From Ruminococcus sp. (lineage in GTDB: Bacteria; Bacillota; Clostridia; Oscillospirales; Ruminococcaceae), in NCBI GenBank assembly GCA_017519415.1, contig JAFWSI010000023.1, positions 1-36,979 on the forward strand: a DNA stretch of 36,979 nt, given 5' to 3'. The translations under genes were made by a program, and so were the position numbers. A model generated the notes under the pieces. That model searched no databases, was not told the DNA's origin, and was given only the letters and a program-made list of their open reading frames with translations. Positions 1-36,979 of the stretch are shown here, one piece after another; position 1 is the first letter of the stretch; each line of letters opens with the position of its first letter.

Positions 1-119
1 ATAACCTCCTTGTATCTCAGATAGTAATGCGGTCGCCAAACCTTTACTATTCTACTATACTTGGAGGTTATTTTTAAGCTTTTGCTAAAGCCTTTTTATT
101 CCCCCAGTAGAACTGGGGG
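1..119. mobile_element. Nested hairpin plus short hairpin, possible IS200/IS605-type element end
   Basis: Bases 1-15 pair with 57-71: nine pairs, a symmetrical TT/TT mismatch, then four pairs. Inside this, ATAGTAA (21-27) pairs with TTACTAT (44-50). A second perfect hairpin (CCCCCAGT / ACTGGGGG, about 101-119) follows and is succeeded by TTTAGTTAC. An 8-base direct repeat GCTAAAGC flanks it at 84-91 and 129-136. Subterminal hairpins of this kind are typical of IS200/IS605-family ends and of the small non-autonomous elements derived from them. No transposase or TnpB frame is visible because the window starts here. It could instead be a structured RNA or part of a terminator region. The structure is seen directly; the mobile-element reading is inference. 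Confidence 0.35.
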
Positions 120-143
120 TTTAGTTACGCTAAAGCGCCAACG

Positions 144-176
144 AAAAGCCCGGAGATCTTAAAATCTCCGGGCTTT
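144..176 (-). terminator. Rho-independent terminator of the LRR-dockerin gene
   Basis: AAAGCCCGGAGAT (145-157) pairs perfectly with ATCTCCGGGCTTT (163-175) around a five-base loop. On the minus strand the stem is followed by TTTTCGTT, just downstream of the stop at 203. A short T-rich run on the other side would also let it work for rightward transcripts. Confidence 0.75.
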
Positions 177-202
177 ATTATTCTAAAAAAGCAGCCTTAC
201 GT

Positions 203-2683
203 TTATACAGGCAGCGTAGAAACTCCGAGGAGCTTTCTCTGTATTGCCTGTGCGTCCAGAACACTTATGCCGTCAAGGCCGCCGCAGCAGTCGCCGTTTA
301 CCGAGCCCTCGATGGTCATATGATTCTCGTGAGTGCCCTCAAGGCCGTATTTATCCGGATTTGCGATAGACTGCATGATAAGCACCGAATCCGACATATC
401 TACTGATGTATCGCAGTTTGCGTCGCCCAGTACGACCTCTGTGTCGTCCTCGTCGATAGCCTCGAATTTATAGCCGAACCTCTTTGCGTAAGCCTCGGCA
501 GTAGAATACTTGCAGCCGCGGATAACTCCGCTGAACATACCGTCACTGCCGCCCACTATCTGATTTGAAGAGATGGTCGACGACTTGAAGGTGATCATGG
601 TATAAGGACTTTCAATCGTTATTTTCTTCAGACTTGTGCAGCCTGTTATAGCTCCATCGCATATCCTCCTGACGCTCTTGGGTATAACAAGACTCTCGAG
701 AGAAGTGCAGTCCTTTATGCAGTTGAGTTCAAGCTCTGTTACCGTATCGGGTATTATTATGGACTTCACGCCGCAGTCAACGAAATCGCTGTTCCCGAGA
801 ACCGTTACGCCGACAGGCAGCTCCACTGATTCAAGCTTTGGACATCCGATGAACATGCCGCTTCCGAAGGACTTTACCTTTTTGGGGAACTTTACCGTTT
901 CAAGATTTGTGCATAAGCCGAATACACTGTTCTCTATGACCTCGACTGAGTCGGGGATCTCAATGGATCTGAGCTCCGAACAGCCGCCGAATGCGTTTTC
1001 GCATATAGTCTTGACCGAATCGGGGATAATTACCTCTGTAATATCCTTATTTTCCGCAAAGGCGTTTGCGCCGATACAGGTCACAGTATCAGGTATCTCA
1101 ACCCTGCCCTGACAGCCAAGACCGTTAACAAGTATACCGTTCTCGATTATAAGGGATTCCACTGCGACCTTCTTTTCCATCCAGGGTGTACCTGTAAATG
1201 CATCAAAGCCCCATCCGTTTATCTCCTCCGGCAGCTTGACCTCTTCAAGTCCCGAACACTGATAGAAACATACAGGTGGGATCTCGGATACCGAATCAGG
1301 TATCACGACCGATGTCAGGCCGTTACAGCATGAGAACGCACCCTTGCCTATAGTCGTTACCGTATCGGGTATGCTGACAGACGTCATATCGTCATCGTAC
1401 TGGAAAGCAAAGGGCGCTATCGTCCTTATGCCCTCGGGAATAACAACATCGCCCTTCATGCCGCTGCCGTCTATGAGCGTGTCATTATTGATTATACAGC
1501 CGTCCTTCTCAAGGAGATCATTCGCCCATTTTGTTCCTCTGAAAACTATAGCGCCTATCTCGACGTCATCGGGAAGAGTTACGCTCTCCAGCGCTTCGCT
1601 CTCCATAAACGCCGCGTCGCCTATCTTCTTTACGGAATCAGGGATAACAACCGACCTGAGACCGGGAACGTTATTGAAGGAGCCAGGGACTATCTCAGTG
1701 ACCGGAACGCCCTGTATCTCCGAAGGGATCACCAGATCTCCCTCAAAGCGCCTGTCACAGTAAACTACCATCGCATGGTCGGAATATACATAGAACTTCA
1801 GGTCACCGTCAGAAGCAAGGGCATACTCCTGATCACCCAGTATCTGGAAATTCCAGCCCTTCTTTTCGGCAAACTCCTGTGCGGGCGAATTCTCATATCC
1901 GTAGATGACGCCGTTGAAGTAATAACCGCTGGGATAATCATCAAGGTCATCGATGAATTCGCAGTCGGGATTGAGAACATATATCTCGAATATCCTTCCC
2001 TGATTGGTGAAGCTACTGGCATATACCTTCTTCACACTCTTTGCCAGTGTGAGCTCCTGAACAACGGAATAAGTGTACAGGCAGTCAGGTCCGAGCTCCT
2101 CGACTCCCTCCGTTATAACTCTTTCAAAGATATTTCCCGTATCAACGATCGTGTTGCCGACGATATAAAAGCCGTCGTGGTTGCACTGCATATTGAGCCA
2201 CTCTGTTCCTCTGAAGCAGTGAATACCGTAATTTGCAAAGCCCTCGGGAGCCTCTACCTCCTCAAGCACGCCGCAGTTCAGGAATGCCTTGTCACCGACC
2301 TCCTTAATGGTATCGGGAAGAACGATCTTCACCAGGGCACAGTCTTCAAAGGCTGATCTGCCGATCCTTTCAAGCTTTTCGGGGAAAGTCACTGCGTTAA
2401 GCTCGTACATAGCCTTAAAGGCCTCATCGCCGATGACTGTTACGGGAAGCTCTCCCACATAAGACGGGAGGACAAGTTCTCCGCTGAGACCCTCCTCGCT
2501 TTTTACGATCTCCGCATGATCTTCATACAGCTCGTAGGTGATACCGTCCAATGTCTCCTCGCCCACGGAAGCCGACTCGGCATAAGCCGTAAACAGACTG
2601 CCGCAGCTCTGCGGGCGGACAGGTGAAGCGCCCAATACCATTGATGCCGCCATCAAACCTGCCAGAAATTTTTTCGTTGTCAT
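203..2683 (-). CDS. Secreted BspA-type leucine-rich-repeat protein with C-terminal dockerin
   Basis: A predicted 826-residue exported protein. An N-terminal signal peptide (MTTKKFLAGLMAAS...) is followed by many copies of the LRR_5/BspA-type repeat with cores like 'VVIPDSVKKIGDAAF'. Three longer modules built around 'F(R/T)GTxW' interrupt the repeats. The last roughly 75 residues form a dockerin: a first calcium loop 'GDANCDTSVDMSD' and a second that starts 'VNGDCCGG' and is about five residues longer than the standard loop. The dockerin implies attachment to a cellulosome scaffoldin. The LRR part is usually a protein- or surface-binding module, and no enzyme domain is visible. I chose ATG at 2683 because GGAGGT lies seven to eight bases upstream; the in-frame ATG at 2713 has no such site. 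The gene is monocistronic, with its own extended -10 promoter and terminator. Ligand unknown. Confidence 0.9.
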   Translation of the reverse strand: MTTKKFLAGLMAASMVLGASPVRPQSCGSLFTAYAESASVGEETLDGITYELYEDHAEIVKSEEGLSGELVLPSYVGELPVTVIGDEAFKAMYELNAVTFPEKLERIGRSAFEDCALVKIVLPDTIKEVGDKAFLNCGVLEEVEAPEGFANYGIHCFRGTEWLNMQCNHDGFYIVGNTIVDTGNIFERVITEGVEELGPDCLYTYSVVQELTLAKSVKKVYASSFTNQGRIFEIYVLNPDCEFIDDLDDYPSGYYFNGVIYGYENSPAQEFAEKKGWNFQILGDQEYALASDGDLKFYVYSDHAMVVYCDRRFEGDLVIPSEIQGVPVTEIVPGSFNNVPGLRSVVIPDSVKKIGDAAFMESEALESVTLPDDVEIGAIVFRGTKWANDLLEKDGCIINNDTLIDGSGMKGDVVIPEGIRTIAPFAFQYDDDMTSVSIPDTVTTIGKGAFSCCNGLTSVVIPDSVSEIPPVCFYQCSGLEEVKLPEEINGWGFDAFTGTPWMEKKVAVESLIIENGILVNGLGCQGRVEIPDTVTCIGANAFAENKDITEVIIPDSVKTICENAFGGCSELRSIEIPDSVEVIENSVFGLCTNLETVKFPKKVKSFGSGMFIGCPKLESVELPVGVTVLGNSDFVDCGVKSIIIPDTVTELELNCIKDCTSLESLVIPKSVRRICDGAITGCTSLKKITIESPYTMITFKSSTISSNQIVGGSDGMFSGVIRGCKYSTAEAYAKRFGYKFEAIDEDDTEVVLGDANCDTSVDMSDSVLIMQSIANPDKYGLEGTHENHMTIEGSVNGDCCGGLDGISVLDAQAIQRKLLGVSTLPV

Positions 2684-2729
2684 AATAATACCTCCAAATG
2701 TCTGATTACACATTTTTATGTGTTATTTT

Positions 2730-2758
2730 ATTATAGCACAAAATCGGGTATTTCACAA
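2730..2758 (-). promoter_or_regulatory. Promoter of the LRR-dockerin gene
   Basis: On the minus strand, TTGTGA (2753-2758) and TATAAT (2730-2735) are separated by 17 bases. TGC directly before the -10 makes an extended -10 element. The predicted start is about 40 bases upstream of the ATG, with a small ACACAT/ATGTGT hairpin in the leader. Confidence 0.65.
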
Positions 2759-2935
2759 TATACGGCGAAAAAAATCAGCTAAACATCTAATCGGGGAAAT
2801 GTCCTTTTGTGTTTTTCTACAAATAAATTCCCTTTATTTCAGTCAGATATGAAATAATGCCATGCTGATATAACAATTCACGCAGGGAAGACGAATAGTC
2901 GGATCGGCAGAATAACATCATAGAATTACCATATA

Positions 2936-2964
2936 CGAAAAGCCGCAGCATAAATGCCGCGGCC
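2936..2964 (-). terminator. Terminator of the lysyl-tRNA synthetase gene
   Basis: Minus-strand hairpin with a nine-pair stem (2942-2950 with 2955-2963, one G-T wobble) and a four-base loop, followed by TTTTCGT. It begins only eight bases past the stop codon at 2971. Confidence 0.75.
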
Positions 2965-2970
2965 TTGTCA

Positions 2971-4974
2971 TTACATTATAGCTGTTCCCTCGGGCACCAT
3001 ATCGTCCACAAATACCACCTTGCAGCCGCAGGCGTTGTTTGTTGCCGCCAGCAGCATACCCTCGCTGGTAACACCTGTGATACGGGTGGAAGCAAGGTTT
3101 GCGATAACGATTATCTTCTTTCCGATGAGCTCCTCGGGCTTGTAGTAGTGCTTTATGCTGGATACGATGACTCTCTCCTTGAGTCCGTCAAACAGAGTCA
3201 GCTTATAGCAGCTGTGAGACTTGCGTATCTCGGTGCACTTTGTTATCCTGCACACTCTCAGGTCAAGCTTCGAGAAGTCGTCGAACTGTATCTCGGGCTT
3301 GATCTCCGCAACGGGATCGGGATCGCCGTAAACGATCTCCTCCTCTGCTTCGGTCTCCGTCTCAGCAACGGGATTCTTCTCCTCTTCGGTCATGGGGTAT
3401 GAGAAATCCAGCAGACGGACATAGCTGTCCTTGTCTATGGCATAGAGGAACAGATAAAGCCTCGGTCCCTTTTCCTTGCCTATGAGCAGACGGTAAACGC
3501 TCTTGAAGAAGTCGCCCTGAAGCTCCTTGAGGTTCTCGGCGTCCTCGCCGAAAAGCTTCTTCGGGATAGCGTACAGCTCGGCATTGAGCTCGTCGAGAGT
3601 ATAGGTGTTGTTCTTGAGGTAGTCATGGAGAAGGGCTATCTCCTTCTTTCCGTCCTCGGTAAGCTCGTTGTATACCTCCCAGTTGCGGTACCTGACAAGC
3701 TTGTTGGCATTTTCGGGAGCACAGTTCTCCAGCCAGTACTTCGCAAGGTCAAGTCTCTCCGCAAAGTCCTCGTACTTGTAGGGCTGATTGATCTTGCTGA
3801 ATACGGTCTCAAGCATATCAACCTTGAAATCAACTATTGAGCCCAGCTGAACGAGAAGTCCCATAGGTACGGTGTTTATCTTCCTGTCTGAGATAAGGCT
3901 GTACTCGATTATGGACTGTACGTGCTCGTTGGCTGTTCCGTCCATATATTCATTGTACTGCTTGTCAAATTCAAAATACTGACGGAGTATGCCGTCGTCG
4001 AAGCAAAGATTGAAGGCCTTGTTGGGCTCTACCTTTGAATAAAGCCACAGAAGCACCTCTGGCTGATATATCTTCAGAAGAGTATCGGGAGTAAGGTTGA
4101 GTCCCGACGAGCCCGACATCTTTCCTGTTGTACCGCGTATACCGATGAATTCATAGCCCTTGAAGATAGGAGCCTTGATGCCGAATATCTTCTCTGCGAT
4201 CACCTTGCTGGTATCGTAGGAACCGCCCGGAGCTGCATGATCCTTTCCGCCGGGCTCGAAGTCCACTCCCTCATACATCCAGCGCATAGGCCAGTCGATC
4301 TTCCATGCAAGCTTGCAGTTGGTGTCCTTTGTGAAGTCGAAGCTGCCGCAGTGTCCGCACTTGCAGGTATATTCTGCTGTATGTGCCGCATCGTCGTAAG
4401 CGGTTATTGTCGTGGTATCCCGCTTGCACTCCGGACAGTATATGGAAACGGGATAGTATGCTTCCCTTTCGCCCTCCTGAGCGTCCTGAGTACGGAATGA
4501 ATCAAGTATATCGAATATCTCACCGCGCTTATCGAGAGCGGTGAGTACGTGCTTCTGATATTTGCCCGAACGGTACATCTCTGCCTGATGACGGTAATCC
4601 ATTTCAATGCCGAAGCGCTTTATCGATGTCTCGAATTCCTTCTCGAAATAAGCGGCATAGGTGCCGCCCTCTGCATTGAAGGGATCCGGTACGTCAACAT
4701 AGGGATAGCCTATATATTTCTCAAAGCCCTCTGTGACCCTGGCAACGTTCACGGGAACCTTGCGGAGACGGTCGAACTCGTCCCATGAAAACAGCAGCTT
4801 TGCTTTTTTGCCCTTTTTCCTGAGAGCTTTCACAACAAAATAACTGGTGGCAATATCTCTGAAATTACCGATATGTATCGAACCTGACGGACTTATACCC
4901 GCAGCGCAGGTATACTCCTCCTTATCAGGATTTCTGCTGATTATCTGGTCAGCAATCTGTTCGGACCAATGCAT
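2971..4974 (-). CDS. lysK: Class I lysyl-tRNA synthetase with C-terminal tRNA-binding domain
   Basis: Charges tRNA-Lys with lysine in the cytoplasm. The 667-residue product begins with a class I LysRS catalytic core: the HIGH-type signature HIGN at residues 34-37, a Cys-rich zinc-knuckle-like insert ('CPECK...CKCGHCG') and the KMSKS-type loop KMSGS at 285-289. After a Glu-rich linker, roughly residues 560-667 form an OB-fold tRNA-binding domain of the Trbp111/MetRS-C-terminal type ('KLDLRVCRITKC', 'SEGMLLAA'). Class I LysRS normally has about 500-550 residues and lacks this tail; most bacteria use the unrelated class II enzyme. The ATG at 4974 has GAGGAG upstream; the in-frame start at 5007 lies on the predicted transcription start. 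The gene is monocistronic. I see no T-box leader. Confidence 0.9.
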   Translation of the reverse strand: MHWSEQIADQIISRNPDKEEYTCAAGISPSGSIHIGNFRDIATSYFVVKALRKKGKKAKLLFSWDEFDRLRKVPVNVARVTEGFEKYIGYPYVDVPDPFNAEGGTYAAYFEKEFETSIKRFGIEMDYRHQAEMYRSGKYQKHVLTALDKRGEIFDILDSFRTQDAQEGEREAYYPVSIYCPECKRDTTTITAYDDAAHTAEYTCKCGHCGSFDFTKDTNCKLAWKIDWPMRWMYEGVDFEPGGKDHAAPGGSYDTSKVIAEKIFGIKAPIFKGYEFIGIRGTTGKMSGSSGLNLTPDTLLKIYQPEVLLWLYSKVEPNKAFNLCFDDGILRQYFEFDKQYNEYMDGTANEHVQSIIEYSLISDRKINTVPMGLLVQLGSIVDFKVDMLETVFSKINQPYKYEDFAERLDLAKYWLENCAPENANKLVRYRNWEVYNELTEDGKKEIALLHDYLKNNTYTLDELNAELYAIPKKLFGEDAENLKELQGDFFKSVYRLLIGKEKGPRLYLFLYAIDKDSYVRLLDFSYPMTEEEKNPVAETETEAEEEIVYGDPDPVAEIKPEIQFDDFSKLDLRVCRITKCTEIRKSHSCYKLTLFDGLKERVIVSSIKHYYKPEELIGKKIIVIANLASTRITGVTSEGMLLAATNNACGCKVVFVDDMVPEGTAIM

Positions 4975-5012
4975 AACAATTTCTCCTCTGCAAATTAAAG
5001 TATACATTGATA

Positions 5013-5041
5013 ATTATATCACCGATACCGTATTATGTCAA
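5013..5041 (-). promoter_or_regulatory. Perfect consensus promoter of lysK
   Basis: TTGACA (5036-5041) and TATAAT (5013-5018) with a 17-base spacer on the minus strand. Transcription should start near 5006, giving a leader of about 30 bases, too short for a T-box or riboswitch. Confidence 0.85.
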
Positions 5042-5288
5042 GAAAAAAATCGTTTTTCTCCCCTATCCGGCGGCAAAAACGGTATTGCCGGCAGGAGACC
5101 TCCGGCTGCTGTCTGCTCATCGCAGCTGCACTTTAACATTATCCTCGTATCGAGAATACGGAAAGCTGTGCAAAACGCCTTGTTTTATTCCACTTTTCCG
5201 CGATTTTATATACAGCAATAAACGACTTGCTTTTCAAGGACAGAAAAGTATAATAAAAGTATAAATTGTCATCTTAGGAGGTCATAAT
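5042..5288. other. Divergent intergenic region between lysK and the GH11-like gene
   Basis: No gene is visible. It holds a CGGCAA/TTGCCG hairpin at about 5071-5090, a few GC-rich half-palindromes near 5091-5135, and the promoter and ribosome binding site of the rightward gene near its end. Confidence 0.5.
5227..5254 (+). promoter_or_regulatory. Possible promoter of the GH11-like dockerin gene
   Basis: TATAAT at 5249-5254 is a full -10 match. The -35 (TTGCTT, 5227-5232, 16-base spacer) matches only in its first three bases, so the promoter may need an activator. AGGAGG follows at 5275-5281, about seven bases before the ATG. Confidence 0.45.
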
Positions 5289-7469
5289 ATGAAAAAACTG
5301 ACAAAATTAATCGCAACCATCACCGCAGGCATCTGTCTCTTCGGAGCAGCCACCTGCACATTCGGCAGCAGCTCTCTTGTTGCAAATGCCGCCGATTACG
5401 AGAAAAAAGGCAAGTCCGGCGACTATAGCTACTATGTATGGAACCAGAGCGGCTCCGGCACAGCTGAATTCGAGAATACCGAAAACAACGGCTTTACAGC
5501 AAGCTGGGACGGTATCTTCAACCTGACGGTCCAGAAGGGTATTAGCTTCCCCGAAGACACCGTAAGCGCTTTTCAGGTCAACAAATATCAGATCGATTAC
5601 GATGCTGATATTACCACTGACGGCATAGCTTACGTAGGCGTCACGGGCTTTTTCACCAAACCAACTGCGGAATTCTATATTGTCGAAGCATGGGGCGAAT
5701 GGGAGCCGCCCGGAACAGATATGGCCGACGCAAAGGTCGGTTCAGCCGTTATCGGCGGCACCACATATGACCTGTACAAGCACATGAAGGTAGTACAGAT
5801 ACACGATACCACCTATCCCGTGTACTGGAGCGTGGCGAAGAGAGATCCACTTGAGTTGGGCAGCTCCAACCATATTGAGGGTACTATCGACGTGACCGCT
5901 CATTTTCAGGCATGGGCAGTTTCAGGCCTCGATCTGGGACGTCTCTACGAGATCATGTTCAATGTTGACGCATACAAAAGCAACGGCTCAGTCAAGCTCA
6001 ACTCCATGGACACAAGAGCGGAGATAGAATCGGAAAACGTTTACGATTACTTCCGGGCCATAGTGCCCTATGAGGAGCATGATCCCCTCCCCATGGACAA
6101 AACAGGAAAATTCATAAAGGTAGATTTTGAATCGGGAGCTGATAAATTCAGCACAGCCGGCGAAGAAAACAATGCAGAGATAACCGGAGACCATTCATTC
6201 AACGGCAGCAGGTCGCTTCACATCCCAATATCAGACGATACTCCAGCGGCTGTATTCTATGAGCTGGATCCCTATGATCTTCCCGCAACGGAATCAACTC
6301 CTTCATACTATCAGGCGGGAGCAAGACTGCTCCATAATGCAGGCCATGACGTCAAGTTCACCGTGGATCTTATCGAATACAGCGATATACCTTCGGTCCC
6401 TTCAAAAGTAAAGAACCTGGGCACAAGACTGTGCAGTCCGGGACAATGGATGAATATCAACGATATTCTCTTTGATTTCGATCACAATGTTTACCGCAAA
6501 TACAGGATCGTTTTTACTCCCGCTGAGCCCGTGGATTACTGTCTGGACGACTTCTTCCTGGCGTCGGGCGATCCGTATTATCTTTTCAACATCAGACACT
6601 TCGATCCCGATATACAGGGAGATCTCAACGGCGACGGCGTGATCGACAGTCTCGATATAGCTGTATGCCGCAGAGCGATCATGAATTCCATGGGCGCCAA
6701 GAAAATAGAGACAGCAGGCGACGTAAACGGCGATTTCAGGAGCAACGTCAGCGACCTGGTGATACTTACGAAATATGTTCTCGGCGTATCCTCGGAATTG
6801 CCCCTTTCCGATAACGAAGAAATACTTTACATCGGAGACTGTTCGCTTTACGATGAAGAAAGCAGCCGCAAATTCACATCCCTCGGTTCAAAATACAACG
6901 ACGACAGCGTCAGGACGGTAATGCGCAAGGACCACTCCTTCACCTCCGAATGGAGAGATACGTACTGCTTCAAATGTTATGACGTGCTGGATCTTTCGGA
7001 AAGCTTTGAAAAGAAAACCGCAAAGGAGTATGACATAAGCTACTCCGCAGATCTCAGATGCACCGGAGACATGGACGTCGATATATACGGCTTCCTTAAA
7101 AACGGCTACTGGACGCTTGATTTCCACATATATGACGGCTGGTCAAGAGAGTACACCGTTTCGGAACATAACATTATGATGAATGATACCGCAAAATCAA
7201 GTATCATAACCGTAAACGGAACGGAATACGATATGTACATATACTCCTCGGGTACATCCACACTGGTATACCTTTACCGCCGGGACAATCCCGTAAAGGG
7301 GCAGGAATACTGTCATATCGAGAATTCGTTCAATCTCGGAGATTTTCTCAAGTACTGGCTTGAATTTGAAGACAGCTGCGATATTGTCTCGCATATCGGG
7401 GTAAATATCACCGCAGACAACTCCTCGGGCTACGCAGACTTCAAGGAACTCTCATTCACAAAGGAATAA
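5289..7469 (+). CDS. Secreted dockerin protein with two divergent GH11-like domains and a CBM-like module
   Basis: 726 residues with a signal peptide ending near 'ANA-AD' (residue 35). Residues about 40-245 align by eye with GH11 xylanases ('YYVWNQSGSG', 'EFYIVEAWGEWEPPG', 'YPVYWSV'). The nucleophile position is Glu128, but the acid/base position is Asp227 ('NVDAYKSNGS' where xylanases have 'NIEGYRSNGS'). Residues about 275-435 resemble a jelly-roll carbohydrate-binding module, perhaps CBM22-like. A standard dockerin follows at about 441-510. The C-terminal 215 residues look like a second, degenerate GH11 fold: the nucleophile position is Asp611 ('LDFHIYDGW') and the acid/base position is Thr708 ('NITADNSSG'). 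The second domain is probably non-catalytic; the first may be impaired, altered or binding-only. AGGAGG precedes the ATG. The gene is monocistronic with a strong terminator. The fold calls are my manual alignment against the xylanase at 36548. Confidence 0.8.
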   Translation: MKKLTKLIATITAGICLFGAATCTFGSSSLVANAADYEKKGKSGDYSYYVWNQSGSGTAEFENTENNGFTASWDGIFNLTVQKGISFPEDTVSAFQVNKYQIDYDADITTDGIAYVGVTGFFTKPTAEFYIVEAWGEWEPPGTDMADAKVGSAVIGGTTYDLYKHMKVVQIHDTTYPVYWSVAKRDPLELGSSNHIEGTIDVTAHFQAWAVSGLDLGRLYEIMFNVDAYKSNGSVKLNSMDTRAEIESENVYDYFRAIVPYEEHDPLPMDKTGKFIKVDFESGADKFSTAGEENNAEITGDHSFNGSRSLHIPISDDTPAAVFYELDPYDLPATESTPSYYQAGARLLHNAGHDVKFTVDLIEYSDIPSVPSKVKNLGTRLCSPGQWMNINDILFDFDHNVYRKYRIVFTPAEPVDYCLDDFFLASGDPYYLFNIRHFDPDIQGDLNGDGVIDSLDIAVCRRAIMNSMGAKKIETAGDVNGDFRSNVSDLVILTKYVLGVSSELPLSDNEEILYIGDCSLYDEESSRKFTSLGSKYNDDSVRTVMRKDHSFTSEWRDTYCFKCYDVLDLSESFEKKTAKEYDISYSADLRCTGDMDVDIYGFLKNGYWTLDFHIYDGWSREYTVSEHNIMMNDTAKSSIITVNGTEYDMYIYSSGTSTLVYLYRRDNPVKGQEYCHIENSFNLGDFLKYWLEFEDSCDIVSHIGVNITADNSSGYADFKELSFTKE

Positions 7470-7472
7470 AGC

Positions 7473-7512
7473 AAAAGCCTCCCGCGGCGTTATCACCGCA
7501 GGAGGCTTTTTT
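7473..7512 (+). terminator. Terminator of the GH11-like dockerin gene
   Basis: AAAGCCTCC(C)GCGG pairs with CCGC(A)GGAGGCTTT, followed by a run of six T, four bases beyond the stop codon. Confidence 0.85.
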
Positions 7513-7756
7513 AGCTGCTAAGCAGTCCCGGAATCTGTTCATTCCAAAGAATACTGCGGCAGCTGCTGTAATGATATTTTTCACAGCGCTGCACGCCGAA
7601 AACATCCTGCCTTAAAGTATCTGAGACCTTACCTGCTCCTCTGTCTGTTCACATACAGGCATATCGGAGCGGCTTTTTTATAATTATCTTCATGAAGCAC
7701 CTCGTGTTATACTGTATATACCTCTTGTCAACAGGAAAATGGTTTTTGCCAAAAAT
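7513..7756. other. Intergenic region between convergent genes
   Basis: No convincing gene is visible. Besides the hairpin at 7634-7679, described separately, there are short GC-rich inverted repeats (GCAGCTGC near 7561; CAGCGCTG near 7583). The 64-residue minus-strand frame here has no ribosome binding site and runs through the hairpin. Confidence 0.4.
7634..7679 (+). terminator. Second rightward terminator-like hairpin
   Basis: GCTCC (7634-7638) pairs with GGAGC (7666-7670), with an inner CTGT/ACAG stem, followed by GGC and six T. It lies 120 bases past the terminator of the upstream gene, so it is either a backup or the end of an unrecognised short rightward transcript. Confidence 0.5.
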
Positions 7757-7781
7757 AATGCCCGACCATAGGTCGGGCATA
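7757..7781 (-). terminator. Terminator of the ECF sigma operon
   Basis: TGCCCGACC / GGTCGGGCA (7759-7779) forms a nine-pair stem with a three-base loop. On the minus strand it is followed by TTATTTTTGG, about 20 bases past the stop at 7803. Confidence 0.75.
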
Positions 7782-7802
7782 TCGGTTATACCATTATCAG
7801 CC

Positions 7803-9185
7803 TTAATAAACTGTATCATCTGTCCTTTTTTCCGTGAACACAACGCCGAACTGCTTATCGCTTATATCGAAGCTCTTGTCTGTCTCTATAAGGATATGCC
7901 ACTGTGCCATATCGCAGCTTCCGACAGAAGGGAGCAGCCTGTCTATATTCACATATTTGTCCGTGAGCTCTGTTACTTCATGTCTGTTAGAGCCGCTGGG
8001 CTCCTGAGTGAGCACTATAAGGAGGTTATGGGTCTCGAACCATTCGTCCGTATACTTTTCAGCCGCGTCCGCAAAGCCCAATTCAGATCCGAAGGGATTA
8101 TCCTTTTTCGATCTGAGATCGTAATTGTCCTTTGTAGCCTCGATGTAGCTGTCAAGTCCCGCACGGTCGGTAACAAAGGCCTTCTGAGGATAGTACTCTG
8201 CGCCGTGGCCGTTGGTGCGTAAATACTGCGCCTCGAAATCAAAGGATACAGCGTCTGCAAGATCTGTCTTCTGCAGCAGCATCTTCTTCATGAGCAGCAG
8301 ATCGAATATATCTATCTTTCCGTCCTTGCAGAAATCAGCTGCCTGACAGTTGATATACGAGGATTTGTCGCTCTTTATGAGCCAGTTCTGAAGTGAAACA
8401 AGGTCTGAGATCGCAAAGCTTCCGTCATAGTTTATATCGTGAGCCGCTCTTCTCGGAGCCTGTATGTCATTGAGATCATTGCCGCTGCCAAGGAATACGC
8501 AGGACTTGAGAGTACCCGTTACACCAAAGTTATAGGTGAACTCCATGGTCTTGTCCTCGTCGTTGTAGCGGTAATCCTTGATCATGCCTATGTCGCAGAG
8601 TCCCTCAAGAAGAGCATCGACCGCATTCACTCTCTGTACCGAATTGAGACGCATGAATTCACGGCTGTTAATAACACTGTATACAGCTGTACACACGGAA
8701 TCTCTCTGATCCACCGTGTCCTGTCCGTGAGTGGTAACGGAAACGTTTTCAGAGCTGACTATATAATAACTCTTCTTCATGTACAGCTCAACCTTCTTGT
8801 TGGCGCCGTTGTCGAAGGTGAATGAGGGCTCCTGATAAGACCAGTCAAGCATATAGTTATAGCCGTCAAGATCCTTTCCCACATACAGTACCGTATAGGT
8901 ATAATCGGAGTGGGAGGTGAAATTCTCTTCTATGTAGGGATTTGTCTCGGAGGTATTGAAGCCGCCAAAAAACAGCGTGCCGCCCATTCCGGGACCGCAC
9001 TCAGTCCCGCCTACCAGTTGAAAGTCCATGTCCTCCCTGAAGTATCCGCCGTCGTCCTCATTGTAGACGCTTATAATAAGCGAACCTGTCCGGCTGTCCT
9101 GATCCGCCGAGGCTGCAAGACATGCAAGAGCCTGAACGGATACGGCTGCGCCGATGATGAATGAAATAATTTTATTTTTAGTCAT
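7803..9185 (-). CDS. Secreted dockerin protein, third gene of the ECF sigma operon
   Basis: 460 residues with a signal peptide. Residues about 25-130 are probably a beta-sandwich ('SLIISVYNEDDGGYF', 'YTYTVLYVGKDLDGY') like those of Gram-positive surface proteins. An alpha-helical stretch follows ('SVQRVNAVDALLEGLCDIGMI'). The dockerin lies in the middle, with loops 'DINYDGSFAISD' and 'DFCKDGKIDIFD', the R. flavefaciens-like pattern. The C-terminal 150 residues contain 'WFETHNLLIVL' and 'CDMAQWHILIE', which I tentatively relate to PrcB-like domains. No enzyme is recognised. ATG at 9185 has AAAGGG eight bases upstream; the in-frame GTG at 9194 is too close to that site. It begins 20 bases after the anti-sigma-like gene, so it is probably co-transcribed and may be part of the sensed system. 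Confidence 0.8.
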   Translation of the reverse strand: MTKNKIISFIIGAAVSVQALACLAASADQDSRTGSLIISVYNEDDGGYFREDMDFQLVGGTECGPGMGGTLFFGGFNTSETNPYIEENFTSHSDYTYTVLYVGKDLDGYNYMLDWSYQEPSFTFDNGANKKVELYMKKSYYIVSSENVSVTTHGQDTVDQRDSVCTAVYSVINSREFMRLNSVQRVNAVDALLEGLCDIGMIKDYRYNDEDKTMEFTYNFGVTGTLKSCVFLGSGNDLNDIQAPRRAAHDINYDGSFAISDLVSLQNWLIKSDKSSYINCQAADFCKDGKIDIFDLLLMKKMLLQKTDLADAVSFDFEAQYLRTNGHGAEYYPQKAFVTDRAGLDSYIEATKDNYDLRSKKDNPFGSELGFADAAEKYTDEWFETHNLLIVLTQEPSGSNRHEVTELTDKYVNIDRLLPSVGSCDMAQWHILIETDKSFDISDKQFGVVFTEKRTDDTVY

Positions 9186-9204
9186 ACAGATCACCCTTTC
9201 GTAA

Positions 9205-10206
9205 TTACTGATTGATGGAACGTATCTTGTTCATAAGCTCGTTTTTATCCATATAGCTGCGGCAATAGAGGTAGTAATTGTTATTGCCGCTGAACTGTAT
9301 GGCAACTGCGTCCTTGTCATCGAGACCGTTCACATGATAAGCTATGGCTTTGCAGGTATGGACCTCGTCAAAGGCACTGTCATAGCCCGACATGGAGGCC
9401 GTTCCTATCGCTCCCGCTATATAGCCGTATTTTGGATTGACAGCATATGCTGCCTGATAGCTTCCCTCATAGCCCTCGACCGCAGCCGTATCGTACTGCC
9501 GTTCAATCGTCATCATAGACCACGGCATGGTGCCTCCCCCGTGCTGCCAGCTTTTATCGGTAGTCACCGTCTGCGTTCCTGTAGTCACGCATGCGGTAGT
9601 GACTTCCTGCTGTTCGGTAACGGCAACATCCTGAACGGTGGTCGTACGAGTGGAGGGAATACCCATATCTCCGTCCGGATACGTGGTAGTACGCATATAG
9701 GGAATACCCATATTGCCGCCCGTTACTGTTACTGTTTCCTGCTCATCAGGTAACGTGGTAGTCAGCACGATTCCAGTAGTCTTTGCCGTTGAAGCTTCCG
9801 CAGTGCTTTTCGTCTGTGCAGTCGCAATGGCAGAGGCAGATACACGGGACGTACCCGGCTGATACTCAGTTACTGCTGTGGAGGTAACGGTTAACTCAGC
9901 CGAAGATGTGATCTTTGTCACAGCTGTTACCGTAGTCGCCGATGTATGAACAGGCTTCGCCGTGCTTACCGGAGAGGAAGCAGCCTCGGAAGACGAGGTC
10001 TCCGTAGTAATGATATGCTCTGCCGAGGGTATCTTGTCCGGCGGGGGCATATTCTTCCATACCGCAAGCCCTATGATAACGGCGGCACACAGCCCTGTAA
10101 CAGCAGGAACGCATATCCTCAGCACGCCTGCTATGCGTCTTTTTTTCTTTTCATGTTCGTCGCGGACTTCAAGCACGTATCTTGCCATTTCTTCATAACT
10201 TTTCAT
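9205..10206 (-). CDS. Single-pass membrane anti-sigma-like protein with Thr/Ser-rich ectodomain
   Basis: 333 residues. A short cytoplasmic N-terminus ('MKSYEEMARYVLEVRDEHEKK') is followed by one transmembrane helix at about residues 27-50, then roughly 160 Thr/Ser/Ala-rich residues. This linker contains a duplicated 'MGIPxxRTTT' unit. A compact C-terminal domain ('YAVNPKYGYIAGAIG', 'AIQFSGNNNYYLYC') follows. Placement directly behind an ECF sigma gene, with a 14-base overlap, and the topology point to an anti-sigma factor or sensor that holds the sigma factor at the membrane. No canonical zinc anti-sigma motif (HxxxCxxC) is visible, so the contact surface is unknown. The ATG at 10206 has AGGAGG upstream inside the sigma gene, which implies translational coupling. 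The extracellular domain may bind a wall or plant polysaccharide, as RsgI-type sensors do; that is inference. Confidence 0.7.
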   Translation of the reverse strand: MKSYEEMARYVLEVRDEHEKKKRRIAGVLRICVPAVTGLCAAVIIGLAVWKNMPPPDKIPSAEHIITTETSSSEAASSPVSTAKPVHTSATTVTAVTKITSSAELTVTSTAVTEYQPGTSRVSASAIATAQTKSTAEASTAKTTGIVLTTTLPDEQETVTVTGGNMGIPYMRTTTYPDGDMGIPSTRTTTVQDVAVTEQQEVTTACVTTGTQTVTTDKSWQHGGGTMPWSMMTIERQYDTAAVEGYEGSYQAAYAVNPKYGYIAGAIGTASMSGYDSAFDEVHTCKAIAYHVNGLDDKDAVAIQFSGNNNYYLYCRSYMDKNELMNKIRSINQ

Positions 10207-10747
10207 AGCTGAAGCCCTCCTTCTCCAATTCTGTCCTGAGCGCTTTCCTCGCATTGTACAGGAGGTTCTCTATCTGCTTTTTCGACCTGCCCATTATCTC
10301 CGCAGATTCGGAATTGCCGAACTCTTCGAAATAGGTAAGGTACAGTACCTGCTGGTATTCCTTTTTCAGCTGCCGCAGCGAACGGTGGAGGATTATCCTC
10401 TCTTCGCTGACAAGATAGCTCTGTTCAATGTCGGCTTCGTCCTTAAGGTCGCCGCAGTCGTCTATGGACAGCCTCCTGTGACGGAACAGGCCTCTCATAT
10501 GATCTACAGCGATATTCCTGCCTATAGTGTAAAGCCATGTCTTGAAGGAGCATTTCCCGCTGAATCCCGGTCTCTTTACAGCAAGCCTTATAAATGTATC
10601 CTGTACACAGTCCTCCGCTGAACTGAGATCATTGGTATAACTGCGCAGGTACAGCATGAGACCGTCCTTGTAATCGCGGACGATCTCCACCATACCGCTG
10701 TCATCACCTGCAAGGAAACGGCGGTAGCTACTTTCACCGTTATCCAT
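10193..10747 (-). CDS. ECF-family RNA polymerase sigma factor
   Basis: 184 residues, the usual ECF size. Region 2 is clear ('AEDCVQDTFIRLA', 'FKTWLYTIGRNIAVDHMR') and so is the region 4 helix-turn-helix ('LYLTYFEEFGNSESAEIMGRSKKQIENLLYNARKAL'; it reads as separate sensor and recognition helices). It should direct core polymerase to its own operon and probably to other extracellular-function genes when released by the downstream membrane protein. ATG at 10747 has AAAGGAG eight bases upstream; the in-frame start at 10786 lacks one. It is the first gene of a three-gene operon whose leader carries a strong terminator (10870-10914). Confidence 0.9.
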   Translation of the reverse strand: MDNGESSYRRFLAGDDSGMVEIVRDYKDGLMLYLRSYTNDLSSAEDCVQDTFIRLAVKRPGFSGKCSFKTWLYTIGRNIAVDHMRGLFRHRRLSIDDCGDLKDEADIEQSYLVSEERIILHRSLRQLKKEYQQVLYLTYFEEFGNSESAEIMGRSKKQIENLLYNARKALRTELEKEGFSYEKL

Positions 10748-10785
10748 TGTAGAGACTCCTTTCGTGTAAGTTCCTGTGTCCTTCA

Positions 10786-10816
10786 CTTATTAGTCGTATC
10801 CCGCTGCCAAAAACAC
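10786..10816 (-). promoter_or_regulatory. Candidate ECF-type (autoregulatory) promoter
   Basis: Between the leader terminator and the sigma gene the minus strand reads GTGTTTTTGGCAGC, then CGACTAATAAG. This is unlike a sigma-A promoter but loosely resembles ECF promoters with a CGTC-like -10. It is about 40 bases upstream of the ATG. Weak evidence; no second copy was found in the window. Confidence 0.25.
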
Positions 10817-10869
10817 TAAGTCATGTTATGATTTTTTTCTCCGCCGCATAAATATTTACGTATCAAAAC

Positions 10870-10914
10870 AAAAAAGCATATCCTGCCGTCGGTAATGTAC
10901 GGCAGCCGATATGC
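10870..10914 (-). terminator. Strong terminator upstream of the ECF sigma gene
   Basis: GCATATC-CTGCCGT (10876-10889) pairs with ACGGCAG-CC-GATATGC (10899-10914): 14 base pairs with a two-base bulge and a nine-base loop. On the minus strand it is followed by TTTTTTGTTTTG. No coding gene lies upstream on this strand for over 1 kb, so it must end a short leader or small RNA. Confidence 0.85.
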
Positions 10915-10977
10915 TTATGGTCTTCTTTATCTGTAAAAGCGGACTCCTGTGCGATAATTCTCAATTTTAAGCCCGCA
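10870..10977 (-). ncRNA. Putative small RNA or attenuated leader of the ECF sigma operon
   Basis: A minus-strand promoter (TTGATT 11006-11011, 16 bases, TAAAAT 10984-10989) should start transcription near 10977, and the strong terminator ends it near 10870, giving an RNA of about 105-110 nt. Its 5' part forms a six-pair stem (10971-10976 with 10939-10944) enclosing a 26-base internal segment. A roughly 24-base A-rich linker leads to the terminator. I do not recognise a known riboswitch class. It may be a free-standing sRNA, or a regulated leader where read-through continues 120 bases to the sigma gene. Confidence 0.45.
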
Positions 10978-10983
10978 TATAAT

Positions 10984-11011
10984 ATTTTATCATATTTTTT
11001 ATAATAATCAA
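10984..11011 (-). promoter_or_regulatory. Promoter of the putative leader/sRNA
   Basis: TTGATT (11006-11011) and TAAAAT (10984-10989) with a 16-base spacer, both close to consensus. The region is very AT-rich, so alternative -10 boxes exist nearby. Confidence 0.5.
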
Positions 11012-11069
11012 GCTCAAACAATCACAAATTTTTTAACGTAAAATTGTGCAGTTTTTCAGTGTTAAATCA

Positions 11070-11098
11070 TTGATTTTTTGTATAAAATATCGTATAAT
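11070..11098 (+). promoter_or_regulatory. Promoter of the iron-sulfur flavoprotein gene
   Basis: TTGATT (11070-11075) and TATAAT (11093-11098) with a 17-base spacer on the plus strand. The predicted leader is about 120 bases with no recognised structure. It is back-to-back with the leftward leader promoter, about 60 bases away. Confidence 0.7.
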
Positions 11099-11224
11099 AA
11101 TTGTAACGATCACCGCAAGATCAAAAATCCTCTATGACAGATTTGAAATGACGCAATACCCTCTATAATGATTAAATTCCAACAACCGAAACCAATCAAC
11201 ATTACACAGAAAAGGAGTTATAGT

Positions 11225-12169
11225 ATGAGTTTTAAAGTTATGGGTGTGACAGCGGGCAGAAAGGACAGCAATTCCGAAATATTGCTGAAGGAATCCCTGC
11301 TTGCATGTCAGGAAATGGGCGCAGAGGTAACGCTGATCAATCTGAGAGACTATAATATACTGGATTGTACGGGCTGCACCTCATGCACGATAGGTATGTC
11401 AATGGGCAAAAACACAGGCTGTTCGTTAAAGAACGCCGACGACAAACAGCGCATAATGGATGTGCTGCTCAATCAGGACGCGGTAATCTTCTCCGCTCCC
11501 ACCTACGAGCTCATGCCCTCGTCGCTGTTCCTTAAATTCATGCACCGCAATCTCGCATACGAAACAGCCTTTCTTACCAAGATAGGAGCTATCGAGCCCC
11601 GCGACCGTGTAGGCGCACTTATCGCCGTGGGCGGCTCCACACGTTCATGGCAGTCAATGGCTCTTGAATGTATGCAGATCACCACAGTTACCAACAGCTT
11701 CAAGATAGTTGATATGTATATGGCAACTATGGTACCCGCTCCCGCTCAGGTGCTCCTGTACGACGAGAAGCTCGCCCGTGCAAGGGAGATAGGTCAGAAC
11801 GTAATGAAGGCACTGAACACTCCTCCCGCTGAACGTAAATGGCTGGGCGATCCCGAGGCCGGCTGGTGTCCCAACTGCCACAGCAACTGTCTCTGTCTCG
11901 GAGAGCCGCAGTGGGGCGGTCTCCAGTACCCCATAGAGTGTACAGTCTGCGGCGCAGGCGGCGACCTTGTGAAGACCGACGACGGCAAGTGGAAATTCGT
12001 TATCGCTGCCAACGGACTTGAGCGCGACCGTACCACAGAAGAGGGACGCGGAGTTCACTGCGACGAGATAGCAGATGTTCAGGGCGGCTTCTTCATGGAT
12101 CCCACAAAGCGTCAGACCGTAGCGGAAAGACTGCCGAAATACCAGAAGATAACCTTCAAGGGCATATGA
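11225..12169 (+). CDS. NADPH-dependent FMN reductase / iron-sulfur flavoprotein family protein
   Basis: 314 residues, predicted cytoplasmic. The N-terminal half is a flavodoxin-like fold ('KVMGVTAGRKDSNSEILLKESL' start, flavin loop 'FSAPTYELMPSSLF'). It carries a cysteine cluster CxxCxxC at residues 48, 51 and 54 plus Cys66, the arrangement of iron-sulfur flavoproteins that pass electrons from ferredoxin. The C-terminal part adds two further Cys groups ('WCPNCHSNCLC' and 'CTVCG') that look like a zinc ribbon or second metal site. ATG at 11225 has AAGGAG seven bases upstream; the in-frame start at 11168 lacks one. It is monocistronic with its own promoter. It converges on the corrinoid transport operon, but nothing in the sequence proves a link to cobalamin. 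The partner and substrate are unknown. Confidence 0.8.
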   Translation: MSFKVMGVTAGRKDSNSEILLKESLLACQEMGAEVTLINLRDYNILDCTGCTSCTIGMSMGKNTGCSLKNADDKQRIMDVLLNQDAVIFSAPTYELMPSSLFLKFMHRNLAYETAFLTKIGAIEPRDRVGALIAVGGSTRSWQSMALECMQITTVTNSFKIVDMYMATMVPAPAQVLLYDEKLARAREIGQNVMKALNTPPAERKWLGDPEAGWCPNCHSNCLCLGEPQWGGLQYPIECTVCGAGGDLVKTDDGKWKFVIAANGLERDRTTEEGRGVHCDEIADVQGGFFMDPTKRQTVAERLPKYQKITFKGI

Positions 12170-12197
12170 CAAGCTGAAAAAGACTCCTGATATAATG

Positions 12198-12235
12198 AAA
12201 TATCCCGTAAGCGGTATTGCGCTTACGGGATATTT
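12198..12235. terminator. Bidirectional terminator between convergent genes
   Basis: AAATATCCCGTAAGCG (12198-12213) pairs perfectly over 16 bases with 12220-12235 around a six-base loop. A/T-rich ends on both sides suit termination of the flavoprotein gene and of the leftward transporter operon. Confidence 0.8.
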
Positions 12236-12240
12236 CTGTT

Positions 12241-13347
12241 CTATATGCTTCCCCGCAGCTTTCCGAGGCTGTCCGCATATCCGGCAAGCTCCTTGTTGGC
12301 AAGGTTCATCTGTCCGAAACTCTTTACCGTGCATATTACACTTCCGCACCTGTCTATCAGCTCCTTTGCCCTGCGTAAGCTTTCTGCGCTTACAGACTCA
12401 AATGACTTTTCCGTTATAAGCTCCGCTGAAAGAGCCGCCGCCACAGGAAAGTCAAGGTCGTTCTCATGTATCACGCCTGCCGCAAAGGCGGTGCCGCGGC
12501 GCTGAAGCATACGGTACATCGGTATGCCGCTTCCTCCTCCGCCTATGACGAACACCTCCGGTCTGCCCGTGACACGCTCTGCCTCGGCAGTACCGAAAAG
12601 CCCGTTGAAGGTGCCGCTTGTCATGGAATAAAGTCCGCTTATGTACCCGTCCGAGAATATATCCTCGGGAGTACCGAGTCTGTCGGCTTTTCCGCTGTGT
12701 ACGCACAGTATCTTATCGGAAAAACGCTGAGCAAGGTCTATCTCATGAAGTGACTGCACCACCGCAATATTTCTGCTTCGTACAAGCTCCCTCAGTACGG
12801 TGAGTAGCCTCAGCTTATTATTTATATCGAGAAATGAAGTCGGCTCATCCAGCAGCATGACCTGCGGCTGCTGGGCTATGGCTCTTGCAAGCATTACCGT
12901 CTGACGCTGGCCGTCGCTGATACAGCGGAAATCCGTATCCGCAAGATAAGCCGTACCTGTCAGTTCCATGGCCTCCCTGACTGCCGCCCTGTCCCCATCG
13001 GTGAGCAGTCCCAGCCTGCCGGTATACGGGTATCTGCCCGTGGAAACTATATCCGAACAGGTCATTTTCTCCGCGTCTATCCTGTCGGTCAGGCAGACAG
13101 AGAGCCTACGCGATATATCGCTTTCTTTCATGGAGGATAAATCTCCGCCGCATATGCTGACCCTGCCGGATATGAGAGGAAGCTGCGCGGCGATGCTTTT
13201 AAGCACCGTGGATTTGCCTGCACCGTTGGGGCCTATTATCGTCAGTATCTCCCCTGCTCTGACCTCAAAGGCAAGTCCGTCCACGACTACCTTTTTTCCG
13301 TATCCCGCCGAGACTCCCTCGGCTCTTAAAACCGTATCCTCCGCCAC
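12241..13347 (-). CDS. btuD: Corrinoid/iron-type ABC importer ATPase with C-terminal extension
   Basis: 368 residues. The first roughly 250 form an ABC ATPase of the BtuD/FecE type: Walker A 'GPNGAGKST' at residue 39, signature 'ISDGQRQTVML', Walker B 'VMLLDEPTSFLD'. The last roughly 110 residues are an extra domain with a Rossmann-like glycine motif ('VFVIGGGGSGIPMYRML') that ordinary BtuD (about 250 residues) lacks. It energises uptake together with the permease and binding protein upstream. Start is GTG at 13347, directly after the TGA of the permease gene, with AGGAGG upstream. Last gene of the riboswitch-controlled operon. The substrate is inferred from the riboswitch and CbiK neighbour; haem or siderophore importers look similar. 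Confidence 0.8.
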   Translation of the reverse strand: MAEDTVLRAEGVSAGYGKKVVVDGLAFEVRAGEILTIIGPNGAGKSTVLKSIAAQLPLISGRVSICGGDLSSMKESDISRRLSVCLTDRIDAEKMTCSDIVSTGRYPYTGRLGLLTDGDRAAVREAMELTGTAYLADTDFRCISDGQRQTVMLARAIAQQPQVMLLDEPTSFLDINNKLRLLTVLRELVRSRNIAVVQSLHEIDLAQRFSDKILCVHSGKADRLGTPEDIFSDGYISGLYSMTSGTFNGLFGTAEAERVTGRPEVFVIGGGGSGIPMYRMLQRRGTAFAAGVIHENDLDFPVAAALSAELITEKSFESVSAESLRRAKELIDRCGSVICTVKSFGQMNLANKELAGYADSLGKLRGSI

Positions 13348-14373
13348 TCAGATCCCCCTCCTCTCCTTATTCCTTCCGAGCATGACTGCAATGACGACCG
13401 GCGCTCCGAATACTGCCGTGACCGTGCTTATGCTCAGCTCCACGGGAGAAAACACCGTGCGTGCTATAAGGTCGCAGGCAAGGCAGAAGGCTGCTCCGCC
13501 CACAAAGGATGCAGGGATTATTACGATCGGCTTTGCGGTACCGAAAAGTCCTTTCATCAGATGCGGAACCGCCACGCCAACAAAGGAAACAGGTCCCGCA
13601 AAGGCGGTAACACAGGCGGAAAGCATTCCGGAAAGAAGTATCAGAGCCAGTCTGAACATTCTGATATTGACGCCCATATTCACAGCATAGCTCTCTCCCA
13701 GCTGATATGCGCTCATGGGCTTGGACAACATGAAAGCTGCTGCCGTGCCCGCAAGAACTATCACCGCTATCACGCGGACATCTGCCATGTCGATACCCGA
13801 GAAGCTGCCCATGGACCAGTTATGGAGATTGACTATGTTGGAATCGTCGGCAAAGGTGACAAACAGCTCCGTAACAGCCGAGCAGATATATCCCGTCATC
13901 ACGCCCGCTATTATGAGCTGAGCCATGTTCCTGACCCTGCCGGCAAAAAGCAGTATCACACCCATGGCAGCGACGGAGCCTGCAAAGGACGCAGCGACCA
14001 TAAGAGCAGAATTCATTACAAAACCGTGCTGAAGCGATACTATCATGGCAACGGCTACCGTCAGCTTTGCTCCCGATGATATGCCGAGAACATAGGGACC
14101 TGCTATGGGATTGGCAAAGAAGCTCTGCAAAAGGTAGCCCGAAACGGAAAGGGCTCCCCCCAGCAGCAGAGCCGCCGCCGCCCTCGGCAGACGTATCTCC
14201 GATACTATCCTGTATGCCGCGGTATCATTGCTTTCACCGGAAAGCGCTTCCGCAACCTCCCTGACCGACAGCCCGCTGCTGCCGCAGACAAGCTCGGTTA
14301 CCGCAAAAAACAAGGTGAGCGCAGTCAGCAGCAAAAAGCATACCGTCCATCTTACAGCTCTCTTACGTTCCAT
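13348..14373 (-). CDS. btuC: BtuC/FecCD-family ABC importer permease
   Basis: 341 residues and strongly hydrophobic, consistent with the ten-helix BtuC fold. Family motifs visible include 'RLPRAAAALLLGGALSVSGYLLQSFFANPIAGPYVLGI' in pieces and 'GPVSFVGVAVPHL'. It forms the membrane channel with the adjacent ATPase. ATG at 14373 has GGAGG upstream. It starts nine bases after the binding-protein gene and abuts the ATPase gene. Corrinoid specificity is inferred from the riboswitch upstream of the operon. Confidence 0.85.
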   Translation of the reverse strand: MERKRAVRWTVCFLLLTALTLFFAVTELVCGSSGLSVREVAEALSGESNDTAAYRIVSEIRLPRAAAALLLGGALSVSGYLLQSFFANPIAGPYVLGISSGAKLTVAVAMIVSLQHGFVMNSALMVAASFAGSVAAMGVILLFAGRVRNMAQLIIAGVMTGYICSAVTELFVTFADDSNIVNLHNWSMGSFSGIDMADVRVIAVIVLAGTAAAFMLSKPMSAYQLGESYAVNMGVNIRMFRLALILLSGMLSACVTAFAGPVSFVGVAVPHLMKGLFGTAKPIVIIPASFVGGAAFCLACDLIARTVFSPVELSISTVTAVFGAPVVIAVMLGRNKERRGI

Positions 14374-14382
14374 ATTTCCTCC

Positions 14383-15531
14383 TCATTCAAGACGGTGCAG
14401 GAAACTCATCTCCTTACCGTCGGCCTGCTGTGAAAAAACAAGCTCAAGGTCGCATATCATGTCCGCCGCTCCCGTTGTCTGCTGGAACATATTCTGTCCC
14501 GTACACCATACGTTTCCGTTCTTTACTGCCTTGCAGTCCGCAAGGACGCCGCATTTCCCGATAAGCTGCTCCACACTGTCAAGCTCGCCTTCAATGGTGC
14601 TGTTGTATATAAGAAAATCCGCATCACGGGCTGTTTCGTAGAAGGTCTCGGTCTGTATATTCATGGTGGACAGAGCGTTATCTTCGATCTTTAGCTGATC
14701 TGCGGTAAATATATAGCTGCCGCCCGCAAGCTCTATCATCTTTGAAATGTAGTCTCCGGGCTTTCTTATGTTCACATAGCCGTTGGAGCTTATATAGAAA
14801 AACGCGGCTGTCTTTCTCTCTCCGTCATTGCGTTCTTTCTTCATAAGCTCATCGAAGCCCTTTGTCTTTTCATTGAAAAAGTCCTCCGCACTCTCTGCGT
14901 CCCCCGTCAGCAGTCCGTAGAGCTTGAGCCATTCCATTCTGCCGAGAGGGTGGGATTCGTAGCTCGAACGCTCCACCAGCACCGGTATGCCCAGCGCCTC
15001 TATCTTTTCCCTTACCTCGGGAGTATGGTATATCATGGTAGACTCTACCGCAAGTCCGCAGTTTCCCGATACGAGAGCCTCGTAATCGGGGGAGCTGTAC
15101 TTGCCTATATAGGCTATTCTGCCCGATCCCACAGCGTCCCTTATATCCGGAAGGCTCCAGTCCTTTTCAGCCGTGGAGGTCATGGCCACCTCATCAAGGC
15201 TGCCTATGCCGTCAAAAAGATCCATTGCCGAGGAAGCTGCAACGTATATGTTCTCAACCGGCTGACGTATTACAGTCACGTCCCCGTCGGTTCCGGGAAC
15301 TTCTGCACCTTCCGGAACGATAAGAAAGCTGTCGTCGCCTATCCTTGCGAGTGAATATCCGCCCTCATAATAGTCCACCGAAAACTGCTCGGCATATCGC
15401 AGCTCCATGCTGCCCGTTTTCACGAGCTGTACCTTTTCGGTGGAAGTCGTTTTTCCCGACTTGCAGGAAAAGCTGCAAAGGCATATGAGACCACAGAATA
15501 CTGCGCAGGTCCTTCTAAGCATATCCGTCAC
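14383..15531 (-). CDS. btuF: Periplasmic-binding-protein-like lipoprotein of the B12-type importer
   Basis: 382 residues of the FecB/BtuF class. A Cys-rich export signal ('AVFCGLICLCSFSC') suggests lipid anchoring, most likely at Cys23, though the lipobox is imperfect. The body shows the two-lobed family pattern ('PVENIYVAASSAMDLFDGIG', 'GRIAYIGKY', 'GLAVESTMIY', 'WLKLYGLL', 'AGGSYIF'). It delivers substrate to the permease. The predicted GTG at 15531 overlaps the TGA of the upstream lipoprotein gene by four bases. An in-frame ATG at 15522 is an alternative; neither has a strong ribosome binding site, which suggests translational coupling. Confidence 0.8.
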   Translation of the reverse strand: MTDMLRRTCAVFCGLICLCSFSCKSGKTTSTEKVQLVKTGSMELRYAEQFSVDYYEGGYSLARIGDDSFLIVPEGAEVPGTDGDVTVIRQPVENIYVAASSAMDLFDGIGSLDEVAMTSTAEKDWSLPDIRDAVGSGRIAYIGKYSSPDYEALVSGNCGLAVESTMIYHTPEVREKIEALGIPVLVERSSYESHPLGRMEWLKLYGLLTGDAESAEDFFNEKTKGFDELMKKERNDGERKTAAFFYISSNGYVNIRKPGDYISKMIELAGGSYIFTADQLKIEDNALSTMNIQTETFYETARDADFLIYNSTIEGELDSVEQLIGKCGVLADCKAVKNGNVWCTGQNMFQQTTGAADMICDLELVFSQQADGKEMSFLHRLE

Positions 15532-16439
15532 GCTATCGACCCGGACACGAAGCAGAGCGTATACTCGATCTCATAGGGCACGCTCATAGCCGTCGTATCG
15601 GCAGATACGGGCATACCGTGATCGAAGCCCGCAACAGGCACCTCGAATACGGAGCTTCCCTCCGTAATAACAGGAAGATACTTTTCTCCGTCCACTATCA
15701 TATAATCGTACTTGTCGCTGCTCCACACTATCTCTGCGGTAGCCTTTCCGTCCTCAACGGTGAGCTTTGCGGGAGAAGCCACAGTGGCTCTGCCGGAGCC
15801 GCCCTCCAGCTCCACCTCAACGGTATACTCGCCGTCGGCAAGTCCGAGCTCCTCGAGGGTAGTGTATCTGCTCTCGGAAAATGCGTCATCGGGCAGTGAA
15901 TCCGCACGGAACACAAGAGTCCTTCCGTACCACTCCTGCTTCTTGGCGCTGAGAGCGGCGCATTGTATCTCCTTGTCGAGAGCCTCAACAGGCACGGTGA
16001 ACACGGACTGTCCCGATTCATTGGAGGTATATCCTATGCATTCCGAGCTGTCTGCGGATTTTGCCTCCTCCTCAGTGCCCATGAACAGCTTATCGTAGGA
16101 CTTGCTGTCTATGATAAGATCGGCGGTAAGCTTCCCGCCGCCGACCTTCAGCACACAGTCTGCTATCTTGAACATCGAAGAGCTGGAATCAACGGAGATA
16201 TGGTATTCTCCTTCCTTAACTACCTCTGCGCCGACAGCCTCCATTCCCTCAAAGCCCACCTTGTTCTGGGGTGCGGTCTCATGCTCTGTGGCAGCCTCAG
16301 TTGCAGCTTCTGTGGTAAGCTCTGCGGTGCTTTCAGTGACGGCTGTCGCTGCCCCGGGAGTTTTTTCAGATGTTGCGGTCTTTGTACCGCAGGACGTAAG
16401 CACTGCTGCGGTCAGGATCAATAATAAGCTTTTTTTCAT
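15528..16439 (-). CDS. Lipoprotein with two tandem beta-type repeats, importer-associated
   Basis: 303 residues. Lipoprotein signal 'MKKSLLLILTAAVLTSCG' (Cys17) and a Thr/Ala/Glu-rich linker precede two related domains of about 100 residues. Each has the order 'GEYHISVDSSSSM / GEYTVEVELEGGSG', 'LTADLIIDSKSYDKLF / ATAEIVWSSDKYDYMI', 'SVFTVPVEALDKEI / SVFEVPVAGFDHGM' and a final 'V/PYEIEYTLCF'-like strand. The pattern resembles NEAT-type ligand-binding beta-sandwiches, but I cannot place it firmly in a named family. It sits between the CbiK-like lipoprotein and the binding protein, so it probably captures or relays a corrinoid, tetrapyrrole or metal outside the membrane. GAGG lies nine bases before the ATG. 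Confidence 0.65.
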   Translation of the reverse strand: MKKSLLLILTAAVLTSCGTKTATSEKTPGAATAVTESTAELTTEAATEAATEHETAPQNKVGFEGMEAVGAEVVKEGEYHISVDSSSSMFKIADCVLKVGGGKLTADLIIDSKSYDKLFMGTEEEAKSADSSECIGYTSNESGQSVFTVPVEALDKEIQCAALSAKKQEWYGRTLVFRADSLPDDAFSESRYTTLEELGLADGEYTVEVELEGGSGRATVASPAKLTVEDGKATAEIVWSSDKYDYMIVDGEKYLPVITEGSSVFEVPVAGFDHGMPVSADTTAMSVPYEIEYTLCFVSGSIA

Positions 16440-16458
16440 ACATTACCTCATATACTTA

Positions 16459-16483
16459 GAACGGGCAGCCGAGACCGCCCGTT
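16459..16483 (-). other. Intercistronic hairpin between the CbiK-like gene and the two-repeat lipoprotein gene
   Basis: AACGGGC (about 16460-16466) pairs with GCCCGTT (16477-16483) in the 59-base gap. No T-run follows, so it is more likely an mRNA stability or processing element than a terminator. Confidence 0.4.
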
Positions 16484-16498
16484 CCGATATTCTTATTC

Positions 16499-17536
16499 TC
16501 ACACAGTCTCTGCTGCCTTCTTGGCATGCTCGATATAGAGCTGTCTTACAGCCTCGTTCTCTCCCAGACCTCTCAGCAGGCATTTTACTTCAAAGCCTTC
16601 TGCTTCAAATGCAGACTTCCATGAGTCCTCGTCGTCGCCTGCCATATCGTTGTTGGCGTGATCGCCCGCAACTACCATAAGAGGCTCAAGAACTACCTTT
16701 TCGTAGCCGCCCGCCTTTACAAGCGCGAGAACGTCCTCCAGTGAGGGCTCCGCTTCAACGGTGCCCACGAAGTAATTGTCGTGGCCGTCAGCCTTGAGGA
16801 GCTCCTGCATCCTGCTGTACACGCCGTTGGACTCAGCCTCTGTGCCGTGTCCCATGAAGCATATAGCGGTCTTGCCGTCATCGTATTCTGAGGTCCAGTC
16901 AACTATCGCCTGCTCAACGCGCTTGAAGTCGTCGTCGCTCGTAAGGAGAGGCTCGCCGAAGACAACCTTGTCAAAGGCGTCGGAATAGCTTCCTGCCTTT
17001 TCGATGAGCTCGTTGTACTCGATACCGTTCATAAGGTGTGTGGGCTGTATCACAAGGTTCTTTACACCATTGTCAACAGCTCTCTTCAGCGCTGCGTCTA
17101 TATCGTCGATGAGTATGCCGTCACGGCGCTCAACATGGTCGATTATGATATTTGCGGTAAATCCGCGGCGTACAGAATAATCGGGGAATGCCTTTTCAAG
17201 TGCGTCCTCGATAGCGCCTATCGTCAGACGGCGGCTGTCGTTGTAGCTTGTACCGAAGCTCACCACAAGGAGCTCGTTCTCGCCTATGCCGTCCTGATTG
17301 CGGACATTGTCGAGAGAAGCGTCGCCTGTATCATAGTTCTCCTCCTCGTCCTCTTCGTCCTCGGGCTCGGCGGTTGTCACGGCTTCTGTTGTGGTCTCTG
17401 CCTCAGTAGCCTCTGTTGCAGCTGTTGTCTCCTCAGCCTTGCTCTCTGAGGCCTTTTCCGAGTCTCCGCAGGCTGTAAAAGCAGCCGCAGCTACTGACAG
17501 TCCCATGAGCATTGCGATGATTTTTCCGTTTTTCAT
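16499..17536 (-). CDS. cbiK: CbiK-like sirohydrochlorin cobaltochelatase with lipoprotein signal
   Basis: 345 residues. An N-terminal lipoprotein signal ('AAAAFTAC', Cys23) and a long Thr/Ala/Glu-rich linker precede a complete CbiK domain from about residue 70. The chelatase His motifs are intact: 'IQPTHLMNG', 'FMGHGTE' and 'VVAGDHANND'. CbiK normally inserts cobalt into sirohydrochlorin in the cytoplasm; Desulfovibrio has a periplasmic form. Here the protein should be tethered outside the membrane, so it may bind or relay a tetrapyrrole or cobalt rather than serve biosynthesis directly. It is first in an operon with a two-repeat lipoprotein and an ABC importer, behind a B12 riboswitch. I chose ATG at 17536; an ATG at 17545 is also possible. 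The longer frame reaching 17791 runs through the riboswitch and is not real. Confidence 0.85.
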   Translation of the reverse strand: MKNGKIIAMLMGLSVAAAAFTACGDSEKASESKAEETTAATEATEAETTTEAVTTAEPEDEEDEEENYDTGDASLDNVRNQDGIGENELLVVSFGTSYNDSRRLTIGAIEDALEKAFPDYSVRRGFTANIIIDHVERRDGILIDDIDAALKRAVDNGVKNLVIQPTHLMNGIEYNELIEKAGSYSDAFDKVVFGEPLLTSDDDFKRVEQAIVDWTSEYDDGKTAICFMGHGTEAESNGVYSRMQELLKADGHDNYFVGTVEAEPSLEDVLALVKAGGYEKVVLEPLMVVAGDHANNDMAGDDEDSWKSAFEAEGFEVKCLLRGLGENEAVRQLYIEHAKKAAETV

Positions 17537-17580
17537 TGTGATCATTTCCTTTCCTTGGAGGCAAAGACCGTGCGCGCAAC

Positions 17581-17608
17581 AAAAAAAGCCCCTGCGCAGG
17601 CAGAAGGC
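17581..17608 (-). terminator. Expression-platform terminator of the cobalamin riboswitch
   Basis: An eight-pair minus-strand hairpin (17588-17608, one bulged base, four-base loop) is followed by seven T. It lies between the aptamer and the ribosome binding site of the CbiK-like gene, so ligand binding probably stops transcription here. Confidence 0.75.
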
Positions 17609-17692
17609 ATTGCAAACAGACCCTGCGAACAGAGTCTGGGAAACAGTACGATCAATACCTCGTGACCTGAAGCTTTCGCTTCCGTACCAACA

Positions 17693-17876
17693 AAACGGCA
17701 GGTTTCCTGACTTATGTATCAACACGCAATGCAGCCTTCCCGATAAGCTCAGTGGCTCCGCAGTACCCGCGGAAAGCATTACGCTCCTCAATCACAGTGA
17801 CGAGATCGTGCAGGACTCTTACCTGCTTCCCTTTTACCCTCCTGCATGACCTTGCAGCCATAGGAGGCACCGTTTG
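17693..17876 (-). promoter_or_regulatory. Cobalamin (B12) riboswitch aptamer
   Basis: On the minus strand the conserved blocks occur in order: GGTGCC, then AAAGGGAAGCAGGT with AGTCCTGC, then CGTCACTGTGA, GCCACTG, GGGAAGGC, and finally the B12 box AGTCAGGAAACCTGCC (17697-17713). This is the classic cobalamin-binding RNA. With the downstream terminator it should switch off the transport operon when adenosylcobalamin or another corrinoid is plentiful. Confidence 0.95.
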
Positions 17877-17896
17877 TCATATTTAATTATATAATG

Positions 17897-17906
17897 GTTC
17901 ATGAAC
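17897..17906. repeat. Ten-base palindrome at the transcription start of the riboswitch operon
   Basis: GTTCATGAAC is a perfect palindrome at the predicted transcription start of the riboswitch transcript. It may be a repressor site or chance; nothing else supports it. Confidence 0.25.
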
Positions 17907-17913
17907 AAGAACA

Positions 17914-17942
17914 ATTATATCAGATTGTTTTTGTTTTTTCAA
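17914..17942 (-). promoter_or_regulatory. Promoter of the riboswitch-controlled transport operon
   Basis: TTGAAA (17937-17942) and TATAAT (17914-17919) with a 17-base spacer. Transcription starts near 17907, about 30 bases before the aptamer. The promoter lies directly after cbiC, with no clear terminator between, so read-through from the biosynthetic operon into the riboswitch is possible. Confidence 0.75.
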
Positions 17943-17986
17943 GCTTTTGGCGAATTTTAGGCTTTATCAACAAGAGTGCTCGACTT

Positions 17987-18622
17987 TTACAGCTGTTTTT
18001 GTTTGTCAAGCATATACAGCAGCGCATTGCATATCGCAGCCGCAACATTGCTGCCGCCCTTTCTTCCCCTTGCAACTATGCAGGGTATGCCCGACTCTAT
18101 GAGCATTTCCTTTGACTGCACCACATTCACAAAGCCCACGGGAGCACCTATTACCAGCTCTGGCACAAAGCTTCCGTCCGCGATATGCTCGCACAGGCGC
18201 ACAAGAGCTGTGGGGGCGTTACCCACTGCATATATCACAGGTCTGTCAAGCAGAGCGGCCTTGTCCACGGAGGCTGCCGCTCGTGTGGTGCCGCTGTTTT
18301 TTGCGGTTTCCGCCACGTCATCGTCGGCCATATAGCACACGCATTCGCAGCCGTGACGCGCAAGAGCCCCTTTGTTTATGCCTGCCTTTGCCATATTCGT
18401 ATCCGTCACTATTACAGCTCCGCGGCTGAGTACACCGAGAGCCCTGTCAACTGCATTTTCCGAGAACCAGAGATTATCCGCATAATCGAAATCCGCTGTG
18501 GTATGTATGGCCCTCATCACTATAGGCCTGATCTTTTCGGGTATATCCCTGTCAAGCTCGCTACCGATTATCTCAAAGCTGCGCTTTTCGATCTCCGACG
18601 GCAGCACATATTCAAGCTTCAT
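17987..18622 (-). CDS. cbiC: Cobalt-precorrin-8 methylmutase
   Basis: 211 residues, the normal length. Moves the C11 methyl group to C12, giving cobyrinic acid in the anaerobic pathway. The catalytic His is in 'MRAIHTTADFDYADN' (His40); other family motifs are 'TDTNMAKAGI', 'AVGNAPTAL' and 'GAPVGFVNVVQSKEML'. The start ATG overlaps the TGA of cbiP by four bases, so translation is coupled. It is the last gene of the fifteen-gene operon. No clear terminator follows before the riboswitch promoter at 17914-17942. Confidence 0.95.
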   Translation of the reverse strand: MKLEYVLPSEIEKRSFEIIGSELDRDIPEKIRPIVMRAIHTTADFDYADNLWFSENAVDRALGVLSRGAVIVTDTNMAKAGINKGALARHGCECVCYMADDDVAETAKNSGTTRAAASVDKAALLDRPVIYAVGNAPTALVRLCEHIADGSFVPELVIGAPVGFVNVVQSKEMLIESGIPCIVARGRKGGSNVAAAICNALLYMLDKQKQL

Positions 18623-20088
18623 ACGCCCTCCTCCAGTATCCTGTATATCATTTCCATATCAAGCGCTTTCCGGACACTGTCCGCAAGAATATCCAGCTGA
18701 GCGCTGCGGTATTCTCTTCTGTCCACGGCTTCGCTGTCAAAGCTCAGCCCCTTTTTTTCATAAAGCCTGCGTATAAGTCTTTCCGACACCTCCGCGCTGT
18801 CAAATATCCCGTGAACATAGCAGCCCGCCGCATTTTCCGCGAAGCTTCCGCCGCAGTCCGTGAGAGCGCAGTCTCCTCCGGCGGTCTCGCCCATATGCAC
18901 CTCATAGCCGTAAAACTCTGCTCCCGAAAGGCAGGAGAAAAAGCCCCCGACAGCTCCGAAACGGCCCGTAACCCTTGTCTGCCGCTTTTCGGTGCCGAAT
19001 ACGGTATCGCAGTCAAGGAGCCCCATACCGCTTATGCTGCCCCCCGATTCGCTGCCCAGCGGGTCGGATATGGATTTCCCCATGATCTGATAACCTCCGC
19101 ATATCCCGAAAACCGGGATACCCGCAGCAATGCAGTTCATTACCGCTTCTTCAAGCCCGCTGCTCCTGAGCCACCTCATATCCTCCACTGTGCTCTTGGT
19201 CCCGGGAATGATTATGATGTCGGGCTTTCCCAGAGCCGCAACCCTGCCGGCAAAGCGCACGGATACTCCCTTATACTGCCTGAAAACGTCCACATCGGTG
19301 AAATTCGAGATCTTCGGAAGCCTTATGACCGCTATATCTATAAGGCCGTCCGCAGTGGTCTGCATGAGCTTTTCTGAAAGGCTGTCCTCGTCATCAATGT
19401 CGCAGTCTATATAAGGCACGACTCCCGCGACACGCTTTCCCGAACGCTGCTCCAGTATATCTATGCCGTCACGGAAAAGTGATATATCGCCGCGGAACCT
19501 GTTCACCACAAGTCCCTTCACCATGGAGCGTTCCTCCTCTTCAAGAAGCTGCAGAGTACCTATCAGCTGAGCAAAAACGCCGCCCCTGTCAATGTCTCCC
19601 ACAAGCAGCACGGGAGCTTTTACCAGCCTTGCAAGTCCCATATTGACAATATCGTCTGCCTTCAGATTGAGCTCCACGGGACTTCCGGCCCCCTCGATAA
19701 CGATAATGTCATACTGCCGTGCAAGCGCCGAATATGCAGACATAATATCGGGTATGAGCTCCCTTTTCCTGCGGAAGTATTCGGCTGCCCGCATATTCCC
19801 GCGCACTCTGCCGTTGACTATCACCTGTGACCCCACATCAGTGGTGGGCTTGAGAAGTACGGGGTTCATCAGCGCCGAGGGCTCTATGCCAGCCGCCTCC
19901 GCCTGAAGCGCCTGAGCCCTGCCTATCTCCGCACCGTCGGGAGCAATATATGAATTCAGAGCCATATTCTGCGATTTGAACGGGGCGACAGAATATCCGT
20001 CCTGACGGAATATCCTGCACAGTGCCGCTGTCAGAAAGCTTTTCCCAACATTCGACATGGTCCCCTGAAGCATTATCGCCTTAGCCAT
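18619..20088 (-). CDS. cbiP: Cobyric acid synthase
   Basis: 489 residues, typical. Amidates side chains b, d, e and g of adenosylcobyrinic a,c-diamide using glutamine and ATP. The N-terminal synthetase domain has the modified P-loop 'GTMSNVGKSF' and 'PFKSQNMALNSY'. The C-terminal type-1 glutamine amidotransferase domain has the nucleophile motif 'GICGGYQIMG' and a 'YEVHMGET' segment. The start overlaps the cobD stop by eight bases and the end overlaps cbiC by four. Also named cobQ. Confidence 0.95.
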   Translation of the reverse strand: MAKAIMLQGTMSNVGKSFLTAALCRIFRQDGYSVAPFKSQNMALNSYIAPDGAEIGRAQALQAEAAGIEPSALMNPVLLKPTTDVGSQVIVNGRVRGNMRAAEYFRRKRELIPDIMSAYSALARQYDIIVIEGAGSPVELNLKADDIVNMGLARLVKAPVLLVGDIDRGGVFAQLIGTLQLLEEEERSMVKGLVVNRFRGDISLFRDGIDILEQRSGKRVAGVVPYIDCDIDDEDSLSEKLMQTTADGLIDIAVIRLPKISNFTDVDVFRQYKGVSVRFAGRVAALGKPDIIIIPGTKSTVEDMRWLRSSGLEEAVMNCIAAGIPVFGICGGYQIMGKSISDPLGSESGGSISGMGLLDCDTVFGTEKRQTRVTGRFGAVGGFFSCLSGAEFYGYEVHMGETAGGDCALTDCGGSFAENAAGCYVHGIFDSAEVSERLIRRLYEKKGLSFDSEAVDRREYRSAQLDILADSVRKALDMEMIYRILEEGV

Positions 20089-21115
20089 TCAGACACCTCC
20101 TCAGAGCCTCAAGCAGTATCCTGTTCTCCTCACGCCGCCTAACCGCTATGCGGTAAAAGCCTTTTTCAAGTCCCGAGAAGCTGCGGCAGTCACGTATAAG
20201 GATACCTTCCTCCAGCATTTTTTCCGCAAGTCCGTCAGCGCTTTTTATAAGCAGGAAATTCGCCGCTCCCTCAAAGACCTTTACACCTGCCGAAGCAAGT
20301 CCGCAAAGGAGCTCTCCGCGCTGCGACCCGATATATTCAACAGTTCTTTTTACATATCCCTTATCCTCAAGAGCCGCCCTTCCCGCAGTCTGAGCAGGAG
20401 CGGAAACGCTCCAGAACTGACCGCTCCGCTTTATGAGCTCCGCAGTTCCGACGTCACCGCATAAGGCGTAGCCCAGCCTGAGTCCGGGTATGGCATAGAG
20501 CTTGGTAAAGGCCTTTAGGATGATACAGTTTCCGTTCATATGCTCCCTGAGACTGAAGCTTTCTCCATTCCGCACAAAGCCCAGAAAACACTCGTCACAT
20601 ACCAGCATGATACCCTTTTCCCTGCATTTCTCCGCGATCCTTCTCAAAAGTCCGGGAGATATGAGCCTGCCTGTGGGATTATTGGGAGTGCATAAAAAGC
20701 ATATATCCATATCCTCGTCCAGTCTGCCGAGAATATCTTCCGTCAGTTCAAAGCCGTTGTCCTCGGTGAGGATATGCTCGTATACGGCACAGCCTGCCTC
20801 CGACAGCGCCCGCCCGTACTCTCCGAAGGCAGGGGCGCATATCAAAGCTCTCCGCGGTCTCAGGGCGTGGACGATACGGAATATAAGGTCGTCGGCACCA
20901 TTGCCGCAGACGATGCTTTCCGCGTTTATCTCCTCATATGCCGCGATACTCTCCGTAAGTCCGCGGCAGTACGGGTCGGGGTATCTTTCGATCTCGTCCA
21001 GTCCGCCGAGAAGCGCCCTGCGCACCCCCTCTGGCATACCCAGAGGATTTATATTTGCAGAAAAATCGATAATGGCACCGTGATCGTAAATATTCCCGCC
21101 ATGCTGCTGTATCAT
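20081..21115 (-). CDS. cobD: L-threonine-O-3-phosphate decarboxylase (aminotransferase fold)
   Basis: 344 residues. A PLP enzyme that makes (R)-1-amino-2-propanol phosphate, the linker between the corrin ring and nucleotide loop. The family start 'HGGNIYDHG' and 'DFSANINPLG' are clear; the PLP lysine is Lys205 in 'KAFTKLYAIPGLRLGYAL'. ATG at 21115 overlaps the cbiB stop by four bases and has GGAGG upstream; the in-frame start at 21139 lies inside cbiB without such a site. It could be confused with histidinol-phosphate aminotransferase, but its place beside cbiB and cbiP favours CobD. Confidence 0.9.
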   Translation of the reverse strand: MIQQHGGNIYDHGAIIDFSANINPLGMPEGVRRALLGGLDEIERYPDPYCRGLTESIAAYEEINAESIVCGNGADDLIFRIVHALRPRRALICAPAFGEYGRALSEAGCAVYEHILTEDNGFELTEDILGRLDEDMDICFLCTPNNPTGRLISPGLLRRIAEKCREKGIMLVCDECFLGFVRNGESFSLREHMNGNCIILKAFTKLYAIPGLRLGYALCGDVGTAELIKRSGQFWSVSAPAQTAGRAALEDKGYVKRTVEYIGSQRGELLCGLASAGVKVFEGAANFLLIKSADGLAEKMLEEGILIRDCRSFSGLEKGFYRIAVRRREENRILLEALRRCLNG

Positions 21116-22077
21116 ACAAGACCTCCGTAAATAATACACCTCAGTACCGCCGCTGCAACAAGCATAAACACCGATGAACCGTACATGAGCCTGTTGGCGC
21201 GGGGAATGTCCGCAGCTTCTATCTCTCTGTCGTCATCGCCGATGTAAGGCTTCCTGTGGAGCTCGCCGAAATACTGCGCGTCCCCTGCAAGGCGTACGTG
21301 AAGCGCTCCCGCACAGGCAGCTTCTGTCTGAGCGGAATTTGGACTGGCGTGCTTTCTGCGGTCCCTTTTCCATATCCGAAGAGCATTCCTGCCGTCAAGT
21401 CCGGAAAGCGCCGCACTTGCAGCCATAAGCACCGCCGTTATGCGTGAAGGGATATAATTCAGAACGTCGTCCAGCTTTGCGGCTGCTCTGCCAAGCTCAG
21501 AATATTTCTCGTTCCTGTAGCCAATCATTGAATCCATGGTATTCACCGCTTTATAGAGTGCTCCCAGAACCGCTCCGCCTATGCCCATATAAAAAAGGGG
21601 AGCCGTTACGCCGTCCGAGGTATTTTCCGCCACTGTCTCCACAGTCGCTCTGATTATGCCGTCGCGGTCCAGTACGTCCGTGTCCCGTCCGACTATCATG
21701 GATACGGCTTTTCTTGCTTTTTCCGTATCGTTTTCCCGTACTGCCCTGTACACCTTCATGCTCTCGCTGCACAGACACCTCGCCGCCGTAAGATAGCAGC
21801 ACAGGACGCTCTCAGCAGCTATGCCGAGTATGATATTGAGCCTGTAGCAGCAGAAAAGGACTGCCGCAGGAACTGCCGCAGATACAGTGCAGACCGTGAC
21901 CGCAAGGAAAACGCCGCCTCTGCGGAGACTGCGGAACCGTTTCCTTACAAAGCCCTCAAGGGCTGATATGAGCCGTCCTATGAGCCTTACGGGGTGAGGG
22001 AGGCTGTAGGGGTCACCTATGGCTGCGTCAAGTATAAAGCCTATGACAAGGGGTAAAGCAGGTATAAAGAATCTCAT
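21112..22077 (-). CDS. cbiB: Adenosylcobinamide-phosphate synthase
   Basis: 321 residues, an integral membrane protein. Joins the aminopropanol (phosphate) arm to adenosylcobyric acid. Family motifs: 'DAAIGDPYSLPHPVRLIG' near the N-terminus, 'VETVAENTSDGVTAPLFY', 'NTMDSMIGYRNEKY' and 'LDDVLNYIPSR'. Several hydrophobic segments are spread through the sequence, including the C-terminus. The start overlaps cobC by four bases and the end overlaps cobD by four. Confidence 0.95.
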   Translation of the reverse strand: MRFFIPALPLVIGFILDAAIGDPYSLPHPVRLIGRLISALEGFVRKRFRSLRRGGVFLAVTVCTVSAAVPAAVLFCCYRLNIILGIAAESVLCCYLTAARCLCSESMKVYRAVRENDTEKARKAVSMIVGRDTDVLDRDGIIRATVETVAENTSDGVTAPLFYMGIGGAVLGALYKAVNTMDSMIGYRNEKYSELGRAAAKLDDVLNYIPSRITAVLMAASAALSGLDGRNALRIWKRDRRKHASPNSAQTEAACAGALHVRLAGDAQYFGELHRKPYIGDDDREIEAADIPRANRLMYGSSVFMLVAAAVLRCIIYGGLV

Positions 22078-22634
22078 ATTCGCTCCGTAACAGTAAGTTT
22101 ATTTCCGTTCCATTCGCAGACCCAGCCGCTGCCGTTTGGAAGCTGCCAGTCAAAATAGTCCTTATGGGGAAAGGCGTATTTTTCCAGCACAGACATTACC
22201 GTGCCGCCGTGGACAACAAAGGCAGCCGACTCTGCTCCGCTGTGAGCGTACAGGATCTGTTCAAAGGCCTCCTTGCTTCGCCTGCGGAAGTCCGCAGGCA
22301 CCTCTCCGTGCGGGAATGCCGCCTCACCTCCGCTGTCGATCCAGCTCTGATATTCGGCAGAGCCCGAGAGCTCCTTATAGTTTTTTCCTTCAAACTCACC
22401 GAAATCGCATTCCCTCAGTCCGTCGGCAATAATCGGCTGCTGACCGGGATATATGACAGCTGCTGTCTCTGTGCAGCGCTTCATGGGACTGCACACAAGA
22501 AGCTCACAGCGGGGATATTTCTTTTCTGAAAGAGCTCTTATGCCCTCGTTGCAAAGAGACTCGTCGGTAACGCCTATATATCTCTTTTCCATATTGCCCG
22601 CAGTCATGCCGTGGCGTATGAGAACTATCTTCAT
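22074..22634 (-). CDS. cobC: Alpha-ribazole phosphatase-like histidine phosphatase
   Basis: 186 residues. Histidine phosphatase with catalytic 'IRHGMTAGN' (His8), 'CSPMKRCTETA', acid residue region 'RECDFGEFEGKNY' and second His in 'FVVHGGTVMSVL'. It should remove the 5'-phosphate in nucleotide loop assembly, from alpha-ribazole phosphate or from adenosylcobalamin phosphate. ATG at 22634 overlaps the cobS TGA by four bases; the longer frame to 22715 has no ribosome binding site. The position between cobS and cbiB supports CobC over a generic phosphoglycerate mutase homologue. Confidence 0.9.
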   Translation of the reverse strand: MKIVLIRHGMTAGNMEKRYIGVTDESLCNEGIRALSEKKYPRCELLVCSPMKRCTETAAVIYPGQQPIIADGLRECDFGEFEGKNYKELSGSAEYQSWIDSGGEAAFPHGEVPADFRRRSKEAFEQILYAHSGAESAAFVVHGGTVMSVLEKYAFPHKDYFDWQLPNGSGWVCEWNGNKLTVTERI

Positions 22635-23401
22635 TTCATCACTTCCGTTATCCTTTCGGAAAATACAGCCGCCGCAAGTATCCATATCTCGCACAGCTGG
22701 AGGAACCAGCCGCACAGATCCCCTGTTATGCCGCCGAAGCGGCGGTAGGAGGAGTACCTGTGATATGCCATGACAAGCAAGGCGGCCAGTGCTGCTGCAG
22801 CGCCCTGTACCGGCAGCAGTACCGTCTGCACAGCGATACCTGCCGCCGCAGACGCTATATCCATTGCAAGTGTTATGTTCCTGTGTGCGGGACGGACAAA
22901 GCTCTGAAGAGAGCCGTCCTTTTTTGCAGACCTGAAGGTAACGGCAGATACGGCGCTGAGCCCGCGTGAAACCACATATCCCGCAGCGATAACTGCTGCC
23001 GTTTTCATGGAATCCACCTGAGTAAACAGAGCAGTCTGAATAATAAGGTATACGCAGAGGCTTATCACAGCAAAGGAACCTATATGGGGATCCTTCATTA
23101 TCTCAAGGCTCCTCTCCCTGTCTGCACAGGCAGCTCTTGCGTCGCTGACGTCGCAGAAGCCGTCAAGATGTATTCCGCCCGTCACAATTATGGGGATAAG
23201 CACTGCTCCACCTGCAAAAAGAAGCTGTCCGATCTCAAGGCGATCGCATACAAAGCGCCACAGCAGCAGAAGTCCTCCCGTCACAGCACCCACAAGGGGA
23301 AAAAATCCCAGGGCATAGCGGCGGTTCTCCTCCTTCCATTCCGTTTTCGGAACGGGTATGCGGGAATACATGAGAAAAGCGGAAAAAAACGATCTCAGCA
23401 C
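22631..23401 (-). CDS. cobS: Adenosylcobinamide-GDP ribazoletransferase (cobalamin synthase)
   Basis: 256 residues, membrane-embedded. Joins adenosylcobinamide-GDP with alpha-ribazole (phosphate). Family features: 'FLMYSRIPVP' at the N-terminus, 'GFFPLVGAVTGG', 'GGIHLDGFCDVSDA', 'IMKDPHIGSFAVI' and late helices ending near 'GGITGDLCGWFLQLCE'. Start is GTG at 23401 with AGGAGG six bases upstream; it overlaps the cobU stop by seven bases. The in-frame ATG further upstream at 23443 lies within cobU without a site. Confidence 0.9.
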   Translation of the reverse strand: MLRSFFSAFLMYSRIPVPKTEWKEENRRYALGFFPLVGAVTGGLLLLWRFVCDRLEIGQLLFAGGAVLIPIIVTGGIHLDGFCDVSDARAACADRERSLEIMKDPHIGSFAVISLCVYLIIQTALFTQVDSMKTAAVIAAGYVVSRGLSAVSAVTFRSAKKDGSLQSFVRPAHRNITLAMDIASAAAGIAVQTVLLPVQGAAAALAALLVMAYHRYSSYRRFGGITGDLCGWFLQLCEIWILAAAVFSERITEVMK

Positions 23402-23916
23402 GGCCTGCCTCCTTTCAGGATAACGGGTATGCCGTAAACACATTCCACCACATTGTCCGCAAGGGCTGCGATACCGGTGTTTATCGCCCCGAGCTCCGAA
23501 ATATATTCGGCTGTGCCCTCCGGATAGGGGACTCCGTCAGCTCCCACCTGATTTGTGACTATCACTGTCTCCGCGGCATTTACAGTAAGGGCTTTTATGC
23601 CGCTCAATATCTTCTCTGAACAGGACTGCACAGTCCTGCCCTGAAACATCTCATTAGCGCAGAGATTGCCTATGCACTCAACAAGCACTCCGCAGCCCGG
23701 CGGCAGTGACAGCTCGCCTATATCCGTATATTTTTCAATCGTCTCGAAGCCCTTGCCACTGCGCAGAAGGCGGTGCCGCTCTATCGCTTCAAGGGCGTCG
23801 GCGCCGAAGGGCTTCATGGCTGCAATATAGAATTTCCTGCCTTGAAAGCCTTCAAGTATCTTCTCGGCATACCACGATTTTCCGCACTTTGAGCCGCCTG
23901 TAACAAGTGTTATCAT
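23395..23916 (-). CDS. cobU: Adenosylcobinamide kinase / adenosylcobinamide-phosphate guanylyltransferase
   Basis: 173 residues, close to the usual 180. Phosphorylates adenosylcobinamide and adds GMP. P-loop 'GGSKCGKSWYAE' at residues 7-14, 'YIAAMKPFGADALEAIERHR' with the guanylylated-histidine region, 'LVECIGNLCANEMF' and 'IVTNQVGADGVPYP'. The start overlaps the cobT stop by four bases. Confidence 0.95.
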   Translation of the reverse strand: MITLVTGGSKCGKSWYAEKILEGFQGRKFYIAAMKPFGADALEAIERHRLLRSGKGFETIEKYTDIGELSLPPGCGVLVECIGNLCANEMFQGRTVQSCSEKILSGIKALTVNAAETVIVTNQVGADGVPYPEGTAEYISELGAINTGIAALADNVVECVYGIPVILKGGRPC

Positions 23917-24962
23917 CTGAGTTCAGCATACCTTTCTATCGAAGTATCGTCAAATCTGTGAGAATTATAATACAGAGCAAGAGCTCCGTCAAGCAGCGGC
24001 ACAAGGAGAGCTCCTCCCGTGCCCTCTCCAAGCCTGAGACCCGCTCTTATCACGGGCTCAAGGCCTATGCAGCGGAGCAGGCCCTCCCCCGCGGGCTCCG
24101 ATGAGCAGTGGCTCGCAAGCATATACTCTCCGCATACAGGCGCTGTCCTGTATGCCACGGCGGCAGCCGCCGCCGATATTACACCGTCTATTATCACGGG
24201 AACATGGTAATAAGCCCCACCGAGGAACAGTCCCGTCATGGCTGCGATCTCAAAGCCGCCAAGCTTGCCGAGGAGCTCCAGCGGCCTGTCTGGATCGGGA
24301 GAATTCACCTCAATGGCACGTCTTACAGCCCTTATCTTTCGTTCCAGTCCCTCCGACGAGAGCCCCGCGCCCCTGCCCGTAGTCTTTTCCGGTTCCATGC
24401 CAAGCAGTACGGAGGCAATCGCGCTTGCAGATGTGGTATTGCCGATACCCATTTCACCGGTTATTATCAGCTTTGTGCCCTCAGCCGCCAGCTCTCCGGC
24501 AATATCCATTCCAGTGATCACCACTCGTTCCGCCTGCTCCTGAGACATAGCCCTGCCGACAGCTATATTGTCTGTACCGCAGGCTATCCTCCTGTTTATC
24601 AGGGAGGGACAGTCAATTTCCGAGGCGATGCCCATATCCACAGCCATGACGTCTATGCCGAACTGTGCTGCCACAGCGTTTATATTGGAGCGTCCCTCCG
24701 CAATAGCCTTTGCACATTCAGCTGTCACCCCACTGCCGCACTGAGTCACTCCCTCACATACCACACCGTGGTCGGCGCACATAATTACCGCCGTCCTCTT
24801 TGATATATCCGGCTTATCGGTACGCTGTACAGCCGCTATCCTCTCCACCGCCTCTTCAAGGAGACCGAAGCTCCCGAGAGGCTTGGCTATGCTGTCCCAG
24901 CAGGACTTTGCCGCGGCGTATGCTTCCTTGTCTGCGGGTATTATCTTACGTATGCGCTCCAT
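23913..24962 (-). CDS. cobT: Nicotinate-nucleotide--dimethylbenzimidazole phosphoribosyltransferase
   Basis: 349 residues, typical. Makes alpha-ribazole phosphate from nicotinate mononucleotide and a benzimidazole or other lower-ligand base. Motifs: 'AKPLGSFGLLEE', 'CADHGVVCEGVTQCG', 'GEMGIGNTTSASAI' and the active-site region 'RLGEGTGGALLVPLLDGAL', which contains the catalytic Glu. ATG at 24962 has GGAGG five bases upstream and overlaps the cbiA end by 17 bases; the alternative TTG at 24992 is less likely. No base-synthesis genes (bza, bluB) are in the window, so the native lower ligand cannot be told. Confidence 0.95.
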   Translation of the reverse strand: MERIRKIIPADKEAYAAAKSCWDSIAKPLGSFGLLEEAVERIAAVQRTDKPDISKRTAVIMCADHGVVCEGVTQCGSGVTAECAKAIAEGRSNINAVAAQFGIDVMAVDMGIASEIDCPSLINRRIACGTDNIAVGRAMSQEQAERVVITGMDIAGELAAEGTKLIITGEMGIGNTTSASAIASVLLGMEPEKTTGRGAGLSSEGLERKIRAVRRAIEVNSPDPDRPLELLGKLGGFEIAAMTGLFLGGAYYHVPVIIDGVISAAAAAVAYRTAPVCGEYMLASHCSSEPAGEGLLRCIGLEPVIRAGLRLGEGTGGALLVPLLDGALALYYNSHRFDDTSIERYAELR

Positions 24963-26283
24963 TCTTTCCTCCGTATTCACAGCATTTCTCAACGAATCTC
25001 ACGGCCATGCCGGTATCTGAATAAAAATAGAAATGCGGAAATCCCGCGTAAATGCTCCCGCCTGTATGTCCGCATTCCCAGCTCCTGCCGTCGGACTTTT
25101 CAGCAAGGAAGTCCGCGCCGCAGTCTGTGCTGTCCCAGTAGTGGAACTCATGGGCTTTCAGGGAGCCTCCCTTTCCGCACAGAAGTCCGTCCTCACGTGC
25201 CGTCACGGTGATATATCCGAACCTTCGGAGCCTTTCCGTCGGAAATGTTCTGCCCTTTATCACTCCCGCCATGGGATATGTTTTCCCGCTTTTATCCGTC
25301 ATTTTCTCATGGAGATACATAAATCCGCCGCATTCGGCCATAACGGGCATACCCGAGCATATCCTCTCCCTTATGTCCGCAAGCATGGAAGCATTGGCAG
25401 ACAGCTCCGCTCCGTACAGCTCCGGATAACCGCCGCACAGCAGCAGTCCGTCAGCCCCGGGCAGATGCTTGTCCGAAAGAGGAGAAAAATACTCTGCTTT
25501 GCAGCCCATTTTTTCAAGCAGTCCGATATTTTCATGGTATAAAAAGCAGAAGGCACTGTCATAAGCTACTGCGATCACGGGCTCCGAGCCGAAACGCGGT
25601 ATCCGCGGAGCCCTGTACTCCGGCAGCGGAATATCGGGCAGACCGAGAAGCCCGTCCAGGTCTATGTACTTTTCGGCCAGCTCTCCAAGCCTGTCCAGTT
25701 TCTCATTTATGTCAGCTATCTCCCCGGGCATGACAAGTCCGAGATGTCTGCTCTCGAGAGCCGCTCCGTTCTGCGGAAGAAAGCCGAAATAACCCGTGCC
25801 CAGCTCTGCGCAGAGCTTCCTTTCAAGGGGCTCCAGCCTTTCGGGAAGGCAGTCAAATACAAAGCCTGCGATATTATTCGGACGGTAGCTGAGAAATCCC
25901 CGCATTACCGCTCCTATGGAATCGCTCATTCCCTTGCAGCCGATAACCATGATGACCGGCGTATCCGTCAGCTGCGAAAGGGCATGGGCCGAGCCCTCCG
26001 CTCCGTCATAGAAGCCCATTACGCCCTCTATTACCGAGAGCTCACGGCTCCCTCCGTACTCGTCAAGGAGGTAAAGAAGAGTATCCCTGCCGCAGAAGAA
26101 GCTGTCAAGATTATGGACGTCGGTACCCAGTGTCCTTCTCAGGAACATGGGGTCTATGTAGTCGGGTCCGCACTTGAATGCAGCAAGATCGGTGCCCCGC
26201 TTTTTCAGTGCCGAAAGAACAGCACAGGTCACGGTGGTCTTGCCGCAGCCGCTTCCCGTTCCCGCTATGATGAACCGTTTCAT
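24946..26283 (-). CDS. cbiA: Cobyrinic acid a,c-diamide synthase
   Basis: 445 residues, typical. Amidates the a and c carboxylates of cobyrinic acid with ATP and glutamine. N-terminal P-loop 'AGTGSGCGKTTVTCAV', 'AFKCGPDYIDPMF' and 'VIEGVMGFYDG'; C-terminal glutamine amidotransferase domain with nucleophile motif 'MAECGGFMYLHE'. ATG at 26283 has GGGAGG five bases upstream and overlaps the cbiET stop by four bases; the longer frame to 26385 lies within cbiET. Confidence 0.95.
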   Translation of the reverse strand: MKRFIIAGTGSGCGKTTVTCAVLSALKKRGTDLAAFKCGPDYIDPMFLRRTLGTDVHNLDSFFCGRDTLLYLLDEYGGSRELSVIEGVMGFYDGAEGSAHALSQLTDTPVIMVIGCKGMSDSIGAVMRGFLSYRPNNIAGFVFDCLPERLEPLERKLCAELGTGYFGFLPQNGAALESRHLGLVMPGEIADINEKLDRLGELAEKYIDLDGLLGLPDIPLPEYRAPRIPRFGSEPVIAVAYDSAFCFLYHENIGLLEKMGCKAEYFSPLSDKHLPGADGLLLCGGYPELYGAELSANASMLADIRERICSGMPVMAECGGFMYLHEKMTDKSGKTYPMAGVIKGRTFPTERLRRFGYITVTAREDGLLCGKGGSLKAHEFHYWDSTDCGADFLAEKSDGRSWECGHTGGSIYAGFPHFYFYSDTGMAVRFVEKCCEYGGKNGAHT

Positions 26284-27470
26284 GACAGCCTCCCGCTTAT
26301 GATGAATACCGGATTCTGAGCCCGGAGCATGGTATGAGCTCCTATCCTTTCTGTCCTTGTGACGGCTATCTGCGTTACCTCGCATTCCGCTCCGTACTGT
26401 CCGAATGCCTCCGCTGTATCCCTGAGGGTCTCAAGGGATACGGCTGCCGCGGCTATATCCGCCTTTGGATTGGCTCTGTATACCGCTTCAAGTATATCCT
26501 TCATATTGCCGCCGCTGCCGCCTATGAACACCTTGTCCGGAGGCTCAGCACCCGCAAGCACGGCGGGACACTCGCCCTCCTGTACTATGATATTGTCACA
26601 GCCGAAGGCTGCCGCATTTTTCCTCGTTAGCTCTGCCGCTTCCGCATTCCTGTCAAAGGCCAGCACCTTTCCGTCGGCGCACCTGTAAGCGGCTTCCACC
26701 GATACCGAGCCCGTGCCGCAGCCTATGTCCCATACCACGGAATCAGAGCATATATCCAGCTTTGCAGCTGCTATGCACCTTACCTCGGATTTGGTCATTG
26801 GTATCCCGCCGCGTATGAAGCTCCCGTCGCTGACAGCCGAGGGAATATGCCCGATAAACTGCGGATTGTATACAACAGCCGCAGCAAGCCTGCCGAAGCT
26901 GCCGTCCCTGAGGCTCCCTGCTGTTCCGCTTACTATACGCTCTCCTTCATATCCCAGCTCCTCGCCGATATGCACCGTGACCTCCGGCAGGCCGTATGCC
27001 GCAAGGCGGCTGCAAAGGCCTGCCGCTGTCATTTCTCCGCCGAGAAGGAAGAAGCAGTACTCATTCATCATCACATTCACGGCTATGTTGCCGTTCTGAC
27101 CGTGAAGGGACACAAACTTCATTTTTTCATAGGAGATACCCGTCTTTGCGCAAAGGTATGCTGCCGCCGATATTCCGGGAACCGTCTCCGTATCATAGTC
27201 ACCGAGCAGCGGCAGAAGCTTTTTTGTGCCGCTGAAAAAACCGCAGTCCCCGGACATGAGCACAGCCGCAGTATCCTTTCCGCAGCTGCGAAGAGCTTCG
27301 GCTATCTCCTGCGGGATATAGCTGCATAAGGTCTCCTTGCCGAGCTCCGCAAAGGGAGCGAGCATACGCTTCGCACCTATAAGGAGCTCCGCCTCCGTGA
27401 CAGCCTTCCACCCCTCGCGGGTAAGAGTATTCCTGCCGTCCATGCCGATACCTACGATATACACCTTCAT
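26280..27470 (-). CDS. cbiET: Fused cobalt-precorrin-7 C5-methyltransferase / cobalt-precorrin-6B C15-methyltransferase (decarboxylating)
   Basis: 396 residues. The N-terminal half (about 1-200) is a tetrapyrrole methylase, CbiE ('MKVYIVGIGMDGRNTLT', 'VVLMSGDCGFFSG'-like, 'VSLHGQNG'). The C-terminal half (about 205-396) is CbiT, a Rossmann methyltransferase ('MTKSEVRCIAAAKL', SAM motif 'DIGCGTGSVSVEAA', 'FIGGSGGNMKDILE'). Two S-adenosylmethionine-dependent steps and the C12 acetate decarboxylation are thus in one chain, like CobL of the aerobic route. It overlaps cbiJ and cbiA by four bases each. Confidence 0.95.
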   Translation of the reverse strand: MKVYIVGIGMDGRNTLTREGWKAVTEAELLIGAKRMLAPFAELGKETLCSYIPQEIAEALRSCGKDTAAVLMSGDCGFFSGTKKLLPLLGDYDTETVPGISAAAYLCAKTGISYEKMKFVSLHGQNGNIAVNVMMNEYCFFLLGGEMTAAGLCSRLAAYGLPEVTVHIGEELGYEGERIVSGTAGSLRDGSFGRLAAAVVYNPQFIGHIPSAVSDGSFIRGGIPMTKSEVRCIAAAKLDICSDSVVWDIGCGTGSVSVEAAYRCADGKVLAFDRNAEAAELTRKNAAAFGCDNIIVQEGECPAVLAGAEPPDKVFIGGSGGNMKDILEAVYRANPKADIAAAAVSLETLRDTAEAFGQYGAECEVTQIAVTRTERIGAHTMLRAQNPVFIISGRLS

Positions 27471-28219
27471 ATCTGCCGCTCCCTCCTCATTTCCATTATT
27501 ATCCGCACTGTCTCATCAAAGCTGAAGCCCTTCTCGCTTGGCCTTGCCAGAGTGACAAGCTCTATCCCGCATTTTTCGGCAGCCTCTGCCTTTTCGGGAT
27601 AGCCGCCTGTCTCGCCGCTCTCCTTGGTGAGGAGTATCTCTGCGCCGCTCAGCTTTATATGCTCAATATTCCGACTGACCGTAAATGGTCCCTTTTCCTG
27701 TATTATGCGGCTCTCGTCAAAGCCCAGTTCTTCGGTCAGTAAGCGTATATCCTCCGACGGCAGCACTCTGAGCCATATCCTTCTGCGGTGATCTCTCACC
27801 TTCGCAAGCTCTGCCGCAGCCTTGCTGCCGAGAGTGCTCAGCACGATCCTGTCGCTGCTGCCGAGAAGCTCTCTGAGCTGTTCCATATCCTTCGCAACAG
27901 TGCCCCTTATATCGGAGCTGCTGCGGATGAGCCTGAGATACGGGAGCTCTGCCGCCAAACAGGCGATCCTTATGTTTTCCGTCACCTCAACGGCATATGG
28001 ATGAGTACAGTCAATCACAGCTCTGTACGGGCTCTTTTTCATAAGCTCCGTCATCTGCTCCGCATCGAGCCTGCCGCAGAGGATCCTTACTCCGTCGGGA
28101 AGCAAAGACGCACCGTACTCCGTCGCCACGGACACATCGGCGCTTATGCCGTTTTTTACGCATATATCCGCCAGCCGGCGACCCTCTGTGGTACCGCCGA
28201 ATATAAGCAGCTCAGACAT
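27467..28219 (-). CDS. cbiJ: Cobalt-precorrin-6A reductase
   Basis: 250 residues, typical. Reduces the macrocycle of cobalt-precorrin-6A with NAD(P)H. Motifs: 'LIFGGTTEGRRLAD' at the N-terminus, 'VIDCTHPYAVEVTENI', 'RLIRSSSDI' and 'LLTKESGETGGYPEKAEAAE'. The start overlaps the cbiH stop by eight bases. Confidence 0.95.
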   Translation of the reverse strand: MSELLIFGGTTEGRRLADICVKNGISADVSVATEYGASLLPDGVRILCGRLDAEQMTELMKKSPYRAVIDCTHPYAVEVTENIRIACLAAELPYLRLIRSSSDIRGTVAKDMEQLRELLGSSDRIVLSTLGSKAAAELAKVRDHRRRIWLRVLPSEDIRLLTEELGFDESRIIQEKGPFTVSRNIEHIKLSGAEILLTKESGETGGYPEKAEAAEKCGIELVTLARPSEKGFSFDETVRIIMEMRRERQI

Positions 28220-28934
28220 TTCCGTAACCTCTCGGCGTGACCATTTTACCGTTTATGAGCTTTGTCTCCGAATTGCCTATATACACCGTGGTGAACATAT
28301 CAACTGCCGTATCCCTGAGCTCTCCGAGGGTGAGCACCCGGCTCTCCTGACCCTCTCTGCCTATGTTCCTTACATAGCCGCAGACCGTATGGGGCGGTCT
28401 GTGCTCAAGTATTATATCGCAGGCTCTCGCAAGGTAATCGGAACGGTTCTTTGAGGAAGGATTGTACAGCACGATCACAAAGTCTCCCTCAGCTGCACAA
28501 TGCAGACGCCTGCGGATCCTTTCCGCAGGTGTGAGCAGGTCGGAAAGGCTTATCACCGCAAGATCATTGGTAAGGGGGGAGCCAAGGACAGCCCCTCCGC
28601 TGAACGCGGCGGTAACACCGGGGATCACCTCTATATCGGTATCGGGATATGCCGAACTCAGCTCAAAGGCAAGCCCCGCCATACCGTAAAGCTGAGGGTC
28701 TCCGCTGCATATCAGGGCAACTGTCCGTTTTTCTCCCTCTTTCAGGGCATATTCCACACGCTCGCGCTCCTGCTTCATACCCGTGGTATAGAACTCCTTC
28801 TCCGCGAAGCTCTCACGTATGAGCTCGATATACTTTGTATAGCCCACTATGAGCTCAGCCGCCGACAGCGCCTTTGCGGCATCTGACGTCATGCCGCCCA
28901 AGCTCCCCGCACCTATGCCAACAACATAAAGCAT
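28212..28934 (-). CDS. cbiH: Cobalt-precorrin-3 C17-methyltransferase
   Basis: 240 residues. Methylates C17 and drives ring contraction in the anaerobic route. Tetrapyrrole methylase motifs: 'VVGIGAGSLGGMT', 'LICSGDPQLYGMAGLA', 'EVIPGVTAAFSGGAVLGSPL', 'FVIVLYNPSSKNR'. The start ATG shares one base with the cbiG stop (TAATG). No extra ferredoxin-like domain is present. Confidence 0.95.
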   Translation of the reverse strand: MLYVVGIGAGSLGGMTSDAAKALSAAELIVGYTKYIELIRESFAEKEFYTTGMKQERERVEYALKEGEKRTVALICSGDPQLYGMAGLAFELSSAYPDTDIEVIPGVTAAFSGGAVLGSPLTNDLAVISLSDLLTPAERIRRRLHCAAEGDFVIVLYNPSSKNRSDYLARACDIILEHRPPHTVCGYVRNIGREGQESRVLTLGELRDTAVDMFTTVYIGNSETKLINGKMVTPRGYGNV

Positions 28935-29965
28935 TACAGCATTTTCCTTTCAAAATCGATAATGATCGGCTTTTCGGCAGCCGCCACCGTTACTCCCTCA
29001 GCCGCGCTCTTCCGCAGTACAAGCCTGCCGTCGCTGAGCCTTACCGCGCTTCTCTCGCAGACATTGTCGGCTCCTGCCGTTTCCATTACAAAGGCTGAGG
29101 GCGTGAACTCCCCCTCAGTGCTCATAAGCTCCTCCGCAGAAAAGAACGACAGCTCCAGCCCGCAGCTGCTGCAAAACTCAAGAAGCCCCTTTTCATCGCT
29201 CTTGAGATCTATGCTTGCGGCTCCATACACTCTCTCAAAGGGTATGCCCGCCTCATTAAGGGCCGAATGCACCCTGCGGCTTACTGTTCCGGCGGTGATT
29301 CCCTTCTTGCAGCCTATGCCTATGACTATATTTCTCGGGACAAGTCTCAGGGTAACGGGAAAGGGCTCAACATCGCCGCTGCCGATATATATTCCCGTAC
29401 GCGATCCGCTGCCGCACACCACATCTTCGGGCATATTCAAGCATTTATATTCCGTAACAAGCCCCGTTTTTTCGCCGTCCAGAACAGCAGCGGCTATCTC
29501 CTTCGCCGCCCTGAGGTCGGTTATGACGAGTCCGTTTGCTGCCGCAAAGCAGTCGGGTGAAAAACGTCCTCCCGTATCCGTGGCGGTAGTGACAACGGGA
29601 ACAGCTCCCGTAAGCACGGCAAGCTGCCGGGCAAGAGCATTGGCACCGCCGATATGTCCCGACAATACGGGGATAATGAATTTTCCGCAGTCGTCAACCG
29701 CCAGCACGGCAGGATCCGTTGTCTTTGAACGCAGATACGGCGCCGCCGCCCTTACCGCTATCCCGCAGGCGCATACAAATATAAGCGCGTCATAGGTACT
29801 GAAAATGCAGCCTGTGAGAGCGTTTATATCCGTAAAGGCTTCCGCATTCCCGTCGGTATGCTTGTGGAAGCAATAGCGTCTGAATCGGTGACCCGAGGGC
29901 GTTTCCGCTATCCTGCGCGAAAATTCTCTTCCGTTTTCCGTAAGAGATATAACAGCTATATCCAT
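28934..29965 (-). CDS. cbiG: Cobalt-precorrin-5A hydrolase
   Basis: 343 residues, typical. Opens the delta-lactone of cobalt-precorrin-5A and releases acetaldehyde. Three parts can be read: an N-terminal domain ('AVISLTENGREFSRRIAE'), a mid domain ('LSGHIGGANALARQLAVLTGA', 'VTTATDTGGRFS') and the C-terminal CobE-like domain ('VIGIGCKKGITAGTVSRRVHSAL', 'ASIDLKSDEKGLLEF'). It overlaps cbiF and cbiH by one base each. Confidence 0.95.
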   Translation of the reverse strand: MDIAVISLTENGREFSRRIAETPSGHRFRRYCFHKHTDGNAEAFTDINALTGCIFSTYDALIFVCACGIAVRAAAPYLRSKTTDPAVLAVDDCGKFIIPVLSGHIGGANALARQLAVLTGAVPVVTTATDTGGRFSPDCFAAANGLVITDLRAAKEIAAAVLDGEKTGLVTEYKCLNMPEDVVCGSGSRTGIYIGSGDVEPFPVTLRLVPRNIVIGIGCKKGITAGTVSRRVHSALNEAGIPFERVYGAASIDLKSDEKGLLEFCSSCGLELSFFSAEELMSTEGEFTPSAFVMETAGADNVCERSAVRLSDGRLVLRKSAAEGVTVAAAEKPIIIDFERKML

Positions 29966-30720
29966 CAGTTCTTCGCCTTTCTGTAGCCGGTCTCGAAATC
30001 CGCCGCATAAAGCCGCGAAAGCTCATGATCGCTGCCGAGAAAATCCCCGACGGTGATCAGCGCCGTCTTTGAGATACCGTTCTCCCTTGCAGTCTCGGCA
30101 AGGCTCCCGACCGTACAGTGGAGCACTCTCTCCTCCGGCCATGTAGCCTTATAGACTATGGCTGCGGGAGTATCGGGAGAATAGCCTCCCTCCGCAAGTC
30201 TTTCTGACAGCTCCCCAATCATGCCCGCACTGAGGAATATCACCATAGTGCATTGATGAGCCGCAAGGAGCTCTATGCTCTCCTTTTCGGGAACGGGAGT
30301 ACGTCCCGCCATTCTTGTGAGTATCACGGTCTGCGAAACGTCGGGAAGAGTGTATTCCGCCCTAAGAGCCGCAGCAGCTCCACAGAAGGAGCTGACGCCG
30401 GGACATACCTCATATTCTATCCCCAGCTCGTCGAGCCTGTCCATCTGCTCCCTCACCGCACCGAATATGCTCGGATCGCCCGTATGGAGCCTTACCACGT
30501 CCATTCCCTGTGAATTTGCTCTTTTTATTACTTCTATTATCTCATCGAGAGTCATTTCAGCGCTGTTGTATATGCCGCAGTCCGCAGCAGTATAGTCAAG
30601 GAGCCCGGGATTCACCAGCGAACCTGCATATATTACCACATCTGCCTTTTCAAGCAGCTTTTTTCCCCTGACAGTAATAAGATCTGCCGCTCCGCAGCCT
30701 GCGCCAACAAAATGTACCAT
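29965..30720 (-). CDS. cbiF: Cobalt-precorrin-4 C11-methyltransferase
   Basis: 251 residues, typical. Tetrapyrrole methylase motifs: 'HFVGAGCGAADLITVRG', 'VIYAGSLVNPGLL', 'RLHTGDPSIFGAVREQMD', 'YEVCPGVSSFCGAAAAL' and 'VIFLSAGMI'. ATG at 30720 has GGAGG upstream within the end of cbiD and starts one base after its stop; the in-frame start at 30759 lies inside cbiD. Confidence 0.95.
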   Translation of the reverse strand: MVHFVGAGCGAADLITVRGKKLLEKADVVIYAGSLVNPGLLDYTAADCGIYNSAEMTLDEIIEVIKRANSQGMDVVRLHTGDPSIFGAVREQMDRLDELGIEYEVCPGVSSFCGAAAALRAEYTLPDVSQTVILTRMAGRTPVPEKESIELLAAHQCTMVIFLSAGMIGELSERLAEGGYSPDTPAAIVYKATWPEERVLHCTVGSLAETARENGISKTALITVGDFLGSDHELSRLYAADFETGYRKAKN

Positions 30721-30721
30721 T

Positions 30722-31849
30722 TCATTCCTCCATTGCCGCTCTGAGTATATCATCGGCAAGACTTGTTTTCAGCAGCAGGCCGTTTTTATAGGAAAATACC
30801 AGCGCTGCCGTCTGTATCTGCGACTTTACCCTCGCAGCCAGGTAATATTCTATCCGTTCCGTCAGCTTTTCAAGCACCTTTCCGGCAATGCCGTACTCGT
30901 AAAGTACATCCACCGCCGAATCGGCAGTTATACACTCAGTCAGCCTGACGAATACCTCTCCATCAGCCCCTGCAAGGGCTGCGCAGGCGATCAGCGTTTC
31001 GATACGTCCGTCCGCGCAGGACGAATGAGTGTTCATTATGCCCGACCCAAGCTTTACCAGCTTGCCTATATGTCCGCAAAGAAGTACCCTCTCAAAGCCC
31101 AATGCAGCTCCCGTATCCAGCGCCTCGCCGATAAAATTGCTGCACATCACGCATCGCTCCGCCAGCTCTGGAAACATTTCGGAGATATACTTCTCACTGT
31201 AGTTTCCCACTGTGAGGAGAAGTGTCCTGTGTCCTTCGGCACGGCGCATATTCGCCTCCGTCCTTATGGTCTCCACGATCGCGTGATCGCTCATAGGCTC
31301 AACGATCCCGGTCGTCCCTATGATCGAGATACCGCCCGTTATTCCCATGCGGGGATTGAAGGTCTTTGAGGCAAGTTCCTCTCCGCCCGGAACAGAGATG
31401 ACTATACTGAAGCCGCCACTGTATTCGTAGAGCTCCGCCGTCTCGGCCACCGCCCGCTTTATCATCTCACGGGGTACGGAATTTATGGCGGAAGCACCTA
31501 CAGGCTGATCGAGTCCCGGCTTTGTGACAGTTCCCACACCGCTGCCTCCCGTTATCTCGATACCGCTGTCTGTCAGCCTCACATCGGCATATACCTTTAT
31601 CCCGTTTGTAACGTCGGGGTCATCGCCGCTGTCCTTCACAACGGCACACGAAACGTGTGTGCCGTCGGTTACGGCATCAGTTATGCCGAGCCGGAGCATT
31701 ATCCCCTTCGGAGTTACAATATCGACAGCTCCGATGATCTTTCCCGTCAGAAGCATCTCGGCTGCGGCTTTTGCGGCTCCTGCCGCGCATGAGCCTGTTG
31801 TATAGCCGCATCTTAGTCTGCGTCCTCCGCTGTAAATATACTTTTCCAA
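30722..31849 (-). CDS. cbiD: Cobalt-precorrin-5B C1-methyltransferase
   Basis: 375 residues from the chosen start. Methylates C1 of the corrin ring. The family start 'LRCGYTTGSCAAGAAKAA' and later 'GGSGVGTVTKPGLDQPVG', 'GGISIIGTTGIVEPMS' and 'GHIGKLVKLGSGIMNTHS' are clear. It is the first gene of the cobalamin operon. I favour TTG at 31849 (GGTGGG about seven bases upstream, giving the usual roughly 15 residues before the CGYTTG motif). An in-frame ATG at 31903 lies only about six bases from the predicted transcription start, and a GTG is also possible, so the exact start is uncertain. Confidence 0.9.
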   Translation of the reverse strand: MEKYIYSGGRRLRCGYTTGSCAAGAAKAAAEMLLTGKIIGAVDIVTPKGIMLRLGITDAVTDGTHVSCAVVKDSGDDPDVTNGIKVYADVRLTDSGIEITGGSGVGTVTKPGLDQPVGASAINSVPREMIKRAVAETAELYEYSGGFSIVISVPGGEELASKTFNPRMGITGGISIIGTTGIVEPMSDHAIVETIRTEANMRRAEGHRTLLLTVGNYSEKYISEMFPELAERCVMCSNFIGEALDTGAALGFERVLLCGHIGKLVKLGSGIMNTHSSCADGRIETLIACAALAGADGEVFVRLTECITADSAVDVLYEYGIAGKVLEKLTERIEYYLAARVKSQIQTAALVFSYKNGLLLKTSLADDILRAAMEE

Positions 31850-31915
31850 TACTGATCCCACCGTTCGGTAAAACCGCCGCAGCCGCCCATGCAGCCGCAG
31901 CATTCTCTGTAAATT

Positions 31916-31944
31916 ATTATAAAATCATTAGCATTATTTGTCAA
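31916..31944 (-). promoter_or_regulatory. Perfect consensus promoter of the cobalamin biosynthesis operon
   Basis: TTGACA (31939-31944) and TATAAT (31916-31921) with a 17-base spacer on the minus strand. Transcription should start near 31909, leaving a leader of about 60 bases to the likely TTG start of cbiD. There is no room for a cobalamin riboswitch. Nothing in the promoter suggests it is weak or controlled. Confidence 0.85.
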
Positions 31945-32036
31945 GTTTTTTAATGTGCACAGGCAACAGGATATTTCACGGACATTACAGTCCCTGCTGT
32001 CACCGGCCGCTGAGACCGGTCACGGAATAAAAACAT

Positions 32037-32068
32037 ATGCCCCGCAGCGATAAGCTATATCGCTGCGG
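32037..32068 (-). terminator. Terminator of the metalloprotease gene
   Basis: CCCGCAGCGATA (32041-32052) pairs with TATCGCTGCGGG (about 32058-32069). On the minus strand the stem is followed by GCATATGTTTTTATT, 40 bases past the stop at 32109. Confidence 0.65.
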
Positions 32069-32108
32069 GACATGACTTTTTCAATAATACTGTACTCGGT
32101 GCGGATTA

Positions 32109-33707
32109 TTAAGATATTTCGATAGTGTATACACTGTTTTCAAGGAATGAGGGGTCCTCCCAGTACGCTCCCGACGAGGACAAACTCCAGGAATCCTCGA
32201 CATAATCCGGTCCGGGATTAGGACCGAAAATACCGAGCGCTATCCCCGTTCTCTCTGTCAGTCCCCCTTCTTCGTCATACCAATGGAAGTCCTCTATGCT
32301 GTCATTGAAGAACTTGTTGCCGTTATCGTAGCCCGAGACCAGATTGTAGCCGCTTGCGAGCCGCAGGACTCTCTGCCTGGTATCGCTGCTGTCATAATAG
32401 TCGCTGTTGATGCTGTACCTGAACTCGGGACCGTTCTGTCCCTCGGCTATCTCCGCATTACAGTGAAGTATTCGGACGCCGCCGTCGTAGTTTATCAGCT
32501 TATTCGGTCTGCCGTCAATAAAATATGCGGAATCATTGCCGTAACCCGTTATATACTCGATAAGGAAAAACTCGCTCAGGAAGCCTTTATCCTTATCGCG
32601 CGGTATTATCAGGCAGGACGGCTTATGCTGCATGGAACTGATCTCAAACGTACTCTGTTCACCCGTATATATCTGTATCTCGTCCTCAGCAAGCCAGCCG
32701 AGCATGAGCTTTGAAAAGGCGGAAAGATCTCCGTAGCCCTCGTCCATAAGCTCGCAGCCCGCATTTCCTACCATTCCGTCCGTACCGTAAAGATCATCAG
32801 CGGTGCATCTGTAATAATCGGGAAGTCCCATGGCATGGCACAGTTCATGTGCAAGCATATTGTTAAAGCCCGCAATGTCTCCGAAGGAGCTTATATTCAC
32901 GCAGTATGTACCCGGCTTTACTCCGTCATATACTCCGCTGCCGTAATAGGGCACCGAAAACGGCCACCAGTCGGGAATACCGTCATCGTCCCTGTCTATC
33001 TCCGACACCATGGTGGGGACTACTATTGTTACCGAATCCAGCACCTTATCGCCGTTGACGTCATATTCGTTATAATCTGTCTGTCCGTCATATGCCTCCA
33101 GCACCTCCTCAAGGAGGGCCTTTCCGTTATCCCCTTCATAGTGATCAATGGGATATTCTGCCGTATAATTGAAAACGTCGCCCGTCAGATGCATTCTTCC
33201 GTATGAGGAGCGCTCAAAAAAAGCAAAGACGCTTTCCAGAGGATATGCGCTGTTACAATCATTCTCGGGGCCGAAGCACACATTCTTCAGCACTTCCGCC
33301 GGATTATACACTTCAAAGTGATAGTCCGGAAAGTCCACCGCAAACATGAGTATGTGATTAATGCCGGTGCTCGGCAGCGAGGGAGACAACACACTTACCG
33401 GAGGGGTTATCAGCTTATCCTCATTATCAGCCGAGTTTCTGATCAGCAGCCGTTTCATCGCGGCAAGATCGAATACATCGAGCACTCCGTCCTTGCACAG
33501 ATCCGCTGCCAGCCAGTCATGGACATAAATATAAGGATAACCCGTCAGCCACTTCTGAAGCAGGACCACATCGGATATACTGAGCTTCCCGTCCCCGTTG
33601 ACATCTCCGTCAACAGCGGCTTTTTCAGCAGCCGCAGCCCCCGCTGCGGGAGCTGCCGCAAGACACATTGCCGCGGACAGTAACAATGCAAATATCCTTT
33701 TTAACAT
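32109..33707 (-). CDS. Secreted M6-like zinc metalloprotease with N-terminal dockerin
   Basis: 532 residues. The signal peptide ('MLKRIFALLLSAAMCLAAAPAAG') is followed at once by a dockerin (about residues 33-92) with loops 'GDVNGDGKLSISD' and 'ADLCKDGVLDVFD' in the R. flavefaciens style. The rest is a metallopeptidase domain resembling immune inhibitor A-type M6 enzymes. It has the zinc motif HELCHAMGLPD, an HExxHxxGxxD signature with Glu as general base, followed by a 'LYGTDGMVGNAGCELMDEG' segment. It should be a cellulosome-bound protease. A dockerin at the N-terminus is less common than at the C-terminus. AGGAGG precedes the ATG. No clear promoter was found in the roughly 50 bases between the upstream terminator and the gene; partial read-through from the DUF285 gene is possible. 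Confidence 0.85.
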   Translation of the reverse strand: MLKRIFALLLSAAMCLAAAPAAGAAAAEKAAVDGDVNGDGKLSISDVVLLQKWLTGYPYIYVHDWLAADLCKDGVLDVFDLAAMKRLLIRNSADNEDKLITPPVSVLSPSLPSTGINHILMFAVDFPDYHFEVYNPAEVLKNVCFGPENDCNSAYPLESVFAFFERSSYGRMHLTGDVFNYTAEYPIDHYEGDNGKALLEEVLEAYDGQTDYNEYDVNGDKVLDSVTIVVPTMVSEIDRDDDGIPDWWPFSVPYYGSGVYDGVKPGTYCVNISSFGDIAGFNNMLAHELCHAMGLPDYYRCTADDLYGTDGMVGNAGCELMDEGYGDLSAFSKLMLGWLAEDEIQIYTGEQSTFEISSMQHKPSCLIIPRDKDKGFLSEFFLIEYITGYGNDSAYFIDGRPNKLINYDGGVRILHCNAEIAEGQNGPEFRYSINSDYYDSSDTRQRVLRLASGYNLVSGYDNGNKFFNDSIEDFHWYDEEGGLTERTGIALGIFGPNPGPDYVEDSWSLSSSGAYWEDPSFLENSVYTIEIS

Positions 33708-33754
33708 GCTATTCCTCCTTTTGCCTTAATATCCCATACACGGACTGCTATAAA

Positions 33755-33796
33755 ACACCCCCTGAGCCGCACATCATTAACGGCTCACGGGGGTGC
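33755..33796 (-). terminator. Terminator of the DUF285 repeat protein gene
   Basis: CACCCCC(T)GAGCCG-type arm at about 33757-33771 pairs with CGGCTCACGGGGGTG at about 33781-33795. On the minus strand it is followed by TTTTATAG, about 15 bases past the stop at 33811. Confidence 0.8.
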
Positions 33797-33810
33797 TGTA
33801 ATTCATTATT

Positions 33811-35859
33811 TTACTGATTCTGAGTCTCGGGATGTGTCGAATAGTACTTTACAAATGCCTGAGTATCTCTGTAGTACTCATAAAGTATATTCGCCATAGC
33901 CTTGTTGCTCCTGCTGGAGCTCGGATTGGCGACTACACGGTAAGCCCATGACATAGGAAGGAATCTGTATTCCTTTCCGCCGTATGTTATGCTGTACTGT
34001 CTTGTCAGCTGTGTGGGAGTGATCTCCTTGAACTCGAAGCAGGCCTCTCCGTTGTAGCCTTCAACAGCAGTATACTTGTTCTTGTCGTCCTTTTCTCCTG
34101 CGCTCAGTCCGGGAATATACAGACGTGCGGCAAGCTTGGAGTTGAGAACGAGAGTGAGCTTGGCGTCGTTTGAATCAAATGAAGGTGCGATATTCGCGAT
34201 CTCATTTATATCGGCTGCATTATCCGATACAGCAGGTATCCTGCGCTCGCTGAAGTATGCCTTCGATACTCTGCCGTACTGCTTTATGGTATCCACGAGC
34301 TTCTGGAGAGTAGCTTCATTCGTATTTATCGCATTAAGGTAAACGTTTACGGAATAGCACTTCGTACCAATGAGCTTGTATTCCGAACCGTCCTTATAAT
34401 AAACGCTTGCTGTTATTGTTTCGCCCATGTTGTTTGCCGAAACATTTGCAGTAACGGAATAAGCACCGTCCTTCTTTGCAAGGGTGAGGTCCTTTCCTTT
34501 CTCTGCGCATTTGCCGCTGAATACTATCTTGTAGTTCTTGGCGTTATCATCATTTGCATTGCCTACATAGAAATTGACTCCGAGGCTGTCGGAAAGGGTA
34601 AGCGAAACGCTGCTTATGGGATTTTTCTTGAAGTAGCCCTTGCTGTCCGCTGAATCTATGCGTGCAAACTCCTTATCCGTATGCTGCGAGTCAACGACTG
34701 TGCCGCTGCCGCCCACGAGCGAAGAGCAGCCTGCGAACATATCGGGGCTCTTGATAACGGCGCTTGTATCCCATTTGCCTCCCGCATATATGGTCTCAAG
34801 CTTTTCATCGCCGTGGAACATGGAGTTCATATACTTTACTTTCTTGGTATCGAAGCTGCTGAGGTCAAGTGAAGTGAGAGACGAGCAGTCCTCGAACATA
34901 CAGAGCATACCGTCTACATTCGCTGTGTTGAAGCTTACGATATTGAGGAAAGCAAGCTTGTTGCAGCCTGTGAACATATAGTTCATATCATCAACGCTCT
35001 TTGTTACAAAATTGCCGAGATCAAGCTTTGTGAGCTGGTGGCAGTAATAGAACATATAGGACATATCCGTAACGCAGCTTGTATCAAAATCGCTTATCTC
35101 AAGGTCGGAAAGAACATAGCACTTGCTGAACATATTGTTCATATCCGTAACATTGCTCGTATCAAAGTTACTGAGATCCAGTGAGGTAAGAGCATAGCAT
35201 CTGTTGAACATATAGCTCATATCAGTAACACTGCTCGTATCAAAGTTGCTGACATCTACAGAAGTGATAGCTGCACAGCCTCTGAACATATAGGACATGC
35301 TTTTTACCTTGCTGGTATCAAAGCTGCTGAGATTGGGCAGAGTAAGAGACGAACAGTCAGAGAACATAAAGCTCATATCCTCGACCTTGCTTGTGTTGAA
35401 ATGGCTGAGATCCAGCGTTTCAAGACTTGCACAGCCGCTGAACATAAAACTCATGTCGATAACGTTTCTTGTATCGAACCTGCTGAGATCAAGAGTTGCA
35501 AGGCTGTGACAGCCGCTGAACATGGAGTTCATATTCGTTACCTTGCTTGTGTTCACATTTCCCAGCTTGAACTTAGTCATTTTGCTGAAGCTTGTGAACA
35601 GTGACTGACAGTTCGACGGAAAAACAGTATTATCTGCTACGATGACCTGCTCTGCATCGGCGTAATTCCATATTTCCTCCTTGGTAAAACTTCCGCTGAT
35701 AGTCAGTGTTTTCGATGCTGAATCGTAAGAGACCGTACCTGCTGCATCCGCAGAGATTTCGGGCCGGAACAGAGCAGCTCCGCCTGTTACCGCAGGCATT
35801 GTGCCTCCGATAATAGTGAGCGCAAATGCTGTTGCAGCCACTTTCTTCCAAAAATTCAT
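33811..35859 (-). CDS. Secreted DUF285/BspA-type repeat surface protein
   Basis: 682 residues with a signal peptide. Residues about 85-395 are roughly eleven copies of a 23-residue unit of the form 'LDLSNFDTSNVTDMNNMF' followed by a Cys-containing turn. This is the DUF285 (bacterial surface protein) LRR-like repeat known from Mycoplasma, lactobacilli and fusobacteria. A C-terminal region of about 260 residues has no family I can name; it contains 'GVNFYVGNANDDNAKNYKIVFSG' and 'MSWAYRVVAN'. There is no dockerin, LPXTG motif or transmembrane anchor, so attachment is unclear. The repeat gives strong 69-bp DNA periodicity, a likely site of copy-number change. AGGAGG precedes the ATG. Its probable promoter is the palindrome-bearing one at 36058-36086, giving a leader of about 190 bases. 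Confidence 0.85.
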   Translation of the reverse strand: MNFWKKVAATAFALTIIGGTMPAVTGGAALFRPEISADAAGTVSYDSASKTLTISGSFTKEEIWNYADAEQVIVADNTVFPSNCQSLFTSFSKMTKFKLGNVNTSKVTNMNSMFSGCHSLATLDLSRFDTRNVIDMSFMFSGCASLETLDLSHFNTSKVEDMSFMFSDCSSLTLPNLSSFDTSKVKSMSYMFRGCAAITSVDVSNFDTSSVTDMSYMFNRCYALTSLDLSNFDTSNVTDMNNMFSKCYVLSDLEISDFDTSCVTDMSYMFYYCHQLTKLDLGNFVTKSVDDMNYMFTGCNKLAFLNIVSFNTANVDGMLCMFEDCSSLTSLDLSSFDTKKVKYMNSMFHGDEKLETIYAGGKWDTSAVIKSPDMFAGCSSLVGGSGTVVDSQHTDKEFARIDSADSKGYFKKNPISSVSLTLSDSLGVNFYVGNANDDNAKNYKIVFSGKCAEKGKDLTLAKKDGAYSVTANVSANNMGETITASVYYKDGSEYKLIGTKCYSVNVYLNAINTNEATLQKLVDTIKQYGRVSKAYFSERRIPAVSDNAADINEIANIAPSFDSNDAKLTLVLNSKLAARLYIPGLSAGEKDDKNKYTAVEGYNGEACFEFKEITPTQLTRQYSITYGGKEYRFLPMSWAYRVVANPSSSRSNKAMANILYEYYRDTQAFVKYYSTHPETQNQ

Positions 35860-36057
35860 TTAAAAAACCCTCCTTTAATTTATAAAAATACGTCGGGGCG
35901 TTATCGTCCCAAGCGTTAATTATAAACGTATCTGAAAATAAAACGCTGTTATAATCAGATCTTGTTTCCCTGCATCACCTTTATTTTTTACCCCTTATAG
36001 CACAAATGATTGCTAAATTTTGAATGATTATTGTCGGTTTCATTAACAATCTATTAA

Positions 36058-36086
36058 ATTATAACAAATCAATATTGATTTGTCAA
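36058..36086 (-). promoter_or_regulatory. Consensus promoter with palindromic spacer, upstream of the DUF285 gene
   Basis: TTGACA (36081-36086) and TATAAT (36058-36063) with a 17-base spacer on the minus strand. The whole spacer is part of a perfect 20-bp palindrome (36064-36083). A protein bound there would block polymerase, so this looks like a repressed promoter. Confidence 0.7.
36064..36083. promoter_or_regulatory. 20-bp perfect palindrome, likely operator
   Basis: ACAAATCAATATTGATTTGT reads the same on both strands over its full 20 bases and sits between the -35 and -10 boxes. Dimeric repressors commonly bind such sites. The regulator is unknown; no second copy was noticed in the window. 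Confidence 0.6.
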
Positions 36087-36313
36087 GTATATTTGTGAAA
36101 ATGTGTTTTGTTTTTTTTGAAAACTTTTCCCTAATTATAGGTAAGAGCTTCTCCTGATAGTCATGCCGCAGCTCTGTATCGTCGGACTGACGGCTTACAG
36201 GACATTCATGACATAATATTATCAAAGTCATTCATTATCATAATGCGTAATCAGACACCTGACTGCTCATGAAATGCAATGAATACTTCAGTTCAGAACA
36301 GATGAATGATATG

Positions 36314-36341
36314 CCCTGACAAGCAGGGCGGGAAAGCCGCA
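36314..36341. repeat. Two adjoining small hairpins
   Basis: GCCCTG/CAGGGC (36314-36330) is followed at once by GCGG-GAAAG-CCGC (36329-36341), the two sharing two bases. There is no T-run. It may be part of a structured leader or a chance structure; it does not match a riboswitch I know. Confidence 0.3.
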
Positions 36342-36421
36342 AGAATAATTACTATCTGTATAAAATAGCAATAAATGATAAGAAACGTATATTTTTCACG
36401 CAAAATTAGACAAAAAATAAC

Positions 36422-36449
36422 TTGATTTATTTACCGTAAGTGTTATAAT
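36422..36449 (+). promoter_or_regulatory. Promoter of the GH11 xylanase gene
   Basis: TTGATT (36422-36427) and TATAAT (36444-36449) with a 16-base spacer, and TG one base before the -10 (extended -10). The leader is about 90 bases and contains a small CTGC/GCAG hairpin. Confidence 0.75.
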
Positions 36450-36547
36450 GAACATACATATAGATATATATTCACATTTGGGGGAATACTAAATTCCATT
36501 CTTATTACACTGCAAAAAATGCAGACAGAATTAAAGGAGTGATTTTA

Positions 36548-36979
36548 GTGCAAATGTCCAAAATCAAAAAGATCGTCAGCGGCTCCGTTTCAGCGCTGAT
36601 GATCGCATCGAGCCTCCCGATGATCGCCGGTGCTGCTGATCAGCAGACAAGAGGTAATATCGGCGGTTTTGACTATGAGATGTGGAATCAGAATGGTCAG
36701 GGTCAGGCTTCAATGAACCCCAGCGCAGGTTCTTTCACCTGCTCATGGAGCAACATTGAGAACTTCCTTGCCCGTATGGGTAAGAACTACGACAGCCAGA
36801 AGAAGAACTACAAGGCTTTCGGAGATATTTACCTCACTTATGATGTAGAGTATACGCCCAGAGGAAACTCTTATATGTGCGTATACGGCTGGACAAGAAA
36901 TCCTCTCATGGAGTACTACATCATAGAAGGCTGGGGCGACTGGAGACCACCCGGAAACGACGGCGAGAACAAAGGTACA
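36548..36979 (+). CDS. xynA: GH11 endo-xylanase, truncated by the window end
   Basis: The 144 visible codons encode a signal peptide ('SGSVSALMIASSLPMIAGA'-like) and the first half of a GH11 catalytic domain. Visible motifs are 'YEMWNQNGQGQASMNP', 'YDVEYTPRGNSYMCVYGW' and 'MEYYIIEGWGDWRPPG'. The nucleophile position is Glu122 (in 'MEYY'); the acid/base residue lies beyond the window. The enzyme hydrolyses internal beta-1,4 bonds of xylan outside the cell. It closely resembles what I recall of R. flavefaciens XynA, which continues into further modules and a dockerin. The GTG at 36548 has GGAG eight bases upstream; an in-frame ATG at 36554 is the alternative, with 14-base spacing. The 3' end is missing only because the window stops. 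Confidence 0.9.
   Translation, partial: MQMSKIKKIVSGSVSALMIASSLPMIAGAADQQTRGNIGGFDYEMWNQNGQGQASMNPSAGSFTCSWSNIENFLARMGKNYDSQKKNYKAFGDIYLTYDVEYTPRGNSYMCVYGWTRNPLMEYYIIEGWGDWRPPGNDGENKGT

Follow-up and report, generated by a model that had tools for sequence, protein, structure and literature searches.

A candidate surface relay for a B12 precursor: a CbiK-like lipoprotein, a tandem-NEAT lipoprotein and a BtuFCD-type importer behind a cobalamin riboswitch in Ruminococcus

Why should a protein of the CbiK chelatase family carry a lipoprotein signal and be encoded, together with a second lipoprotein, between a cobalamin riboswitch and an ABC importer? The locus lies in 36,979 nucleotides of DNA from Ruminococcus sp. 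(GCA_017519415.1, contig JAFWSI010000023.1, positions 1-36,979), here called the window, and all features located in it below are on the minus strand. The arrangement at the core of the original prediction, a B12 riboswitch followed by a lipoprotein CbiK, a two-repeat lipoprotein and a BtuFCD-type importer, was confirmed. A promoter-like site (TTGAAA-17-TATAAT, 17914..17942; a consensus match only, at 11 of 12 positions) precedes a cobalamin riboswitch aptamer (RF00174, 17680..17889) scoring 91.5 bits against a gathering score of 31.5, and such a riboswitch is present on 13 of the 14 module loci scanned, consistent with putative repression of the module by B12. A terminator-like hairpin with a T run was picked up by pattern scan in the interval between riboswitch and first gene (17589..17606); the wider leader stretch has a fold z of -2.73, and its minimum-energy structure lacks this hairpin. 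On the far side of the riboswitch, a corrin pathway cluster (17987..31903) encodes CbiC, CbiP, CobD, CbiB, CobC, CobS, CobU, CobT, CbiA, CbiET, CbiJ, CbiH, CbiG, CbiF and CbiD, with neither CbiL nor a further chelatase found in it.

The features ascribed to the CbiK-like protein (16499..17536) were borne out: a signal peptide with the lipobox MKNGKIIAMLMGLSVAAAAFTAC, detected by the lipobox screen and placing the lipid-carrying cysteine at Cys23; an acidic Thr/Ala/Glu linker of 64 residues between that cysteine and the domain (23 D/E against 3 K/R); and a CbiK domain at residues 89-342 (Pfam CbiK, 271.8 bits against a cut-off of 26.2, E 7e-81) with both chelatase histidines, H230 and H293, intact in the alignment. 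An alternative in-frame start is possible at 17545, three codons upstream. The score against SiroCoChCbiK, the NCBIfam equivalog for the biosynthetic enzyme, was 228.3 bits, below its cut-off of 400. H230 and H293 align with His145 and His207 of Salmonella CbiK, given as catalytic in the available part of PMC7689651, and are invariant among 22 aligned lipoprotein CbiKs; the catalytic histidines are retained in 98 of 98 lipobox CbiKs examined, a set that leaves out six CbiKs failing the lipobox rule, one of them truncated at a contig end. In a set of 59 CbiKs, the 35 other full-length members have no lipobox, one of these being cut at its start. Cytoplasmic-type CbiKs of the same bacterial family belong to the same enzyme family and differ in lacking the lipobox and in having a gene that often adjoins CbiD. 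Two sister sequences have a hydrophobic N-terminus.

The original prediction treated the cytoplasm as the normal site of CbiK, a premise that needs correcting, as exported homologues were already known in Desulfovibrio vulgaris CbiK-P and Porphyromonas gingivalis IhtB and FetB, which we take to be one protein. CbiK-P (PDB 2xvx, 2xvz) is described as a periplasmic cobaltochelatase in the accessible part of PMC4063343. It has the CbiK fold and histidines in common with the window protein and lies on a different branch of the CbiK tree, which leaves out fragments and rows with fewer than 200 aligned residues. CbiK-P is not known to have a NEAT partner or an importer operon.

The second lipoprotein (15528..16439) had been described as an unclassified protein of two repeats. 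The repeats are homologous (hhalign probability 98.2, E 4.9e-14), and the fold comparison proposed alongside that description identified both, by their modelled fold, as NEAT domains, so the label 'unclassified' can go. Repeat 1 (approximately residues 75-182, 15894..16217) is supported by the model and the repeat comparison and gives a poor-rmsd alignment with tandem-NEAT chains; repeat 2 (approximately residues 198-302, 15534..15848) carries an [HY]xxxY motif at residues 289-293. Pfam NEAT scored 21.6 bits on the window protein, against a cut-off of 32.8 (E 3e-4), and matched 13 of 15 relatives at E <=0.01 (best 1.1e-10). The signal, read by eye, ends in LTSC at C17; it failed the charge rule of the lipobox screen, and its Pfam LPAM_1 match is below cut-off. 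In a second collection of loci, 50 of 68 stand-alone NEAT proteins pass the lipobox rule.

The NEAT structures that match these repeats are haem carriers. Isd-type haem relays (IsdX1, IsdC, IsdH, Hbp2) resemble the window module in having NEAT domains in tandem, with the NEAT gene preceding those of a FecCD-type importer. Such relays are iron-controlled and use YxxxY as the haem-ligand motif, whereas the window module has a B12 riboswitch and pairs, and elsewhere fuses, its NEAT protein with a chelatase. The window protein has [HY]xxxY in place of YxxxY: at residue 289, the haem-ligand position, 44 of 51 sequences have His and seven have Tyr, with Tyr293 invariant.

The nearest known system is that of Porphyromonas IhtB/FetB. 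In the part of PMC10913741 available, P. gingivalis Iht (IhtABCDE; IhtB/FetB, PDB 9b86) comprises a CbiK-like lipoprotein, a substrate-binding protein, a permease and an ATPase, a set shared with the window module, although Iht has an outer-membrane TonB receptor where the module has the NEAT protein; the ORFs of the operon in the window include no TonB-dependent receptor. Iht is interpreted as a haem/iron uptake system and metal exchange in porphyrins is reported for FetB, and with the haem-carrying NEAT structures these likenesses favour an Iht/FetB-like system in which CbiK would remove or swap the metal of haem, NEAT would carry haem and the importer would take up porphyrin or iron. This is judged improbable in view of the cobalamin riboswitches, the retention of CbiD in all 22 module genomes, the predominant His at the NEAT ligand position and the placement of the lipoprotein CbiKs apart from FetB in the tree, although a single clade with FetB was not rejected (p-AU 0.104). 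The tree used for this comparison, a second CbiK tree, leaves out four long-branch rows and CbiK-P.

The BtuFCD-type assignment of the importer agrees with both the families of its proteins and the riboswitch. The substrate-binding protein is of BtuF/FecB type (14383..15531; Pfam Peripla_BP_2, E 8.5e-26), the permease of BtuC/FecCD type (13348..14373; Pfam FecCD, E 1.2e-74; PDB relatives FhuB, HmuU and BtuC), and the ATPase of BtuD type with a C-terminal extension (12241..13347; Pfam ABC_tran). Comparison of the binding protein and permease sequences with the PDB gave no ligand assignment, the binding protein having no PDB sequence relative at E 0.1. The best NCBIfam matches of permease (BtuC, 196.8 bits against a cut-off of 334) and ATPase ('corrinoid ABC transporter ATPase' PRK09536, 222.9 against 537) are to corrinoid families, though below cut-off, and together with a B12 riboswitch ahead of the importer they speak for uptake of finished corrinoids (cobamides or cobinamide), with CbiK as a corrinoid or tetrapyrrole surface receptor, NEAT as a carrier and upstream gene losses as decay. 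This alternative is considered unlikely.

The carriers were defined by a co-occurrence search, as the original prediction had proposed, in which lipoprotein CbiK and the NEAT protein were found paired in 22 of 197 genomes of the family, with BtuF and BtuC close by in 20 of the 22; P0002 matches outside modules, in G002 and, weakly, in G071, G101, G113, G147 and G193, were left uncounted. In the second collection, the best 80 of at least 590 relatives (at least 598 stretches) ranked by similarity to the query, all five genes stand in order at 52 of these best 80 loci. Because the pairing recurs both in the family genomes and at most of the best 80 loci, it exceeds chance, and the gene set is, on sequence evidence, a conserved unit. 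CbiK–NEAT fusions (3 of the best 80 loci) and NEAT–binding-protein fusions (7 of the best 80) both keep the operon gene order. As these 80 loci were selected for similarity to the query, the shares do not stand for natural frequencies. Other ORFs scored as fusions, through matches of 10-17 bits in signal or linker regions, were left uncounted. Fifty of the 80 loci were taken further, and their genomes may share species with the first 22; in this set HemC was not found in Ruminococcus flavefaciens ND2009, Y1 and YL228. Synteny, operon-order fusions, the NEAT fold and the retained histidines support the predicted surface relay ahead of uptake; for metalation outside the cell, which the original prediction also raised, support is only indirect and comes from the pathway gaps of the carriers.

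In 21 of the 22 module genomes, all of which have CbiD, no CbiK/CbiX other than the lipoprotein was found, several genomes in these absence counts being incomplete. HemC, CobA over cut-off, strong SirC and a second CbiK/CbiX are jointly absent from 15 of the 22. Strong SirC denotes a NAD_binding_7 match at E <=2.5e-20 (8 of 26 genomes, 6 of the 22 with the module); all 26 of 26 genomes have matches of this SirC-type family above cut-off, and the weaker ones (E 9.7e-9 or worse) are provisionally taken for other nucleotide-binding proteins. Among 38 controls that do not carry the module, 15 likewise have no HemC, so its loss is not specific to the module. CbiL is absent from 10 of the 22 against 0 of 16 hand-chosen controls, a comparison that ignores kinship and counts the below-cut-off matches of G035 and G130 as CbiL-positive; the CobA and CbiL control counts cover these hand-picked 16 of the 38 controls, and the SirC counts cover none. 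The CbiD tree follows one gene across 26 genomes, and some of its changes could therefore reflect transferred cbi clusters. All ten CbiL-less genomes have matches at the places of CbiF, CbiH and CbiET, these and RsmI having been assigned by place, frame length and elimination, with two G028 matches left out.

Had the pathway simply decayed, survival of just the post-CbiL steps would be surprising, and this selective retention, with CbiD kept throughout and the catalytic histidines conserved, argues against import of finished corrinoids. Cobalt might also be inserted inside the cell by an unrecognised chelatase, the lipoprotein CbiK then being a cobalt scavenging or storage protein. An unknown enzyme cannot be sought in a genome, and six carriers have strong SirC-type matches; this explanation is nonetheless given very little credence, as it leaves the NEAT proteins, the fusions and the losses of HemC, CobA and CbiL unexplained. 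The original prediction had left the ligand open; the comparison of genomes makes an early B12 precursor a more probable candidate than haem.

A B12-repressed surface relay coupled to an importer is accordingly a tentative proposal, held at just short of even confidence. The CbiK lipoprotein, outside the membrane, would take a metal-free isobacteriochlorin from neighbouring microbes and insert cobalt there. The substrate would be sirohydrochlorin or, where CbiL is lost, factor III, which is sirohydrochlorin methylated at C20. The resulting cobalt-tetrapyrrole would pass by way of the tandem NEAT lipoprotein to the BtuF-like protein, and import by BtuCD would deliver it to CbiL or CbiH, feeding the cell's own corrin pathway. 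Under surface chelation, loss of CbiL means that the traded compound could only be factor III. Gene content suggests that Ruminococcus-related gut bacteria import and finish a B12 building block from other microbes. The broader generalisation, that anaerobes complete B12 by surface cobalt insertion into isobacteriochlorins shed by neighbours, followed by NEAT transfer to a dedicated importer, with IhtB/FetB as an analogue, is on balance doubtful.

Several observations count against the relay. The window's own genome (75% complete; CbiL not found) has a siroheme-type operon, hemA-sirC-hemC-cobA/hemD-hemB-hemL (hemA, hemB and hemL identified by eye), and chelation is also within the abilities of the SirC relatives Met8 and CysG. 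In G012 the module coexists with CbiL, a partial HemC and a second, cytoplasmic CbiK. With HemC, CobA and SirC matches present, the window organism does not show the precursor-salvager pattern of CbiD kept and early genes absent that was found in the 15 other carriers.

The salvagers of tetrapyrrole precursors described by Shelton et al. (2018) are defined by absent genes and salvage ALA or UroIII, with neither importer nor uptake route named in the part of PMC6461909 available. Like them, the module genomes keep the corrin pathway and lack early tetrapyrrole steps, but their gap extends further, past CobA, SirC and the cytoplasmic chelatase and, in the CbiL-less ten, past CbiL; the module is a compact candidate for the route. 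If the relay is real, NEAT domains would handle a non-haem ligand, biosynthetic chelation would have moved outside the cell, and factor III would, where CbiL is lost, count as a public good that had gone unrecognised. On this view IhtB/FetB, itself a puzzling protein, would be an analogue, and the B12 puzzle of P. gingivalis, said in the same part of PMC6461909 to be without the steps to precorrin-2, would become testable. The module makes a sharp prediction of its ligand and is found in cultured rumen strains.

On the minus strand of the window, a promoter-like site, a cobalamin riboswitch (91.5 bits) and a terminator-like hairpin are followed in that order by five genes, encoding a lipoprotein CbiK, a two-repeat lipoprotein with NEAT-fold repeats, and three proteins of FecBCD/BtuFCD-superfamily type: the binding protein, the permease and the ATPase. 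The CbiK combines a Pfam CbiK domain (E 7e-81) with a lipobox and an acidic linker; in alignment, H230 and H293 are the counterparts of two histidines described as required in Salmonella CbiK in an excerpt of PMC7689651. A corrin cluster, CbiD to CbiC, lies directly upstream of this module, with neither CbiL nor a second chelatase among its genes. Facing the module end on the plus strand is a flavodoxin-fold FMN reductase (11168-12169), a relative of which is also found close to the cbi cluster of genome G096 (L178:16643-17656).

Co-occurrence of lipoprotein CbiK, two-repeat protein and importer, proposed as a check in the original prediction, was found among 197 family genomes: CbiK is present in 70 and the NEAT protein in 28, the two genes adjoin in 22, and BtuF and BtuC lie close to the pair in 20 of these 22 (BtuF alone in G035, neither in G181). 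A second NEAT stretch in G181, with an in-frame stop and adjoining a BtuF-like gene behind CbiP (contig C34, L176:1-964; also L061), looks like a decaying older module copy, the genome having another module. A lipobox screen of the 59 full-length family CbiKs in the tree was passed by all 22 module CbiKs and by those of G067 and G185, which lack a NEAT neighbour, and failed by 35, of which two have a hydrophobic N-terminus (G006, G145) and one is cut at its start. Among the best 80 loci by similarity to the query in a second genome collection, a lipobox CbiK is found in 74, a NEAT ORF in 75 and the full order CbiK-NEAT-BtuF-BtuC-BtuD in 52, many others being cut by contig ends or fused; hosts, as titled in their records, include the R. 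flavefaciens strains ND2009, Y1 and YL228, together with numerous genomes of Oscillospiraceae and Lachnospiraceae from the gut.

CbiD is encoded in all 22 module genomes (carriers), whereas a further CbiK occurs in G012 alone and a stand-alone CbiX in none of them. With phylogeny ignored, HemC occurs in 6/22 carriers (one cut at a contig end) versus 23/38 controls, namely CbiD-positive genomes without exported CbiK (p 0.017), and CobA exceeds the cut-off in 5/22 carriers versus 14/16 controls hand-picked from the 38; HemC is also found in 10/50 further carriers, and strong SirC matches, sought in carriers only, in 6/22. In 15/22 there is no HemC, no CobA, no strong SirC match and no second chelatase, 13 of these genomes being at least 90% complete. 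CbiL (E 1e-15) is missing from ten of the 22 carriers and from none of the same 16 controls, again ignoring phylogeny; each of the ten has four TP-methylase matches (five in G000 and G019), corresponding to CbiF, CbiH, CbiET and a gene taken as RsmI, plus CobA in those two. On the CbiD tree, presence or absence of CbiL switches a minimum of seven times, four of the switches being forced by well-supported branches. The branch leading to the CbiD of G124 (L180:9696-10772) is very long, at 3.1 changes per column, and low scores of the remaining cbi genes in this genome likewise suggest a fast-evolving or replaced cluster.

A cell that retains CbiH-CbiP but has lost the earlier steps has to acquire what either CbiL or CbiH acts on, the latter using the CbiL product, cobalt-factor III, according to portions of PMC8123684; the sole CbiK-type enzyme left bears a predicted export signal. 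The simplest account of this gene pattern would be that the exported CbiK inserts cobalt outside the cell and that the product is then imported. Against this, HemC is also missing in 15/38 controls without the module, so auxotrophy alone does not need it, and G012 has both routes; finished corrinoids could instead be the cargo, as the cobalamin riboswitch fits corrinoid uptake. Parts of PMC10913741 describe P. gingivalis Iht, called hardly characterised, which likewise combines a CbiK-like lipoprotein with a binding protein, permease and ATPase; haem could also be carried, the NEAT proteins and the Iht analogy fitting such a cargo. P. gingivalis is said in a section of PMC6461909 to lack the steps to precorrin-2, and a CbiK of D. 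vulgaris is described as periplasmic (PMC4063343, in extract). The module differs from both in its putative NEAT relay, riboswitch, corrin-pathway tie and hosts. Searches of the open-licence literature returned no paper on CbiK with NEAT and corrinoid, on NEAT domains with cobalamin and corrinoid, or on an extracytoplasmic lipoprotein with sirohydrochlorin.

Within the best 80 loci of the second collection, CbiK and NEAT form a single protein in three and NEAT and the binding protein in seven, fusions that match operon order, as would be expected if the proteins hand over in a chain. A block of 6,538 bp containing the module and little besides is 98.5% identical between G012 (L068:2738-9267) and G038 (L073:7406-13936), which belong to different genera and show no match in the flanks retrieved, so that the five genes appear to move as a unit, in what looks like recent horizontal transfer of the module alone. 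G038, which lacks CbiL and HemC, has an extra BtuFCD-like set immediately before its cbi operon (C14, L177:3255-6804). In the tree, lipoprotein CbiKs of the family group together in a clade of 24 rows (support 99/93), outside which falls FetB, the exported CbiK-like protein of P. gingivalis; a single clade including FetB is not rejected (p-AU 0.104). Nearest sisters of the lipoprotein clade are the CbiKs of G006 (L105) and G145 (L106), whose hydrophobic N-terminal segment without lipobox may represent an intermediate stage of export. NEAT-less CbiKs stand beside FecCD/BtuD-type importer genes in L064, L067, L102, L108 and L127, and the chelatase-transporter link may be wider than the module.

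The window's genome is a weaker case for precursor import than other carriers. It retains a hem/cobA/sirC operon: as in its relative G019, hemA, sirC, hemC, cobA/hemD, hemB and hemL (G000:C74, L165; G019:C32, L166) lie amid genes assigned by eye to sulfate uptake, reduction and assimilation, as if dedicated to siroheme, for which the window's genome can therefore probably make sirohydrochlorin. Neither CbiL nor another CbiK/CbiX occurs in the 75% of this genome present, a pattern shared by G019, which is 100% complete. Elsewhere in the window, cellulosome-type genes occur at both sides: glycosyl hydrolase family 11 genes on the plus strand (5289-7469, with dockerin; 36539-36979) and dockerin proteins (7803-9194; 32109-33707). 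On the minus strand, 9205-10786 encodes an ECF sigma factor and then a protein rich in Thr and Ser that contains a hydrophobic segment and has no Pfam match, by eye perhaps the corresponding anti-sigma factor.
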